The translations under genes and the position numbers were made by a program. From Streptomyces sp. CBMA29 (GTDB lineage: Bacteria; Actinomycetota; Actinomycetes; Streptomycetales; Streptomycetaceae): DNA of 64,000 nt. The first letter of the stretch is position 1. Each line of letters starts with the position of its first letter. Positions 1 to 64,000 of the stretch are shown here, in pieces. The stretch spans positions 1 through 64,000 of the forward strand of contig NZ_MECL01000074.1 of assembly GCF_014596445.1 (NCBI RefSeq), given 5' to 3'. The notes below the pieces were generated by a model. That model was not told where the DNA came from and made no database searches. It worked only from the letters and a program-made list of their open reading frames with translations.

Positions 1-179
1 GCGACGGCACGCTCGGCCTGGTGCTGGCGCCGGACGCCGACGTCCAGGAGACCGGGCGCAGGATCGCCGCCGCGCTGGCCGCCGACGAGGTGCTGCGGGC
101 GGGCCTGGTGCGCGGCCTCGACCTGGCGCTGCTGCCGCCGGGCGCCGCGCTGCCGGGCGAGCCGCTGTTCGTGCGCTGA
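1..179 (+). CDS. C-terminal end of a probable SseB-family protein (partial)
   Basis: An open frame runs from the window edge (first complete codon at base 3) to a TGA at 177-179 and gives about 58 residues, rich in Ala and Leu and ending LFVR. The sentence-like pattern LAPDADVQETGRRIAAAL resembles the C-terminal domain of actinobacterial SseB-like proteins, which I recall lying upstream of this aquaporin/infC region in Streptomyces. No catalytic motif is visible in the fragment. The family assignment rests on recall and a short piece, so it is tentative; that the frame is coding is much safer, given the strong third-position GC. Confidence 0.45.
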   Translation, partial: DGTLGLVLAPDADVQETGRRIAAALAADEVLRAGLVRGLDLALLPPGAALPGEPLFVR

Positions 180-297
180 GCACACCGTTCCCGGCCCTCG
201 GGCGGACCATCCTCAATGGCCTGAATGTCCCGAGATGTGGATTTCATCAGCAAGGCCGAGAATGACGTGAGCAGACTGCTCGTCACAAGGAGGTCCG

Positions 298-1056
298 ATG
301 GACAAGCGAACAGTCACCTGCGAATTCCTCGGTACGCTCCTGCTGGTCTTCTTCGCGGTGGGGGCGGCGGTGCTGTCCGGCGAGTACATCGGCACCCTCG
401 GTATCGCGCTGGCCTTCGGCTTCGTCCTGCTCGCGCTGGCCTACACCTTCGGTCCCATATCGGGCTGCCACGTCAACCCGGCCGTCACGCTGGGCATGCT
501 GGTCGCCAAGCGGATCACCGTACGCACCGCCGTCGAGTACTGGATCGCGCAGTTCCTCGGCGCCATCGCGGGCGCCGCGCTGCTGCTGCTGGTCGCCAAG
601 CAGGTGCCCGGTCTCAAGACGCACGGCGCCTTCGGCACCAACGGGTACGGCTACCGGTCCGCGGTCGGCATCAACACCGCGGGTGCCTTCATCGCCGAGG
701 TGGTGCTGACCTTCCTGCTGGTCTTCGTGGTGCTCGCGGTGACCCACCGGGTCGCGGTGGTCGGCTTCGACGGCCTGCCCATCGGTATGGCGCTCGCCGT
801 CATCCACCTGGTCGGCATCCCGCTGACCGGCACGTCGGTGAACCCGGCGCGGAGCCTGGGCCCCGCGCTCTTCGCGGGCAGCCCGGCGCTCTCGCAGCTC
901 TGGCTGTTCATCGTGGCCCCGCTGATCGGCGGCGCGCTCGCCGCGCTGGTCCACCAGGTCACCCACCCGGCGCTGGTCGCCGCCAAGGCCGCCAGGGCCG
1001 CCGCCGTCGACGAGGCGCTGGCCGACAAGGGGAACGGCGCGACCGAGGCGTCATGA
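298..1056 (+). CDS. Aquaporin, MIP family
   Basis: A 252-residue channel of the major intrinsic protein family, expected to pass water or small neutral solutes across the cytoplasmic membrane. The two half-helix signatures are present: HVNPAV with Asn60 and SVNPARSLGP with Asn182. About six hydrophobic segments surround them, as expected for the duplicated MIP fold. The ATG at 298 follows a strong Shine-Dalgarno sequence (AAGGAGG, 287-293). The C-terminus after about residue 230 is an Ala/Lys/Glu-rich tail likely to lie in the cytoplasm. It stands alone, with a convergent small gene downstream. AqpZ-like versus glycerol facilitator cannot be settled by eye, though SLGPAL after the second NPA favours the aquaporin side. 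Confidence 0.9.
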   Translation: MDKRTVTCEFLGTLLLVFFAVGAAVLSGEYIGTLGIALAFGFVLLALAYTFGPISGCHVNPAVTLGMLVAKRITVRTAVEYWIAQFLGAIAGAALLLLVAKQVPGLKTHGAFGTNGYGYRSAVGINTAGAFIAEVVLTFLLVFVVLAVTHRVAVVGFDGLPIGMALAVIHLVGIPLTGTSVNPARSLGPALFAGSPALSQLWLFIVAPLIGGALAALVHQVTHPALVAAKAARAAAVDEALADKGNGATEAS

Positions 1057-1136
1057 GGTCCCGGCGGCCACACCAGCCACACCGGCCGCGTTGGCCGCGT
1101 TGGCCTTTCAGCCCCTGGCGTCTCGGCGACAGAGGT

Positions 1137-1490
1137 TCAGACGTAGACGGGTCCCGTGTACTTCTCGCCGGGCCCCTGGCCCGGCTCGTCCGGGACCAGC
1201 GACGCCTCGCGGAAGGCGAGCTGGAGCGACTTGAGCCCGTCCCGCAGCGGGGCCGCGTGGAAGGAGCTGATCTCGGTGGCACTCGCCGTCACCAGACCGG
1301 CCAGCGCCTGGATGAGCTTGCGGGCCTCGTCCAGGTCCTTGTGCTGCGGGCCCTCCTCGGCCAGCCCCAGATTCACCGCGGCGGCGCTCATCAGGTGCAC
1401 CGCGACCGTGGTGATCACCTCGACGGCGGGCACATCCGCGATGTCGCGGGTGAGGCTGTCGAAGTCCGGGGTCTGTTGCTCGTCGCTCAT
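1137..1490 (-). CDS. DUF1844 family protein
   Basis: A small acidic protein of 117 residues starting MSDEQQTPDFD; an upstream in-frame start at 1499 would add three residues. The segment VEVITTVAVHLMSAAAVNLGL followed by a DLDEARKLIQALAGLV helix is typical of DUF1844 proteins, which in actinomycetes sit next to infC. No enzymatic motif is visible and the function of the family is unknown to me. It points away from infC, so the two genes share the 380-base interval that contains the infC leader. Confidence 0.75.
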   Translation of the reverse strand: MSDEQQTPDFDSLTRDIADVPAVEVITTVAVHLMSAAAVNLGLAEEGPQHKDLDEARKLIQALAGLVTASATEISSFHAAPLRDGLKSLQLAFREASLVPDEPGQGPGEKYTGPVYV

Positions 1491-1499
1491 GCCGCACAC

Positions 1500-1872
1500 G
1501 ATATGCCCCGTCCGGCGGATTACGGGCTTCGGTCAGCCTTTGGTATGGTGGGAGAACGACCGGCCGGATACGCGTATGTCTTACGTGGGACGTACGAGTG
1601 TCTCGGCCATCAAGTGGAGGCTCCGATCTCCCACCTGGTCGGCCTTTCGGCCGACGGGTCCCCGGTCAGACGGTTTCCGGTCAGCATGACGCCACCGGGC
1701 ACCGTCCGATGCGCCCCGCGGAATAACGCGGCGGTGCTCCCCGGTTGTGAGGAGCCCCGCCTGTGTACCGTACGGGGCGTTTTTTGCGCCTTGGGTACGG
1801 GGTCGGAAGAACCACACAGACTCATGCGCGGCTGTCGGCCAGTCAGCCGCGTGGTGCAACCGAGGAGGCCCC
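1500..1872 (+). promoter_or_regulatory. infC leader with attenuator-like hairpin pair
   Basis: This long gene-free stretch precedes infC. It contains a GC-rich stem (GCCCCG 1754-1759 with CGGGGC 1773-1778) followed directly by six T residues (1780-1785), a textbook intrinsic terminator inside a leader. An alternative stem, GCTCC 1736-1740 with GGAGC 1751-1755, uses the first two bases of the terminator arm, so the two stems compete. A TATGGT at about 1541-1546 could be the -10 box. Autoregulatory leaders controlling infC-rpmI-rplT by L20 are established in E. coli and Firmicutes; whether this one responds to L20 or to something else is inference. Confidence 0.6.
1754..1785 (+). terminator. 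Intrinsic terminator or attenuator inside infC leader
   Basis: A six-base-pair GC stem with a 13-base loop is followed by G and T6. It lies about 90 bases upstream of the infC start, so read-through must be possible for the operon to be expressed. That makes an attenuator more likely than a plain end-of-transcript signal. Confidence 0.65.
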
Positions 1873-2553
1873 ATCAGCGCCGAGCCCCGCATCAACGACC
1901 GGATTCGCGTTCCCGAGGTTCGACTTGTCGGTCCCAGCGGCGAGCAGGTCGGCATCGTGCCGCTTGCGAAGGCCCTGGAGCTTGCGCAGGAGTACGACCT
2001 CGACCTGGTCGAGGTCGCGGCGACCGCCCGTCCGCCCGTGTGCAAGCTCATGGACTACGGGAAGTTCAAGTACGAGTCGGCCATGAAGGCCCGTGAGGCG
2101 CGCAAGAACCAGGCGCACACGGTCATCAAGGAGATGAAGCTCCGGCCGAAGATCGACCCGCACGACTACGACACCAAAAAGGGTCACGTCGTCCGGTTCC
2201 TCAAGCAGGGTGACAAGGTCAAGATCACGATCATGTTCCGTGGTCGCGAGCAGTCCCGGCCGGAGCTGGGTTACCGGCTGCTGCAGCGGCTCGCGGAGGA
2301 CGTCCAGGAGCTCGGCTTCATCGAGTCGAACCCGAAGCAGGACGGCCGGAACATGATCATGGTCCTCGGTCCGCACAAGAAGAAGACCGAGGCAATGGCC
2401 GAGGCCCGCGAGGCGCAGGCCGCCCGCAAGGCCAGCCGCCTGGGTGAGGCCCCGGCCGACGACGACGTGTCCCACGACGAGGCCGTGTCCCACGACGAGG
2501 CCGTGTCCCACGACGACGTCGAGGTGCCGGACGAGGCCCAGGCCGACGCCTGA
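1873..2553 (+). CDS. infC: Translation initiation factor IF-3, AUC start
   Basis: IF-3 binds the 30S subunit, prevents premature 50S joining and checks start-codon selection. The N-domain ([17 protein letters not shown]), linker and C-domain ([30 protein letters not shown]) are all present. No ATG, GTG or TTG lies at the right place: the frame is open upstream, but GAGGAGG at 1862-1868 sits four bases before ATC at 1873, giving a protein beginning (M)SAEPRIND. A rare start codon is established for infC and allows autoregulation, because IF-3 discriminates against non-canonical starts. The 226-residue protein has an acidic tail with three VSHDEA-like repeats from an 18-base tandem repeat at about 2466-2518. 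Confidence 0.92.
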
Positions 2554-2567
2554 GACGAGACGAACAC

Positions 2568-2588
2568 CCCGGAGCCTCCGGCTCCGGG
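2568..2588 (+). terminator. Perfect 9-bp hairpin between infC and rpmI
   Basis: CCCGGAGCC and GGCTCCGGG form a perfect stem with a three-base loop, 15 bases after the infC stop. No T-run follows, so it is more likely an RNA processing or stability element, or a partial terminator, than a full stop. Confidence 0.4.
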
Positions 2589-2663
2589 CCGTAATGCAGG
2601 ACTGACGCTCTCCGTGCGCCCACCGGCGGACGGGAGGGCCAGCGACGAGGAGACTACGGCGCC

Positions 2664-2858
2664 ATGCCGAAGAACAAGACGCACAGCGGTGCGAGCAAGC
2701 GCTTCAAGATCACCGGCTCCGGCAAGGTGCTGCGCGAGCGCGCCGGCAAGCGCCACCTGCTTGAGCACAAGCCGTCCAGCAAGACGCGCGCCCTCACCGG
2801 CACCGTCGAGGTCGCCAAGTCGGACGTCAAGAAGATCAAGAAGCTTCTCGGCAAGTGA
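2664..2858 (+). CDS. rpmI: 50S ribosomal protein L35
   Basis: A 64-residue, very basic protein that starts [15 protein letters not shown] and matches L35 along its full length. It is a component of the large ribosomal subunit. It lies between infC and rplT, the conserved order of this operon. A GACGAGGAG-like ribosome binding site precedes the ATG. A small stem (TGCCCC 2865-2870 with GGGGCA 2875-2880) lies seven bases after the stop and may separate or process the rpmI and rplT parts of the transcript. Confidence 0.97.
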
Positions 2859-2956
2859 CGGCGGTGCCCCGACGGGGGCATGCCGTTCCGATCCGGGACC
2901 TCATTCGCTTTCGGACCGTGTGAGCATCACCGCGGTCCCCTAGAAGGAGTTATCAA

Positions 2957-3340
2957 GTGGCACGCGTCAAGCGGGCAGTCAACGCCCAGAAGAAGCGCCG
3001 GGCAATCCTCGAGCAGGCCAGCGGTTACCGCGGTCAGCGTTCGCGCCTGTACCGCAAGGCCAAGGAGCAGGTCACCCACTCCCTGGTCTACAACTACAAC
3101 GACCGCAAGAAGCGCAAGGGCGACTTCCGTCAGCTCTGGATCCAGCGGATCAACGCCGCTGCCCGCGCCAACGGCATCACCTACAACCGCTTCATCCAGG
3201 GTCTGAAGGCCGCCAACGTCGAGGTGGACCGCAAGATCCTCGCCGAGCTGGCCGTCAACGACGCGAACGCCTTCGCGGCGCTGGTCGAGGTCGCCCAGAA
3301 GGCGCTGCCTTCCGACGTGAACGCGCCCAAGGCGGCCTGA
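2957..3340 (+). CDS. rplT: 50S ribosomal protein L20
   Basis: A 127-residue protein with the basic N-terminal extension of L20 ([18 protein letters not shown]) and the globular RNA-binding half. L20 is an early assembly protein of the 50S subunit and is the known autoregulator of this operon in other bacteria. It starts with GTG at 2957 behind AGAAGGAG (2942-2949). It is the last gene of the infC-rpmI-rplT unit. Confidence 0.97.
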
Positions 3341-3374
3341 CGCCGACACGCGCCCTGTTCACGGTACGGTTCCG

Positions 3375-3403
3375 GGCCCGCGGGTGGTTCTCCCCTGCGG
3401 GCC
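3375..3403 (+). terminator. Hairpin after rplT
   Basis: GGCCCGC at 3375-3381 pairs with GCGGGCC at 3397-3403, 34 bases after the rplT stop and before the next ribosome binding site. There is no T-tract, so termination efficiency is uncertain. Confidence 0.45.
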
Positions 3404-3446
3404 TGTGCCATGCCCGCTTCCCCCGTATCCGGAAGGCGAGTCACCC

Positions 3447-4304
3447 ATGCCAGCCCCCGAGCTGACCTCGTTGCGTTCGACGCGCGTCACCGACGCGCAC
3501 CGGCTGGCCAAGCGCAGCTTCCGCGGCAAGGAGCGCCGCTTCCTGGCCGAGGGACCGCAGGCCGTGCGGGAGGCCATCGCGCACCCCGGCACCGAGGGCG
3601 GCAGGACACTGGTCGAGCTGTACGCCACCCCGGAGGCCGCCGAGCGGCACGCCGACATCGTGGCCGCCGCCCGTACCGTCGGCGCGCCCGTACTGACCGC
3701 GACCCCCGAGGTGATGGCGGAGATCTCTGACACCGTCACCCCGCAGGGCCTGGTCGGTGTGTGCCGCTTCCTCGACTCGCCCTTCGAGGAGATCCTGCGC
3801 GCCAGGCCCCGGCTCGTCGCCGTCCTGGCCAACGTCCGCGACCCCGGCAACGCCGGTACGGTGCTGCGCTGCGCCGACGCCGCGGGCGCCGACGCGGTGG
3901 TGCTCACCGACGCGTCCGTGGACCCGTACAACCCCAAGGCCGTACGTGCCTCCGCGGGGAGCCTGTTCCACCTGCCGGTGGCCGTCGGCGTGCCCGTCGA
4001 CACCGCCGTGGCAGGACTGCGGGCCGCCGGGGTACGGGTGGTGGCCGCGGACGGCGCGGGCGGGCGGGACCTGGACGCCGAACTGGACGAGGGCACCATG
4101 AACGGCCCCACCGCCTGGATCTTCGGCAACGAGGCGTGGGGCCTGCCCGAGGAGACCCGGGCGCTCGCCGACGAGGTCGTCCGCGTCCCGATCCACGGCC
4201 GCGCCGAAAGCCTCAACCTCGCGACGGCCGCCGCCGTCTGCCTCTACGCCTCCGCGCGGGCGCAGCGCGCGGCCGGAGGGTGCCGCAGCGTCACATCCAC
4301 CTAG
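3447..4304 (+). CDS. TrmH/SpoU-family RNA 2'-O-methyltransferase
   Basis: A 285-residue SPOUT-fold methyltransferase that would use S-adenosylmethionine to methylate a ribose 2'-OH in rRNA or tRNA. The N-terminal substrate-binding domain covers about residues 15-110 (FLAEGPQAVREAI). The three SpoU motifs follow: NVRDPGNAGTVLR, then IFGNEAWGLPEE, then IPIHGRAESLNLATAAAV read here as VPIHGRAESLN. The ATG at 3447 follows GGAAGGCGAG. Adjacency to rplT and pheST matches the conserved streptomycete order. Thiostrepton-resistance-type enzymes belong to the same family, but this chromosomal location argues for a housekeeping role. Confidence 0.88.
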   Translation: MPAPELTSLRSTRVTDAHRLAKRSFRGKERRFLAEGPQAVREAIAHPGTEGGRTLVELYATPEAAERHADIVAAARTVGAPVLTATPEVMAEISDTVTPQGLVGVCRFLDSPFEEILRARPRLVAVLANVRDPGNAGTVLRCADAAGADAVVLTDASVDPYNPKAVRASAGSLFHLPVAVGVPVDTAVAGLRAAGVRVVAADGAGGRDLDAELDEGTMNGPTAWIFGNEAWGLPEETRALADEVVRVPIHGRAESLNLATAAAVCLYASARAQRAAGGCRSVTST

Positions 4305-4346
4305 TAGGGTGGCGGCCCGGGGGGCCCTGAAAGGGGAGTGGCGGGG

Positions 4347-5570
4347 ATGGATGTGACGGTGCCAGAGGACGAGGCGCGCAGCGCCGTCCTGGGCCGGACC
4401 GCGCGGTCCGCGGGACCGCGGACACCGAGCTCCGCGGGCCACGAAGCGGAACCGCGGGACACCGCGGCACGCGCCGCCCGCCCGCGCGGCACGGAACCGT
4501 TCGGCGTCGACTCCCTGGGCCTGGACCCGGACGACCTCCCCGACGGCCTGGTGGTCGCCGACGAGCGCGGCCGGGTGATCGCCTTCAACGCCGCCGCCGC
4601 CCGGATCACCGCCCTGCATCCGCGCGACGTGCTCGGCAGGTCCGTCGAGCGCGCGCTGCCGCTGGAAGACCTCGAAGGCCGCCGCTGGTGGGCGCTCACC
4701 GACCCGTACGGCGGCCTGGCCATCAGGGTCGGCCAGCCGGAACGCAATCTGCTGCTGCCCGGCGGACGCGAAGTGCTGGTCGCCGCCCGCTACGTGCGCG
4801 AATACCCCACGGGACCGGTGCGCCGTCTGGTGGTCTCGCTGCGCGGTACCGAGGCGCGCCGCCGTACCGAACGCAGCCACGCAGAACTGATCGCCACCGT
4901 CGCGCACGAACTGCGCTCGCCGCTCACCTCGGTCAAGGGCTTCACCGCGACCCTGCTCGCCAAGTGGGAGCGCTTCACCGACGACCAGAAGAAGCTCATG
5001 CTGGAGACCGTCGACGCCGACGCCAACCGCGTCACCCGGCTGATCGCGGAACTCCTCGACATCTCCCGGATCGACTCCGGCCGCCTGGAAGTGCGCCGCC
5101 AGCCGGTGGACATGGCGGCGGCCGTGCAGCGGCACGTGGACGGCCATGTCGCCGCGGGCCAGCGGGCCGACCGCTTCCAGGTGCGGGTCACCCAGCCGCT
5201 GCCCGCGCTGTGGGCCGACCCCGACAAGGTCGACCAGGTCCTCGGCAATCTGCTGGAAAACGCGGTGCGGCACGGCGAGGGGACTGTCACCATCGACGTA
5301 GAGCCCTCGTTCTCCGCGCAGGAGCGGAGCTGCACCGGCACAGCGGTGACCGTGAGCGACGAGGGACCCGGCATTCCGGAGGAGTCGATGGGCCGCGTCT
5401 TCACCCGCTTCTGGCGGGGCAGCAAGCGCGGCGGCACCGGTCTCGGGCTCTACATCGTCAAGGGCATCGTCGAGGCGCACGGCGGCGCCATCTCGGTGGG
5501 CAGGGCCCCCGGCGGCGGCGCCCAGTTCCGATTTATTCTGCCCGTCGGGGCACCCGCTTTCATGGCCTGA
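4347..5570 (+). CDS. PAS-domain sensor histidine kinase (orphan)
   Basis: A 407-residue kinase. After a disordered Pro/Arg-rich N-terminus, a PAS domain spans about residues 55-150 (LPDGLVVADERGRVIAFN). The H-box AHELRSPLTS has the phospho-acceptor at His187, the N-box is LLENAVRHG with Asn305, and G-boxes DEGPGIP and GGTGLGLYI close the ATPase domain. There is no transmembrane segment or signal peptide, so it should sense a cytoplasmic cue. No response regulator is nearby. ATG 4347 is preferred over GTG 4338 because AAGGGGAG (4331-4338) is correctly spaced only for the former. Confidence 0.88.
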   Translation: MDVTVPEDEARSAVLGRTARSAGPRTPSSAGHEAEPRDTAARAARPRGTEPFGVDSLGLDPDDLPDGLVVADERGRVIAFNAAAARITALHPRDVLGRSVERALPLEDLEGRRWWALTDPYGGLAIRVGQPERNLLLPGGREVLVAARYVREYPTGPVRRLVVSLRGTEARRRTERSHAELIATVAHELRSPLTSVKGFTATLLAKWERFTDDQKKLMLETVDADANRVTRLIAELLDISRIDSGRLEVRRQPVDMAAAVQRHVDGHVAAGQRADRFQVRVTQPLPALWADPDKVDQVLGNLLENAVRHGEGTVTIDVEPSFSAQERSCTGTAVTVSDEGPGIPEESMGRVFTRFWRGSKRGGTGLGLYIVKGIVEAHGGAISVGRAPGGGAQFRFILPVGAPAFMA

Positions 5571-9429
<3,859 letters not shown>

Positions 9430-9448
9430 CGGCGTGCAGGACCCGAGA

Positions 9449-9492
9449 GGGGGGCCGTCCCGGACGTACCGGGGCGGTCCCCCTCGTCTTTT
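9449..9492 (+). terminator. Strong intrinsic terminator after pheT
   Basis: Bases 9449-9463 and 9469-9483 form a 15-bp stem with two G-U pairs and a five-base loop (ACGTA). It is followed by TCGTCTTTT. Position (20 bases after the pheT stop) and structure make this one of the clearest terminators in the window. Confidence 0.85.
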
Positions 9493-9654
9493 GGGGAGCG
9501 CTTGGGGGTTTCGTCGCTCTTTCGAGTGATTACCCCGTTCGGCGGGCCACTTGTGCGCGGGGAATGGCCAGAATCGGTCGGGATGCGGGAGCCGGGCATG
9601 CGGGCCGCGACTCCGACGCTGCCGCGACCGCGGCTTCTGGGGGGAGCCGGGCGG

Positions 9655-10869
9655 ATGATCCGAAACCGGGCAGTCCGTGCGCTGCGAAGGGTGCCGTGGG
9701 CGCTGGTACCCGCCGTGTGGGTGGCGGTGATGGGTGTGCTCACCTGGCAGTTGTCCGAGGGCGCCGACGTGCTGCCCGCCCTCGCCGTGACACCCGCGGT
9801 GGCCGGCGCGGCGGGCGCCCGGCGGCGCTGGGTGTTCGGCAGCGGGCTGCTGGCGCTCGGCGTGCTGGGCGCGGAGCTGGCCGACGACGCCTTCGACGGC
9901 TTCGGCCCGGTGCTCGGCGCCGCGGCCACCGTGGTCGCGGTGATAGCCGCGGCGATGTGGACCGCCCGCCGCCGCTCGCTGCTCTGCGACGAGCTGGACC
10001 GTACGCGGGAGATCGCCGTCGCCGCCCAGCAGGTGCTGCTGCGGCCGTTGCCGCGCAGAGCGGGCGGCTGGACGGTGGCGGGGGAGTACGTGTCGGCCAG
10101 CCGGGGCGCCCACGTGGGCGGCGACTTCTACGAGGTGCTGGCCACGCCGTTCGGGGTGCGCGCGCTCATCGGGGACGCGCGCGGCCACGGCCTGCCCGCG
10201 ATCGGCATGGTCGCCGCGCTGCTCGGCAGTTTCCGCGAGGCCGCCTATCAGGAACCGGAACTGTCGGGCGTGCTGCGGCGGTTGGACGGGTCCCTGCGAC
10301 GCCATCTGCGGGAGCGGACCCGCGGCGAGCATCCGGCGGCGGGCGGTGTCCCGCCGCAGGATCCGGTCGCCGAGGAATTCGCCACTCTCCAACTCGTCGA
10401 GCTCGCCGACGACGGCGCCTACCGGATCGTCAACTGCGGCCACCCGCAGCCGTATCTGCTCGACGCGGCGCCCGGTCCGCTGCCGATCGGCGAACCTCTG
10501 CCGCCGCTGGGCCTGTTCGACCCGGCGCGGACGGCCGCACCGGCCGCCACGGGTCATGTGCCGCCCGGCGACGGGCTGTTGCTCTGCACCGACGGCATGC
10601 AGGACGCGCGGGACGCCGAGGGCGCGTTCTTCCCGCTGGCCGACGCCCTGGCCGATGCCCTGGCCGCCGCGTTGGCCGCCGCGGCCGACGCGGGCCCCGG
10701 CGCCCCGCTGTCCGGCCGCGCCGTCGCCGCGGACCTGCGCGCCGCCGTCCTGCGGCACGCCGACGACCGCCCCGCCGACGACGTGGCACTGCTGGTGCTC
10801 GTACGGGACGGCGTACGGTCGGCGGCCCGGCCGCGTACGGCGGCGCTCTCCGGAGTGCCGCGCCGCTGA
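9655..10869 (+). CDS. SpoIIE/PP2C-type serine/threonine phosphatase, membrane-anchored
   Basis: A 404-residue protein with two to three hydrophobic N-terminal segments (about residues 14-110: ALVPAVWVAVMGVLTW, VFGSGLLALGVLGAEL, TVVAVIAAAMW) and a cytoplasmic PP2C/SpoIIE domain. Metal-binding signatures are GGDFYE (Asp157), DARGHGLPA and LLLCTDGMQDAR. Such proteins dephosphorylate anti-anti-sigma factors; no partner is encoded nearby. The start is uncertain: ATG 9655 follows GGGGGGAG and gives a membrane-type N-terminus, while in-frame starts at 9583 and 9598 would add 19-24 residues. The Ala-rich stretch near residue 335 is low complexity. Confidence 0.82.
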   Translation: MIRNRAVRALRRVPWALVPAVWVAVMGVLTWQLSEGADVLPALAVTPAVAGAAGARRRWVFGSGLLALGVLGAELADDAFDGFGPVLGAAATVVAVIAAAMWTARRRSLLCDELDRTREIAVAAQQVLLRPLPRRAGGWTVAGEYVSASRGAHVGGDFYEVLATPFGVRALIGDARGHGLPAIGMVAALLGSFREAAYQEPELSGVLRRLDGSLRRHLRERTRGEHPAAGGVPPQDPVAEEFATLQLVELADDGAYRIVNCGHPQPYLLDAAPGPLPIGEPLPPLGLFDPARTAAPAATGHVPPGDGLLLCTDGMQDARDAEGAFFPLADALADALAAALAAAADAGPGAPLSGRAVAADLRAAVLRHADDRPADDVALLVLVRDGVRSAARPRTAALSGVPRR

Positions 10870-10932
10870 ACGCCCCCTTCCTTGGTAGATATGGGCGGAT
10901 TGCTCGCCTCTACGAAGGAAGGGGACGGCGTG

Positions 10933-11526
10933 GTGACAGTGACCGGGCACAGCGCCCCCGCACCCGGCGTCGCGCCCGCCGCCGTATCGGCCGCGGAACT
11001 CCTGGCCGTCATCGGCCCCGCGGGCCCCGACCGCACCGCGATGCTGGTCGCGCTCGGGCGCGGGTTGCGGCCGGGCGGGCGCAGGACCGGCGTGGCGCGG
11101 GTGTACGGAGCCGGGGCCCCCGACCCGTACGACCGCGTCGGTGAACTCCTCGACCTGGCGGCCGTCCACGCGGGTCTGCGCGTCGGCGCCCGGCGCATCC
11201 ACGAAGCCCTGGCCGCCGCCGGGCTCACCCTGGCCGACCACCCCGACCCGGAGCGGCCGGGCGTCATCCCCCGCCGCGCCCGCTACGAACACCTGGCGGT
11301 CTGCGACCAGCTTCTCCTGGCCGTCGCCCTGGCCCTCATCCCGGCCCCGGACGTCCTCCTGGTCGACCCGGCCGACGCCGCCGTCCCGGCCGAGGACCGG
11401 ATCTGGGCCCGCCTCCGCGGTGTCGCCGCCGCGGGCACCCTCGTGATCGCCGCCGCCCCCACCGCGGACGTGGCAGGCGAACACGCCCACCACACCGTGC
11501 TGCTCCCGCACGGGAACGCCGTTTGA
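10933..11526 (+). CDS. Degenerate ABC-ATPase-like protein
   Basis: A 197-residue protein laid out like an ABC transporter nucleotide-binding domain without a working Walker A: the loop position reads GPAGPDRTAML, where GxxGxGK(S/T) is expected. A Walker B-like stretch LIPAPDVLLVDPADA lacks the catalytic Glu, and a final strand TLVIAAAPT replaces the H-loop strand. I infer a pseudo-ATPase or a regulatory relative. GTG 10933 follows GAAGGAAGGGGA; GTG 10930 is an alternative. Its last codons and stop lie within a three-copy 35-bp repeat. Confidence 0.55.
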   Translation: MTVTGHSAPAPGVAPAAVSAAELLAVIGPAGPDRTAMLVALGRGLRPGGRRTGVARVYGAGAPDPYDRVGELLDLAAVHAGLRVGARRIHEALAAAGLTLADHPDPERPGVIPRRARYEHLAVCDQLLLAVALALIPAPDVLLVDPADAAVPAEDRIWARLRGVAAAGTLVIAAAPTADVAGEHAHHTVLLPHGNAV

Positions 11527-11612
11527 CCGCCGGTCACCACCCGCAGGGGGACGCCGTTTGACCGCCGGTCACCACCCGCACGGAGACGCCCTCTGACCGC
11601 CGGTCACCACCG
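11514..11612. repeat. 35-bp tandem repeat, about 3 copies, spanning a stop codon
   Basis: The block ACGCCGTTTGACCGCCGGTC plus CACCACCCGCA recurs with period 35; the TGA triplets fall at 11524, 11559 and 11594. The first copy includes the last codons and stop of the upstream gene, so the 3' end of that gene has been tandemly duplicated. Confidence 0.85.
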
Positions 11613-11661
11613 GCCCCGGTGGGGCGGTTGCCGCATCCCCCGACCACCCGCCGGTGACGGT

Positions 11662-12080
11662 TTCCCCGCGCCCCTTCGGCGTGCGCCGTGGTCCGGCGGG
11701 GTGTTCGCCGGTTGGTGGTGCGTTTCGGTTGCTCGCGCAGTTCCCCGCGCCCCTTTGGGCGTGCGCCGTGGTCCGGCGGGGTGTTTGTCGGTTGGTGGTG
11801 CGTTTCGGTTGCTCGCGCAGTTCCCCGCGCCCCTTTGGGCGTGCGCCGTGGTCCGGCGGGGTGTTTGTCGGTTGGTGGTGCGTTTCGGTTGCTCGCGCAG
11901 TTCCCCGCGCCCCTTTGGGCGTGCGCCGTGGTCCGGCGGGGTGTTTGTCGGTTGGTGGTGCGTTTCGGTTGCTCGCGCAGTTCCCCGCGCCCCTTTGGGC
12001 GTGCGCCGTGGTCCGGCGGGGTGTTTGTCGGTTGGTGGTGCGTTTCGGTTGCTCGCGCGGTTCCCCGTGCCCCGTCGGGC
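11662..12080. repeat. 80-bp tandem repeat, 5 copies plus a degenerate partial
   Basis: The phrase GTGCGCCGTGGTCCGGCGGG starts at 11681, 11761, 11841, 11921 and 12001, giving an exact 80-base period. The first unit is one base shorter and slightly diverged (GTGTTCGCCGG), the middle units are identical, and a diverged partial copy begins at 12061. The unit contains GCGCAGTTCCCCGCGCCCCT, a phrase I recall as a common streptomycete intergenic sequence. The length is not a multiple of three, and long frames on both strands are artefacts of GC content. The whole interval 11527-12217 has no gene that I can support. Confidence 0.92.
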
Positions 12081-12217
12081 GTGTGGTTGCTCGGCTGGGT
12101 GGGCCGGGTTTTTGGGGGCGCGGGGAACTGCGCGGCCAGCCACGGTGGTGGCGCGCCGTGGAAACCGGCCCCGGGGGGGGCAGATCCTGTGGCGGGTCCG
12201 GGCCGGAGGCCCGGTGG

Positions 12218-12856
12218 TTATACGGACGCCCGGAGCGCAGCGACGACGGCTGAGGTCAGGGCGTCGAGCTGCGCTCGGGAGCAGGCGGCGCGCATGACGG
12301 CCAGGCGCCAGTAGAGCGGACCGGCGATCAGATCGAGGGCGAGCTCGGGATCGGCGGTAGGGGACAACTCGCCGCGCGCGGCGGCCTGGCGTATGACGGC
12401 GACGGTGATACCGCCCTGGGCGTCGCGCAGCGCCGTGCGCAGCGTGTCGGCCAGCTCGGGGCTGCGCGCGGCCTCGGCCAGCAGATCGGGGATGATCTGC
12501 GCCGCGACCGGATGGCGCAGGGCCCGCGCGCTGACGTCGAGGAGGGCGCGGACGTCCCCGTACAACGTGCCGGTGTCGGGCACGGGAAGGCCCCGCGCGG
12601 CGACGTCGGACACCATGTCGAGGACCAGCGGCAGCTTCGAGCGCCACCGGCGGTACACGGCGGCCTTGCCGACCCCCGCGCGCCGGGCGATGCCCTCCAT
12701 CGACATGCGCCCGTATCCGACGGCGGCCAGCTCGGCGAAGACGGCCGCCCGGATCGCCTCGGTGACGTCCTCGCGCAGCACGGCGGCGCCCGCCGGAGCG
12801 CGGCGCGGACCGCCGGTCGTCGTGGACGGAGAAGCGGCCTCGGCGGAGTCGGTCAT
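12218..12856 (-). CDS. TetR-family transcriptional repressor
   Basis: A 212-residue regulator with an N-terminal helix-turn-helix at about residues 30-75 (GYGRMSMEGIARRAGVGKAAVYRRW) and a C-terminal all-helical ligand domain. ATG 12856 is chosen because the longer frame extends into the operator region. It is divergent from an exporter pair, and the shared 143-base interval holds two copies of one palindrome, so it most likely represses itself and the exporter. The ligand is unknown. Confidence 0.85.
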   Translation of the reverse strand: MTDSAEAASPSTTTGGPRRAPAGAAVLREDVTEAIRAAVFAELAAVGYGRMSMEGIARRAGVGKAAVYRRWRSKLPLVLDMVSDVAARGLPVPDTGTLYGDVRALLDVSARALRHPVAAQIIPDLLAEAARSPELADTLRTALRDAQGGITVAVIRQAAARGELSPTADPELALDLIAGPLYWRLAVMRAACSRAQLDALTSAVVAALRASV

Positions 12857-12884
12857 GCGAGCGATCCTAACCCGACGTGGCGAC

Positions 12885-12900
12885 GGAACGGTTGCGTTCC
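12885..12900. promoter_or_regulatory. Operator O1 for the TetR regulator
   Basis: GGAACG-GTTG-CGTTCC is a perfect 16-base palindrome, 29 bases from the TetR start codon. It is spaced exactly 50 bases centre to centre from a second, imperfect copy. Confidence 0.65.
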
Positions 12901-12934
12901 ATCCCGTGACTGCTCTACCGTCGATCGTGACGAC

Positions 12935-12950
12935 GATACGGGCCCGTTCC
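12935..12950. promoter_or_regulatory. Operator O2 for the TetR regulator
   Basis: GATACG-GGCC-CGTTCC keeps the 6-4-6 layout of O1, with an identical right half and two changes in the left half. It lies about 50 bases upstream of the permease start, where a repressor would block the exporter promoter. Confidence 0.55.
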
Positions 12951-12999
12951 GTCGTCGCGTACGCATTGCTCCACACCCGTCACACGAAGGCTGTCGCCC

Positions 13000-13914
13000 A
13001 TGCCCGTCGCCCTCGCCGCACCTCCGGAAAGCCCTCCGGCCACCCCGCCGCCCCTGCCGCCCGCCGCGCTCGCCGCCGCCCACGGCCTGAACGTCAGCGG
13101 CGCCCGCCCCGGAATCGTGGAGTACACCCGGCAGCTCTGGGCCCGCCGCCACTTCGTCACCACCTTCGCCGCCGCCCGGCAGGCCGCCCTCTACAGCGAC
13201 GCGCGCCTCGGCCAGCTCTGGCAGGTGCTCACCCCGCTGCTCAACGCGGCCGTCTACTTCCTGATCTTCGGACTGCTGCTCGGCGCGGGCCGTGGCGTCA
13301 CGGACTACATCCCGTTCCTGTGCACCGGGGTCTTCGTCTTCACCTTCACCCAGTCGGCCGTCCTCGGCGGCGCCCGCTCGCTGACCGACAACATCGGACT
13401 CGTCCGCGCCCTGCACTTCCCCCGCGCCTGCCTGCCGATCGCCGCCACCCTGCTCCAGCTCCGGCAGCTCCTGCTCTCGCTCGGCGTCCTGTCGGTCATC
13501 GTGGTCGCCGAGGGCATCCCGGTCACCACCCGCTGGCTGCTCGCCGTCCCCGCGCTGGCCCTCCAGTCGCTCTTCAACGCGGGACTGGCCCTGGGCCTGG
13601 CCCGCGTCGGGGCCAGGACCACCGACTTCGCCCAGGTGCTGCCCTTCGTCCTGCGGACCTGGATGTACGTCTCCGGCGTCTTCTACGACCTCTCCCGGTT
13701 CACCGTCGGCGCGCCGCACGCCGTCGCGATGATGCTCAACGTCAACCCCGCCCTGGTATATGTCGGTCTGATGCGTTTCGCACTGATCGACAGCGTCACC
13801 CGCGAACAGCTCCCGCCGCACATCTGGCCGCTCGCGGTCGGCTGGGCGGCGGTGGCCGCGTGCGCCGGGTACGCGTTCTTCTGGTCGTCGGAGGAGGAGT
13901 ACGGCCGTGGCTGA
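13000..13914 (+). CDS. ABC-2-type polysaccharide/teichoic acid export permease (Wzm/TagG-like)
   Basis: A 304-residue membrane protein with a Pro/Ala-rich cytoplasmic N-terminus and six hydrophobic segments from about residue 75 (LTPLLNAAVYFLIFGLLLG onwards). The sequence LGQLWQVLTPLLNA after an amphipathic helix and MLNVNPALVYVGLMRF near the C-terminus are typical of ABC-2 exporters of O-antigen or wall teichoic acid. It would form the channel that moves a lipid-linked polymer outward. It overlaps the ATPase gene by eight bases. The substrate cannot be told from the sequence, and no glycosyltransferases are adjacent. Confidence 0.83.
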   Translation: MPVALAAPPESPPATPPPLPPAALAAAHGLNVSGARPGIVEYTRQLWARRHFVTTFAAARQAALYSDARLGQLWQVLTPLLNAAVYFLIFGLLLGAGRGVTDYIPFLCTGVFVFTFTQSAVLGGARSLTDNIGLVRALHFPRACLPIAATLLQLRQLLLSLGVLSVIVVAEGIPVTTRWLLAVPALALQSLFNAGLALGLARVGARTTDFAQVLPFVLRTWMYVSGVFYDLSRFTVGAPHAVAMMLNVNPALVYVGLMRFALIDSVTREQLPPHIWPLAVGWAAVAACAGYAFFWSSEEEYGRG

Positions 13915-14806
13915 ACCAACGGACGAGGCAACGCAGGAGACCGCGCTGAACGCCGTCCCTGACAGCGTCAGGGGCCTGGCCCCCGAGCTGGCTCCCGCCC
14001 TGGACCCGAAGATCGCCCCCGAGGTCGCCCCGCGCCTCGTCCGCCCCCTGGTGCCCACCGTCATCGTCGACGGACTGCACGTCGTCTACCGGATCTACGG
14101 CGCGGGCACCGGCCGGGGCAACGCGACCTCCGCCCTGCACCGGCTGGTCTCCCGCAGGGCCTCGCCGAACGTCCACACCGTGCACGCGGTCAAGGGCGTC
14201 ACCTTCACGGCCTACCGCGGTGAGGCGATCGGCATCATCGGCTCCAACGGCTCGGGCAAGTCCACCCTGCTCAAGGCCATCGCGGGCCTGCTCCCCGCCG
14301 ACCGCGGCCGGGTCTACACCGACGGCCAGCCGTCCCTGCTCGGCGTCAACGCCGCCCTGCTCAACGACCTGACCGGCGAGCGCAACGTCATCCTCGGCGG
14401 CCTGGCCATGGGCATGTCCCAGGAGGAGGTGCGCGAGCGGTACGAGGGCATCGTCGAGTTCTCCGGGATCAACGAGAAGGACGACTTCATCTCGCTGCCG
14501 ATGCGGACGTACTCCTCCGGCATGGCGGCCCGGCTGCGCTTCTCGATCGCGGCGGCCAAGAACCACGACGTGCTGATGATCGACGAGGCGCTGGCCACCG
14601 GCGACCGCGCCTTCCAGAAGCGCTCGGAGGACCGGATCAGGGAACTGCGCAAGGAGGCGGGCACCGTCTTCCTCGTCAGTCACAACAACAGTTCCATCCG
14701 CGACACCTGCGACCGCGTGATCTGGCTGGAGAGGGGCGAGCTGTTGATGGACGGCCCGACCGAAGAGGTCGTCGCCGCCTACGAGGAGCACAGCGGCGGC
14801 AGCTGA
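13907..14806 (+). CDS. ABC transporter ATP-binding protein, Wzt/TagH-like
   Basis: A 299-residue ATPase that should energise the preceding permease. An unusual 45-residue N-terminal extension (APELAPALDPKIAPEVAPRLV) precedes the nucleotide-binding domain. Walker A is GSNGSGKST at 112-120, the signature region is TYSSGMAARLRFSIA, Walker B is VLMIDEALATGD, and the switch His lies in FLVSHNN. The signature SSGM is the usual variant in polysaccharide exporters. There is no C-terminal carbohydrate-binding domain, unlike long Wzt proteins. GTG start inside the permease gene; translational coupling is likely. Confidence 0.85.
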   Translation: MAEPTDEATQETALNAVPDSVRGLAPELAPALDPKIAPEVAPRLVRPLVPTVIVDGLHVVYRIYGAGTGRGNATSALHRLVSRRASPNVHTVHAVKGVTFTAYRGEAIGIIGSNGSGKSTLLKAIAGLLPADRGRVYTDGQPSLLGVNAALLNDLTGERNVILGGLAMGMSQEEVRERYEGIVEFSGINEKDDFISLPMRTYSSGMAARLRFSIAAAKNHDVLMIDEALATGDRAFQKRSEDRIRELRKEAGTVFLVSHNNSSIRDTCDRVIWLERGELLMDGPTEEVVAAYEEHSGGS

Positions 14807-15149
14807 ACCGCTGGTCGCGGCACATGTCGATGCTCTCAAGGCTTGAAGTACGGAGCCCGCTCCTGCATCGTCTCCAGGGAGATCACCGCGCCGGGGCGGC
14901 TTTCGAGCGGCCCGTACCCGGCGCGGGTGCGGGGACACCGGCACCCGGACGGCTCGCGGTCACGAGCCGGTGTGGTGCCGGCCACTGTGTTCACGGCACA
15001 GTGCGCCACGATTCTCTGCGTCGTCGGCACATTGTCGGGTGTATCCGGGCTTTCTAGCCTCGGACCCAGGGCCTCGGAGTACCCGGGGCCGCCCGGCCCC
15101 ATCGACCAGGCTCCCGTCCCGCACCGCGTCGAACCAAAGGACGTCAGCA
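14807..15149 (+). promoter_or_regulatory. Gene-free interval with a possible promoter for the importer operon
   Basis: No gene is supported in these 343 bases. TTGTCG (15032-15037) and TAGCCT (15055-15060), 17 bases apart, are a candidate sigma-70-type promoter leaving a leader of about 90 bases before the lipoprotein gene. AAAGG at 15136-15140 is the likely ribosome binding site. Confidence 0.35.
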
Positions 15150-16757
15150 ATGACCAGGAAGCACCTCAAGCCGTCCGTCGCGGTCGCGGCATGTGCGGTC
15201 GCGACCGTAACGCTCGCCGCCTGCGGTTCCGGCTCAGGCTCCGGCACCAAGGCGAGCGCAGGCCCGGCCTCGTACGTCTCCGGCGGCACGTTCACCGTCG
15301 GGCTCAACGACGACCCGGGCAGCCTCTCGCCGCTCACCGGAGTCTCGCTCGTGCAGCGCCAGCTCGTGCCCTACGCCTACGAGTCGCTCGTCTACACCTC
15401 GGGGGACGGCCAGTCCCTGCCGTGGCTCGCGAAGAGCTGGACGCAGACCCCCACCTCCGTGACGTACACCCTCAAGGACGGCGTCACCTGTTCCGACGGC
15501 AGCGAGTTCACGGCCGCGACGGCCGCGAACAACATCACCTACCAGGCGGACGCCAAGCACGGCACCTTCTGGCACGGCTCCGACGTCACCGCCGACATGA
15601 AGGCCACGGCCGAGGGCGACAAGCTCACGATCACCTCGAAGACCGCCAACCCGTTCCTGCTCAGCATGACGGGCGAGGTCGAGATGGTCTGCCAGGGCGG
15701 CCTCGACAAGCCCGACTCGCTGAAGAACGCGACCAACGGCACGGCGCTGTTCCGCCTGACCACCGCCAAGGCGGGCAACGAGTACGTCTACACCAAGCGC
15801 ACCGACTACACCTGGGGACCCCAGGGCGTCACCAGCGGCACCAAGGGACTGCCCGACAAGGTCGTCGGGAAGGTCGTGACCGACGAGTCCACGGCGGCCA
15901 ACCTGCTGCTGTCCGGCGGACTCAACGCGGCAGCCGTGGCGGGCACCGACCGCGACCGCCTCCAGGCCGCCAAGCTCGCCTCCAAGGGCGTGCCGAACCC
16001 GATCGGCGAGATGCTCTTCAACGAGCGCTCCAGCCGGCCGACCTCCGACGAGCGCGTGCGCAAGGCGCTGACCCTCGCCCTCGACCGCTCCTCGGTCGGC
16101 GACCTCGTCACCAACGGCCATCCCGAGGAGATGAAGTCGCTGGTCGTCCAGGCGCCGTTCCTGTGCGTCAAGGGCGGCCCGAAGTGGACGCTGCCCGCCA
16201 CCGACAAGGCGAAGGCCGGCGCGCTGCTGGACGAGGCCGGGTACACGGCCGGCTCCGGCGGCAAGCGCTCCAAGGACGGCAAGCCGCTGACCATCCGCTT
16301 CCTGTACGACGCGGGCACGCCCAGCCACTCCGCCGCCGCCGAGGAGATCCAGGCCGAATGGAAGGAGATCGGCGTCGACACCAAGCTCGTCGCCGAGGAC
16401 CCGACCGGCTGGTCCACCGACCTCTACCAGTCCTACGACTGGGACACCGGCTTCATCCAGCTCGCCCCCAACAAGCCCTCCACGCTCAGCCTGTTCTTCC
16501 TCGGCGCCACCAGCGAGAAGGGCGGCTACAACTTCATGGACGTGCAGAATCCCGCGTACAACGACCTGGCCAAGCAGGCGATGACCGCCAAGGACACCAC
16601 GGCGGCGTGCGACCTGTGGCAGAGCGCGGAGAAGGAACTGATCGACCGGGCCGACGCCTACCCCCTCGCGCAGACCGCGTCGCCGACCTTCTTCAACAAG
16701 GCCACCGCCGACGTGCCGTGGGGCATCTCGCCCACGACCATCCGCATGCTGGGCTGA
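15150..16757 (+). CDS. Family 5 extracellular solute-binding lipoprotein of a peptide/opine-type ABC importer
   Basis: A 535-residue lipoprotein. The signal peptide ends in the lipobox LAAC (Cys at about residue 25) and is followed by a Gly/Ser linker. The SBP_bac_5 fold follows (YVSGGTFTVGLNDDPGSLSPL, YTLKDGVTCSDGSEFTA, RVRKALTLALDRSSV). It captures oligopeptides or other organic solutes outside the membrane and passes them to the permeases encoded directly downstream, four bases away. Family 5 proteins also bind nickel, sugars and opines, so the ligand must be judged from the operon, which points to a cyclic or acylated amino compound. Confidence 0.9.
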   Translation: MTRKHLKPSVAVAACAVATVTLAACGSGSGSGTKASAGPASYVSGGTFTVGLNDDPGSLSPLTGVSLVQRQLVPYAYESLVYTSGDGQSLPWLAKSWTQTPTSVTYTLKDGVTCSDGSEFTAATAANNITYQADAKHGTFWHGSDVTADMKATAEGDKLTITSKTANPFLLSMTGEVEMVCQGGLDKPDSLKNATNGTALFRLTTAKAGNEYVYTKRTDYTWGPQGVTSGTKGLPDKVVGKVVTDESTAANLLLSGGLNAAAVAGTDRDRLQAAKLASKGVPNPIGEMLFNERSSRPTSDERVRKALTLALDRSSVGDLVTNGHPEEMKSLVVQAPFLCVKGGPKWTLPATDKAKAGALLDEAGYTAGSGGKRSKDGKPLTIRFLYDAGTPSHSAAAEEIQAEWKEIGVDTKLVAEDPTGWSTDLYQSYDWDTGFIQLAPNKPSTLSLFFLGATSEKGGYNFMDVQNPAYNDLAKQAMTAKDTTAACDLWQSAEKELIDRADAYPLAQTASPTFFNKATADVPWGISPTTIRMLG

Positions 16758-16761
16758 CAGC

Positions 16762-17798
16762 ATGACGATCCCTTCGAACGCGGTCACCACCGCGGCGCCC
16801 CCCGAGCAGGCCGAACCGGCCGCCGCTCGGGCCGGGCGCCCCCGGCTCCTGGCCGGATCGCCGAGGCTCGAATTCGTCCTGCGACGACTGCGTCGCGCGG
16901 CGATCTCGTTCGCCGTCGTGCTGGTGGCGTCGTTCTTCATGGTCCAGCTCGTGCCGGGCGACCCGGTACGAGCGGCCCTGGGGCCCACCGCCCCGCTCTC
17001 CACGGTGAACGCGCTGCGGCAGCAACTCGGCCTCGACCAGTCGCTGTGGGCCCAGTTCACCCACTACGTCACCGCGCTGCTGCACGGCGACCTCGGTACG
17101 TCGATCACCTCGCAGCGACCGGTCTCCCAGATCCTCGGCGAGCGGCTGCCCACCACGCTCCTGCTGGCCGTGATCTCCTTCCTCGTCGCCGTCGTCGGCG
17201 CGTTCCCGATCGGCGTCGCTACGGCGGTCTCGGCCCGGAGCGGCCGCCGCCGCTTCCTCGACCTGGGGTTGTCGGGGCTGCTCGGCGTCCTCATCGCGAT
17301 CCCGAACTTCCTGCTCGCGGTGCTGCTCATCGCGACCCTCGGCGTCGGCCTGCCGCTCTTCCCGCCCGCGGGATGGGGCACGCCCAGCCAGGCGGTGCTG
17401 CCCGTGCTCGCGCTGGCCATCGGGCCGCTGGCCTACCTGGCCCGGATCGTGCACATCGAGATGCTGCGCGTGCTGGACGCCCCGTACCTGACCACCGCGC
17501 GCAGCAAACGGCTGCCCGGCCGACTGCTGTACCTGCGGCACGCGCTGCCCAACATCGTCACCGCCGCCCTCACCGCGGGCGGCGTGGTGCTCGTCGGACT
17601 CGTCGCGGGCACCGTGCTCGTGGAGACGGTGTTCACCGTGCCCGGCATCGGGTCCACGATCGTCTCCTCGATCACGGCCAAGGACTACCCGCTGATCCAG
17701 GGGATCGTGCTCGTGTACGCGCTGCTCGTCCTCGGGGCGAACCTCGTCATCGACTTCGCCATCGCGATCCTGGACCCGCGCTCGACGATCGCGGAGGC

Positions 17799-17802
<4 letters not shown>
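16762..17802 (+). CDS. ABC importer permease, DppB/OppB type
   Basis: A 346-residue inner-membrane permease with about six transmembrane helices. The N-terminal segment RRAAISFAVVLVASFFMVQLVPGDPVRAALGP is typical of DppB, as is the periplasmic loop region LGLDQSLWAQFTHYVTALLHGDLGTS. The EAA-type cytoplasmic loop that docks the ATPase lies near TTARSKRLPGRLLYLRHALPN. It overlaps the next gene by ATGA. Confidence 0.9.
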
Positions 17803-19510
<1,708 letters not shown>

Positions 19511-19514
<4 letters not shown>

Positions 19515-20443
19515 GCACGCTCGAATTCGACCACGTCACGGTGCGCTTCGGCCACGGCCGGGCCGCCCGGACGGCCGTCGACGACGCCTCGCTCGTCGTC
19601 CGCTCCGGCCGGACGCTCGGGCTCGTCGGCGAGTCGGGGTCGGGCAAGTCGACCATGGCGCGGGTCGCCGTGGGGCTGGCGCGCGCCGACGCGGGCACCG
19701 TACGTCTCGACGGCGTCGACCTCACCGGCCGCTCGCGCGAGGCCAAACTGGCCCGCCGCCGGGTGCAGATGGTCTTCCAGGACCCGCTCGCGGCGCTCGA
19801 CCCGCGGATGCCCGTGGGCGTCTCCGTCGCCGAGGGCCTGCTCGCCACCGGCCGGCGGCTCAACCGGACCGACCGGGAGGCACGGGTCCGCGAACTGCTC
19901 GACCTCGTCCACATCGACCCGTCCCGGGCGGGGGAGCGACCGGCCCGCTTCTCCGGCGGCCAGCGGCAACGGATCACCATCGCGCGGGCGCTGGCGGCCG
20001 AACCCGCCGTACTCGTCGCCGACGAGATCACCTCGGCGCTCGACGTCAGCGTCCAGGGCGTGGTCCTGAATCTGCTGCGCGAGCTCCAGAGCGAACTCGA
20101 CCTGACCATGCTGTTCATCTCGCACAACCTCGCCGTGGTGCGCTACGTGAGCGACGAGGTCACCGTCATGCGGGCCGGCCGCGTCGTCGAGCACGGGCCC
20201 ACCGACGCCGTGCTCGCCGACCCCGCCGATCCGTACACCCGCGAACTGCTGCGGTCGATCCCCGTCATGGGAAGGCCGCTCGACCTCGACGACCTCGACA
20301 GCGCTCCCGACCTCGACGGTGCTCCCGACCTCGACAGTGCTGCCGACCTCGACTACACCACCGACCTCGACAAGGCTCCCGCACGCGAGAGCACCCCCGA
20401 CCTCGACACCAGCCTCGACCTCGACGGCACCCCTCGACCCTGA
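19511..20443 (+). CDS. ABC importer ATP-binding protein, DppF type, with DLD-repeat tail
   Basis: A 310-residue ATPase with Walker A GESGSGKST, the Q-loop region VQMVFQDPLAALDPRM, signature FSGGQRQR and Walker B VLVADEITSALD. GTG 19511 overlaps the upstream stop by four bases. Instead of the usual zinc-like Cys motif of OppF proteins, the last 50 residues are a low-complexity acidic tail of DLDSAPDLDGAPDLDS-type repeats encoded by an 18-base period. The tail is probably disordered and dispensable for catalysis. Confidence 0.87.
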
Positions 20444-20465
20444 AGACCCCTGAAGACCCCTGAGA
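20280..20465 (+). repeat. Acidic 18-bp coding repeat and adjoining 10-bp repeat
   Basis: CTCGAC-centred units of 18 bases recur at about 20280-20425 and encode the DLD-rich tail. Just downstream, GACCCCTGAA recurs (20438-20465) and copies the stop codon region. Both look like slippage products. Confidence 0.7.
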
Positions 20466-20483
20466 ACCGGAGGAACACCTGAG

Positions 20484-21968
20484 ATGCGGTCGCCCATGAG
20501 CTCCGTGCCCGACCTCGTCCTGCGCCGCGCGCGCGTCCCGCGCACCACGGGTCAGTGGGACCTCGTGCTGCGCGACGGCCTGATCGCGAGCGTCGCGCCG
20601 ACCGGCGGCGAACTCCCGTCGGCGGCGGCCCTCGACCTCGACGGGCGCTTCGTGCGCCCCGGCCTGTGGGACGCGCACACCCACTTCGACCAGTGGGTCA
20701 TCCGCAGCCGCCGGGTCGACCTCGCCCCGGCCGCGTCCGCCGCGCACGCGGCGACGATCATGCGCGAGGCGCTGGCCGCCACCGCGTCCGACCTCCTGGT
20801 CGGCTACGGCTTCCGGGACGCGCTGTGGCCCGACGCCCCGAGCCTCGCCGCCCTCGACGCGATCTCGGCCGACCGCGGCCTGGTGCTCGTCTCCGGCGAC
20901 CTGCACTGCGGCTGGATCAACTCCGCCGCCGCGCGCCGCCTCGGCGTGCGCCCGCCCGAGGACGGCATGCTGCGCGAGACCGAGTGGATCGGCACGCTCG
21001 ACGTCCTCGACCGCGACCACCGGCCCGAGGCGGCCGATCACCGGGCCGCGGCGCAGGCCGCCGCGGCCAGGGGAGTCGTCGGGATCGTGGACTTCGAGAA
21101 CGCCGACATCACCCGCTTCTGGCCCGAGCGGGTCGCCGCCGGAGTGACCGCGCTGCGCGTGGAGGCGTCGGTGTGGCCCGACCGGCTCGACGACGCGATC
21201 GGGCGCGGCCTGCGGACCGGCGACGTCCTCGAACCGAGCGGGCTCATCACCATGGGGCGGCTCAAGATCGTGGTCGACGGCTCCCTCAACACCCGTACGG
21301 CGCTGTGCTGGGACCCCTACCCGGGGCTGCCCGCCGACCACCCGCACCCGTGCGGAGTGCAGTCCGTCGCACCCGAGCGGGTCGGGGAACTGCTCGCCCG
21401 CGCGGACGCGGCGGGCATCGCGGCGGCCGTCCACGCCATCGGCGACCGCGCCAACACCCAGGTGATCGACGCCTTCGAGCGCCTGGGCATACCGGGCACC
21501 GTCGAGCACGCGCAGCTCGTGTCCGCCGCCGACTTCGCCCGCTTCGGCCGGCTCGGCCTGGTCGCGAGCGTGCAGCCCGAGCACGCCATGGACGACCGCG
21601 ACGTCGCCGACACGCACTGGGCGGGCCGCGGCGACCGGGCGTTCGCGTTCCGCTCGCTGCTGGACGCGGGGGCGATCCTCGCGCTCGGCTCCGACGCGCC
21701 CGTCTCGCCGCTCGACCCCTGGGTGGCGATCAGCGCCGCCGTCTCGCGCAGCCGCGACGGCCGCGAGCCCTGGCACCCGGACGAGCGGATCACCCGCGAG
21801 GCGGCCCTGTCCGCGAGCGCCCGCGGCCGGATGGACGTGACGGCCGGTGACCCGGCCGACCTCGTCGTCCTCGACGAGGACCCGCTGGAGCTGGACGCCG
21901 AAGCGCTGCGCACCCTGCCGGTCGCCGCCACCGTGCTGGGCGGCCGGCCCACCTGGACGAACCTGTAG
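20484..21968 (+). CDS. Metal-dependent amidohydrolase, YtcJ-like
   Basis: A 494-residue Amidohydro_3-type enzyme. An N-terminal beta-sandwich begins PDLVLRRARV, the first metal-binding motif is DAHTHFDQW, a later histidine lies in HAIGDRANTQ, another in VEHAQLV, and the last Asp motif is LGSDAPVSPLDPW. The C-terminal small domain closes with GDPADLVVLDEDP. It would hydrolyse a C-N bond in an amide, cyclic amide or amidine. Being the first gene after the importer, it probably acts on the imported compound. Confidence 0.87.
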   Translation: MRSPMSSVPDLVLRRARVPRTTGQWDLVLRDGLIASVAPTGGELPSAAALDLDGRFVRPGLWDAHTHFDQWVIRSRRVDLAPAASAAHAATIMREALAATASDLLVGYGFRDALWPDAPSLAALDAISADRGLVLVSGDLHCGWINSAAARRLGVRPPEDGMLRETEWIGTLDVLDRDHRPEAADHRAAAQAAAARGVVGIVDFENADITRFWPERVAAGVTALRVEASVWPDRLDDAIGRGLRTGDVLEPSGLITMGRLKIVVDGSLNTRTALCWDPYPGLPADHPHPCGVQSVAPERVGELLARADAAGIAAAVHAIGDRANTQVIDAFERLGIPGTVEHAQLVSAADFARFGRLGLVASVQPEHAMDDRDVADTHWAGRGDRAFAFRSLLDAGAILALGSDAPVSPLDPWVAISAAVSRSRDGREPWHPDERITREAALSASARGRMDVTAGDPADLVVLDEDPLELDAEALRTLPVAATVLGGRPTWTNL

Positions 21969-21976
21969 GAGATCCG

Positions 21977-22843
21977 ATGCCCACCCTCATCACACCCGCC
22001 GGCATCGAGGTCCACTACGAGACCGACGGCGACCCGGCCGGGCGGCCATTGGTGCTCGTGCACGGCGGCGGCGCCCAGCTCATCGGCTGGCACGACGAAT
22101 TCGTGGCGCGGCTGGCCGACGCGGGCTTCTTCGTCGTACGCCCGGACAACCGCGACGTCGGGCTCTCCCAGCAGACCGGCGGACCCGACGAGTTCGCCGC
22201 CACGTACGACCTCTCCGACATGGCCGACGACGTCGTCGCGCTCCTGGACCACCTCGGCATCGGCAGTGCGCACCTGGCCGGTATGTCGATGGGCGGCTAC
22301 ATCGCGCAGTTGGTCGCGATCGAGCACCCCGAACGGGTCGCGAGCCTCGGCCTGATGTCGACCTCGCCGTCGAGTGAGCCGGAGTTCCTGGTCGGGACGC
22401 ACGGGGACGGTCAGCCGGTGTCGCGGGCGCCCGAACTTCTCGGCCGGGCGGCCTACATCGAGATGTTCGTCGGCGGCCAGCGGAGCTACCAGTCGCCGGG
22501 CTTCCCCTTCGACGCCGAGGAGTCGGCGGCCCTCGGCGCCCGCTACTACGACCGGGTCTACCGGCCAGACGGCCTGGTGCGGCAGTGGAACGCCATGCTG
22601 CGCGGCCCGTTGGAGCGCCGCGACGACCTGTGCGAGGTCACGGTGCCGACGCTGGTCATCCACGGGCGCGGCGACCAGTCCCTGCACTGGCGGGCCGCGC
22701 TGGCCTTCGCCGAGATCATGCCGCGGGCCGAGGTGCACCTCTATGAGGAGATGGGCCACGACATCCCGCGGGAGCTGTGGCCCGACTTCGTCCGGGCGTT
22801 CGCCCGTACGGCGGCGCGAGCGGAGCGCGGCGACCATGCGTGA
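21977..22843 (+). CDS. Alpha/beta hydrolase
   Basis: A 288-residue hydrolase with the oxyanion strand LVLVHGGGAQ, the nucleophile elbow GMSMGG (Ser104), a cap region (about 140-200), an Asp in VIHGRGDQS, and the catalytic His in MGHDIP. It likely cleaves an ester, lactone or similar bond. It starts nine bases after the amidohydrolase stop and overlaps the next gene by eight bases, so it belongs to the same transcript. The substrate is unknown; the aclacinomycin methylesterase-like subgroup has similar motifs. Confidence 0.85.
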   Translation: MPTLITPAGIEVHYETDGDPAGRPLVLVHGGGAQLIGWHDEFVARLADAGFFVVRPDNRDVGLSQQTGGPDEFAATYDLSDMADDVVALLDHLGIGSAHLAGMSMGGYIAQLVAIEHPERVASLGLMSTSPSSEPEFLVGTHGDGQPVSRAPELLGRAAYIEMFVGGQRSYQSPGFPFDAEESAALGARYYDRVYRPDGLVRQWNAMLRGPLERRDDLCEVTVPTLVIHGRGDQSLHWRAALAFAEIMPRAEVHLYEEMGHDIPRELWPDFVRAFARTAARAERGDHA

Positions 22844-23513
22844 GACCCCCGAGTACACCGGCGGCGGCCTCGCCTGGGCCGCGGACCTGCTGCGCGGACA
22901 TCCCTGGGCGACCATGGTGTCCAACGGCGCTGACGGCGCGGGGCCCGTCGTCTCGCACTACCCCTTCCTGATCGAGGAGCCCGAGGAGCCCGGGGAGCCC
23001 GGGGAGTCCGGGGCCCCCGAAGACTCCACAGCCCCCGGCGAACTGGTGCTGGTCAGCCATGTCGGCCGCCCCGACGAGGCGCTGCACCGGCTCGGCACCC
23101 AGGAGCTGTGCGTGGTCGTCTACGGCCCCAGCGGCTACATCTCGCCGAGCTGGTACGACCTGCCCACCGCCGTACCCACCTGGAACTTCGCCACCGCGCA
23201 CCTGTACGGCGTACCCGACATCCTCCCCGACGAGGAGAATCTGGCCGTGCTCGACCGGCTCGTGGCCCACTTCGAGGCGCCCGTGCCCAACCCGTTCCTG
23301 ATGCGCGGCACTGCGGAGAACGCCGCCTACGCGCAGCGCATCGTGCACGGCACGGTCGGCTTCCGGATGCGGGTCACCCGGGCGGTCACCAAGGAGAAGA
23401 TGAGCCAGGACAAGCCCGAACCGGTCGTCGTGCGCATCCTCGCGGCGCTCGACGGGGACGGCCCGTACGCGAACCCCGGGCTGGCCGCCCGGATGCGTGC
23501 CGTGCGCCGGTGA
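22836..23513 (+). CDS. PaiB-like FMN-binding protein
   Basis: A 225-residue protein with the PaiB family pattern: HPWATMVSNG near the N-terminus, YGPSGYISPSWYD, VPTWNF, and MRVTRAVTKEKMSQDKP. In Bacillus the founder affects sporulation and protease genes, and the split-barrel fold binds FMN. A 20-residue insertion (EEPEEPGEPGESG region, about 47-67) is low-complexity. It overlaps the hydrolase gene, and whether it is an oxidoreductase or a regulator in this operon cannot be told. Confidence 0.8.
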   Translation: MRETPEYTGGGLAWAADLLRGHPWATMVSNGADGAGPVVSHYPFLIEEPEEPGEPGESGAPEDSTAPGELVLVSHVGRPDEALHRLGTQELCVVVYGPSGYISPSWYDLPTAVPTWNFATAHLYGVPDILPDEENLAVLDRLVAHFEAPVPNPFLMRGTAENAAYAQRIVHGTVGFRMRVTRAVTKEKMSQDKPEPVVVRILAALDGDGPYANPGLAARMRAVRR

Positions 23514-23548
23514 GAACGCGGTGCCCGGCGCCGCCAGCCAGACGAGAT

Positions 23549-23565
23549 TTTGCGGACACGCCCTA
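23549..23565 (-). repeat. 17-bp sequence shared with the end of the second PucR gene
   Basis: TTGCGGACACGCCCTAG occurs here and again at 32554-32570. In both places it is at the 3' end of a PucR-family gene and contains that gene's stop codon (CTA on this strand). Confidence 0.8.
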
Positions 23566-25047
23566 GCGGCGGCTGGCGCCGAGCAGCCGCACCCGGCAGG
23601 CGAGTTCGACCGCGAAGCGCGTGTCCGGGTCGTCGAGATCGAGCTGGAGCGTGTCGCGGACGCGCTTGAGCCGGTAGCCGACGGCGTTGGGGTGCAGATT
23701 CAGCTCGCGGCCCGCGTGGGCCAGGGAGTTGCGGTGCGACAGGTAGGCGAGCAGCGTCTGCACCGAGATGTGCGCCCGCTCGGGGCCGAGCGCGTCCAGC
23801 GGCAGCAGGATGTCCGCCAGCAGGCTGCGGCTGGTCGGGGAGGCGTACACGTCGAGCAGCACCCGGCGCAGGCCCGTCACGTCTGTCAGTTCGACGCTGC
23901 CGAGGCGCCCGGCCGCGATGGCGGAACCGGCGGCGATCCGCGCCTCCGCGGCGGACGAACGCAGCCCCGCCGCGCCCGTCTGCGGGGTGCCGAGGCCGAG
24001 TGTGTACTCCCACCCGTGCCCGGTCAGGCCGCGCGCGTACTCCTGGAGCCGGACGGCCACCTCCCGCAGCCGCCGCTGGTGGTCGCCCGCGCCGTGCTCT
24101 TCCGTGCTGACCAGGAGCAGGTCGTCCTGGACGAACGCGACATGCCACATCTCGTCCCGGCCGTCGACCAGTTGGAGCGCGAACAGCTCGAGCGCGGGCT
24201 GCACGCTGCGCGGAGCCCGCGCCTCGGGGTTGTCGAGACCGGTCGGGACCAGCCAGGCCGCGACGTGCGAGAGCTGGAGGGGGAGCCCGAGCATCGCGGC
24301 CTGGCCGACGAAGCCCTCGACCCGGTGGGACTCGGCGAGCACCAGCTCGACGATGAGGTCCGCCCGCGACTGGGTGGGCGCGAAACGGTCGCTGATCTGG
24401 CGCTGGGCGGCCCGCGACAGCAGCGAGGCGACGACGGGCAGGGCGATGGCCATCGCCGGGTCCGACCGGTTCCCGACGAGCCGCCCGATCGGCACCTCGC
24501 CGACGCAGACCGCGTCGGCCGCCGACCAGGTCACGGAGGCGTCCTCCACCAGGGCGAGCTCCGAGCCGAGCATGCGGTTGGCCTCGGCGAGGATGTGCTC
24601 GGGCGTCCCGTCCGGCCCCGCCGCGGCCTCGGTGGCCTTCTCGATGGCGTGCGTCGCCCGCATGATCGCCTCGGACGCGCCGCCCGACAGCAGCCGGTCG
24701 ACCACGAGGGCCAGATCCGCCGACCGCGCGTCGGGAGCGGCGAAGACCGGCACACCACCGCGGTCGGCGAGCACCCTGGCGGTGTCGGGCAGGGTCAGCT
24801 CGGTCGTGAACACGAGCCCCGCGACCTCGCGCGCGCTCGCCTGACGCAGCGCCACGTCCAGCCGGTAGGGCGGCGGGTGCTCGGTGCCCGGAACGATGAC
24901 GAGGGTTCCGGCGGGCACGGTGCCCAGCAGGTCGAGCGGGGAGACGTCCACCCGTACGACGGCGCGCCCGTCCGCGGGCCCGGCGCTGTGCCGGATGCCG
25001 AGGCGGTCGCCCTGGGCGGCGAGGTCGGAGACGGTCAGTTGTGCCAT
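23563..25047 (-). CDS. PucR-family transcriptional regulator
   Basis: A 494-residue regulator. The N-terminal PucR domain (LTVSDLAAQGDRLGIRHSAGP) senses a ligand or effector, a GGDEF-like/CdaR middle region follows, and the C-terminal HTH_30 domain contains RNSLAHAGRELNLHPNAVGYRL. PucR proteins control purine, allantoin and other nitrogen-compound catabolism. It is divergent from the DUF917/hydantoinase operon and convergent with the importer operon, so it is the obvious candidate regulator of this island. Start ATG 25047 is chosen to match the family N-terminus. Confidence 0.88.
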   Translation of the reverse strand: MAQLTVSDLAAQGDRLGIRHSAGPADGRAVVRVDVSPLDLLGTVPAGTLVIVPGTEHPPPYRLDVALRQASAREVAGLVFTTELTLPDTARVLADRGGVPVFAAPDARSADLALVVDRLLSGGASEAIMRATHAIEKATEAAAGPDGTPEHILAEANRMLGSELALVEDASVTWSAADAVCVGEVPIGRLVGNRSDPAMAIALPVVASLLSRAAQRQISDRFAPTQSRADLIVELVLAESHRVEGFVGQAAMLGLPLQLSHVAAWLVPTGLDNPEARAPRSVQPALELFALQLVDGRDEMWHVAFVQDDLLLVSTEEHGAGDHQRRLREVAVRLQEYARGLTGHGWEYTLGLGTPQTGAAGLRSSAAEARIAAGSAIAAGRLGSVELTDVTGLRRVLLDVYASPTSRSLLADILLPLDALGPERAHISVQTLLAYLSHRNSLAHAGRELNLHPNAVGYRLKRVRDTLQLDLDDPDTRFAVELACRVRLLGASRR

Positions 25048-25121
25048 CAGCACAGTATGACGCGATTCTCTGGACTGTCGGGCCATAGGTGCGCTCAGGG
25101 CGCCGCCATATCGTGAGGCCC
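25048..25121. promoter_or_regulatory. Divergent promoter region between pucR-like gene and DUF917 operon
   Basis: Only 74 bases separate the two start codons, so both promoters and the regulator site must be compact and overlapping. I did not find a clear palindrome. Confidence 0.4.
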
Positions 25122-26228
25122 ATGGTTCACACACCCCCCGACGCGCCCGCCCCTCACAGGGCCTCCGCCGTCGCGGCCTCAGACGTCGCGGCGCTGGCCG
25201 CGGGCACAGCGATCTTCGGCACCGGGGGCGGCGGGGCGGTCTACACCTCGCAGATCGTCGCCGAGGAAACGCTCCGCGCGAACGGCCCGGTGCCGCTGGT
25301 CACCGTCGACGATCTCGGCCCCGACGACCTGGTGATCCTCATGTCGGGCATCGGCGCCCCCACCGTGGGCATCGAGATGCTCTCCTCCAACCGTCAGGTC
25401 GACCTCCTCGTCCGCGAGGCCGAGGCCGTCGCCGGCCGCCCCATCACCGCTCTCATGGCCGCGGAGATCGGCGGCAGCAACGGCGTCGGGCCGGTGGGCT
25501 GGGCCTCCCGCCTCGGGCTGAAACTGCTCGACGCCGACGGCATGGGCCGGGCCTTCCCCGACGCGGCGATGGTCGCCATGAACGTCGCCGGAGTCCCGTG
25601 CGACTTCTCCGTCCTGAGCGACGTGGTCGGCAACGTCTCGGTGCTCAAGACCGTCGACCTGCACTGGCTGGAGCGGCACGCGCGCGCCCTCACCGTCGCC
25701 AGCGGCTCCATCTGCCTCGGCGTGCACTACCCCCTCACGGCCGAGACGGCCAAGGGCGCCGTCGTCGAGGGCACGGTCAGCGCCGCCGTCCGCGTCGGCC
25801 ACGCGCTGCTCTCCTCACCCGAGCCGGTCGCCGCCGTGGCCGCGGAACTCGGCGGCTCGATCCTGCTCACCGGCAAGATCACCGACCTCGACCGCCGCAC
25901 TGTCGGCGGCTTCTCCCGCGGCTCCGTGACGATCGCCGGTACGGGCACCGACCGCGGCAGGCTCCAGCGCCTGGAGATCCAGAACGAGAACCTGGTCGTG
26001 CTGGAGGACGGCGAAGTGCTCGTGAGCGTCCCCGACAACGTCACCATCATCGACGCCGAGACCGGCCACGCGATCACCACCGAGATGCTGCGGTACGGCC
26101 AGCGCGTCTCCGTACTCGCCTGGGCGTGCGACCCGATCTGGCGGACACCGCGCGGTCTGGAACTGGCCGGACCGCGGGCGTTCGGATACGAGCTGACCTA
26201 CACCCCCTTCGAAGGAAGCACCCGATGA
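25122..26228 (+). CDS. DUF917 family protein
   Basis: A 368-residue protein beginning near MVHTPPDAPA, with AAGTAIFGTGGGGAVYTSQ, LMAAEIGGSNGV and the C-terminal CDPIWRTPRGLELAGPRAFGY typical of DUF917. Family members occur beside hydantoinase/oxoprolinase-family proteins, as here, where the next gene overlaps by four bases. They are likely partner or accessory subunits in opening a cyclic amide. The reaction itself has not been established to my knowledge. Confidence 0.85.
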   Translation: MVHTPPDAPAPHRASAVAASDVAALAAGTAIFGTGGGGAVYTSQIVAEETLRANGPVPLVTVDDLGPDDLVILMSGIGAPTVGIEMLSSNRQVDLLVREAEAVAGRPITALMAAEIGGSNGVGPVGWASRLGLKLLDADGMGRAFPDAAMVAMNVAGVPCDFSVLSDVVGNVSVLKTVDLHWLERHARALTVASGSICLGVHYPLTAETAKGAVVEGTVSAAVRVGHALLSSPEPVAAVAAELGGSILLTGKITDLDRRTVGGFSRGSVTIAGTGTDRGRLQRLEIQNENLVVLEDGEVLVSVPDNVTIIDAETGHAITTEMLRYGQRVSVLAWACDPIWRTPRGLELAGPRAFGYELTYTPFEGSTR

Positions 26229-27802
26229 CGGCCACGCGCGATCTCTCCATCGGCGTCGACGTCGGCGGCACCAACACCGACGCCGTCGCCATCGACAGCA
26301 CCGGCACCGTGCTCGCCCACACCAAACAGCCGACGACCGACGACGTCACCGGCGGCATCAGGGCCGGAATCGCCCATGTGCTCGCGGCGCTCGGCGAGGA
26401 CCGGTCACGGGTCTCACGGATCATGCTCGGCACGACGCACGCCACCAACGCGATCGTCGCCCGGCGGCAGCTCGACCGGGTGGCGACCATCCGGCTCGGC
26501 GCCCCGGCGGCGACCGAGTACCCGCCGCTGCTCGGTTGGCCGGGCGATCTCGCCGGACTCATCCTGGCGGGGTCCGCGATGGTCGGCGGCGGCCACATGG
26601 TCGACGGCACGCCCATCGCGCCGCTGGACCGGGACGCCATCCTGCGCTTCCTCGACGGACTCGACCACTTCGACGCCGTCGCCGTGACCGGCATCTTCAG
26701 CCCCTCGATGCCGGACCAGGAACTCGAGGTCGCCGAACTGCTCCGCGCCCACCTGGGCCCCGACACGCGCGTCTTCCTCAGCCAGGACATCGGTCCCACC
26801 GGTCTGCTGGAGCGGGAGAACGCCACCGTCCTGAACGCGGCGCTGCACAGCGTGGCCCGCTCGGTCACCGAGGCCCTGATGACGGTCGTCGACGAGGAGG
26901 GGCTCGACGCCGTCACCTTCTTCGCGCAGAACGACGGCACGCTGATGTCGCTGGACTACGCCGCCCAGTACCCGGTGCTCACCATCGGTTCCGGCCCGGC
27001 GAACTCCATCCGCGGCGCGGCCTACCTCTCCGGCGCCACCAACGCGATCGTCATCGACGTCGGCGGCACCACCTCCGACCTGGGCGTGGTGGTGAACGGA
27101 TTCCCCCGCGAGTCCACGCTGCCCCGCGAGATCGGCGGCGTACGGACCAACTTCCGGATGCCCGACATCCTCAGCCTCGGCGTGGGCGGCGGTACGACCA
27201 TCGACCCGGTGACCGGCGCCGTCGGACCGGGCTCCGTGGGCTACCGGATCGCGACGGAGGGCCTGCTCTTCGGCGGCCGGACGCCGACCCTGACCGACGC
27301 GGCAGCCCTCGCGGGCGCCTCGATCGCCGGACGGACCCTCCCCGCCCAGACGGCGGCCGACGAGCAGGTGCTGCGCGCCGCGCTGGAGCGCGCGCACGTG
27401 CTGATCGAGGAAGCCGTGGAACGGCTCTCCCTCGGCCGCGCCGACCTGCCGCTCGTGGTGGTCGGCGGCGGCGGCTTCCTCGTACCCGACGACCTGCCCG
27501 GCGCCGGTCCCATCGTGCGGCCCGACCACGGCGACGTCGCGAACGCGGTGGGCGCCGCGATCTCGCTCGCCGGAGGCCGCGCCGACCAGATCAGCCCTCT
27601 GGAGGACCGTGAGGCGGCCATCGCCCAGGCGTCGGAGGCGGCGATCGCCAAGGCGATCCAGGCGGGCGCCGACCCGCTGGAAGTGGCCGTCGTCGACGTG
27701 CTGGAGACGCCCGTCCCTTACAGCGACCGGCCGACCGTGGAAGTGTCGGTCAAGGCCGCGGGACCGCTGGCGCGGCTCGGCGAACGGGCCGCGGCGCGGT
27801 GA
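26225..27802 (+). CDS. Hydantoinase/oxoprolinase family protein (HyuA-like)
   Basis: A 525-residue protein with the actin-like ATPase fold of HyuA/oxoprolinase: SIGVDVGGTNTDAVAID at the N-terminus (phosphate 1), LGTTHATNAIV, AIVIDVGGTTSDLGVV (phosphate 2, about residue 275) and the glycine-rich VVGGGGFLVPDD. Relatives couple ATP hydrolysis to opening of hydantoin, oxoproline or acetone carboxylation. It lacks the large C-terminal part of full 5-oxoprolinases and instead pairs with DUF917. It overlaps both neighbours by four bases, which supports one functional unit. Confidence 0.87.
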   Translation: MTATRDLSIGVDVGGTNTDAVAIDSTGTVLAHTKQPTTDDVTGGIRAGIAHVLAALGEDRSRVSRIMLGTTHATNAIVARRQLDRVATIRLGAPAATEYPPLLGWPGDLAGLILAGSAMVGGGHMVDGTPIAPLDRDAILRFLDGLDHFDAVAVTGIFSPSMPDQELEVAELLRAHLGPDTRVFLSQDIGPTGLLERENATVLNAALHSVARSVTEALMTVVDEEGLDAVTFFAQNDGTLMSLDYAAQYPVLTIGSGPANSIRGAAYLSGATNAIVIDVGGTTSDLGVVVNGFPRESTLPREIGGVRTNFRMPDILSLGVGGGTTIDPVTGAVGPGSVGYRIATEGLLFGGRTPTLTDAAALAGASIAGRTLPAQTAADEQVLRAALERAHVLIEEAVERLSLGRADLPLVVVGGGGFLVPDDLPGAGPIVRPDHGDVANAVGAAISLAGGRADQISPLEDREAAIAQASEAAIAKAIQAGADPLEVAVVDVLETPVPYSDRPTVEVSVKAAGPLARLGERAAAR

Positions 27803-28974
27803 CCGAGTTCACCGCGGGTGACGCGGCGCGCGCCGACCTCGTCGCGCTGCGCCGGGCACTGCACGCCCACCCCGAGGTCGGCCTCGACCTGCCCCGGACG
27901 CAGGCGGCGATCGTCACCGCGCTGGACGGCCTCGGCCTGGAGATCACCACCGGGGACGGTCTGACGTCGGTGACGGCCGTGCTGCGCGGCGGCCGGCCGG
28001 GCCCCGTCGTCCTGCTGCGCTCCGACATGGACGCCCTGCCGGTCCCGGAGGCCACCGGCCTGCCGTTCGCGGCGGCCAACGGCGCCATGCACGCCTGCGG
28101 CCACGACCTGCACATGGCGGGCCTGGTCGGCGCCGCCCGGCTCCTCGCGGCCCGCTGCGCGGAGCTGCCCGGCACCGTCGTGTTCATGTTCCAGCCCGGC
28201 GAGGAGGGGTACGCGGGCGGTCGGCTGATGATCGAGGAAGGCGTCCTGGAGGCGGCGGGCGAGCGCCCGGTCGCCGCGTACGCCGTCCATGTCGACTGCG
28301 TGACGCCGGGGGGCCGGGCGGTCACCCGGCCGGGTCCGATGATGTCGAGCGTCAGCGCGCTGCACCTCCGGGTGACCGGGACCGGGGGCCACGCCGCCTA
28401 CCCCCACCACGGGTTCGACCCGGTCCCGGTGGCGGCCGAGATCATCCTCGCGGCGCAGTCCTTCGTGGCGCGCCGGATACCGGTCGCCGACCCGGCCGTG
28501 GTCTCGGTGACCCGCGTCTCCTCCGACTCCGCCGCGGGCAACGTCCTCGCCGCCTCCGTCAGCCTGGAGGCGAACATCCGCGCCCTGTCGCCCGCGACGC
28601 TCGCGCTGGTACGTGACGGACTCCCGGCGCTGGCCGTCGCGCTCGGCGAGGCGCACGGCTGCGCGGTCGACACCGAGTACGTCGAGTCGTACCCGGTGAC
28701 GGTCAACGACCCGGCAGAGACCGAACGGGTGCTCGCGCTGCTCGACGAGCGCTACGGCGACCGGGTGGTGCGCCTGCCGTTCCCCGGCATGGCCTCGGAG
28801 GACTTCGCCTACGTGCTCGAAAAGGTGCCCGGCACACTGGTCTTCCTCGGCGTACGGCCCGAGGACGGTACGAGCGGCCCGATGCACTCCGAGCGGGCGG
28901 TCTTCGACGACTCCCGCCTCGGCGAACACGCGGCGCTCCTGGCGGAACTGGCCTGGCGGCGCCTCGCATCCTGA
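27799..28974 (+). CDS. M20-family metallo-amidohydrolase
   Basis: A 391-residue M20D-type enzyme (HipO/AmaA-like). The metal site is built from HACGHDLHMAG, MFQPGEEGYAGG and a late FPGMASEDFAY; the lid domain carries TGTGGHAAYPHHG. It would hydrolyse an N-acyl or N-carbamoyl amino acid. GTG 27799 overlaps the HyuA-like stop by four bases. With an aminotransferase next, it probably releases a free amino acid that the aminotransferase then processes. Confidence 0.88.
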   Translation: MTEFTAGDAARADLVALRRALHAHPEVGLDLPRTQAAIVTALDGLGLEITTGDGLTSVTAVLRGGRPGPVVLLRSDMDALPVPEATGLPFAAANGAMHACGHDLHMAGLVGAARLLAARCAELPGTVVFMFQPGEEGYAGGRLMIEEGVLEAAGERPVAAYAVHVDCVTPGGRAVTRPGPMMSSVSALHLRVTGTGGHAAYPHHGFDPVPVAAEIILAAQSFVARRIPVADPAVVSVTRVSSDSAAGNVLAASVSLEANIRALSPATLALVRDGLPALAVALGEAHGCAVDTEYVESYPVTVNDPAETERVLALLDERYGDRVVRLPFPGMASEDFAYVLEKVPGTLVFLGVRPEDGTSGPMHSERAVFDDSRLGEHAALLAELAWRRLAS

Positions 28975-29064
28975 GGGCCGCCGCGCCCGCCCGCCCGTCG
29001 GCTCCCCCTACCGGCGTTCGCTCAGCCGACCGCGCGCTCGAAACACCCGTCCGAGGAGGAAATT

Positions 29065-30285
29065 GTGCACGCAGGAACCACCACAGGCACCACCGTTCCA
29101 CAGCGCCGGGTGAGCCGGCTCGCCAACAACTACTCGCCCCTTCCGGTGCGGGCCGAGTCCGCGCGGGGCGTCTGGGTCACGGACGCCTCGGGCAGCCGTT
29201 TCCTCGACATGCTCAGCGCCTACTCCGCGATGAACTTCGGCCACGGCAACCCCACCCTGCTCGCGGCGGCCCACGACCAGCTCGCGGCGATGACCCTGAT
29301 CAGCCGCGCCTACGACCACACCGGGATGGAGCGGTACGCCGCCGCGCTCAGCGACCTGGCCGGCAAGGACATGATGGTGCCGATGAACACCGGCGCGGAG
29401 GCCGTCGAGACCGCCGTCAAGGTCGCCAGGAAGTGGGCCTACGAGGTCAAGGGCGTCCGCGAGAACCGGGCCGAGATCATCGTGGCCTCCGGCAACTTCC
29501 ACGGCCGGACGACCACCGTCGTCGGCTTCTCCGACGACCCCGACGCCAGGAACGGGTTCGGACCGTTCACCCCGGGCTTCGTGACGGTGGCCTACGGCGA
29601 CGCGGCGGCGCTGGAAGCGGCGATCACCCCCGACACCGCCGCGGTGCTGCTGGAGCCGGTGCAGGGCGAGGCCGGTGTGATCATCCCCGACGCGGGTTAT
29701 CTGCCCGCGGTGCGCCGGATCTGCGACGAGCAGGGCGTCCTGTTCCTCGCCGACGAGATCCAGTCGGGCCTGGGGCGGACGGGGGAGACCTTCGCCTGCG
29801 ACCACGTCGCGGTGACGCCCGACGTGTACATCCTGGGCAAGGCGCTCGGCGGCGGCATCGTCCCCGCGTCCGCGGTGGTCGCCGACAGCGACGTCCTCGG
29901 TGTCCTGCGCCCGGGGCAGCACGGCTCGACCTTCGGCGGCAACCCGCTGGCCTGCCGGATCGGAACCGCCGTCGTCGATCTGCTGAAGACCGGGGAGTAC
30001 CAGGAGCGCGCCCGGACCTTGGGGGCGCTCCTGCGCGACGAGCTGGCGCCGTTGGTCGGCCGGGGGCTGGTCTCGGTCCGGACCATCGGGCTGTGGGCGG
30101 GGATCGACGTCGACCCCTCGCTCGCCACCGGCCGTACCGTCTGCGAGGAGCTGGCCCGGCGCGGTGTGCTCGCGAAGGACACGCACGGCTCCACCGTGCG
30201 GCTCTCGCCTCCCCTGGTGATCGAGCCGAGCGAGCTGTCCTGGGGCGTCGCCCAGCTCGCCGACGTCCTGCGGGCGCTGGCGTAA
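29065..30285 (+). CDS. rocD: Ornithine aminotransferase
   Basis: A 406-residue class III PLP aminotransferase. NYSPLPVRAESARGVWVTD, MLSAYSAMNFGHGNP and MMVPMNTGAEAVETAVK are close to RocD/OAT, and the PLP lysine is Lys259 in ILGKALGGG. The reaction converts ornithine and 2-oxoglutarate to glutamate-5-semialdehyde and glutamate. GTG 29065 has an excellent GAGGAGGA Shine-Dalgarno. It may be transcribed with the upstream M20 gene (90-base gap). A stem (GCCGTCC/GGACGGC) at 30295-30311 follows. Confidence 0.87.
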   Translation: MHAGTTTGTTVPQRRVSRLANNYSPLPVRAESARGVWVTDASGSRFLDMLSAYSAMNFGHGNPTLLAAAHDQLAAMTLISRAYDHTGMERYAAALSDLAGKDMMVPMNTGAEAVETAVKVARKWAYEVKGVRENRAEIIVASGNFHGRTTTVVGFSDDPDARNGFGPFTPGFVTVAYGDAAALEAAITPDTAAVLLEPVQGEAGVIIPDAGYLPAVRRICDEQGVLFLADEIQSGLGRTGETFACDHVAVTPDVYILGKALGGGIVPASAVVADSDVLGVLRPGQHGSTFGGNPLACRIGTAVVDLLKTGEYQERARTLGALLRDELAPLVGRGLVSVRTIGLWAGIDVDPSLATGRTVCEELARRGVLAKDTHGSTVRLSPPLVIEPSELSWGVAQLADVLRALA

Positions 30286-30294
30286 GCGGTTCCG

Positions 30295-30311
30295 CCGTCC
30301 TCAGGACGGCA
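30295..30311 (+). terminator. Short hairpin after ornithine aminotransferase gene
   Basis: GCCGTCC and GGACGGC enclose TCA, ten bases after the stop. There is no T-run. A second similar stem CCGTCC/GGACGG follows at about 30336-30350. Probably an end-of-transcript structure for the 25.1-30.3 kb operon. Confidence 0.4.
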
Positions 30312-30471
30312 GTGACGAGGGCCCGGCATCAGGCCGTCCTGATGGACGGTGGGCCCATCGCCGTCGGTCGGCGCCACAACTATCGTGCGGCGCAGAGGCG
30401 GAAACAGACATGCGGCATCCGGCCGTGTCCACGCGGCGGAGCCGACGAGAACGAAGAGGCAGGGGTGCGGG

Positions 30472-31710
30472 ATGGACAGGGACCAGACGGAGACCGGCGC
30501 CGACGGCCGGGCCGCACTGACCGGAGTGGTGGTCGTCGACCTGTCCCACGTCCTGGCGGGACCGTACGCCGCGCAGACGCTGGCCGACCTCGGCGCGACC
30601 GTCATCAAGGTCGAGAATCCCGCGAACCCCGATGTGTCGCGCGGCTTCCCGCCGTACCTGCGCTCGGACGACGAGGAGTTCAGCGGGTACTACGGCCAGT
30701 ACAACCGCGGCAAGCTCGGTGTCTGCCTCGACCTGGCCCGTGACGAAGGCAAGCAGGCGCTCAAGGACCTGGTCGCCCACGCCGACGTCCTCGTCGAGAA
30801 CTTCCGGCCCGGCACCATGGACAAGCTCGGCCTGGGCTACGAGGTGCTGGCCGGGATCAACCCCCGGCTGGTGTACACGGCCATCTCCGGCTACGGCCAG
30901 ACGGGCAGCCGTCGCCGCCGTCCGGCCTTCGACAGCACCGCGCAGGCCGCGGGCGGCCTGTGGTCGATGAACGGCTATCCCGACACCCCGCCGGTGCGGG
31001 TGGGCGTCACCATCGGAGACCTGTCGGCCACGATGTTCGCCGTCGTCGGCACCCTGGCCGCGTTGCGGCACGCCGAGAGCACCGGCGTCGGCCAACTGGT
31101 GGACGTCGCCCAGGTCGACAGCGTCCTCGCCATGACCGAGACGGCCGTCGTCGACTACACCGTCGACCGGAAGGTCGCGACACCCGCCGGGAACGAGCAC
31201 GCGTGGGTCAGGCCGTACGAGCTGTTCCCCTGCGCCGACGGGCAGGTGTTCTTCGGCGGCTACACCGACAAGCTCTGGGCGGCCAGTTGCGCACTGTTCG
31301 GCACGCCCGAGGCGGCCACGGACCCCGAGATCGACACGATGCGCAAACGCTTCGACAAGGAGACGTACGACCGCCGGGTGAAGCCGCTGGTCACCGGCTG
31401 GTTCGCCGGGCGGACCCGGCAGGAGCTTGAGGACCTCGCGGGCGACCTCATCCCGCTGACGGCCGTCCGCGACATCGGGGAGGTCGTCGAGGACCCGGGC
31501 ACCGCCGAGCGGGACATGATCGTCGAGGCCGACTACGGCCCGCTGGGCGCGTTGCGGATGTTCGGCTCGCCCATCAAGCTCAGCGCCACCCCCGCCGTGC
31601 CGGGGCGAACCGCCAACAAGGTGGGGGAGCACACCGACGAGGTGCTGCGCCGCTTCGCGGGTTACGACCGGGCGCGGATCGAAGAGCTGCGCGCGGCGAA
31701 GGTGATCTGA
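30472..31710 (+). CDS. CaiB/BaiF family (class III) CoA transferase
   Basis: A 412-residue class III CoA transferase. VVVDLSHVLAGPYAAQTLADLGATVIKVENP is the N-terminal CoA-binding region and the catalytic Asp is Asp154 in AFDSTAQAAGG. It moves CoA between acyl carriers through aspartyl intermediates. Human SUGCT, which handles glutarate and 3-hydroxy-3-methylglutarate, belongs to this family, and the locus encodes HMG-CoA enzymes, so HMG is an attractive acceptor here. That substrate is inference. ATG 30472 is used; the longer frame upstream looks non-coding. Confidence 0.86.
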   Translation: MDRDQTETGADGRAALTGVVVVDLSHVLAGPYAAQTLADLGATVIKVENPANPDVSRGFPPYLRSDDEEFSGYYGQYNRGKLGVCLDLARDEGKQALKDLVAHADVLVENFRPGTMDKLGLGYEVLAGINPRLVYTAISGYGQTGSRRRRPAFDSTAQAAGGLWSMNGYPDTPPVRVGVTIGDLSATMFAVVGTLAALRHAESTGVGQLVDVAQVDSVLAMTETAVVDYTVDRKVATPAGNEHAWVRPYELFPCADGQVFFGGYTDKLWAASCALFGTPEAATDPEIDTMRKRFDKETYDRRVKPLVTGWFAGRTRQELEDLAGDLIPLTAVRDIGEVVEDPGTAERDMIVEADYGPLGALRMFGSPIKLSATPAVPGRTANKVGEHTDEVLRRFAGYDRARIEELRAAKVI

Positions 31711-31712
31711 CG

Positions 31713-32570
31713 ATGGGTGAGGAGACCGTCCGCCGCGAGCCGTTGCGGACCGAGCCCGCCGCCGCGTACCGCTCCACCTTCGCGCCCTCCGCCCCTGAGC
31801 CGGTACTCGGCGAGCCGCTGCCCGCGGGCTGGGAGGGGATCTGCTTCCCCTTCGACGCGGCCTTCGCCGACCTGCGCCCCGACGGCTCGCCCGGCGCCGA
31901 CGGCACGGTGCCCGACCCCGGCCTGCCCCGGCGCATGTACGCCGGTGAGGACACCCGCTTCCTGCGGCCCCTGCGCTACGGCGACACGGTCGAACAGCGC
32001 ACCACGCCCGGGGCCGTGACCCGCAAGCGCGGCCGGGCCGGGGAACTGGTCTTCGCCGACATCGAGCGGGCCTACCTGGTGGACGGCGCCGTCGCGGTCA
32101 CGAGCACCTGGCACGACGTGTTCCTGCCCGCGAGCGACCCCGCTGCCGCGCCCGCCGACGTACCCGCGGGCGAGGCCGAGCGGTGGGACTGGTCGCGGCG
32201 GGCGACCCTGGACAGCCGACAGCTCTTCCGGTACTCGGCGCTGACCTTCAACACCCACCGGGTGCACTACGACCGGGCCTGGGCGCAGGACGTCGAGGGC
32301 CTGCCCGACCTGCTGGTGCACGGCCCCCTGATGCGCGTGCTCCTGCTCGACTTCGTGACGCGCTCACTGCCCGGCCGCACGATCCGCGAGTTCTCGATGC
32401 GCTCGGTCTCGCCCGCGTTCGTCGACCGGCCGGTGACCCTGGTCGGACGCGAGGACGCCGACGGCGTCCGGGTCCGCGTCCTGGACGCCGCCCACCGCCC
32501 GCTCGCCCGCGGCCTTGCTCGTACGCAAGCGCCCTCCGGGCGACGACCAGACCTTGCGGACACGCCCTAG
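31713..32570 (+). CDS. MaoC/FAS1-like acyl-CoA dehydratase
   Basis: A 285-residue hotdog-fold protein of the HTD2/mesaconyl-C4-CoA hydratase type. The first hotdog half carries RRMYAGEDTRFLRPLRYGD; the second carries the hydratase motif LTFNTHRVHYDRAWA followed by LPDLLVHGPLM. It should hydrate or dehydrate a branched or dicarboxylic enoyl-CoA; 3-methylglutaconyl-CoA would fit the neighbouring HMG-CoA genes. It begins two bases after the CoA transferase and its TAG stop overlaps the convergent PucR gene's stop, within the 17-base repeat. Confidence 0.83.
   Translation: MGEETVRREPLRTEPAAAYRSTFAPSAPEPVLGEPLPAGWEGICFPFDAAFADLRPDGSPGADGTVPDPGLPRRMYAGEDTRFLRPLRYGDTVEQRTTPGAVTRKRGRAGELVFADIERAYLVDGAVAVTSTWHDVFLPASDPAAAPADVPAGEAERWDWSRRATLDSRQLFRYSALTFNTHRVHYDRAWAQDVEGLPDLLVHGPLMRVLLLDFVTRSLPGRTIREFSMRSVSPAFVDRPVTLVGREDADGVRVRVLDAAHRPLARGLARTQAPSGRRPDLADTP
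32554..32570 (-). repeat. Second copy of the 17-bp PucR-end sequence
   Basis: TTGCGGACACGCCCTAG again, here serving two convergent genes: TAG 32568-32570 ends the dehydratase and CTA 32567-32569 is the stop of the PucR gene on the other strand. Confidence 0.8.
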
Positions 32571-34507
32571 GAACGGCGCAGCCGCTCGGCGATCTCGTCC
32601 AGCCGGACGGCGAGCGAGAGCCGGAAGAACAGCTCGTCGTCGCGCCAGCCCTCGCCCAGGAGCCGGGTCAGCCGTTCGATCCGCTGGAGGATCGTGTTGG
32701 TGTGGAAGCCCAGCTCCCGGCCGGTCCTGGTCGGGCTCGACTGATTGCGTACGAAGGCGCGCAGGGTGGCGAGCAGGTCCGTACCGTGCTCGGCGTCGTA
32801 GCGCCGTACCGGCCCCACCATCGTGTCGAGATACGCGGTCAGGGCGGCGGGGTCGGGCTCGAAGACCGCCGCGTAGGGGTGGTAGTCCTCGGCCCGCGCC
32901 GCGAGGTCGCCCGCCCCCAGGGCCTGGAGCAGCCGGACGGTGCGCCGCGCCGTCACGGCCGCCGCGGGCAGGTCACCGGCCGTCGCGGCGCTCACCGACA
33001 GCACCGGGACCGACAGCGCCTCGCGCAGCTGGTCGTGGAGCCGCTGGACGGTGACGCCGGGCTGCCGGGACGACAGGGCGACGGCGACGTTGCCGCCGTA
33101 CTCGCCCACCAGCGCCCGGCTGTGCAGCGGACCGAGTAGCGTCCGGGTCGCCTGCGGCCGGTGCTCGCCCGGCACGGCGAAGAGCACGAGGGTGTCGAGG
33201 TCCTGGACGGGGACGCGCAACCGCTTGGCCCGGCGCACCGCGTCGCGCCGGCGGTCGGGCGAGCCGTCCAGCAGATCGGCCAGCAACTCGCCCTGCCTGC
33301 GGTGCTCCGCGTCCGAGACGGCCTGCCGCTGCATGGCCAGGAGCGTGCCGACCTGCGCCCCCCGCTCGACGGTCCGCAGGTCGACGGAGCTGAGCGGGAA
33401 ACCGCCCGTACCGAGCAGCACGGCGCCGAAGTAGTACGAGCCGGTCGTCAGGGCGGCGACCGCCCCGATGTCCCCGCCGTCCTCGACCAGGACGCAGCGG
33501 CCCGAGTCATGGCTGGCCCGTACGGCGTCGGCGACCGGTGACGCGCGGCGCACCGCGTCGGCCGACAGGGCGCGCCCGGCCGTCACGATCACCTCGCCGT
33601 ACTCGTCCACGACGGCCACCGCGCGGTCCAGGGCCTCGGCGAGCTTCTCGGCGATCGGCGAGAAGCCGCTGTCCTCCAGCACGGACCGGATGAGCTGCTG
33701 ATGCACCGCGTTGGCGCGGTCGCGCTCGACCAAGTGCTCCCTCAGCAGCTCCAGCGCGTCGCGCGCCTCCTCCTGGGAGCGCTGGAGGCGCTGGAGCCGC
33801 TGCGCGGTCTGGAGCACCACCGAGGCGTGGTTGGCGAGCGCCGAGAGCAGCGCGACCTGCTCGGGAGTGAAGGCGTGCTCGTCGCGGGTCCCGACGAACA
33901 GCACCCCCAGGACGTCCTCGTCGGAGAGCAGCGGCACGCCGAGGAGCGAGACCAGGCCCTCGGCGGCGACCGCCTCGGACAGCGAGTCCTCGTGCCACCC
34001 GACGGAGTCGTCCTCGTAACGCGTCACCCACTGCGCGGCGCGGGTCTCGACCACGAGGCCGGCCAGCCCGCGGCCGGGCGGCACCACCAGGCGCTGGAAG
34101 CGCGGGCTGACCGAGCCCGCCGTCTTGCGGACCCGCAGCGTCAGGCTGGCGGCGTCGAACTCCGAGAGATACGTGACGTCGGAGTCCATCATGTCGTGCG
34201 CGCGCTCCACCAGCCGGGCCAGCAGCGCGTCGGCGTCCCGCTCCTCGGCCAGTTCCCGGGCGCTGGAGAACAGGGCGGTCAGCTCGTGCTCACGGCGGCG
34301 CAGCCGCAGGTGGTCGCGCCGCACCCCGTACAGCCGCTGCGCGGTGCCCGCCGCGGAACCGCCGGTCACGCCGAGGTCCGCGAGCGCGTCGTCCAGCCGG
34401 TAGGGGTCCACCGCCTGTTCGCCGACGGCCGCGTCCAGGACGACCGCCAGCGCCCGCGCGCGGCCGGCCGCCGTACCGCCGTCCGCCCGCTCGGCTCCGC
34501 TCTCCAC
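32567..34507 (-). CDS. GAF-domain PucR-type transcriptional regulator
   Basis: A 646-residue regulator. A GAF domain lies at about residues 85-250 (LVERAHDMMDSDVTYLSEFD, GLVSLLGVPLLSDEDVLGVLFVG), a middle CdaR-like region follows, and the C-terminal HTH_30 contains SPTRTGRELGFHTNTILQRIERL. GTG 34507 is favoured because GGAGGGA lies nine bases upstream; a GTG at 34609 would add 34 Arg/Gln-rich residues. It lies between the CoA transferase operon (convergent) and the HMG-CoA reductase operon (divergent) and is the likely activator of one or both. Confidence 0.85.
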   Translation of the reverse strand: MESGAERADGGTAAGRARALAVVLDAAVGEQAVDPYRLDDALADLGVTGGSAAGTAQRLYGVRRDHLRLRRREHELTALFSSARELAEERDADALLARLVERAHDMMDSDVTYLSEFDAASLTLRVRKTAGSVSPRFQRLVVPPGRGLAGLVVETRAAQWVTRYEDDSVGWHEDSLSEAVAAEGLVSLLGVPLLSDEDVLGVLFVGTRDEHAFTPEQVALLSALANHASVVLQTAQRLQRLQRSQEEARDALELLREHLVERDRANAVHQQLIRSVLEDSGFSPIAEKLAEALDRAVAVVDEYGEVIVTAGRALSADAVRRASPVADAVRASHDSGRCVLVEDGGDIGAVAALTTGSYYFGAVLLGTGGFPLSSVDLRTVERGAQVGTLLAMQRQAVSDAEHRRQGELLADLLDGSPDRRRDAVRRAKRLRVPVQDLDTLVLFAVPGEHRPQATRTLLGPLHSRALVGEYGGNVAVALSSRQPGVTVQRLHDQLREALSVPVLSVSAATAGDLPAAAVTARRTVRLLQALGAGDLAARAEDYHPYAAVFEPDPAALTAYLDTMVGPVRRYDAEHGTDLLATLRAFVRNQSSPTRTGRELGFHTNTILQRIERLTRLLGEGWRDDELFFRLSLAVRLDEIAERLRRS

Positions 34508-34773
34508 AGCGACCGCTCCCTCCGCGCGCCGCGCCGACTGCTGTTGCCGACTTCTGCCGCCGAACCCTGTCGTCGACCTGTGCCGCCGACCGCTGTGCGC
34601 TGCGCACACTCAGCGTGCCCTACGACGTGCTGACGGTCCATAGCGGGGGGTTCCGTGCCGTCACTAGCGTGACCAGCACCCGAGGGACGCGCCCCCGCGC
34701 GTCCCTCGGCACCACCGCTCCCGTCCTTCACCGCTCCCGCCCGTGACCGCTTCCGGAGGAAGGCCATGGCATC
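34508..34773. promoter_or_regulatory. Divergent control region for PucR gene and HMG-CoA operon
   Basis: No gene is supported in these 266 bases. GGAGGAAGG (34755-34763) is the ribosome binding site of the reductase gene. I saw no clear inverted repeat that could be named as the regulator site. Confidence 0.4.
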
Positions 34774-36038
<1,265 letters not shown>

Positions 36039-36042
<4 letters not shown>

Positions 36043-37013
36043 CCCGGTCGCCGGTCGCGCTCGGACTGCCCGCCGCCCACCGGTCGCCGGGACTGCCGCG
36101 CCGGGTGACGGTCTACGAGGTCGGCGCCCGCGACGGGCTTCAGGCCGAGCAGGCCCAGGTGCCCACCGGGGCCAAGGTCCGGATGATCCGCGACCTGGCC
36201 GCCGCCGGGCTGCCCGTGGTCGAGGCGACCAGCTTCGTCTCCCCGCGCTGGATCCCGCAGTTGGCGGACGCCGCAGATGTGCTCGCCGCGTTGCGGGAGG
36301 CGGGCGCGGACCTGAGCAGGCACCCCGTCCTGGTGCCGAACGGCCGGGGTCTTGACCGCGCCCTGGACGCCGGGGCGTCGGCCGTCGCGGTCTTCGTCAG
36401 CGCGACCGAGACCTTCGCGCGCCGCAATCTGGCGATGGGCCGCTCGGAGGCGGTCGAGGTCGCGGGAGAAGTGACCGAGCGGGCACTGGCCGCGGGTCTC
36501 CGGGTCCGCGGCTATGTCTCGATGGCCTTCGGCGATCCCTGGGAGGGGCCGGTCCGCCCGGAACGGGTCGCGGAGGTGACCCGGGACCTGGTCGACGCCG
36601 GGTGCCACGAGGTGAGCCTCGGCGACACCGTCGGCGTCGGCACACCGGGCCACGTGGGCGCGGTCCTCGCAGCGGTCGCCGAGGCGGGTGTGGCCCGCGA
36701 CCGGATCGCCCTGCACTTCCACGACACGTACGGTCAGGCCCTGGCCAACGTGCACGCGGGACTGCTCGCCGGGGTCACGACCTTCGACGCCTCGGCCGGC
36801 GGCATCGGCGGCTGCCCGTACGCGGGCTCCGCCACCGGCAACCTCGCGACGGAGGACCTGCTCTGGATGCTCACCGGTCTCGGCATCGAGACCGGGGTCG
36901 ACCTGGACGCGGCGATGCGCGCGGGGCTCCGTGTCACCGCGCTCCTCGGCCGGCCGTCCCCGTCACGGGTCGTCCAGGCCCTGGACCGCGACTGGCCGGA
37001 CGGGGACCGCTAG
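36039..37013 (+). CDS. HMG-CoA lyase
   Basis: A 324-residue HMGL-like TIM-barrel lyase that splits HMG-CoA into acetoacetate and acetyl-CoA. The N-terminal EVGARDGLQAEQ carries the catalytic Arg-Asp pair, metal ligands include LHFHDTYGQALAN, and the flexible-loop signature GGIGGCPYAGSATGN holds Cys259, the residue required in known lyases. GTG 36039 overlaps the reductase stop. The pair reductase-lyase is sufficient to convert mevalonate to central metabolites. Confidence 0.92.
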
Positions 37014-37028
37014 GGCGCGGGCGGGCGG

Positions 37029-37886
37029 TCAGTACGGGTAGAAACCCGCGCCCGTCTTGCGGCCGAGGCGGCCCGCGTCGACCATCCGCTGAAGGATCGG
37101 CGGCGCCGCGTACAGCGGCTCCTTGTACTCGGAGTACATCGAGTCGGCGATGGCGGCGACCGTGTCGAGGCCGATCAGGTCCGACAGCTTGAGCGGGCCC
37201 ATCGGGTGCGCGCAGCCCAGCTCCATGCCGTTGTCGATGTCCTCGCGGGTCGCGATGCCCGACTCGAACATCCGGATCGCGGAGAGCAGATACGGCACCA
37301 GGAGCGCGTTGACGACGAAGCCGGAGCGGTCCTGGGCCCGGATGGCGTGCTTGCCGAGCACGTCGGTGACCAGCGCCTCGGTCCGCTGGAGGGTGTCGCT
37401 GCCGGTGGTGAGCGCGGGGATCAGCTCGACCAGGCGCTGCACCGGGGCGGGGTTGAAGAAGTGGATGCCGATGACCTGGTCGGGCCGGGAGGTCGCCACG
37501 GCCAGCTTGACCAGCGGGATCGAGGAAGTGTTGGAGGCCAGGATCGCGTCCTGCCGGGTCACCACCTGGTCGAGCACCCGGAAGATGTCGATCTTGACCT
37601 GCTCGTTCTCCACCACGGCCTCGATGACCAGGTCGCGGTCGGCGAACTCGCCCAGGTCGGTGGTGAAGGTCAGCCGGGCCAGCGTCTCGTCGCGCTCCGC
37701 CTCGGTGATCTTGCCGCGCTCCGCGGCCTTGCCGAGCGAGTTCGTCAGCCGGGTGCGGCCCAGTTCCAGGGCCTCACCGGTGGTCTCCGCGACCCGGACG
37801 TCGAGCCCGGCCTTCGCGCACACCTCCGCGATGCCCGCCCCCATCTGGCCCGCGCCGACCACTCCGACGCGCTGGATGTCACTCAC
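37029..37886 (-). CDS. 3-hydroxybutyryl-CoA dehydrogenase
   Basis: A 285-residue NAD(P)-dependent dehydrogenase. The Rossmann motif is GVVGAGQMGAGIAEVCAKAG, then ASNTSSIPL, the catalytic His region GIHFFNPAPVQRLVEL, and the C-terminal domain GRLGRKTGAGFYPY. It oxidises or forms 3-hydroxybutyryl-CoA or a branched analogue in fatty acid, polyhydroxybutyrate or ethylmalonyl-CoA metabolism. It is convergent with the lyase gene, so it is not in that operon, yet its substrate class matches. A long inverted repeat lies just upstream of the start. Confidence 0.92.
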   Translation of the reverse strand: MSDIQRVGVVGAGQMGAGIAEVCAKAGLDVRVAETTGEALELGRTRLTNSLGKAAERGKITEAERDETLARLTFTTDLGEFADRDLVIEAVVENEQVKIDIFRVLDQVVTRQDAILASNTSSIPLVKLAVATSRPDQVIGIHFFNPAPVQRLVELIPALTTGSDTLQRTEALVTDVLGKHAIRAQDRSGFVVNALLVPYLLSAIRMFESGIATREDIDNGMELGCAHPMGPLKLSDLIGLDTVAAIADSMYSEYKEPLYAAPPILQRMVDAGRLGRKTGAGFYPY

Positions 37887-37904
37887 TCGTCAGCCCCTGC
37901 CGCT

Positions 37905-37957
37905 TCCGTGTACCGCTTCCGTGTACCGGACAGACGTTACCTGTGTCCGGTACACGG
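37905..37957. promoter_or_regulatory. 14-bp perfect inverted repeat and direct repeat upstream of the dehydrogenase
   Basis: CCGTGTACCGGACA (37919-37932) and TGTCCGGTACACGG (37944-37957) are perfect inverted copies around an 11-base loop. The left arm's CTTCCGTGTACCG is also repeated directly (37903-37928 region). The site is 33-71 bases upstream of the dehydrogenase start and 47 bases or more after the xyloglucanase stop. It could be an operator or a factor-independent end structure for the upstream gene; the extra direct repeat favours an operator. Confidence 0.55.
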
Positions 37958-38003
37958 GGGACCGGCCGGGTGCCGGTCCCGCGCGTACCCGAAGGAGCCG
38001 GGG

Positions 38004-40757
38004 TCAGCCCACGGAGCAGGCGGAACCGTTGAGCGAGAAGGCGGCGGGGGAGGTGTTCGTCCCCGGCGCGCTACCGGTGAAGCCGAAGGTCGCGGAGCCG
38101 CCCGCGGGCAGCACCGCCGCGTAGCTCGGCGCCGTGACCGTGACGGCCGCGCCGCTTTGCGTGTAGTCCGCGCTCCACAGCGACGTGACGGTCTGGCCGC
38201 CGGCGAAGGACCAGGCCAGCTTCCAGTTGGAGATCGCCGCCGAGCCGTTGTTCTTGACCGTGACGGACGTCTGGAAGCCGCCGGGCCAGGAATTGGTGAC
38301 GTCGTACGCCACCGAGCAGGCGCCGGAGCCGGGCGGTGTGGTCGGCGGTGTGGTCGGGGGAGTGGTGGGAGGCGTGGTGGGCGGTGTGGTCGGGGGAGTC
38401 GTGGGCGGGGTCGTCGGGGGAGTGGTCGGCGGGGTCGTACCGCCGGAGCTGTCCGAGGTGTCGCCGTAGATGATGCCGCGGCCGTTGGTCGCGATGTAGA
38501 CGCGGCCGTAGACCCTGGGGTCGCCGGTGATGGCGGTGTTGGTCACGCCGTACTGATGGGCGTTGTCGTTGATCCGCACCCAGTTCGCGCCCGCGTCGGT
38601 GGAGCGGAAGATGCCGCGGACGCCGCCGATCTTCGCGCTGGTGTAGAGCGCCTGGTAGGTCGCGCCGGGGGCGGCCTTGCCGAAGCCGATGGTGTCGGCC
38701 TCCTGCACGTTGGCCAGCTTGGTGAAGCTCGCGCCGGAGTTGGTGGAGTGCCACAGGCCGTACGCGCCGCCCGTGCTGCCGCCCACCACCCACACGTCGC
38801 CCTCGGCGCCGGGCAGCGCCTTGAGCTTGCCCGCCTCCGCGGGCAGTCCGGTGGCCGCCGTCGCGGCGAAGGTCGCGCCGCCGTCGGTGCTCACGTAGAA
38901 CTTGCCGCCGTAGACACCGTAGAACTTCTTCGGGTTGACCCGGTCGGAGCCGATGGCCGCGCCGGTCGGAATGCCGGTGGAGTCGGACCACGAACTCCCG
39001 AAGCCGACCGCGTACTTGACGCCGGTACCGGACGGGGCCCAGAGGAAGCGGCTGCCGTCGGCCGCCGCCGCGACCGTACCGCCGCCGCTGACCCCGGACG
39101 GGTCGGTGCCCGCGAACCAGTTGGCGCCGTTGTCGGTGGAGAAGGCGACGTGCGCGCCGCTGTCCGCGTTGCCGACCCTGACCATGGTGTTCGCGTTGGT
39201 GGCCGCGAAGTCCAGGCTCGTGGTGGTGGTGAAGTTGGGCTGGGTGAACATCATCGGGGGCACGGCGGTGAGGTCGGTGTGCCGGAAGCCGCCGATGTCA
39301 CCGAGCGCGCTGATCAGCGGTGCGCCGGTCGGCGGGCTGACCAGGTCCTGGACCGAGGTCTCCTCCAGGCCCTTGGCGTTGGGCTTGATGGTGAACTTCG
39401 CGCCGGTGTCCCAGTTGGTGAGGTTGTCCGTGCCGTAGACGGTGGCGCCGGTGCCGTACCACATGCGGTTGGAGTTGAACGGGTCGATCTCCAGCGACTC
39501 CGTCATCCAGCCCAGCTTGGGAGTCTCCTCCGGCGGCGACGGGTTGGCGCCCCAGCTCAGCCACGGGGACGACGAGACGTCCATCGTGTAGCGGTCGGCG
39601 CGGTTGGGGTAACTGGTGAAGTCCCAGGCCCGCGTCCAGGTCGCGCCGCTGTCGGTGCTGCGGAAGATCTGGGTGTCGGCCCACCACGAGCTGTAGCCGG
39701 TGACCATGATCGTGCCGGGGTGCTGCCGGTCGACGGTCATACCGCTGTAGCCGAAGTACGTGTCCGCGTCCGACATCGGGCTGATGTTGGTCCACGCGCC
39801 GGTCGCGGTCGCGTACCGCCACACCTGGCCCTTGGCGCCGTCGTACGGGCCGCCGGTGTCGCTGGTGGCGAGGTAGAGGTAGCCGTTCACCGCGTCCAGC
39901 ACGCCCTTGTGCGCGATGTAACCGGTGGGCTGGCCCGCCAGCCGGGACCAGGTGGCGCCGCCGTCCGTCGAGCGGTAGACGGTGTTGGCCTTGTCGGCCA
40001 CGCCCACGTAAATGGTCTGCGTGGTGGAGCCCTTGGTGCCGGTGCGCGGGTCGAAGGTCACCCACACATCGCCCTGGTTGTCGCTCTGGTAGCCGCTGCT
40101 GTCGGACGGATCGGCCACGTAGTTGCCGACGTTGGGGAAGGCGGTGACCTTCGCCCAGGTCACACCGGAGTCGGTGCTGCGCCACAGCCCGTTGCCGCTG
40201 GGCGCGGCGAAGTACAGGACGCTGTCCTTGTTGGGGTCGATGGCCAGCCGCTCGCCCATGCCGCGGCCGGGCATGTTGCCGCCGAGCTTGAACGGCAGCG
40301 CGGTCGCCGCCCAGGTCGCACCGCGGTCCGAAGAGCGCAGGATGGCACCGTTGTTGGGGTCCCAGGAGTTGGTGTACATGCCGACGGCCGCGTAGACCTT
40401 GTCGGGTGCGAGCGCGTCGGTGGCGAGGCTGACCACGCCGTTCCTGTTCCAGTCGGTCCAGCCCGCCGAATCCAGCAGCGGTGTCCAGGACTTGGCGGCC
40501 TCGTTCCAGCGGTAGGCGCCGCCGATGTCGGTCCGCGCGTAGGCGAGGTTCTTCTCCGACTGGTTGAAGACGATGCCGGGGACGAAGCCGCCGCCGTCGA
40601 TCCTGACGTTCTTCCAGGAGTACGTGTCGGCGACGGCGGCCGGTGCGGCGGCGGTGGCCGGAGCCGCGGTGGCGGTGGCGGTGACCGCGGCGACCGCGGA
40701 GGCGCCGCCTATCAGGGACAGGGCCGCGACGAGCGCGGCGAGTGGTCTGCGGAGCAT
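38004..40757 (-). CDS. Secreted GH74 xyloglucanase/endoglucanase with CBM2
   Basis: A 917-residue secreted enzyme. The signal peptide MLRRPLAALVAALSLIGG ends near an Ala-rich stretch at about residue 45. A seven-bladed propeller pair of GH74 type follows (YSWKNVRIDGGGFVPGIVFNQ; repeated RSTDGGATW motifs); catalytic Asp candidates are in ARTDIGGAY and ALGDIGGFRH. A TTPP linker of about eight repeats leads to a C-terminal CBM2 (ACSVAYDVTNSWPGGFQ to NGSACSVG) that binds crystalline cellulose. It should cleave xyloglucan or beta-1,4-glucan outside the cell. A CebR-type palindrome lies about 95 bases upstream. ATG 40757 is chosen because it begins a proper signal peptide. Confidence 0.93.
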   Translation of the reverse strand: MLRRPLAALVAALSLIGGASAVAAVTATATAAPATAAAPAAVADTYSWKNVRIDGGGFVPGIVFNQSEKNLAYARTDIGGAYRWNEAAKSWTPLLDSAGWTDWNRNGVVSLATDALAPDKVYAAVGMYTNSWDPNNGAILRSSDRGATWAATALPFKLGGNMPGRGMGERLAIDPNKDSVLYFAAPSGNGLWRSTDSGVTWAKVTAFPNVGNYVADPSDSSGYQSDNQGDVWVTFDPRTGTKGSTTQTIYVGVADKANTVYRSTDGGATWSRLAGQPTGYIAHKGVLDAVNGYLYLATSDTGGPYDGAKGQVWRYATATGAWTNISPMSDADTYFGYSGMTVDRQHPGTIMVTGYSSWWADTQIFRSTDSGATWTRAWDFTSYPNRADRYTMDVSSSPWLSWGANPSPPEETPKLGWMTESLEIDPFNSNRMWYGTGATVYGTDNLTNWDTGAKFTIKPNAKGLEETSVQDLVSPPTGAPLISALGDIGGFRHTDLTAVPPMMFTQPNFTTTTSLDFAATNANTMVRVGNADSGAHVAFSTDNGANWFAGTDPSGVSGGGTVAAAADGSRFLWAPSGTGVKYAVGFGSSWSDSTGIPTGAAIGSDRVNPKKFYGVYGGKFYVSTDGGATFAATAATGLPAEAGKLKALPGAEGDVWVVGGSTGGAYGLWHSTNSGASFTKLANVQEADTIGFGKAAPGATYQALYTSAKIGGVRGIFRSTDAGANWVRINDNAHQYGVTNTAITGDPRVYGRVYIATNGRGIIYGDTSDSSGGTTPPTTPPTTPPTTPPTTPPTTPPTTPPTTPPTTPPGSGACSVAYDVTNSWPGGFQTSVTVKNNGSAAISNWKLAWSFAGGQTVTSLWSADYTQSGAAVTVTAPSYAAVLPAGGSATFGFTGSAPGTNTSPAAFSLNGSACSVG

Positions 40758-40850
40758 GGAAAGGCGTCCTCTCCGTACGGACGCGGGCCGCGCCGGGCCC
40801 GCGCGTGCGGGTGGTGGGGGGATGGACGGTGGCGCTATACATAGGAGGTG

Positions 40851-40864
40851 TGGGAGCGCTCCCA
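40851..40864. promoter_or_regulatory. CebR-type operator
   Basis: TGGGAGCGCTCCCA is a perfect 14-base palindrome identical to the established CebR box, the cellobiose/cellotriose-responsive repressor site of streptomycetes. It lies between the divergent GH74 and GHL10 genes, with TATGTA/TATAGC -10 candidates of the GH74 promoter right beside it. Confidence 0.88.
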
Positions 40865-41016
40865 GGATGTTAGCGCTCGTGCCGACGCCCGAGAAGGGGT
40901 CGTCAACGCTCCGTCCCGGCGGGGGCCGCGCGAGGGAATGGACCGAACGGCGGGTTGCCCCGGCGCCGGAAGTCACCCATCATCGGCGGATCATGACGGA
41001 TGATCAGGAGGCACGG

Positions 41017-42291
41017 ATGGACCGGCTCACCCGCAGGACCTTCACTGTCGCGGCGGCGGGCGCGCTGGCCGCCGTCATCCCCGGCTCGGCGGCGCGGGCG
41101 GCCGAACCGTCCCTCGCCCCCCAGGGCGCACCGGGTCCCGCGGGCCACGGCGGACCCGGTGGCCACGGCCGCGACCTGCGCGGCATGTGGATCGCCTCGG
41201 TCGCCAACACCGACTGGCCCTCGGCCCCCGGACTCCCCGCCCACCAGCAACGTCAGGAACTGCTCGACCTGTTGGACACCGCGGTCGAACGGGGCCTCAA
41301 CGCCGTCGTGTTCCAGGTCCGGCCGACCGCCGACGCCTTCTGGCCGTCGGCGTACGAACCCTGGTCACGGTATCTGACGGGCACTCAGGGGCAGGACCCC
41401 GGCTGGGACCCGCTGGGCACCGCCGTACGCGAGGCGCACCGCCGCGGCCTGGAACTGCACGCCTGGTTCAACCCGTACCGCGTCTCGATGGACACCGACG
41501 TCACCAAGCTCGCCCCCACTCACCCGGCCCGCCTCCACCCCGAGTGGATCGTGCCCTTCGGCGGCAAGCTCTACTACAACCCCGGACTGCCCGAGGTCCG
41601 ACGTTTCGTGCAGGACGCGATGCTCGACGCCGTCCGCCGCTACCCCATCGACGCCGTTCACTGGGACGACTACTTCTACCCGTACCCGGTCGCCGGCCAG
41701 GTCTTCGACGACGACGCCGCCTACGCGCGGTACGGTGCCGGATTCCCCGACCGCGACGCCTGGCGGCGGGACAACACCGACCGCCTGGTGCGCGAGACCG
41801 CCGCCAGGATCAAGCGGATCAGGCCGCGTACCCAGTTCGGCATCAGCCCCTTCGGCGTCTGGCGCAACGCCGCCACGGACCCCCTCGGCTCGGCCACCAC
41901 CGCGGGCGTCCAGACCTACGACGACCTGCACGCGGACACCCGCAAGTGGGTCAGGGAGCAGTGGATCGACTACATCGTCCCCCAGGTCTACTGGAACATC
42001 GGCTTCGCGGCGGCCGACTACGCCGCCCTCGTCCCCTGGTGGTCCGACGTCGTCCGGGGCACGAACGTGCGCCTCTACATCGGCGAGGCCCTGTACAAGG
42101 TCGGCGTCGCGGGTCAGCCCGACGCCTGGCAGGACCCGGCCGAACTCACCCGCCACCTCGACTTCTGCGCCCACTACCCGCAGGTCCGCGGCAACGTCTA
42201 CTTCTCCGCCACTCAGGTCGCCGCAGACCCTCTGGGCGCGATGACCCTTGTTGCTGAGCGCTACAAGCGCCACGGTCGGAGGCGTCGTTGA
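41017..42291 (+). CDS. Secreted GHL10-type glycoside hydrolase (DUF187), hybrid 3' end
   Basis: A 424-residue protein exported by the Tat system: MDRLTRRTFTVAAAGALAA followed by an Ala-rich cleavage region. The mature part begins with a Gly/His-rich linker, then DLRGMWIASVANTDWPS, VVFQVRPTADAFWPS, LELHAWFNPYRVS, DAVHWDDYFYPYP and FGISPFGVWRN, the pattern of family 10-like hydrolases thought to act on cell-wall or plant polysaccharides. ATG 41017 follows AGGAGG. Its last 27 codons (from 42211) differ from the parallel copy at 49194 by many synonymous changes and lower third-position GC (cct, ctt, gtt, gct), which suggests the tail came with the inserted element. Confidence 0.85.
   Translation: MDRLTRRTFTVAAAGALAAVIPGSAARAAEPSLAPQGAPGPAGHGGPGGHGRDLRGMWIASVANTDWPSAPGLPAHQQRQELLDLLDTAVERGLNAVVFQVRPTADAFWPSAYEPWSRYLTGTQGQDPGWDPLGTAVREAHRRGLELHAWFNPYRVSMDTDVTKLAPTHPARLHPEWIVPFGGKLYYNPGLPEVRRFVQDAMLDAVRRYPIDAVHWDDYFYPYPVAGQVFDDDAAYARYGAGFPDRDAWRRDNTDRLVRETAARIKRIRPRTQFGISPFGVWRNAATDPLGSATTAGVQTYDDLHADTRKWVREQWIDYIVPQVYWNIGFAAADYAALVPWWSDVVRGTNVRLYIGEALYKVGVAGQPDAWQDPAELTRHLDFCAHYPQVRGNVYFSATQVAADPLGAMTLVAERYKRHGRRRR
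41979..42210 (+). repeat. 232-bp direct repeat, left copy
   Basis: Bases 41979-42210 in the GHL10 gene recur at 48962-49193 with only two mismatches (both near 42047-42057). The offset is exactly 6983 bases with no indel. Confidence 0.95.
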
Positions 42292-42630
42292 GCGCGAGCG
42301 GGGCCAAGCGCCTAGAGGCGCTGCTCTACCAGCCGGTGGATGGGGTCTGACCTGCGAAGCTCGGCATTCCGATCGATCCGCTCCTGCTGCCGTGGGACAT
42401 ATTTGGTATGAGCGGATGGTCGGAACCGCTGCCCCCCGGGTGCGGTGAGTGGCGAGGCGGACGTCACCCGTAGGAGGCCGCCGTAGGCGGCCGGTCGAAG
42501 AAGGTCATCAGCACCTTCTCGGCCTCCTGTGCTGCGTGTGGCGGCCGGGCGGTCGGTGCCGTACGCCAGCAGCCAGGACGAATCTCGTGATGGAAATAAT
42601 GCGCATCCCTGCCGTGTTGGTGTCTTGTCG
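42292..42630. other. Gene-poor left end of the element
   Basis: I see no intact gene. On the minus strand, two protein-like C-termini can be read: one ending VPRQQERIDRNAELRR plus SDPIHRLVEQRL with its stop at 42312, and one ending EAEKVLMTFFDRPPTAASYG with its stop near 42466. They may be gene fragments, but I could not assign them. Confidence 0.35.
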
Positions 42631-42894
42631 GTGAAGGTCGCAAGGGGGGCGTATTTGAGGCTGTTCACGCTCGGTGGTGGGAACGCTGTGGAGATTGTGC
42701 CGCAGGTGCTGGAGTTCGAGCGGGATCTGCGGGGGTTGGTCGAGGCGAACATGCTGGCCCTGCTGGGCGTGCGCTTCCTCGCGAGCGAGTACAGCACGGG
42801 GCGGTTGCACGGCGGGCGGATCGATTCGCTGGGGATCGGCGAGAACGGTGCTCCGGTGGTGGTGGAGTACAAGCGCGGCCGTGATCCGGGGGTG
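42631..42894 (+). pseudogene. Truncated NucS/DUF5655-like nuclease
   Basis: From GTG 42631 the frame encodes KVARGAYLRLFTLGGG, then EFERDLRGLVEANMLALLGV, and the nuclease core GGRIDSLGI followed by PVVVEYKRG, a PD-(D/E)xK-type D...ExK site as in NucS relatives. I recall intact relatives continuing with a Gly-Leu-Phe-Tyr-rich stretch after the DPGV; here the similarity stops at about 42894 and the frame runs into the antisense of the GIY-YIG gene. So the C-terminal half was lost at a junction. Confidence 0.6.
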
Positions 42895-42921
42895 TTTTCT
42901 GAACTCAACATCCGGGTTCTG

Positions 42922-43383
42922 TCACTGGCCGAACTTCCGCTTCCAGAGCTCCTGAGCCCACATTTCTCCAGCTTTCCGTGGACTTTCCTTCTTCGCCTCC
43001 CAGCCGACGACCAGCGGCCCCATCCCCGTGCAGGTGCGATGCCACTCGATCAGGCGCCGTTCCAGCAGCAAGGCTTCTGCGTGGTCAGCGGTCGCGACCC
43101 ATTGCACTGTCGCGTTGTAGATCTTCAGCATGTGAACGACGGTCACCGCCCACTGCTCGTCGGGTTCGTGGCCCGCTATCCACCCCTTCTCGTCACTCAC
43201 TCTCTTGGCCAACGATGCGGCCGATCCGATGTAGACCACTCTGTCGTCAGTCGACCAGACGTAAACGCCGGGCAGGTTCGGGAGATGATCCGTCAGGAAG
43301 GTGTGCTCAGAGCCGAAGTGCTCCGCCATTGCGGTCAGAAGCTCGTCGACCGTCAGAACCTGAACGCTGATCGCCGCTGTCAT
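42922..43383 (-). CDS. GIY-YIG-domain protein
   Basis: A 153-residue protein with the GIY-YIG core read as LPGVYVWSTDDRVVYIGSAASLAKRV, followed by a helical part ending LLERRLIEWHRT. The family includes homing endonucleases and small standalone nucleases. It sits just after the recombinase operon on the same strand, with its start 20 bases before the recombinase stop. ATG 43383 gives a compact N-terminus MTAAISVQVLTVDELL. The catalytic Glu expected near the C-terminus could be the one in ALLLERR. Function in the element is unknown. Confidence 0.7.
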   Translation of the reverse strand: MTAAISVQVLTVDELLTAMAEHFGSEHTFLTDHLPNLPGVYVWSTDDRVVYIGSAASLAKRVSDEKGWIAGHEPDEQWAVTVVHMLKIYNATVQWVATADHAEALLLERRLIEWHRTCTGMGPLVVGWEAKKESPRKAGEMWAQELWKRKFGQ

Positions 43384-43403
43384 GGCCGACACACTATGGC
43401 CGC

Positions 43404-45551
43404 CTACTGACATCGACGGTCGGATCGAAGCTCCGCGAGTGCGTGGCCCCAGGTCGTTCGGTTGCACAGATCGTGGACCGTGGTGTGGCCGCCGCGGCGG
43501 CGGTCGAGTTGGGCGAGCTTTTCCTCTGCTCCGGCGAGGCTCACCTGGAGCCCTTCCATCTCGCCGAGCCATGCTTCGCGTTCGGCCTCAGCAATGCGGG
43601 CGAGGAGGTTGTCGTGGATCTCGACGAGCCGATCGCGCTGGGCGGGGTCGGGCAGCAGTGGGGCGCCGGTGGTATCGGTCAGGCCCGTGGCGATGAGGGC
43701 ATGGTCCAGCATCGTGCGGACGGTTTCGTCGGTGAACGCGCGGTCCTCGCCGGAGATGCGTCGTTGGAACAGCAACGGGGCTGGTGCCTGCCACTCGCAT
43801 TCGCGGTGGTCCCAGGAACGGACCAGGGGAACGGCGCCGGTGGTGTCCCGGGCTCGGCAGATGATCGCGCTCAGGACGTCGGCGAGCTCGGGGCTGACCA
43901 ACAGCAGTCGCTCGGTATCCGTCTTGGACGGCACGATCTGCAGGAGGTGGACGAGTTCACCAGTGGTGGGCAGCCGGTATTGGACCAGGCTGTGGTGGCT
44001 GAGTTCGAGTAGTTCTTCGATGCGGATTCCGGTGGCTCTCAGGACCTCGACCGCGGCCCACGTCCCAAAGGCCCGCTCGTCCTCAAGCCCCAGATCGCGG
44101 CGTTTGGCGGTGTCCGGGTCCTCGGCCCAGACTCGACCGGCCGTTCCATGCGGAACGACGGCGCGTACGAGTTGCTGACCGGCCGCGGTGAATACCTCGC
44201 CGGGGCGGGTGTGCCGGGCGGCTTCCAATACCAGGGCCGCGTCCCTGCGACCCCGATCGACCGAGCGGACAAGGACAGGCAGGACCGGCAGGCGCTCGCG
44301 GGTGCGGGCGTCCATCCTCGCCTTGCGTCGTCGTTGGTGCTTGCGGTTCTCCACCTCGTCAGCCCTCACCGGGCTCGGTGCCACCCATGGGCCCCAGCGG
44401 CCGGGATCTTCCAGTGCCCACTGAGCGATATCGAGGTAGAAGGCCCCCACCTGGGTGAGCGTGTCACGGTGATTGAGCCTCTCGACCTTGGTGCTCGTGC
44501 GCCGGCCGTCCGGGTCGGTGACGGTCTTGTCCTTGGTGCGAATCCTCTGCTTCCACTGCCCGATGAGGTCCGGGGCGAGTCGGAGGCTGTCGGCGCCGGG
44601 ATGATGGTGCTCGATGTTCTGCCAGAAGCATTTGCCGAGGTGGTAAGAGAGAGACTTCAGGCTGCTGTAATCCAGCGCTGGCTGACGTTCCCGCAGATAG
44701 TCCACCAGCAGGTCACGGACGGGGCGGCAGATCAGTCCGTAGCGGTCGATCAGCTCCTCCGGAGTGCGCTGTCCCAGGTTGCGGACCTCGCGCAAATTCT
44801 GCGGGGCGTCGTCTCCGAGGGCTCCGAACTGGTGCAGCAGTCGGTAGAACACCTCGGTCCCCGCCATCGCCCGCTTGAGCACCACAGCTTGAGTCTCGAG
44901 GAGTTCCAGGATGTCGCCGATGGTGATGTCGGCCAGCATGCCGCCCTTCGCCGCGAGGATGAGGGCACTGCGGCAGAGCATCGTGCTGATGGCCCCCGGC
45001 CGCACGCCCTGGGCTTGAGATCCCAGCTTTCGCAGGCGCTCAAAGCCGTGTGGATCACGGCTGCGTGCCATGGAGCGGACCAGCACTCCTTGGCGGCTGG
45101 CTCCGGCAGCCAGCCAGTCCACCGACGGCCGTAGCAGCTCAGCGCTGATCACCGTGGTCAGAGCCCGACCCACCACCGGCATGCGCCAGGCAGCCTTCAG
45201 GCCGTGTTCGTGAAGCCACTGCTTGATCACCGACCGCCAGGCAGCGCCTGCCTGCTCGATGCCGCTGGCCTGCCACCGTTCCTGCCAGGTCTGTCCGGGC
45301 TGGTCTTCCAGCCAGTCCAGCACCATGACGATGCCGTGCTTGTGGTGTAGTTCGCTGCCGGCATTCGCCAGCGTATAGGGCGGACGTGACAGCAATCGGG
45401 CCGCCTCGGCGCGCGAGCGCTCGGTGCCCGGCCAGCTGTCAGGAACGGTCCGGGCGGGGAAGCGCTGCTGGGCGGCCATGGCGCGGTTGCGCCCAGGTGA
45501 AACTCCGGGGACCGGTGCGTGGTCGGCGCATGCCGACAAGATGGTGGTCAT
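43404..45551 (-). pseudogene. Large tyrosine recombinase (TnpB-like) lacking its catalytic segment
   Basis: The open frame gives 715 residues of a Tn554 TnpB-like recombinase. The N-terminal helical and DNA-binding parts are present, and the first active-site Arg is seen in VLRATGIRIEELLELSHHS with the beta-hairpin QIVPSKTDTERLLLV. Directly after TGLTDTTGAPLL, however, the sequence jumps to PDPAQRDRLVEIHDN, the conserved tail. The HxxR box, the second His and the Tyr nucleophile are all missing, as expected from an in-frame deletion of roughly 130 residues near 43650-43660. The start overlaps the upstream recombinase stop by ATGA. It cannot be catalytic alone. Confidence 0.75.
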
Positions 45552-46931
45552 CGAGCACCGGCTCCGAACAGCACATCGAGGCTCTCCGGCCGGTAGTCGG
45601 CTGCGGGAGGGGGTGCGATGCGGGCGGCTGCCTGCCGCGTCTGTTCGGCATGGTGGGCCAGCAGCCGCCGGATCACCACCTCCTTGCGGGGCGTGAGGTA
45701 GAGCTGTGTCGTGGTCAACTGGGCGTGACCGAGGACGAATTGGACATCAGTGAGGGGCAGATTGGGATCCTCGGCCATGCGGTAGGCGGCGGTGTGCCGC
45801 AGTGCATGCAGCGTCGCAGAGGTCCCGGCCTTGGTGTTCGCCCGCTCGAACATCCGGTGAACCGCGTGGTAGGTCAGCGGTCTCGACGGTGTGCACAAGG
45901 TCCACCAAAGCGGGAGGCGCCGCCCTTGCGGGATCGCATCGTCCATCTCCACCTGGTAGAGCCGCAGCCAGACGAACGCGTCGGTTGAGGCTGGGAGTTC
46001 CTGGACTTCCCGGGTGCCCTTGCGGACCACCGAGATCAGCTGACGCCCCGGATCCACGCCCGCCTGCCATGTGCTGAGCAGTTCACTGGCCCGAGCGCCG
46101 GTGGAGATGTGGAAGGCGACCAGGGCTCGGTCCCGGTGCGATGGAAGCCGGGCGAAGATCTCATTGAACTCCTCATTGGGGACGCTGCGGGGCACTCGCT
46201 TGGGCACTCTCGGCCGGTAGAGCCCGGTGCGTTCATTGCGGGGTGGGTCCATCGGGTTGCGATGGGCATGCGCTCGCCGTCCACGACGTGAGCGGTCCAG
46301 CGGGAACGGGTTGAGGATCGGCCGGTGCCGATGTCGCGGTGGAAGTCGTAGAAGGTCCGCAGCACTGTCTCGCTGTGCGCTCGCACCGACGGCGCGTACG
46401 GCTTCCCGCCCGCAGCCCATCGGCCCGCCTCACTCGGGCGTCGCCAGTGAGGACGCCTCGGCTGGCCGGCGATCTGAAGCCAGCGGGAGAAGTCTCTTGC
46501 CTCGACTCGACTTGCCCGGTCCCATGACGCCTCGACGGCCCACAAGAAGCGGAACCAGCGCAGCAGATCCATCCCGTAGGAGCGGGCCGTCGCCGCCGAA
46601 CGACCAGCCCCCTGCAGATCCCGCAGGAAGGCGCCAGCTCCCTCGACCGGTTGTCCGGCTGGGTCGATGAGCCGGTAGGGATCCCACGGATCATCCCTGG
46701 CCACCAGCTCCCCGATCAGAGGGACGGACAGCGCTGCCAGATCTCTCGATGCCTCCATGGCCGACTCGACGACGTCTCCACCACAAGGTCACTGACCTGC
46801 GGAAACTCCGCCAGTAGTTCAGTCAACAGGTCATCATCCGGGGTCTCTTCTACCTTTCGTGGCTGATGGATCACCGGGCGGAGTTCGAGCACTTGGTCCG
46901 TGACCGGCTTGGAGCCGTGGCTGCGGCGCAT
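45548..46931 (-). pseudogene. Frameshifted tyrosine recombinase (TnpA-like)
   Basis: Two overlapping frames make one recombinase. The upstream frame (from 46758, MEASRDLAALSVPLIGELV) carries the SAM-like N-terminal domain to DFHRDIGTG; the downstream frame resumes at PILNPFPLDRSRR and carries the catalytic core: STGARASELL (Arg I), HALRHTAAYRM (HxxR), LGHAQLTTTQLYL (His and Tyr). A single missing C in the run at about 46318-46323 explains the shift. A third frame (46931-46766, LLTELLAEFPQVSDLVVE) appears to supply the real N-terminus, which needs a second shift near 46760. Catalytic residues are intact but the reading frame is not. Confidence 0.72.
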
Positions 46932-46956
46932 GTGTCCGCGAACTTCGAGGCGGCCC

Positions 46957-47562
46957 AGCCCGGATCCACCGGCGTGATTTCGGAGTGATCACGTCGGGGG
47001 TGTTCGAACGGTCTGGCGGTTGATCTGCCGGTTCGGGCAGGAGTATCCGCTGGCCTGTCAGGCTCTTCCAAATTTAGGCAGGTCTCGGGCGCGTTCGGAC
47101 GGGTCGGTCAAGGAGGGTCATGCGGATGGTGTCGTCGATGTCCACGTGGCGACCTGGTCCGTCCTGTGAACATGCGGCCCTCGCGCGGTGCCGCAGCCGG
47201 TCCATGTCATCGATGCTGTCGGCGCCCGCGACCATGCCGCCCACCAGCGACATCAGCTTTGCCGCGGGGAAGACACCGGTGCCTTCCTTCGAGCGCGGCA
47301 GGTGGATGAGCCCGTCGGCCAGCGCAGGCAGAGCGCACCGTTCGGCCAGCCGGATCACCGGCTCCAGTCCGCCGTACGCGACCAGTTTCGGATCATCGAA
47401 CGCGGCCGAAACTGCCGCAGCAGTTGGGAGGATTGCATCTCGGAAGTGCCTTGTTGACCGTGCGTGCTGGAAGCCTGAAGAACTCCCATCATCGCAGGTC
47501 GCAAGGCACTTCTTCGATTTCGGCAGGACTATCCACAAGCATCACGCCGGTGGATCCGGGCT
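46957..47562 (-). mobile_element. IS1380-type insertion sequence remnant
   Basis: Perfect 22-base inverted repeats bound the segment: AGCCCGGATCCACCGGCGTG (46957-46976, then AT) and its reverse complement at 47541-47562. Inside is only the N-terminal part of a transposase. The element is about 0.6 kb, where an intact IS1380-type element would be roughly 1.6-1.7 kb, so it is a non-autonomous deletion derivative. Confidence 0.7.
47074..47430 (-). pseudogene. IS1380-family transposase, N-terminal fragment
   Basis: On the minus strand the frame reads AAAVSAAFDDPKLVAYGGLEP, then VIRLAERCALPALADG, and LMSLVGGMVAGADSIDDMDRLRH, the conserved start of IS1380-type DDE transposases. After DRLRH (near 47190) similarity ends and the rest (RARAACSQDGPG...) is unrelated. 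The DDE catalytic residues are therefore absent. The frame is open to 47538, but residues upstream of about 47430 are probably leader. Confidence 0.65.
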
Positions 47563-47605
47563 CAGTCCGACGCACAAACCCTACGGTCGGTAGGAGGAAT
47601 GCTTC

Positions 47606-48358
47606 TTATGCACTGGTGCTGGGAGGAGGTTCGTCTGAGTGGGTAGGATGGTTCGGTTCTTCAGTGTTGCTGGCCCGCTGGTTCGTCTGCGGTCCTGGTT
47701 CGTGCTCGACTATGACTCGGCGCACGAGTTGGTCCTTGATCTCGTCGCCCAATGGGAGACGAGGTGCGGTAGTGGTCCAGACGGCGAGCTCGTTGTCCAG
47801 CCGGGAGTCGGAGACCTTTCCCTTAAACCATAGAAGGTTGGGAAGTAGGTGTTCGATGACGTTCAAACTGGCATCTTCCGCATAAGCCAACTGTGCAGAA
47901 TCGGGGACTAATAGTCCTTTGGATCTCATTTTTGCGAGGTAGTGGTGTCTTCTGTCTTCAGCGGTCTGCTCCGCCGCGGCAGGTGTGAGGCGAAAGCAAG
48001 ACAACGCTCGAGTGACGGCCTCGTCTGGTGTAAGGCTCTGCGGCACATTGCTTGCTCCTTCCTCCCATGCGCGGTGTGCCCAATTGAGCGCCGTGTCGGC
48101 GAGAGCGTCTGCGCGTATCGTGAGATGCTCGTCGGAGCACTCGAGGAGTGCCGCCACCAGGGCCAGGCGCCTCGGGAGCCCCACGACAGGATTTTTGTTG
48201 ACGGGGCAGTCGTCGGTGGCGGCGATATCGAGGAGAACCATGATCCAGGTCGGTCTCGATCGCTCGGGGTATGCCTGAAAACGTTCCCGTACGAGCAGGG
48301 AAAAATCCGAATCAGAGGATTGGACCAGGCGGCGGTACTCGTCCATCGGATTGGTCAT
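47606..48358 (-). CDS. Uncharacterised protein, possible immunity protein
   Basis: A 250-residue, mainly helical protein (MTNPMDEYRRLVQSSDSDF start) that I cannot assign to a family. GC content and codon use are visibly lower than in the flanking chromosome. It begins inside the stop codon of the toxin-like C-terminal gene, an arrangement typical for immunity genes. The C-terminal 35 residues are Pro/Ser/Thr-rich and look disordered. The immunity role is inferred from position only. Confidence 0.5.
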   Translation of the reverse strand: MTNPMDEYRRLVQSSDSDFSLLVRERFQAYPERSRPTWIMVLLDIAATDDCPVNKNPVVGLPRRLALVAALLECSDEHLTIRADALADTALNWAHRAWEEGASNVPQSLTPDEAVTRALSCFRLTPAAAEQTAEDRRHHYLAKMRSKGLLVPDSAQLAYAEDASLNVIEHLLPNLLWFKGKVSDSRLDNELAVWTTTAPRLPLGDEIKDQLVRRVIVEHEPGPQTNQRASNTEEPNHPTHSDEPPPSTSA

Positions 48359-48961
48359 TGGTCGTCCATGAATGGGCGGATAGCGGAGTCCAGAACGATC
48401 ACTCCCGCGTTGCGGAACGCAGTCACTCCGGACGGGAGGAATGATCCCGTCTCGTCACCCAGCCATGGGAAGTAGTGGCCGCTTTGGTCGTCGATGAGGG
48501 AGACCCTTCCGTCCGTGAAGATGACAGTACCCGCCCCCCGGACGCTTTGTCCGGCGAAGAGTACGGAGTGTTTGATGGCTTTTGAGGCATCGAAGATGAT
48601 CCGCAACCGGCCGTCAGCACTAACAGCCCAGAGGTACTGTCCACCGTTGGATACTGCATCCCGGAAGGCTTGGCTTCCTGCATCGATTGGGGAGAGGCCA
48701 GCATCGGCGGCTGCCTGAAGCTCTCGGGCTAGCGTTTCGGCGTCATCGTATTTGTTAGGGAAGGTGGGGATCTCCCCTCCGCTGAACGCGGGGTCGTCGC
48801 TGTGAGCCGCGCCTGGGCCGAACCTGCGGGGTTGCGCGGGTGGTGTGACGGCCTCCTTCTCCCAGCCAGTCAGCCCTCCGAGGCCGACGAGGAGGATTTG
48901 CTGTGTGAGTGGGTCTGCGGCGGCGTCGTACTGGTCGGCGAGTTGGTCGCAGGTAGTCCTG
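48355..48961 (-). pseudogene. C-terminal remnant of a probable polymorphic toxin, 5' end lost
   Basis: The frame is open from the repeat junction at 48961 down to TGA 48355-48357, about 200 codons, with no proper start at its beginning. It reads CDQLADQYDAAADPLTQQIL, IPTFPNKYDDAETLARELQ, AFRDAVSNGGQYLWAV, then VRGAGTVIFTDGRVSLIDDQ and SGHYFPWLG. The pattern of a glycine-rich hairpin followed by (D/N)-Q-SGHY is one I recall from C-terminal domains of polymorphic toxins and Rhs-like proteins. The upstream part was cut off by the junction with the duplicated GHL10 sequence. A short internal TTG start (48606) is the only candidate for independent expression. Confidence 0.5.
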
Positions 48962-49193
48962 CCCCCAGGTCTACTGGAACATCGGCTTCGCGGCGGCCGA
49001 CTACGCCGCCCTCGTCCCCTGGTGGTCCGATGTCGTCCGTGGCACGAACGTGCGCCTCTACATCGGCGAGGCCCTGTACAAGGTCGGCGTCGCGGGTCAG
49101 CCCGACGCCTGGCAGGACCCGGCCGAACTCACCCGCCACCTCGACTTCTGCGCCCACTACCCGCAGGTCCGCGGCAACGTCTACTTCTCCGCC
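48962..49193 (+). repeat. 232-bp direct repeat, right copy
   Basis: Partner of 41979-42210, with two substitutions. The right boundary (49193/42210) is where the recoded and the native gene tails begin to differ. Confidence 0.95.
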
Positions 49194-49259
49194 TCGCAAG
49201 TCGTCGCCGACCCCTTGGGCGCGATGAGCCTGGTGTCCGAGCGCTACGGCCGGCGGTAA
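48962..49259 (+). pseudogene. Duplicated 3' end of the GHL10 hydrolase gene
   Basis: This piece repeats the last 99 codons of the hydrolase gene and ends in TAA at 49257-49259 with the tail SQVVADPLGAMSLVSERYGRR, whose high GC third positions match the chromosome. It has no start or signal peptide and should be silent. It is most simply the original 3' end of the host gene, displaced by the insertion. Confidence 0.88.
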
Positions 49260-49295
49260 GGGGGAGCCGCGTCTTCGGCGCAGTCCGGGGCGAGT

Positions 49296-49904
49296 TCACA
49301 CGGTTCGGTCGCCGGTGGTCCGGTCCCGGCCCGGTGCTCCGGCGCGCAGTCCGTCCGTGACGATGTCCAGAAGGCGGGTGGCCTTCGGCTGCCAGTCCTC
49401 GTGCGGATCGATCTGCCAGAGGCCGGCGATGGCCAGGAAGAAGTCGTCCGGGGTCACCCCGGAGCGGATGGTGCCGGCCTCCTCGTTGGCGCGGAGCAGG
49501 ATGCCGGCAGCCTCCAACATCGGGCTGGGGCCCGGTTTGGCGGGGCCGCCCGGCGCGCCGGTGACCAGCCGGATCGCGTTGGCCAGGCCGGCCTTGGTCA
49601 TGGCGAACCCGGCGAGGCGGTCCATCCACTCGCGCAGGGCCTGCTCGGGTGCGCGCGTTTCCAGCAGTTGGGCCGCCGCCTCTGAGACCTGCTGCATCTC
49701 GTGCTGGTAGAGCTCCAGGACCAGCGCCTCGCGGTGCTGGAAATTGCGGTAGAAAGTGCCCTGGCCGACGCCGGCCTTCTTGGCGATTTCGCTCAGCGGG
49801 ACGTCCGCTCGCAGCGTCAGTTCGACCATCGCGACCCGCAGGATGCGTTCGCGGTTGCGCTGCGCGTCCGAACGCAGGGGATTTTCCTTCTTCGGCTGGG
49901 GCAC
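49296..49904 (-). CDS. TetR-family transcriptional repressor of the molybdenum hydroxylase operon
   Basis: A 202-residue TetR protein with the N-terminal HTH VPLSEIAKKAGVGQGTFYRNF (about residues 35-60) and a C-terminal ligand domain of the TetR_C_33 kind (FAMTKAGLANAIRLV). GTG 49904 follows AGGAGG six bases upstream. It is divergent from the oxidoreductase operon, and the 166-base gap has two palindromes of one type. It probably represses both directions until an aldehyde or related inducer binds. Confidence 0.88.
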   Translation of the reverse strand: MPQPKKENPLRSDAQRNRERILRVAMVELTLRADVPLSEIAKKAGVGQGTFYRNFQHREALVLELYQHEMQQVSEAAAQLLETRAPEQALREWMDRLAGFAMTKAGLANAIRLVTGAPGGPAKPGPSPMLEAAGILLRANEEAGTIRSGVTPDDFFLAIAGLWQIDPHEDWQPKATRLLDIVTDGLRAGAPGRDRTTGDRTV

Positions 49905-49946
49905 ACGTCCTCCTCACGGGTCCATGGTCGAATCCCGTCCTTGTCA

Positions 49947-49964
49947 AACGGACAGCTGTCCGTT
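49947..49964. promoter_or_regulatory. Operator O1, TetR of the molybdenum hydroxylase operon
   Basis: AACGGACAGCTGTCCGTT is a perfect 18-base palindrome, 43 bases from the regulator start. Confidence 0.7.
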
Positions 49965-49976
49965 AAGTTGCAATCA

Positions 49977-49994
49977 AATGGACAGCAGTCCGGT
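49977..49994. promoter_or_regulatory. Operator O2, TetR of the molybdenum hydroxylase operon
   Basis: AATGGACAGCAGTCCGGT keeps the GGACAG/(A)GTCC layout of O1 with a few changes. The centres are exactly 30 bases apart, about three helical turns, which suits cooperative binding on one face. Confidence 0.6.
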
Positions 49995-50070
49995 TAGCTG
50001 TCACCTTAGCGCCGACCGCTGCCGCACACAGCCCGCGTTCCTTGTCACCGGACACAAAGGAAGGCTGACC

Positions 50071-50652
50071 ATGGACCCAGCTCCCCCGTCGACGTCCAGT
50101 GCGATCACTCTGAACATCAACGGCGAGAAGCATCGTCTGTCCATCGACCACCGCACCACCCTGCTCGACGTCCTGCGCGAGCACCTCGACCTCACCGGCA
50201 CCAAGAAGGGCTGCGACCAGGGGCAGTGCGGCGCCTGTACCGTCCTGGTCGACGGGCGTCGTGTCGTCTCCTGCCTGAACCTCGCGGTCGCGGCCGAGGG
50301 GCGGGACATCACCACCATCGAAGGCGTGGCAGACAGTGACCAGTTGCACCCCGTCCAGCAGGCATTTCTCGACCTCGACGGCTACCAGTGCGGCTACTGC
50401 ACGCCGGGCCAGATCTGCTCGGCCATCGCCGTCATCGAAGAGCACGCCGCCGGTTGGCCGAGCGCCGTCACCGACGACGTAGGCATCGAGGCGGGGCCGG
50501 CACCGCTCACGTCCGACGAGATCCGAGAGCGCATGAGCGGAAACCTGTGCCGCTGCGGCGCCTACGTCTCGATCGTCCAGGCCGTCAGCCGTGCGGCAGC
50601 GGCGTACGAAGAAGGTCGGGCGGCGGAAGCCGTGAAGGAGGCATCCGTATGA
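50071..50652 (+). CDS. Molybdenum hydroxylase small 2Fe-2S subunit (PaoA/XdhC-like chain)
   Basis: A 193-residue iron-sulfur subunit carrying electrons between the molybdenum and FAD subunits. The plant-type cluster motif is CDQGQCGACTVLVDGRRVVSC, and the second cluster motif is CGYCTPGQICSA with CRCGAY near the C-terminus. Compared with E. coli PaoA there is no Tat signal, so the complex is predicted to be cytoplasmic. A short insertion (AAGWPSAVTDDVGIEAGPAPL, about 130-150) separates the second cluster's cysteine pairs. ATG 50071 follows AAAGGAAGG; the stop overlaps the next gene by ATGA. Confidence 0.9.
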   Translation: MDPAPPSTSSAITLNINGEKHRLSIDHRTTLLDVLREHLDLTGTKKGCDQGQCGACTVLVDGRRVVSCLNLAVAAEGRDITTIEGVADSDQLHPVQQAFLDLDGYQCGYCTPGQICSAIAVIEEHAAGWPSAVTDDVGIEAGPAPLTSDEIRERMSGNLCRCGAYVSIVQAVSRAAAAYEEGRAAEAVKEASV

Positions 50653-51641
50653 GGGAGTTCGGCTATCAGCGCGCCCATGACGTCGCCGGCGCGGTCGCCC
50701 TGCTCGCCGCCGACCCGGACGCGCGGTTCCTCGGCGGCGGCACCAACCTCGTCGACCTGATGAAGACCGGAGTCGAACGTCCCGCCCGGCTGGTCGACAT
50801 CCGTGAACTCCCGCTGGGCCGCGTCGAGCCCACCGCGGACGGCGGCCTGCGCATCGGCGCGACCGTCACCAACAGCGACCTCGCCGCCCATCCCGAAGTC
50901 CGCCGCCGGTACCCGGCGTTGACCCAGGCCGTGCTGGCCGGAGCCTCCGGGCAACTGCGCAACATGGCCACCGTCGGCGGCAATCTGCTCCAGCGCACCC
51001 GATGCGGCTACTTCTCCGACGTGAGCAAACCCTGCAACAAGCGCACCCCGGGCAGCGGTTGCCCCGCCGTCAGCGGCGAGCACCACAACCACGCCGTCCT
51101 CGGCGCCTCCGGCCACTGTGTGGCGGTGCACCCCTCCGACATGGGCGTGGCACTGACGGCGTTCGACGCCGTGATCTCCTACGAGTCCCCCGACGGGCCG
51201 GGCGAGGTGCCGCTCACCGACTTCTACCTCCCCGTCGGCGACACCCCACACCTGGAGACCGCGCTGCCGCCCGGCGCGCTGATCACCCATGTCACCCTGC
51301 CGCCGGCCCCGGTCGCCGCCCGCTCCCGCTACCGCAAAGTGCGCGAACGCGCCTCGTACGCCTTCGCCATCGGCTCCGTCGCCGCCGCACTGGACATCGA
51401 GGACGGCTTCGTACGGGAAGCGCGGCTGGCCTTCGGTGCCGTCGCCTCCCGGCCCTGGCGGGCCCGCGCGGCCGAATCCGTCCTGATCGGGGCGTCGGCC
51501 GACGGCGGGACCTTCGCCGCCGCCGCGGACGCCGAACTGGAGGCCGCCAGGCCGCTGCCCGAGAACGGATACAAGGTGACCCTCATGCGCAATCTGGCGG
51601 TCGCTGTCCTGACCGAACTCGCCGAGAGGGACGTCCGATGA
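50649..51641 (+). CDS. Molybdenum hydroxylase FAD subunit with extra cysteine-rich insertion (PaoB-like)
   Basis: A 330-residue FAD-binding subunit: FLGGGTNLVDLMK and ATVGGNLLQRTRC are the FAD motifs of the CO dehydrogenase/xanthine dehydrogenase medium chain. An insertion contains Cys119, Cys129, Cys138 and Cys157 (CGYF, PCNKR, SGCPA, GHCVA), the layout that binds an additional 4Fe-4S cluster in E. coli PaoB and 4-hydroxybenzoyl-CoA reductase-type subunits. This argues against a plain xanthine dehydrogenase. Translational overlaps at both ends support one complex. Confidence 0.87.
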   Translation: MREFGYQRAHDVAGAVALLAADPDARFLGGGTNLVDLMKTGVERPARLVDIRELPLGRVEPTADGGLRIGATVTNSDLAAHPEVRRRYPALTQAVLAGASGQLRNMATVGGNLLQRTRCGYFSDVSKPCNKRTPGSGCPAVSGEHHNHAVLGASGHCVAVHPSDMGVALTAFDAVISYESPDGPGEVPLTDFYLPVGDTPHLETALPPGALITHVTLPPAPVAARSRYRKVRERASYAFAIGSVAAALDIEDGFVREARLAFGAVASRPWRARAAESVLIGASADGGTFAAAADAELEAARPLPENGYKVTLMRNLAVAVLTELAERDVR

Positions 51642-53854
51642 CGATCACCACGCCAGGAGCCACCGGGCTGCGAGGGGCCGTCGGCGTCGCGCACACCCGC
51701 GTGGAGGGCCGGGACAAGGTCACCGGCGCGGCCCGCTACGCCGGAGAGATCCCGTTCGCCGAACTGGCCCACGGCTGGCTGGTCTTGTCGACCGTCGCCC
51801 GCGGCCGGATCCGCTCGCTCGAGACCGCCCCGGTGCTCGACATGCCGGGCGTGCTCACCGTGCTGCACCACGGCAACGCACCGCGCCTGAACACCGACTA
51901 CGTCGGCATGCTCGGAACTCCGGACCCGACCGCCGCCGTCTTCCAGGACGAGCGGGTGCCGTGCGCCGGCTGGCCGGTCGCGCTGGTTGTCGCCACCACC
52001 TCCGAGGAGGCCAGAGAGGCCGCCGAAGCGCTGCTCGTCACCTACGACGAGGAGCCGCACGACACCGCGCTCGTCGCCGACCACCCCGGCGCCTACCCCG
52101 GCGAGGGGCATATGCCGGCCGAGACGGAGAAGGGGGACCTGGAGGCCCGACTCGCCGCGTCCGCCGTCGTCATGGACGCGCGGTACACCACCCCCGAAGA
52201 ACAGCACAGCATGATGGAGCCGCACGCGGCGACCGCCGTGTGGGACGCTGGCCGGCTGGAAGTCTTCGACTCCAACCAGGGCGCCACCTGGATCCGGGGA
52301 GATCTGGCCAAGATGTTCTCGCTCGACGAGACCTCGGTGCGGGTGCGTTCCGAGCACGTCGGTGGCGGCTTCGGCAGCAAGGGCCTGCGCGCCCACCAAG
52401 TGTCCGCCGTGATGGCCGCCACCGTTCTACAGCGCCCGGTACGGGTGGTGATGACCCGGCGTCAGATGTTCTCGCTGACCGGGCACCGCAGCCCCACCGC
52501 GCAACGGGTCAGGCTCGGCGCCGACCGGGACGGCCGGCTGCGCGCCCTTGAGCACGTTTCGCTGAGCCGGACGTCGACCGTGTACGAGTTCGTCGAGCCC
52601 AGCGCGGGCGTCGCCCGGGTGATGTACGACGCCGACGCCCACCGCACGGCCAACCACGTCGTGCGACTCGATGTGCCGTCCCCGACCTGGATGCGCGCAC
52701 CGGGCGAGGCGCCCGGATCGTTCGCGATCGAATCGGCCCTCGACGAACTCGCGGAACGCTGCGGCGTCGACCCGATCGAGCTGCGGCTGCGCAACGAGCC
52801 GGAGACCGGCCCCGTCTCCGGGCTCGCCTTCAGCAGCCGCAATCTGTCGGCCTGCTTCCGCGAGGGCGCCCGCAGATTCGGCTGGGCGGACCGCGACCCA
52901 CGTCCCGGCGTGCGCCGGGACGGACGCTGGCTGCTGGGCACCGGCACGGCCGCCGCGTCCTTCGGCTCCGGGGCCATGCCCTCCACGGCCCTGGCAACGG
53001 CGGAGGCGGACGGTTCGTTCACCGTACGGATCTCCGCCGCCGACATCGGCACCGGTGCCCGCACCGCACTCACCCTGATCGCCGCCGACGCGCTGGAGAC
53101 CGCGCCCGAAGGGGTCCGGGTCCGGATCGGGGACAGCGACTTCGGCCCCGCGATGATCGCCGGCGGTTCGATGGGAACCCGCTCGTGGGCCTGGGCGGTC
53201 ACGGCGGCAGCCGCCGAGCTGCGGGCGCGACTTGCGGTGGTCCCGGACATTCCCCCGGAGGGGATCACCGTTCGGTCCGACACCACCGAGGCCATTGCCG
53301 CCCTCGCACGGAAGGAACGGCACTCCTTCGGCGCCCAGTTCGCCGAGGTCGCCGTGGACATCGCCACCGGAGAGATCCGGGTGCGCCGCATGCTGGGCAT
53401 CTTCGCCGCCGGCCGGATCGTGAATCCGCTCACCGCCCGCAACCAGCTCCTCGGCGGTATGACCTGGGGTATCTCCATGGCTCTGCACGAGGAGGCGGTC
53501 CGCGACCGCAACACCGGCCGCTACTACGCCCCCGACCTCGCCGGCTACCACGTGGCCACGCACGCGGACGTCCCGGACATCGAGGCGGACTGGGTGGACG
53601 ACCACGACCCGGACGATCCGGTCGGCATCAAAGGCGTCGGCGAGATCGGCATCGTGGGCGCCGCAGCGGCCATCGCCAACGCGGTCTGGCACGCCACCGG
53701 CGTACGCCACCGGAATCTGCCGATCCGACCCGACCGCGTGCTGACGGCATCAGTTCCGGACCCGGACCCGGACCCGGCTCCAGTTCCCGGCTCGGCATCG
53801 GTTCAGGACCCGGCCGGCGCGACCCCGTCGGGCGGGGGAGTCGCGCATGCTTGA
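51638..53854 (+). CDS. Molybdenum hydroxylase large molybdopterin subunit (PaoC-like)
   Basis: A 738-residue catalytic subunit. The N-terminal domain carries RVEGRDKVTGAARYAGEI, the molybdopterin regions are EHVGGGFGSKGL, SPTWMRAPGEAPGSFAIE and GGSMGTRSWAW, and the catalytic Glu is in KGVGEIGIVGAAAAI. The substrate pocket lacks the Arg/Glu pattern I would expect for purines, and together with the FAD-subunit insertion an aldehyde-oxidising role is favoured. The last 30 residues are a Pro/Asp/Gly-rich tail (PDPDPDPAPVPGS) of unknown purpose. Confidence 0.86.
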   Translation: MTITTPGATGLRGAVGVAHTRVEGRDKVTGAARYAGEIPFAELAHGWLVLSTVARGRIRSLETAPVLDMPGVLTVLHHGNAPRLNTDYVGMLGTPDPTAAVFQDERVPCAGWPVALVVATTSEEAREAAEALLVTYDEEPHDTALVADHPGAYPGEGHMPAETEKGDLEARLAASAVVMDARYTTPEEQHSMMEPHAATAVWDAGRLEVFDSNQGATWIRGDLAKMFSLDETSVRVRSEHVGGGFGSKGLRAHQVSAVMAATVLQRPVRVVMTRRQMFSLTGHRSPTAQRVRLGADRDGRLRALEHVSLSRTSTVYEFVEPSAGVARVMYDADAHRTANHVVRLDVPSPTWMRAPGEAPGSFAIESALDELAERCGVDPIELRLRNEPETGPVSGLAFSSRNLSACFREGARRFGWADRDPRPGVRRDGRWLLGTGTAAASFGSGAMPSTALATAEADGSFTVRISAADIGTGARTALTLIAADALETAPEGVRVRIGDSDFGPAMIAGGSMGTRSWAWAVTAAAAELRARLAVVPDIPPEGITVRSDTTEAIAALARKERHSFGAQFAEVAVDIATGEIRVRRMLGIFAAGRIVNPLTARNQLLGGMTWGISMALHEEAVRDRNTGRYYAPDLAGYHVATHADVPDIEADWVDDHDPDDPVGIKGVGEIGIVGAAAAIANAVWHATGVRHRNLPIRPDRVLTASVPDPDPDPAPVPGSASVQDPAGATPSGGGVAHA

Positions 53855-54977
53855 CATCGCCGACGAGCTGCACCGCTGGATGGAGGAGGGCCGGGAGTTC
53901 GCCGTCGGCACCGTCGTCTCCGTCGGCGGAAGCGCGCCGCGCGGCCCCGGTGCCGCCCTCGCCGTCGACAGCGAGGGCACGGCGATCGGCTCGGTGTCCG
54001 GCGGCTGCGTGGAGGGCGCCGTCTACGAACTGTGCGAACGGGCCGTTCAGGACGGCCGGGCCGTGCGCGAACGGTTCGGCTTCAGCGACGAGGACGCCTT
54101 CGCGGTCGGGCTGACCTGCGGGGGGACCATCGACATGCTGGTCACCCCGGTCCGCGCCCACTCGCCCGAGCGGGCGGTGCTGCGGGCCGCGCTGTCCGCG
54201 GCGGCCGGCGGCGAGTCGGCTGCCCTCGCCCGGGTGGTGCGCGGCCCGCAGGAACTGCTCGGGCGGGCCCTGCTCGTCCGAGCCGACGGCGCCCACGAGG
54301 GCGGGCTCGGCGGCCACCCGGAGCTGGACCGTACTGCCCTGACCGAGGCCCAGGCCCTGCTGGACGCCGGTCGCACCGGCACCGTCGCCATCTCCGAGGA
54401 CGGGTCGCACTGCTCAGGCGGGATCAGCCTGCTGGTCGAGACCCGCGTGCCGCCACCCCGCATGATCGTCTTCGGCGCGGTCGACTTCGCCGCGGCGCTG
54501 GTGCGGGCCGGAAAGTTCCTGGGCCATCACGTGACCGTGTGCGACGCCCGGCCCGTCTTCGCCACCGAAGCCCGTTTCCCCGAGGCCGACGAGGTCGTCG
54601 TCGACTGGCCGCACCGCTATGTGCGGCGTACCCCGACCGACGCGCGCACGGTGGTGTGCGTACTCACCCACGAGGCCAGATTCGACGTGCCGCTGCTCGT
54701 GGAAGCGCTGCGGATGCCCTTCGCGTTCGTCGGTGCGATGGGCTCACGCCGCACCCACGAGGACCGGATGCGACGCCTACGCGAGGCGGGTCTGAGCGAG
54801 AGCGAGCTGAACAGATTGCGCTCGCCCATCGGACTGGACCTCGGCGCCCGTACGCCCGAGGAGACCGCCCTGTCCATCGCGGCCGAGGTCATCGCCGCCC
54901 ACCGCGGCGGCACGGGCCTGCCACTGACCGGCCGCGCGGACCCCATCCACCGGGACCTATGGGAGGCGACGGCCTGA
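53847..54977 (+). CDS. XdhC/PaoD-family molybdenum cofactor insertion protein
   Basis: A 376-residue XdhC-CoxI protein that binds, sulfurates-assists and inserts molybdenum cofactor into the enzyme encoded upstream. The N-terminal XdhC_CoxI domain has GTVVSVGGSAPRGPGAALAV and GSVSGGCVEGAV; the C-terminal Rossmann-like XdhC_C domain has MIVFGAVDFAAALVRAGKFLGH and FVGAMGSRRTHEDR. It overlaps the large-subunit gene by eight bases. The stop is followed by a 238-base interval with no gene. Confidence 0.9.
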   Translation: MLDIADELHRWMEEGREFAVGTVVSVGGSAPRGPGAALAVDSEGTAIGSVSGGCVEGAVYELCERAVQDGRAVRERFGFSDEDAFAVGLTCGGTIDMLVTPVRAHSPERAVLRAALSAAAGGESAALARVVRGPQELLGRALLVRADGAHEGGLGGHPELDRTALTEAQALLDAGRTGTVAISEDGSHCSGGISLLVETRVPPPRMIVFGAVDFAAALVRAGKFLGHHVTVCDARPVFATEARFPEADEVVVDWPHRYVRRTPTDARTVVCVLTHEARFDVPLLVEALRMPFAFVGAMGSRRTHEDRMRRLREAGLSESELNRLRSPIGLDLGARTPEETALSIAAEVIAAHRGGTGLPLTGRADPIHRDLWEATA

Positions 54978-55215
54978 AACGGTCCGCCGATACGCGTCGG
55001 ATGGCCGCGTGTCCGTTCGCGGAGGCACGTCCTGATCGGGGGGTGGCCGGCGCCCTTCACTACGACGTCGCTGGGCGGCTGGAGGCTGCCGCCGCGCGAT
55101 GGCCCCGAGACGACCGCTCACGGGCGGGAGTTCCGTGTGCCGCTGCCGCTGCCGCTGCCGCCTGCTGCGGGACAGCAATTCGCGGCAATTCGCGGCAACT
55201 TGCGGCACGGGGATG
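54978..55215. other. Convergent intergenic region with short tandem repeats
   Basis: No gene is supported. A GCTGCC hexamer run lies at about 55137-55160, and a ten-base unit GCAATTCGCG occurs twice, then once as GCAACTTGCG (about 55178-55207), just before the GH42 stop. The convergent gene ends mean a bidirectional terminator could be here, but I see no T-tract. Confidence 0.5.
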
Positions 55216-57273
55216 TCAGCGAGGACCCGTACCGCCTTCCTCCACCACCGCCACCTCGCCCGCCGGAACGGCGATGACGCCTGTCGTGCGGGCGCCGGAC
55301 AGGAGGTCGGTCCCCGTGGCGGCCACATGCGCGGTCGACGGGGTGTGGTTGACGGCGAAGAGCCAGGACCGCTCGCCTGAGGGGCCGCTTCTGCGGATGA
55401 CCTCCACACCGTCGCCGGACCCCCGGGGCGCGGGCGCGCAACCGGCCTGCGCGGCCCACCGGGGAAGCAGGCGCAGGAGGGACGGGACGTCGGGGCGGGT
55501 GGCGAGGTAGCGGACGTTTCCGCGGCGCAGGACCGCCGGGCCGCCCGCCGCGGGTCCGTCGGTGAAGCGGCACTCCACCTCGGTCCCGGCGTCCGGGACG
55601 ACCCGCTCGGCCCATACGTTCCCGGTCGAGCCGTCGTCCAGGCCGACGGCGGCTCCGGCGGCGAGCGGCAGGTACTCGTCCACGGTGAGCCCGACCAGGT
55701 CACGGAGCGCTCCGGGGTACGGCCCGGGATGGACCCGGTCGTCGGGGTCCACCACGCCGCTGAAGGGTCCGACGACCAGGTGGCCGCCGCTCTCGGCGTA
55801 CGCCTCCAGGGCGCGCGCCGTCGCCGCGGACAGCGCGTACAGCGAGGGCACGAGCAGGAGCCGGTGCGCACCGGAGGCGGGAGCGGAGGCGGGGTCGAGG
55901 GCGGGAGCGGGGGCGGCGACGATGTCGCAGCCCAGACCGGCGGTCCACAGGGCACGGTGCCAGGTGCGGAGCGCGTCGCCGCAGGTCAGGTCCGAGCTCG
56001 GCCGGTCGGGCAGCTCCAGGGCCCACATGGCCTCGTAGTCCAGGAGCAGTGCGATCGTGGCCGGCGGGCAGGTGCTCCCGGCGACATCGGCCAGCCGCGA
56101 CACGGCGTTGCCGAGGTCTCGGGCCTCCCGCAGGACCCGGGTGTCCTCGCCGCCGTGCGGGAGCATCGCCGAGTGCCATTTCTCCGGGCCGTACGCGGAC
56201 TGCCGCCACTGGAAGAACAGCGCTCCGTCGGCGCCGCGGGCGAGGTGCGTCAGGGTGTTGCGGGCCATCTCCCCCGGGACCTTGGCGATGTTGCGGGGCT
56301 GCCACTGCACCCCGGAGGTGGAGTGCTCCATGAGCAGCCAGGGCCGGCCGCCGGCCAGCCCGCGGGTGAGGTCGGCGGCGAACGCGAGCTCGGCGGCGCG
56401 GTGCGGGTCCTCGGACCCGAGGTAGTGGTCGTTGGAGACGATGTCGACCTCCCGCGCCCAGCGCCAGTAGTCGCTCCAGCGCAGCGCGCTCGCCATGAAG
56501 TTGGTGGTGACCGGGCGGCCGGGGGAGTGGGCGCGCACGATGTCGCGCTCGGCCCGGAAGCAGGCCAGGTGTTCGGCGTCGCTGAAGCGGTAGAAGTCCA
56601 GCCACAGGGCGGGCGGGAGGCGGCTGGTACTGGTGCGCGGCGGGGTCACCTGGCTCCAGTCGCTGTAGGTCATGCCCCAGACGCCGGTGCCCCAGCGGTG
56701 GTTGAGGGCGTCCAGGTCGTCGCCGTACGTGGTGCGCAGCAAGGTGCGGAACGCCGTCGCGGAGGTCTCGCACCAGCAGTGCGCGTTCCCGTTGGCGTAC
56801 TCGTTGTTGACGTGCCACATCACCACCGCGGGATGGTCGCCGTAGCGCTCGGCGAGGCGGCGGGTGACGGTCGCGGCGCGCTCCCGGTAGAGCGGTGAGG
56901 ACGGGCAGTACGCCTGCCGCGAGCCGGGCGCCAGCCGCCGTCCGTCGGCCGTCACGGGCAGCGACTCCGGGTGGGCGTGCGAGAACCACAGGGGCGGAGC
57001 TGCCGTCGGTGTGGCCAGGTCGACGGCGATGCCCGACGCGTGCAGCAGCTCGACGGCCTCGTCGAGGCCGGAGAAGTCGAAGGCGTCCCGCCGGGGCTCG
57101 ATCCAGGACCAGGCGAAGACCCCGAGCGAGACCAGATTGACCCCCGCCTCGCGCATCAGGCGGACGTCGTCCTTCCGCGTCGCCGCGTCCCACTGCTCGG
57201 GGTTGTAGTCGGCGCCGTACGCGGGGCGCGGAACTCGGCCCCAGACGGAATGCTGCCGGTCGGGTCGCGACAT
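55216..57273 (-). CDS. Beta-galactosidase, GH42
   Basis: A 685-residue family 42 glycosidase. The TIM-barrel start GADYNPEQWD, acid/base Glu158 in WHVNNEYANGN, and nucleophile Glu316 in LLMEHSTSGVQWQPRN are all present. The family zinc-site Cys cluster is only partly recognisable (CWCETS). The trimerisation domain (about 400-610) and a C-terminal beta-domain follow. No signal peptide, so it acts on galactosides that have been imported, consistent with the divergent Opp-type importer. ATG 57273 follows AGGAG. Confidence 0.93.
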   Translation of the reverse strand: MSRPDRQHSVWGRVPRPAYGADYNPEQWDAATRKDDVRLMREAGVNLVSLGVFAWSWIEPRRDAFDFSGLDEAVELLHASGIAVDLATPTAAPPLWFSHAHPESLPVTADGRRLAPGSRQAYCPSSPLYRERAATVTRRLAERYGDHPAVVMWHVNNEYANGNAHCWCETSATAFRTLLRTTYGDDLDALNHRWGTGVWGMTYSDWSQVTPPRTSTSRLPPALWLDFYRFSDAEHLACFRAERDIVRAHSPGRPVTTNFMASALRWSDYWRWAREVDIVSNDHYLGSEDPHRAAELAFAADLTRGLAGGRPWLLMEHSTSGVQWQPRNIAKVPGEMARNTLTHLARGADGALFFQWRQSAYGPEKWHSAMLPHGGEDTRVLREARDLGNAVSRLADVAGSTCPPATIALLLDYEAMWALELPDRPSSDLTCGDALRTWHRALWTAGLGCDIVAAPAPALDPASAPASGAHRLLLVPSLYALSAATARALEAYAESGGHLVVGPFSGVVDPDDRVHPGPYPGALRDLVGLTVDEYLPLAAGAAVGLDDGSTGNVWAERVVPDAGTEVECRFTDGPAAGGPAVLRRGNVRYLATRPDVPSLLRLLPRWAAQAGCAPAPRGSGDGVEVIRRSGPSGERSWLFAVNHTPSTAHVAATGTDLLSGARTTGVIAVPAGEVAVVEEGGTGPR

Positions 57274-57772
57274 GCGCTGGCTCCTGAATCCTGGAATACA
57301 AAAAGGCGGTACGGAATGCGAGGAAGAGAGGAAGAACGGGGACGAGGACGAGAGGAAGAACGCGAGCGAGGACGCGTGACGGCGCGCGCCGCCCGGAAGG
57401 CGAGCGGGGCCGGTGGAGGCACCGGTCCGGCCCCGCTCGGGCCATGGGCGTGCCGGGTGTCCCGTCCCTCACCATGGGGCGGCGAATGCGCTCGGCGACG
57501 AGCGGACGAGGCACCCGGAAGGCAATGCGAAAGGCGCCAGGGAAAGCGTCGTGAAAACGCGCGGCACGCGCCGTACACCCGTCGTGTCCGGGCGCCGATC
57601 GCGGGTGAAACGCGGCCGACCGTGCCTGGCCATGACGTCAGGCGCCGATGAAGTGCGTCAGCCGGTGCGCCAACTTAGAGCGATCACCCAGGGGTGTCAA
57701 CGCCCGTCGGCGGTCATCCCCGCCGTGCCCCATGTGTCGTTCAGGTGGCTGGAAAATCTTCCCGTCACAGTC

Positions 57773-57801
57773 TTGACCCCTCCCGGCAACGTGCGTACGT
57801 T
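57773..57801 (+). promoter_or_regulatory. Sigma-70-type promoter of the importer operon
   Basis: TTGACC (57773-57778) and TACGTT (57796-57801) are spaced 17 bases apart. The predicted leader is about 105 bases and contains the operator-like palindrome. Confidence 0.55.
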
Positions 57802-57846
57802 TCCGGATCATACGTAGAAGCAGAGGCCATGACAGCTCAGCCACTC

Positions 57847-57866
57847 GTGCTCATACGTATGTGCAC
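57847..57866. promoter_or_regulatory. Probable LacI-type operator
   Basis: GTGCTCATACGTATGTGCAC is a 20-base palindrome with one mismatched pair, with an ACGT centre instead of the classical CGCG or CG centre. A half-like copy TCATACGTA occurs 43 bases upstream, next to the -10 box. The LacI regulator encoded at the end of this operon is the likely binder. Confidence 0.55.
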
Positions 57867-57913
57867 CCCATTTTGTGCGCTGTATCGCCATTCACGAGGA
57901 GCAGGAGTCAGCC

Positions 57914-59575
57914 ATGCCCACCAGAAGAGCCTTTATCGCTCGCGCCGCCGGGGCGGCCCTCGTCATACCGCTGGGGGCGAGCGCCTGCAAGAGCGGTACG
58001 GCCGCCACGGGCGGTGCGGGCAAGGGCTCGGGCACGCTGGTCTTCGGGAAGACCGACGGCGGGACGACCTTCATCCGCAACTACAACGTCTTCGGCCCCG
58101 CCCTCCAGAAGTCGCCCAACGCCGAGATGATCTATGAGCCGTTGGCACGGGTCGACTACAGCGACGGTGCGAAGGTCAAGCCCTGGCTGGCCAAGAGCCT
58201 GGAGTTCGACCCGACGGGCACCACGCTCACCGTGAAGCTGCGCGAGGACGTGACCTTCTCCGACGGCAAGCCCATGACCGCCGACGACGTGCTCTTCTCG
58301 CTGAACCTCCCGCTGAAGGACCCGAGTTTCAACCTCGGCGGCACCACGTACGACCGCGTCACCAAGGTGGACTCCTCGACCGTCACGGTGCACTGGCCGC
58401 ACGCCGCCTTCAGCGAGCTGAGCCAACTGGCCTCCATCCAGGTCCCGGTGGTGCCCGCGCACATCTGGCAGGGCAAGAACGTCAAGAGCTGGTCCAACCC
58501 GGACCCAGTCGGCACCGGCCCCTTCACCCTGGACCGGTTCGCGCCCCAGCAGATCACCCTGCGTGCGCGGACCGACTACTGGGGCGGCCGGTTCGCCGTG
58601 CAGCAGATCAAGATCATTCCGACCAACGGCGACGCCCTGCGGGCGCAGTTGATCCGCGACGACGTGGACTGGGCGCTCGCGGCCTGGGGCAACGGCGAGC
58701 AGGAGTACACCGCCAAGGACCCCAAGCACAACCTCTACCAGAAGTACGCGACCGGCGGCGCCTACTCCCTCTTCTACAACACCGCGAAGGCGCCCTTCGA
58801 CGACGTCCACGTACGGCGGGCGCTGGCGATGACGATTCCCCGCAAGGACATCGTCACCACCCTTGAGCGCCCCGGTACGGAGGCGGGCCCGACGGGGCTG
58901 GTGGACCAGATCTACGGGGACGTGATCCTGCCCGAGTACCGGGGCAAGGTGCAGCAGGTCGACGCCGAGGCGGCCAAGAAGGAACTCGCCCTCAGCGGCT
59001 ACGAGGTCAAGGGCGGCAAGCTCGTCAAGGACGGCAAGTCCTACGCTCCGAAGCTCTCGTTCAACCAGGACTTCGGGTGGGACCCCTACGCGAACATGAT
59101 GGTCCGCAGTTGGCAGGAGCACCTGGGGATCAAGGTCAAGTCGGTTGGCGCGCCCGGCGCCAACCTCTACGAGCAGCAGCAGACCGGCGAGTTCGACCTC
59201 ACCATCAGCACCTCGGGCGGAGCGGGCGTCGCCGGTGTCTACAGCGCCCTGAGCAGCCGGGCCCTGCGGCCGCTCGGGCAGACGGCCGCCACCAACTTCG
59301 GCCGGTGGAAGGACGCGCCGACCGACGCCGCGATCGCCGACCTGCTGTCGTCGGCCGACCCGGCCGTCACCAAGAGCGCGGGCGAGAAGCTGCAACGGAT
59401 CGTCGCCGAGCAGGTGCCGTACAGCCCGGTCTACAACAGCTACTGGTTCGTCCTGATCAACGCCACGCGCTGGAGCGGCTGGCCCACCCCCGAGCACTTC
59501 ACCTACGTGCCCTTCCCCGGCAACGGTCCCGACGCCACCCTCACCCTGCTCAACTTGAAGCAGGCCACCGCGTGA
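57914..59575 (+). CDS. Family 5 solute-binding lipoprotein, Opp-type importer
   Basis: A 553-residue lipoprotein. The twin-arginine motif TRRAFIARAAG and lipobox GASAC suggest Tat export followed by lipidation. SBP_bac_5 signatures are IYEPLARVDYSDGAKVKPWLAKSLE, VKLREDVTFSDGKPMTADDV and VRRALAMTIPRKDI. The ligand is probably an oligosaccharide because the divergent gene is a beta-galactosidase; the peptide family is known to include sugar binders. ATG 57914 follows AGGAG. Confidence 0.9.
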   Translation: MPTRRAFIARAAGAALVIPLGASACKSGTAATGGAGKGSGTLVFGKTDGGTTFIRNYNVFGPALQKSPNAEMIYEPLARVDYSDGAKVKPWLAKSLEFDPTGTTLTVKLREDVTFSDGKPMTADDVLFSLNLPLKDPSFNLGGTTYDRVTKVDSSTVTVHWPHAAFSELSQLASIQVPVVPAHIWQGKNVKSWSNPDPVGTGPFTLDRFAPQQITLRARTDYWGGRFAVQQIKIIPTNGDALRAQLIRDDVDWALAAWGNGEQEYTAKDPKHNLYQKYATGGAYSLFYNTAKAPFDDVHVRRALAMTIPRKDIVTTLERPGTEAGPTGLVDQIYGDVILPEYRGKVQQVDAEAAKKELALSGYEVKGGKLVKDGKSYAPKLSFNQDFGWDPYANMMVRSWQEHLGIKVKSVGAPGANLYEQQQTGEFDLTISTSGGAGVAGVYSALSSRALRPLGQTAATNFGRWKDAPTDAAIADLLSSADPAVTKSAGEKLQRIVAEQVPYSPVYNSYWFVLINATRWSGWPTPEHFTYVPFPGNGPDATLTLLNLKQATA

Positions 59576-60624
59576 CCGCGATCACCACCTCCGCCGTACC
59601 GGCGGCCGGCCGGTTCCGGATTCCCCGCCGCTGGGGGTTCCTGCTGCGCCGGCTGGGCTTCTACCTGGCCGCCACCTGGTCGGCGATCACCCTGAACTTC
59701 TTCCTGCCCCGGATGATGCCCGGCGATCCGTCCGCCGCGATCGTCGAGAAGCTCCAGACCGTCAGCGGTCAGCAGATGTCGCCGAGCGCCATGGAGTCCA
59801 TCCAGAAGGTGTTCGGCAATCCGAACGCCGGTATCGGCCGCCAATACCTGGACTATCTCAGCCAGTTGGCGCACTTCAACCTGGGTGTCTCGATCAGCAA
59901 CTACCCCACCCCGGTCACCAGCCTGCTCCGGCAGGGCCTGCCCTGGACCATGCTGCTGGTCGGCGTCACCACCGTGATCGCGTTCGTCCTGGGCACCGGC
60001 ATCGGCGCGATGGCGGGCTGGAGGGCGGGCAGCCGGTTCGACACGATCGTCAGCCCGCTCACCACGTTCGTCTCGGCGGTCCCCTACTTCTGGATGGCGC
60101 TGATCGGCCTGTGGCTCTTCGCCTTCCAACTGGACTGGTTCCCGCTGGCCGGCGGATACGACGCCGACCTGACGATCGGCTTCTCGCCGTCGTTCGTCCT
60201 GAGCGTGCTGCACTACGGAGTGCTCCCGGCGACGACCATCGTCTTCTCGGCCTTCGGCGGCTGGCTGCTGGGCATGCGCAACATGACCGTCACCACGGTC
60301 CGTGAGGACTACGTCCTGCTCGCCCAGGCCAAGGGCCTGTCCGGCCGCCGGGTGATGCTCCGCTACGCCGCCCGCAACGCGGTCCTGCCGAACTTCACCG
60401 GCTTCACCCTGGCGCTCGGCCATGTCGTCGGCGGCGCCCTGCTCACCGAGGTCGTCTTCAACTACCCGGGCATCGGCTATCTCCTCTACACCTCTCTCCA
60501 ACAGCGCGACTACCCGGTGATGCAGGGCGTGTTCTTCCTCATCACCCTCACCGTGCTGCTGGCCAACCTCCTGGCGGACTCCGTGTACGTGCTGCTCGAC
60601 CCGCGCATCAGAGAAGGGGGGTGA
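59572..60624 (+). CDS. ABC importer permease, OppB type
   Basis: A 350-residue permease with six predicted helices. FFLPRMMPGDPSAAIVEKLQ is the typical first periplasmic segment and the EAA loop is near LLAQAKGLSGRRVMLRYAARNAVLPN. GTG 59572 overlaps the lipoprotein stop by four bases. The region MAGWRAGSRFDTIVSPLTTF marks the usual cytoplasmic turn. It forms the channel with the next gene product. Confidence 0.9.
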   Translation: MTAITTSAVPAAGRFRIPRRWGFLLRRLGFYLAATWSAITLNFFLPRMMPGDPSAAIVEKLQTVSGQQMSPSAMESIQKVFGNPNAGIGRQYLDYLSQLAHFNLGVSISNYPTPVTSLLRQGLPWTMLLVGVTTVIAFVLGTGIGAMAGWRAGSRFDTIVSPLTTFVSAVPYFWMALIGLWLFAFQLDWFPLAGGYDADLTIGFSPSFVLSVLHYGVLPATTIVFSAFGGWLLGMRNMTVTTVREDYVLLAQAKGLSGRRVMLRYAARNAVLPNFTGFTLALGHVVGGALLTEVVFNYPGIGYLLYTSLQQRDYPVMQGVFFLITLTVLLANLLADSVYVLLDPRIREGG

Positions 60625-60630
60625 CCCGAG

Positions 60631-61530
60631 GTGCGTACCGTGTTCCTCCGTAGTTGGAAAGTCCGCATCGGCCTGGGCATCCTCGCCTTCTTCCTCCTGC
60701 TCGCCGTGTTCGGCCCCTGGCTGACGCACAGCCTGCTCGGCCTGGACCCGCGCGCCAACGACACCACCGCCATCTCCCGGGCGCCCGGCGGCGGACATCC
60801 GCTGGGCACCAACCAGTACGGGCAGGACATGCTCGCCCAGGTCGTGGCCGGTGCCCGCGGCTCGATGTACGTCGGCGTGCTCGGCGCCGTGGTCGGCACG
60901 ACGATCGCCATCCTGGTCGGCGTACCGGCCGGGTTCTACGGCGGCAAGGTCGACGGCGCCCTGAACTTCCTGACGAATCTCTTCCTCGTCATGCCGACGC
61001 TGCCGCTCATCATGATCGTGGCCGGCTACCTCCAGGGCACAGGGCTCACCACGATCGCCCTGATCATCGGCTTCTTCGGCTGGTCGGGCGGCGCGCGCAC
61101 GCTGCGCGCCCAGGCCATGAGCATCGCCAACCGCGACTTCGTACGCGCCATGCGGATGCTCGGCGAGCGCGGTCGCCGACTGGTCTTCGCCGAAGTGCTG
61201 CCCCACCTGACCGGCCTCATCGCGTCGATGTTCCTGCACGCGATGATCGGCGCCGTCATGGCCGAGGCGGGACTGGCCTTCCTCGGCATCTCCGACTCCT
61301 CGTCGATCAGTTGGGGGACGATGATCCAGGGAGCGCAGCAGCAGAGCGCGGTCCTGCGCGGCCTGTGGTGGTGGTTCGTGCCGCCCGGCCTGTGCATCGC
61401 CCTGATCGGCACCGCGGCGGCGCTGGTCAACTTCGGCATCGACGAACTGGCCAACCCCAAGCTGCGCGTCGCCCGCCCGGTGACGGCACGGCGGACCAGG
61501 CAACTGGCGCGGGCGGGAGGCGCGGCCTGA
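60631..61530 (+). CDS. ABC importer permease, OppC type
   Basis: A 299-residue permease. The N-terminal helix GLGILAFFLLLAVFGPWL is followed by HPLGTNQYGQDMLAQVVAGARGS, the OppC hallmark, and the EAA loop lies at RAMRMLGERGRRLVFAEVLPHL. GTG start, six bases after the previous stop. It shares its last base with the start of the ATPase gene. Confidence 0.9.
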   Translation: MRTVFLRSWKVRIGLGILAFFLLLAVFGPWLTHSLLGLDPRANDTTAISRAPGGGHPLGTNQYGQDMLAQVVAGARGSMYVGVLGAVVGTTIAILVGVPAGFYGGKVDGALNFLTNLFLVMPTLPLIMIVAGYLQGTGLTTIALIIGFFGWSGGARTLRAQAMSIANRDFVRAMRMLGERGRRLVFAEVLPHLTGLIASMFLHAMIGAVMAEAGLAFLGISDSSSISWGTMIQGAQQQSAVLRGLWWWFVPPGLCIALIGTAAALVNFGIDELANPKLRVARPVTARRTRQLARAGGAA

Positions 61531-62588
61531 TGACCGTCCACGCAGAGCCGAAGCACCGGCCGCTGATCCCCGCGGGACAGACCGTCCTCGAAGTCCGCGG
61601 CCTGACCGTCGAATACGCCACCGGAGCCGATCCGGTGCGCGCCTGCTCCGACATCTCCTTCACCCTGCGCCGAGGGGAAATCCTCGGCGTCGCCGGAGAG
61701 TCCGGCTCGGGGAAATCCACGCTGATCACCGCCCTGACCCGGCTCCAGCGCCCGCCGGCCGTCACCACCGCGGGCGAGATCCTCTTCCACGCCAGGGACG
61801 GCGCACCGCCGGTCGACCTCGCCGCGCTCGACGGCAAGCAGATGCGCCGCTACCGGTGGACGGCCCTGTCCGTCGTGCTCCAGTCCGCGATGGACGCGCT
61901 GAACCCGGTGATGCGCATCGGCGCCCAGTTCGCCGACGTCCTGCGCGCCCACGACCGCGCGCTGAACAAGCGGGCCGCCTGGGCGCGGGCGGCCGAACTG
62001 CTCGGCCTGGTCGGCATCTCCGAGGACCGGATCCGCGACTACCCGCATCAGTTGTCCGGCGGAATGCGTCAGCGGGCCGCCATCGCCCTGGCCCTGGCCT
62101 GCGGGCCGGAGCTGGTGGTGATGGACGAGCCCACGACCGCCGTCGACGTGGTCATGCAGCGGCAGATCCTCGCTCAAGTGCTGCGCCTGCGCGAGGAATT
62201 GGGCTTCGCCGTCGTCTTCGTCACCCACGACCTGTCGCTGCTGCTGGAGCTGGCCGACCGTATCGCCGTGATGTACGCGGGCCGCATCGTCGAGGTGGGC
62301 GAGGCCGCGGCCATCTACGGGTCGCCCAAGCACCCCTACACCCAGGGGCTGCGCGACTCCTTCCCGCCGCTGCACGCCCCGCTGCGCGATCTGCACGGCA
62401 TCCCCGGCACACCCTCCGACCTGCGCCGCCTGCCGCCTGGCTGCCCGTTCCACCCGCGCTGCGCGCGGCGGACGGACGGATGCGACGAGCGGCTGCCGCT
62501 GCTGCTGCCGGTGGGCCCCGAGCCGGGACACGAAGCGGCGTGCCTGCTCAACGAGACCGACGGCGACAACGGAGGCGAGACCCGATGA
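61530..62588 (+). CDS. ABC importer ATP-binding protein, OppD type
   Basis: A 352-residue ATPase: Walker A GESGSGKST, Q-loop VVLQSAMDALNPV, signature LSGGMRQR, Walker B LVVMDEPTTAVD and H-loop FVTHDLS. The C-terminal oligopeptide extension HPYTQGLRDSFPP and the cysteine motif CPFHPRCARRTDGCDE, which binds an iron-sulfur cluster in some relatives, are present. It overlaps both neighbours. Confidence 0.9.
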   Translation: MTVHAEPKHRPLIPAGQTVLEVRGLTVEYATGADPVRACSDISFTLRRGEILGVAGESGSGKSTLITALTRLQRPPAVTTAGEILFHARDGAPPVDLAALDGKQMRRYRWTALSVVLQSAMDALNPVMRIGAQFADVLRAHDRALNKRAAWARAAELLGLVGISEDRIRDYPHQLSGGMRQRAAIALALACGPELVVMDEPTTAVDVVMQRQILAQVLRLREELGFAVVFVTHDLSLLLELADRIAVMYAGRIVEVGEAAAIYGSPKHPYTQGLRDSFPPLHAPLRDLHGIPGTPSDLRRLPPGCPFHPRCARRTDGCDERLPLLLPVGPEPGHEAACLLNETDGDNGGETR

Positions 62589-63718
62589 GCAAGCACATGA
62601 CCGAGGCCGTGTCCGCACCGGACGAAGAGGCCCGCACGTTCGACGCGGCCGACGAAGCGCCGTCGTACGTACTGGAGGCCCTGGACGTCACCAAGCACTT
62701 CACCGCCCGCGGCGCGCTCGGCCGTACCTCCGTCGTCCGCGCGGTCGAGGACGCCACGGTCCGGCTGAAGCCCGGTCAGATCCTGGCGCTGGTGGGGGAG
62801 AGCGGCAGCGGGAAGACCACGCTCGCACGGATGCTGGCCCGCTTCCACGAACCGACGCGGGGCGAGATCCTGCTGCGCGGCGAGCCGGTGAGCCGCAGCA
62901 GGCGAGGGCGGCGCGCCTACCACTCCGAGGTCCAGATGATCTTCCAGGACCCCTTCGGTTCCCTGAACCCGATGCACCGGGTCCGCTACAACCTCGACCG
63001 GGCGCTTCGGCTGCACCACCCGCACCTGTCCGCGGCCGAACGCGAGCAGCGGATGACGTCGCTGCTGGAGAAGGTCAGCCTCACCCCGGCCGCCGAATTC
63101 GCCGCGAAGTTCCCGCACGAGCTGTCCGGGGGCCAGCGCCAGCGTGTCGTCATCGCCCGCGCGCTCGCCGTGGAACCCAAGGTCCTGCTCGGGGACGAGC
63201 CGATCTCCATGCTGGACGTCTCGATCCGGCTGGAGATGCTCAATCTGCTCCAGCGGCTGCGCGCCGAGGACGGCCTGGCGCTGCTGTACATCACGCACGA
63301 CATCGCCAGCGCCCGCTACCTGTGCGACGAGATCGCCGTGATGTACGCAGGGCAGATGGTGGAGTCGGGACCGAAGGAGGACGTCATCGCGTCCCCGCAG
63401 CACCCGTACACCAAGCTGCTCATCGAGTCCTCGCCCGACCCCGAGCGCGGCGTCGGCGACCGCGAGGAGTTCTTCGCGGGCGCCGACGAACTGGGCGAGC
63501 CGCCCAGCCTGATCGACCCGCCGGCCGGCTGCCGCTTCCACCCCCGCTGCCCGTTCGCGATGAAGGAGTGCGGCGAGCAGGCCCCACCGGTCACCGATCT
63601 CGGCGACGGCCACTGGGCGAAGTGCTGGCTGCACGCCAAGGGCCGCGCCGGGGTGATGGCCGACACGACACACGCCGCGGCGACCACCGCCCGGCGCGAA
63701 GCACTCCAGGGGGCGTGA
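62585..63718 (+). CDS. ABC importer ATP-binding protein, OppF type
   Basis: A 377-residue ATPase with a 28-residue acidic N-terminal extension, Walker A GESGSGKTT, Q-loop MIFQDPFGSLNPM, signature LSGGQRQR, Walker B VLLGDEPISMLD and H-loop ITHDI. The C-terminal cysteine motif CRFHPRCPFAMKECGEQ closes the protein. Walker B has GDEP with Pro-Ile-Ser instead of the usual Pro-Thr-Ser; the catalytic Glu is kept. ATGA overlap with the previous gene. Confidence 0.9.
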   Translation: MSKHMTEAVSAPDEEARTFDAADEAPSYVLEALDVTKHFTARGALGRTSVVRAVEDATVRLKPGQILALVGESGSGKTTLARMLARFHEPTRGEILLRGEPVSRSRRGRRAYHSEVQMIFQDPFGSLNPMHRVRYNLDRALRLHHPHLSAAEREQRMTSLLEKVSLTPAAEFAAKFPHELSGGQRQRVVIARALAVEPKVLLGDEPISMLDVSIRLEMLNLLQRLRAEDGLALLYITHDIASARYLCDEIAVMYAGQMVESGPKEDVIASPQHPYTKLLIESSPDPERGVGDREEFFAGADELGEPPSLIDPPAGCRFHPRCPFAMKECGEQAPPVTDLGDGHWAKCWLHAKGRAGVMADTTHAAATTARREALQGA

Positions 63719-64000
63719 TGACAGGACAACGACGCGGCAGGGCGCCCAACCAGGCGGACGTGGCACGGCTCGCCGGAGTGTCCCAGTCGGCGGTGTCCCG
63801 GGTGATCAGCGGTGACGCGGCGACCGTGCGGATCTCGGAGGAGACCCGGCGACGGGTCTTCGACGCGGTCAAGGAACTGGGCTACGTCGCCAACCCCGCC
63901 GCCCGCGCCATGCGCAACCAGCGCAACAACCTGCTGGGCGTGCACACCTTCGAGCGGGTCTTCCCGCACGCACGCGAGGACTTCTACTTCGAGTTCCTGC
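63718..64000 (+). CDS. LacI-family transcriptional regulator (partial, cut by window end)
   Basis: The first 94 residues are in the window. The N-terminal HTH reads NQADVARLAGVSQSAVSRVISGD, followed by the hinge helix region YVANPAARAMRNQRNNLLGV. It continues beyond 64000 into the periplasmic-binding-like sugar domain. ATG 63718 overlaps the OppF-type stop, so the repressor is cotranscribed with the importer it probably controls through the ACGT-centred palindrome at 57847-57866. Confidence 0.88.
   Translation, partial: MTGQRRGRAPNQADVARLAGVSQSAVSRVISGDAATVRISEETRRRVFDAVKELGYVANPAARAMRNQRNNLLGVHTFERVFPHAREDFYFEFL

What the first reader, a model, noticed from the sequence alone, without database searches (positions are those of the whole stretch)
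30472..37957. Compact locus for mevalonate or HMG catabolism in a streptomycete
A class II HMG-CoA reductase and HMG-CoA lyase overlap as in the mvaAB operon of Pseudomonas mevalonii. Next to them are a class III CoA transferase (the family of human SUGCT, which uses HMG), a MaoC/FAS1-like hydratase, a hydroxyacyl-CoA dehydrogenase, and a dedicated GAF-PucR regulator. Together they could activate free HMG or oxidise mevalonate to acetyl-CoA and acetoacetate. I know of no described PucR-controlled version of this pathway.
Basis: partly seen in the sequence, partly recalled or inferred. Interest (0 to 1): 0.65.

Follow-up and report, generated by a model that had tools for sequence, protein, structure and literature searches.

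The report
22-kb mevalonate-linked catabolic island, actinobacterium
A soil-type actinobacterium carries an inserted 22,000-base set of genes that looks built to import a peptide-like compound, cut it up and burn its isoprenoid acid part through mevalonate and HMG-CoA; the same set recurs in two distantly related actinobacteria, and the unknown starting compound may be a fungal iron chelator.

Summary
The genes are real and correctly placed. HMG-CoA reductase (degradative class II) overlaps HMG-CoA lyase by 4 nt; a class III CoA-transferase, an itaconyl-CoA-hydratase-like MaoC protein and a GAF-PucR regulator adjoin. No HMG-CoA synthase or mevalonate-PP decarboxylase was found, so the reductase is degradative. 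The hydroxyacyl-CoA dehydrogenase does not belong: it is a core gene in all 15 genus relatives searched, outside the insert. Relatives show an empty site; the real unit is an island at ~14,810-37,020 that also holds an Opp transporter, Amidohydro_3, alpha/beta-hydrolase, second PucR, DUF917, HyuA, M20 amidohydrolase and ornithine aminotransferase. Fourteen of its genes recur together in Agrococcus and 12 in Murinocardiopsis. The transferase subfamily is absent from 394 actinobacterial genomes lacking this reductase and present in 9 of 14 having it, nearly always beside a hydratase (MaoC or crotonase). I infer that transferase and hydratase convert an unsaturated C6 acid (anhydromevalonate, or 3-methylglutaconate) to mevalonate/HMG-CoA, which reductase and lyase degrade. 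A fungal hydroxamate siderophore (coprogen, dimerumic acid) is a speculative source. PucR-linked HMGR loci are common among actinobacterial HMGR loci; I found no paper describing them.

The parts
14810..37020 (.). Whole catabolic island (approximate borders), absent in genus relatives where the two flanks abut
   Evidence: blastn of the window against 12 relatives: window ~14,809 and ~37,020 lie 12-34 nt apart in L108, L109, L112, L113, L117 (sequences)
15159..16757 (+). OppA-type solute-binding protein (start approximate)
   Evidence: PF00496 6e-51; best solved relatives include NikA/metallophore and peptide-binding SBPs
16762..17802 (+). Opp permease B
   Evidence: PF00528
17799..19514 (+). 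Opp permease C fused to ATPase D
   Evidence: PF00528 + PF00005
19511..20443 (+). Opp ATPase F
   Evidence: PF00005 + oligo_HPY
20484..21968 (+). Amidohydro_3 hydrolase (59% identical in the Agrococcus cluster)
   Evidence: PF07969 2e-52
21977..22843 (+). alpha/beta-hydrolase, esterase-like
   Evidence: PF00561; macrolide-esterase-like but far below cut-off
22851..23513 (+). PaiB-like FMN-binding protein
   Evidence: PF04299 1e-31
23563..25047 (-). PucR1 regulator (start by inspection; ORF open to 25134)
   Evidence: HTH_30 8e-18 + GGDEF_2
25134..26228 (+). DUF917 / S-Me-THD-like protein
   Evidence: PF06032 + PF20906; 73% and 68% identical in the Agrococcus and Murinocardiopsis clusters
26225..27802 (+). 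HyuA, hydantoinase/oxoprolinase subunit A-like
   Evidence: PF05378 + PF01968; 79% and 69% identical
27799..28974 (+). M20 N-acyl-amino-acid amidohydrolase
   Evidence: TIGR01891 271 bits over its cut-off of 154; 71% in Agrococcus
29065..30285 (+). Ornithine aminotransferase, second copy in the genome
   Evidence: TIGR01885 432 bits over its cut-off of 378; 63% identical to the copy at C45
30472..31710 (+). Class III CoA-transferase of an HMGR-linked subfamily
   Evidence: PF02515 9e-118; 0 of 395 other actinobacterial genomes at E<=1e-100
31713..32570 (+). MaoC/FAS1-DH-like hydratase, HRVHYD motif
   Evidence: PF13452; 8khg itaconyl-CoA hydratase 6e-34, motif aligned
32567..34609 (-). PucR2: GAF-PucR regulator divergent from HMGR
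   Evidence: GAF_2 1e-17, HTH_30 2e-13; homologues beside HMGR in most actinobacterial loci
34681..34708 (.). Inverted repeat CGAGGGACGCG-CCCC-CGCGCGTCCCTCG in the divergent promoter region (possible operator or terminator)
   Evidence: function untested
34774..36042 (+). Class II HMG-CoA reductase, degradative (mvaA)
   Evidence: TIGR00532 398 bits; Asp at the P. mevalonii Asp146 position and catalytic E/K/D/H kept
36039..37013 (+). HMG-CoA lyase (mvaB)
   Evidence: NF004283 361 bits; RD, HxHD, GGC and N motifs kept

Best explanation
The feature is part of one acquired ~22-kb catabolic island with two PucR regulators. Shown by sequence: an Opp importer, amide/ester hydrolases (Amidohydro_3, alpha/beta-hydrolase, M20), a DUF917-HyuA pair and a CoA-transferase-hydratase-HMGR-HMGL block lie on the same insert, and most of the set recurs as a unit elsewhere. 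Inferred: an N-acylated, peptide-like compound is imported and opened by the hydrolases, releasing an alpha,beta-unsaturated branched C6 acid. The class III transferase makes its CoA ester, with the product CoA ester or succinyl-CoA as donor, and the MaoC protein (a crotonase in other lineages) adds water across the double bond. If the acid is anhydromevalonate, the product is mevalonyl-CoA, whose CoA can be passed to the next anhydromevalonate to free mevalonate. HMGR then runs oxidatively (mevalonate + CoA + 2 NAD+ to HMG-CoA) and HMG-CoA lyase splits HMG-CoA to acetyl-CoA and acetoacetate. These would be the fungal SidI/SidH steps of siderophore synthesis in reverse. The ornithine aminotransferase suggests that the amino part is ornithine-derived, which would fit fungal anhydromevalonyl-hydroxyornithine siderophores; that last step is only a lead (about 0.2). 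The stated confidence covers the catabolic direction, the single-unit island and the unsaturated-acid role of transferase and hydratase, not the siderophore.
For: Degradative HMGR: TIGR00532 over its cut-off, NADH-type Asp, only HMGR in the genome, no HMG-CoA synthase or mevalonate-PP decarboxylase. Single insert: flanks abut in relatives; HMGR in 1 of 35 genus genomes. Unit conserved: Agrococcus holds PucR2, HMGR, CoAT 77%, MaoC, alpha/beta-hydrolase, Amidohydro_3, PucR1, DUF917, HyuA, OppABCDF and M20; Murinocardiopsis holds 12 of the genes. CoAT subfamily restricted to HMGR genomes: 0 of 394 against 9 of 14, Fisher p 2.5e-15, and CoAT and HMGR distances correlate, r 0.84, permutation p 0.0002, 12 loci. 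A hydratase, MaoC or crotonase, accompanies the CoAT; Pseudomonas has mvaA-mvaB-CoAT-split MaoC-TctA-like permease in one run. Mevalonyl-CoA/anhydromevalonyl-CoA chemistry is known in fungi (PMC3709128). DUF917 and Opp genes are enriched in cyclodipeptide-oxidase clusters (PMC11055893).
Against: No substrate was tested; transferase and hydratase score below every named equivalog. Free HMG, mevalonate alone or 3-methylglutaconate are not excluded. M20 is missing from the Murinocardiopsis cluster, and ornithine aminotransferase and HMG-CoA lyase from both related clusters (lyase homologues lie elsewhere). No gene for removing the N-hydroxyl group of hydroxyornithine was recognised, the importer is not siderophore-type, and no DmdR iron box exists in the window. 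The genome comparison is not a random sample, since the HMGR loci were found by similarity to this window.
Confidence: 0.55

Rival explanations
1. One reading: mevalonate and free HMG catabolism. The transferase activates HMG, as SUGCT does; HMGR and HMGL do the rest; the hydratase is a side activity.
For: SUGCT is a relative (9br6, 196 bits); mvaAB core; simple PucR-HMGR-HMGL-TctA loci exist in Nocardia, Rhodococcus and Agrococcus.
Against: Does not explain why a hydratase of two unrelated folds keeps company with the transferase, nor the amide hydrolases and Opp system on the same insert. The simple mevalonate loci lack the transferase.
Confidence: 0.17
2. The unsaturated acid is 3-methylglutaconate (as in ferrichrome A): transferase and hydratase give HMG-CoA directly, lyase finishes, and HMGR serves a second substrate, mevalonate.
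For: HMG-CoA is the shared node. [quoted passage not shown]
Against: HMGR is the constant partner while HMGL is absent from the Agrococcus and Murinocardiopsis clusters, the reverse of what this predicts. MaoC-type hydratases usually give the R product, whereas HMGL uses S-HMG-CoA (general enzymology, not tested here).
Confidence: 0.15
3. Two unrelated cargo modules share an island by chance: peptide/cyclic-amide catabolism (Opp, DUF917, HyuA, M20, PucR1) and mevalonate catabolism (PucR2, CoAT, MaoC, HMGR, HMGL).
For: DUF917-HyuA pairs occur widely without HMGR; PucR2-HMGR-HMGL occurs without DUF917.
Against: The two blocks keep the same company in three actinobacterial lineages, and the closest DUF917/HyuA relatives found (68-79%) are all in such clusters.
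Confidence: 0.13

Closest known systems
mvaAB mevalonate catabolism operon of Pseudomonas mevalonii
   Same: Degradative class II HMGR followed by an overlapping HMG-CoA lyase; NADH-type Asp; no biosynthetic partners
   Different: PucR regulator instead of the activator MvaR (recalled, not tested); added CoA-transferase and hydratase; Opp importer and amide hydrolases
CoA-transferase + MaoC hydratase pairs of itaconate/mesaconate catabolism (Ict/Ich, Mct/Meh)
   Same: Class III transferase next to a FAS1/MaoC-type hydratase; best solved relative of the hydratase is itaconyl-CoA hydratase
   Different: Partner is HMGR/HMGL, not citramalyl-CoA lyase; transferase is below every named equivalog cut-off
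Fungal SidI/SidH (mevalonyl-CoA ligase and hydratase of siderophore synthesis)
   Same: The proposed chemistry, mevalonate / mevalonyl-CoA / anhydromevalonyl-CoA, in the opposite direction
   Different: Biosynthetic; a ligase rather than a transferase; no relation by sequence was tested
Caprolactamase / hydantoinase / oxoprolinase family and DUF917 clusters
   Same: HyuA-type subunit with a likely ring-opening role; HyuA-HyuB beside CoAT-crotonase-HMGR in Streptomyces and Brevibacterium relatives
   Different: In the window HyuA is paired with DUF917, not HyuB; ring substrate unknown

Membership tests
mvaAB-type mevalonate catabolism | Degradative class II HMGR over its curated cut-off | tested here: met
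   TIGR00532 398.4 against 259.95 bits
mvaAB-type mevalonate catabolism | Catalytic Glu/Lys/Asp/His and the NAD(H)-selecting Asp | tested here: met
   E81, K259, D275, H374 conserved in 84 aligned sequences (one gap at E81); helix DPALVRF keeps Asp, although the Dx(V/L)xxxL motif is only partly matched
mvaAB-type mevalonate catabolism | HMG-CoA lyase in the same operon | tested here: met
   NF004283 361 bits, 4-nt overlap
mvaAB-type mevalonate catabolism | No mevalonate biosynthesis in the genome | tested here: met
   No PF08540 and no TIGR01240 match; genome 93.9% complete
mvaAB-type mevalonate catabolism | Growth on mevalonate | not testable with these tools
   needs culture
SUGCT (succinate-HMG CoA-transferase) | Closest relative among characterised class III transferases | tested here: not met
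   YfdE 227, formyl-CoA transferase 205, SUGCT 196 bits; NF052585 268 against a 750 cut-off
Itaconyl-CoA hydratase (Ich) | Homologous double-hotdog protein with the HR[IV]HYD motif | tested here: met
   8khg 6e-34, motif aligned
Itaconyl-CoA hydratase (Ich) | Neighbouring citramalyl-CoA lyase (Ccl) | tested here: not met
   neighbours are HMGR/HMGL
Siderophore catabolism cluster | Siderophore-type uptake or iron regulation | tested here: not met
   importer is Opp type; no DmdR box in the window with up to 3 mismatches
Siderophore catabolism cluster | Enzymes for ornithine and for the C6 acid together | tested here: inconclusive
   ornithine aminotransferase present here but absent from the two related clusters

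The most novel reading that the evidence does not exclude
The island is a dedicated pathway by which actinobacteria use fungal anhydromevalonyl-ornithine siderophores (coprogen, dimerumic acid, fusarinines) as carbon and nitrogen, with a transferase-hydratase cycle that turns anhydromevalonate into mevalonate for a degradative HMG-CoA reductase.
Probability: 0.2. Interest if true: 0.82.

Novelty: new variant of a known kind. Interest (0 to 1): 0.6.

Why it matters
Bacterial mevalonate breakdown is known mainly from one Pseudomonas operon, and its natural substrates are obscure. The finding shows a PucR-linked form spread across actinobacteria and an extension (CoA-transferase plus hydratase) that predicts an unrecognised feedstock entering at mevalonate or HMG-CoA. 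If the feedstock is a fungal siderophore, these would be genes by which bacteria consume fungal iron chelators as food, which bears on competition for iron in soil.

Tried and rejected
Membership of the 3-hydroxyacyl-CoA dehydrogenase: rejected, core gene outside the insert. Biosynthetic mevalonate pathway: rejected. Mobility marks: no direct repeat of 10 nt or more at the borders, GC 73.2% inside against 72.4% and 69.5% outside; no integrase was noticed among the island ORFs. Iron box: none. Shared promoter words between the PucR2-HMGR, OAT-CoAT and PucR1-DUF917 gaps: none. Ergothioneine/thiohydantoin catabolism for DUF917: 105 bits against a 450 cut-off, not supported. Literature: five-term search empty, PucR + mevalonate nothing relevant, 3-methylglutaconate + transferase nothing. 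Structure prediction was not used because it would not settle the substrate.
Full report
Observation. The five genes named at 30472-37013 are present, open and intact. Profile searches give a class III CoA-transferase, a FAS1-DH/MaoC-type protein, a GAF-PucR regulator, an HMG-CoA reductase in the curated 'degradative' family (398 bits, cut-off 260) and an HMG-CoA lyase. HMGR and HMGL overlap by 4 nt. The MaoC-type protein is closest among solved proteins to itaconyl-CoA hydratase (8khg, 6e-34), with the HR[IV]HYD motif aligned. Catalytic residues of HMGR and HMGL are conserved.

Direction of the reductase. It is the only HMGR in the genome. There is no HMG-CoA synthase and no mevalonate-diphosphate decarboxylase (genome 93.9% complete). 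Its cofactor helix DPALVRF carries the Asp typical of NADH enzymes, although the published Dx(V/L)xxxL motif (PMC13370337) is only partly matched. Two more distant actinobacterial HMGRs from the survey carry HPQMVAR, like the NADPH-type enzymes. I conclude that this HMGR is catabolic.

The unit is an island. The hydroxyacyl-CoA dehydrogenase is found at 86-92% identity in all 15 genus relatives searched, while HMGR is in 1 of 35 genus genomes. In several relatives the DNA matching window ~14,809 and ~37,020 is 12-34 nt apart (sequences). The insert is therefore about 22.2 kb, ends just after HMGL, and excludes the dehydrogenase.

The island recurs. A cluster in Agrococcus sp. Marseille-P2731 (L172+L173) has PucR2 48%, HMGR 67%, CoAT 77%, MaoC 54%, alpha/beta-hydrolase 45%, Amidohydro_3 59%, PucR1 64%, DUF917 73%, HyuA 79%, OppA 45%, OppB 58%, OppCD 57%, OppF 66% and M20 71%. 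Murinocardiopsis flavida (L015, L141-L143) has twelve of these. Neither has HMGL or ornithine aminotransferase inside the cluster. Agrococcus has a second, simple PucR2-HMGR-HMGL-TctA locus (L008), and Murinocardiopsis has a 40% HMGL homologue elsewhere.

Variation among HMGR loci. Across 80 named loci, the actinobacterial ones mostly pair HMGR with PucR2. Three forms are seen. The first is a simple form, PucR2-HMGR-HMGL plus a TctA-like permease (Nocardia, Rhodococcus, Agrococcus). The second has HyuA-HyuB-CoAT-crotonase (Streptomyces L002 and L023, Sciscionella L006, Brevibacterium L174; L003 has HyuA-HyuB-CoAT). The third is the window form with DUF917-HyuA-CoAT-MaoC and Opp. Pseudomonas L070 and L079 have mvaA-mvaB-CoAT-split MaoC-TctA-like permease. 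So the transferase usually comes with a hydratase of one of two unrelated folds.

Background. In 396 actinobacterial genomes the transferase at E<=1e-100 occurs only in the window's own genome. Of 14 actinobacterial genomes with the degradative HMGR, 9 have it, Fisher p 2.5e-15 against 0 of 394. HMGR and CoAT distances correlate (r 0.84, permutation p 0.0002, 12 loci). These genomes are related and were found through this window, so the p-values overstate independence. In the same 396 genomes the MaoC protein has only distant relatives (38% identity or less).

Mechanism (inferred). A transferase plus hydratase next to HMGR implies a free alpha,beta-unsaturated acid that becomes mevalonate or HMG-CoA. 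Anhydromevalonate uses all four enzymes in a line; fungi make anhydromevalonyl-CoA from mevalonate by the reverse steps, SidI and SidH (PMC3709128). 3-Methylglutaconate would need no HMGR, yet HMGR is the constant member and HMGL is the one missing from the related clusters. From general enzymology (not tested), MaoC-type hydratases usually form R products and crotonases S products, so the two forms could serve trans and cis isomers; this is only a suggestion.

Source compound (speculative). Opp import, amide and ester hydrolases, DUF917-HyuA and ornithine aminotransferase suggest an N-acylated peptide-like compound. DUF917 and Opp genes are enriched in cyclodipeptide-oxidase clusters (PMC11055893), and caprolactamase-family proteins may include cyclic dipeptide hydrolases (PMC6061476). 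Fungal coprogen and dimerumic acid are built from anhydromevalonyl-hydroxyornithine (PMC12278577), and a soil Pseudomonas was reported to use ferrichrome A as a carbon source (cited in PMC10866069). Against this: no iron box, no siderophore-type importer, no recognised enzyme for the N-hydroxyl group, and ornithine aminotransferase not conserved in the related clusters.

Verdict.

Noticed in passing
window 37029-37886: 3-hydroxybutyryl-CoA dehydrogenase is a core gene at the right edge of the insertion site, next to a GH74-like secreted protein with a cellulose-binding-like C-terminus (38004-40976; read from sequence).
   Followed up: yes
L008 and L172-L173 (Agrococcus): One genome has two degradative HMGR loci: a simple PucR-HMGR-HMGL-TctA locus and a full copy of the island cluster without HMGL.
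   Followed up: partly
L005:12305-14190; L070:14534-16437; L079:13135-15065: A TctA-family permease with a small partner and no binding protein follows mvaAB in actinobacteria and pseudomonads: a candidate mevalonate transporter.
   Followed up: no
L070:13522-14441; L079:12289-13142: The MaoC-type hydratase is split into two adjacent genes in the Pseudomonas mvaAB-CoAT operons.
   Followed up: partly
L006:659-7910: Mo-hydroxylase-like subunits, a C-N hydrolase and a luciferase-like monooxygenase lie upstream of the Sciscionella PucR2-HMGR-HyuAB-CoAT-crotonase-HMGL run (read from sequence only); another substrate class is possible there.
   Followed up: no
L131, L132: Actinobacterial HMGRs about 46% identical to the window's carry an NADPH-type helix (HPQMVAR) and look biosynthetic.
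   Followed up: no
window 34681-34708: Near-perfect inverted repeat in the PucR2-HMGR divergent gap; operator or terminator, untested.
   Followed up: no
window 22851-23513; L174:5655-6386; Murinocardiopsis contig (L141:3587 region): PaiB-like FMN-binding proteins recur near these HMGR loci; role unknown.
   Followed up: no
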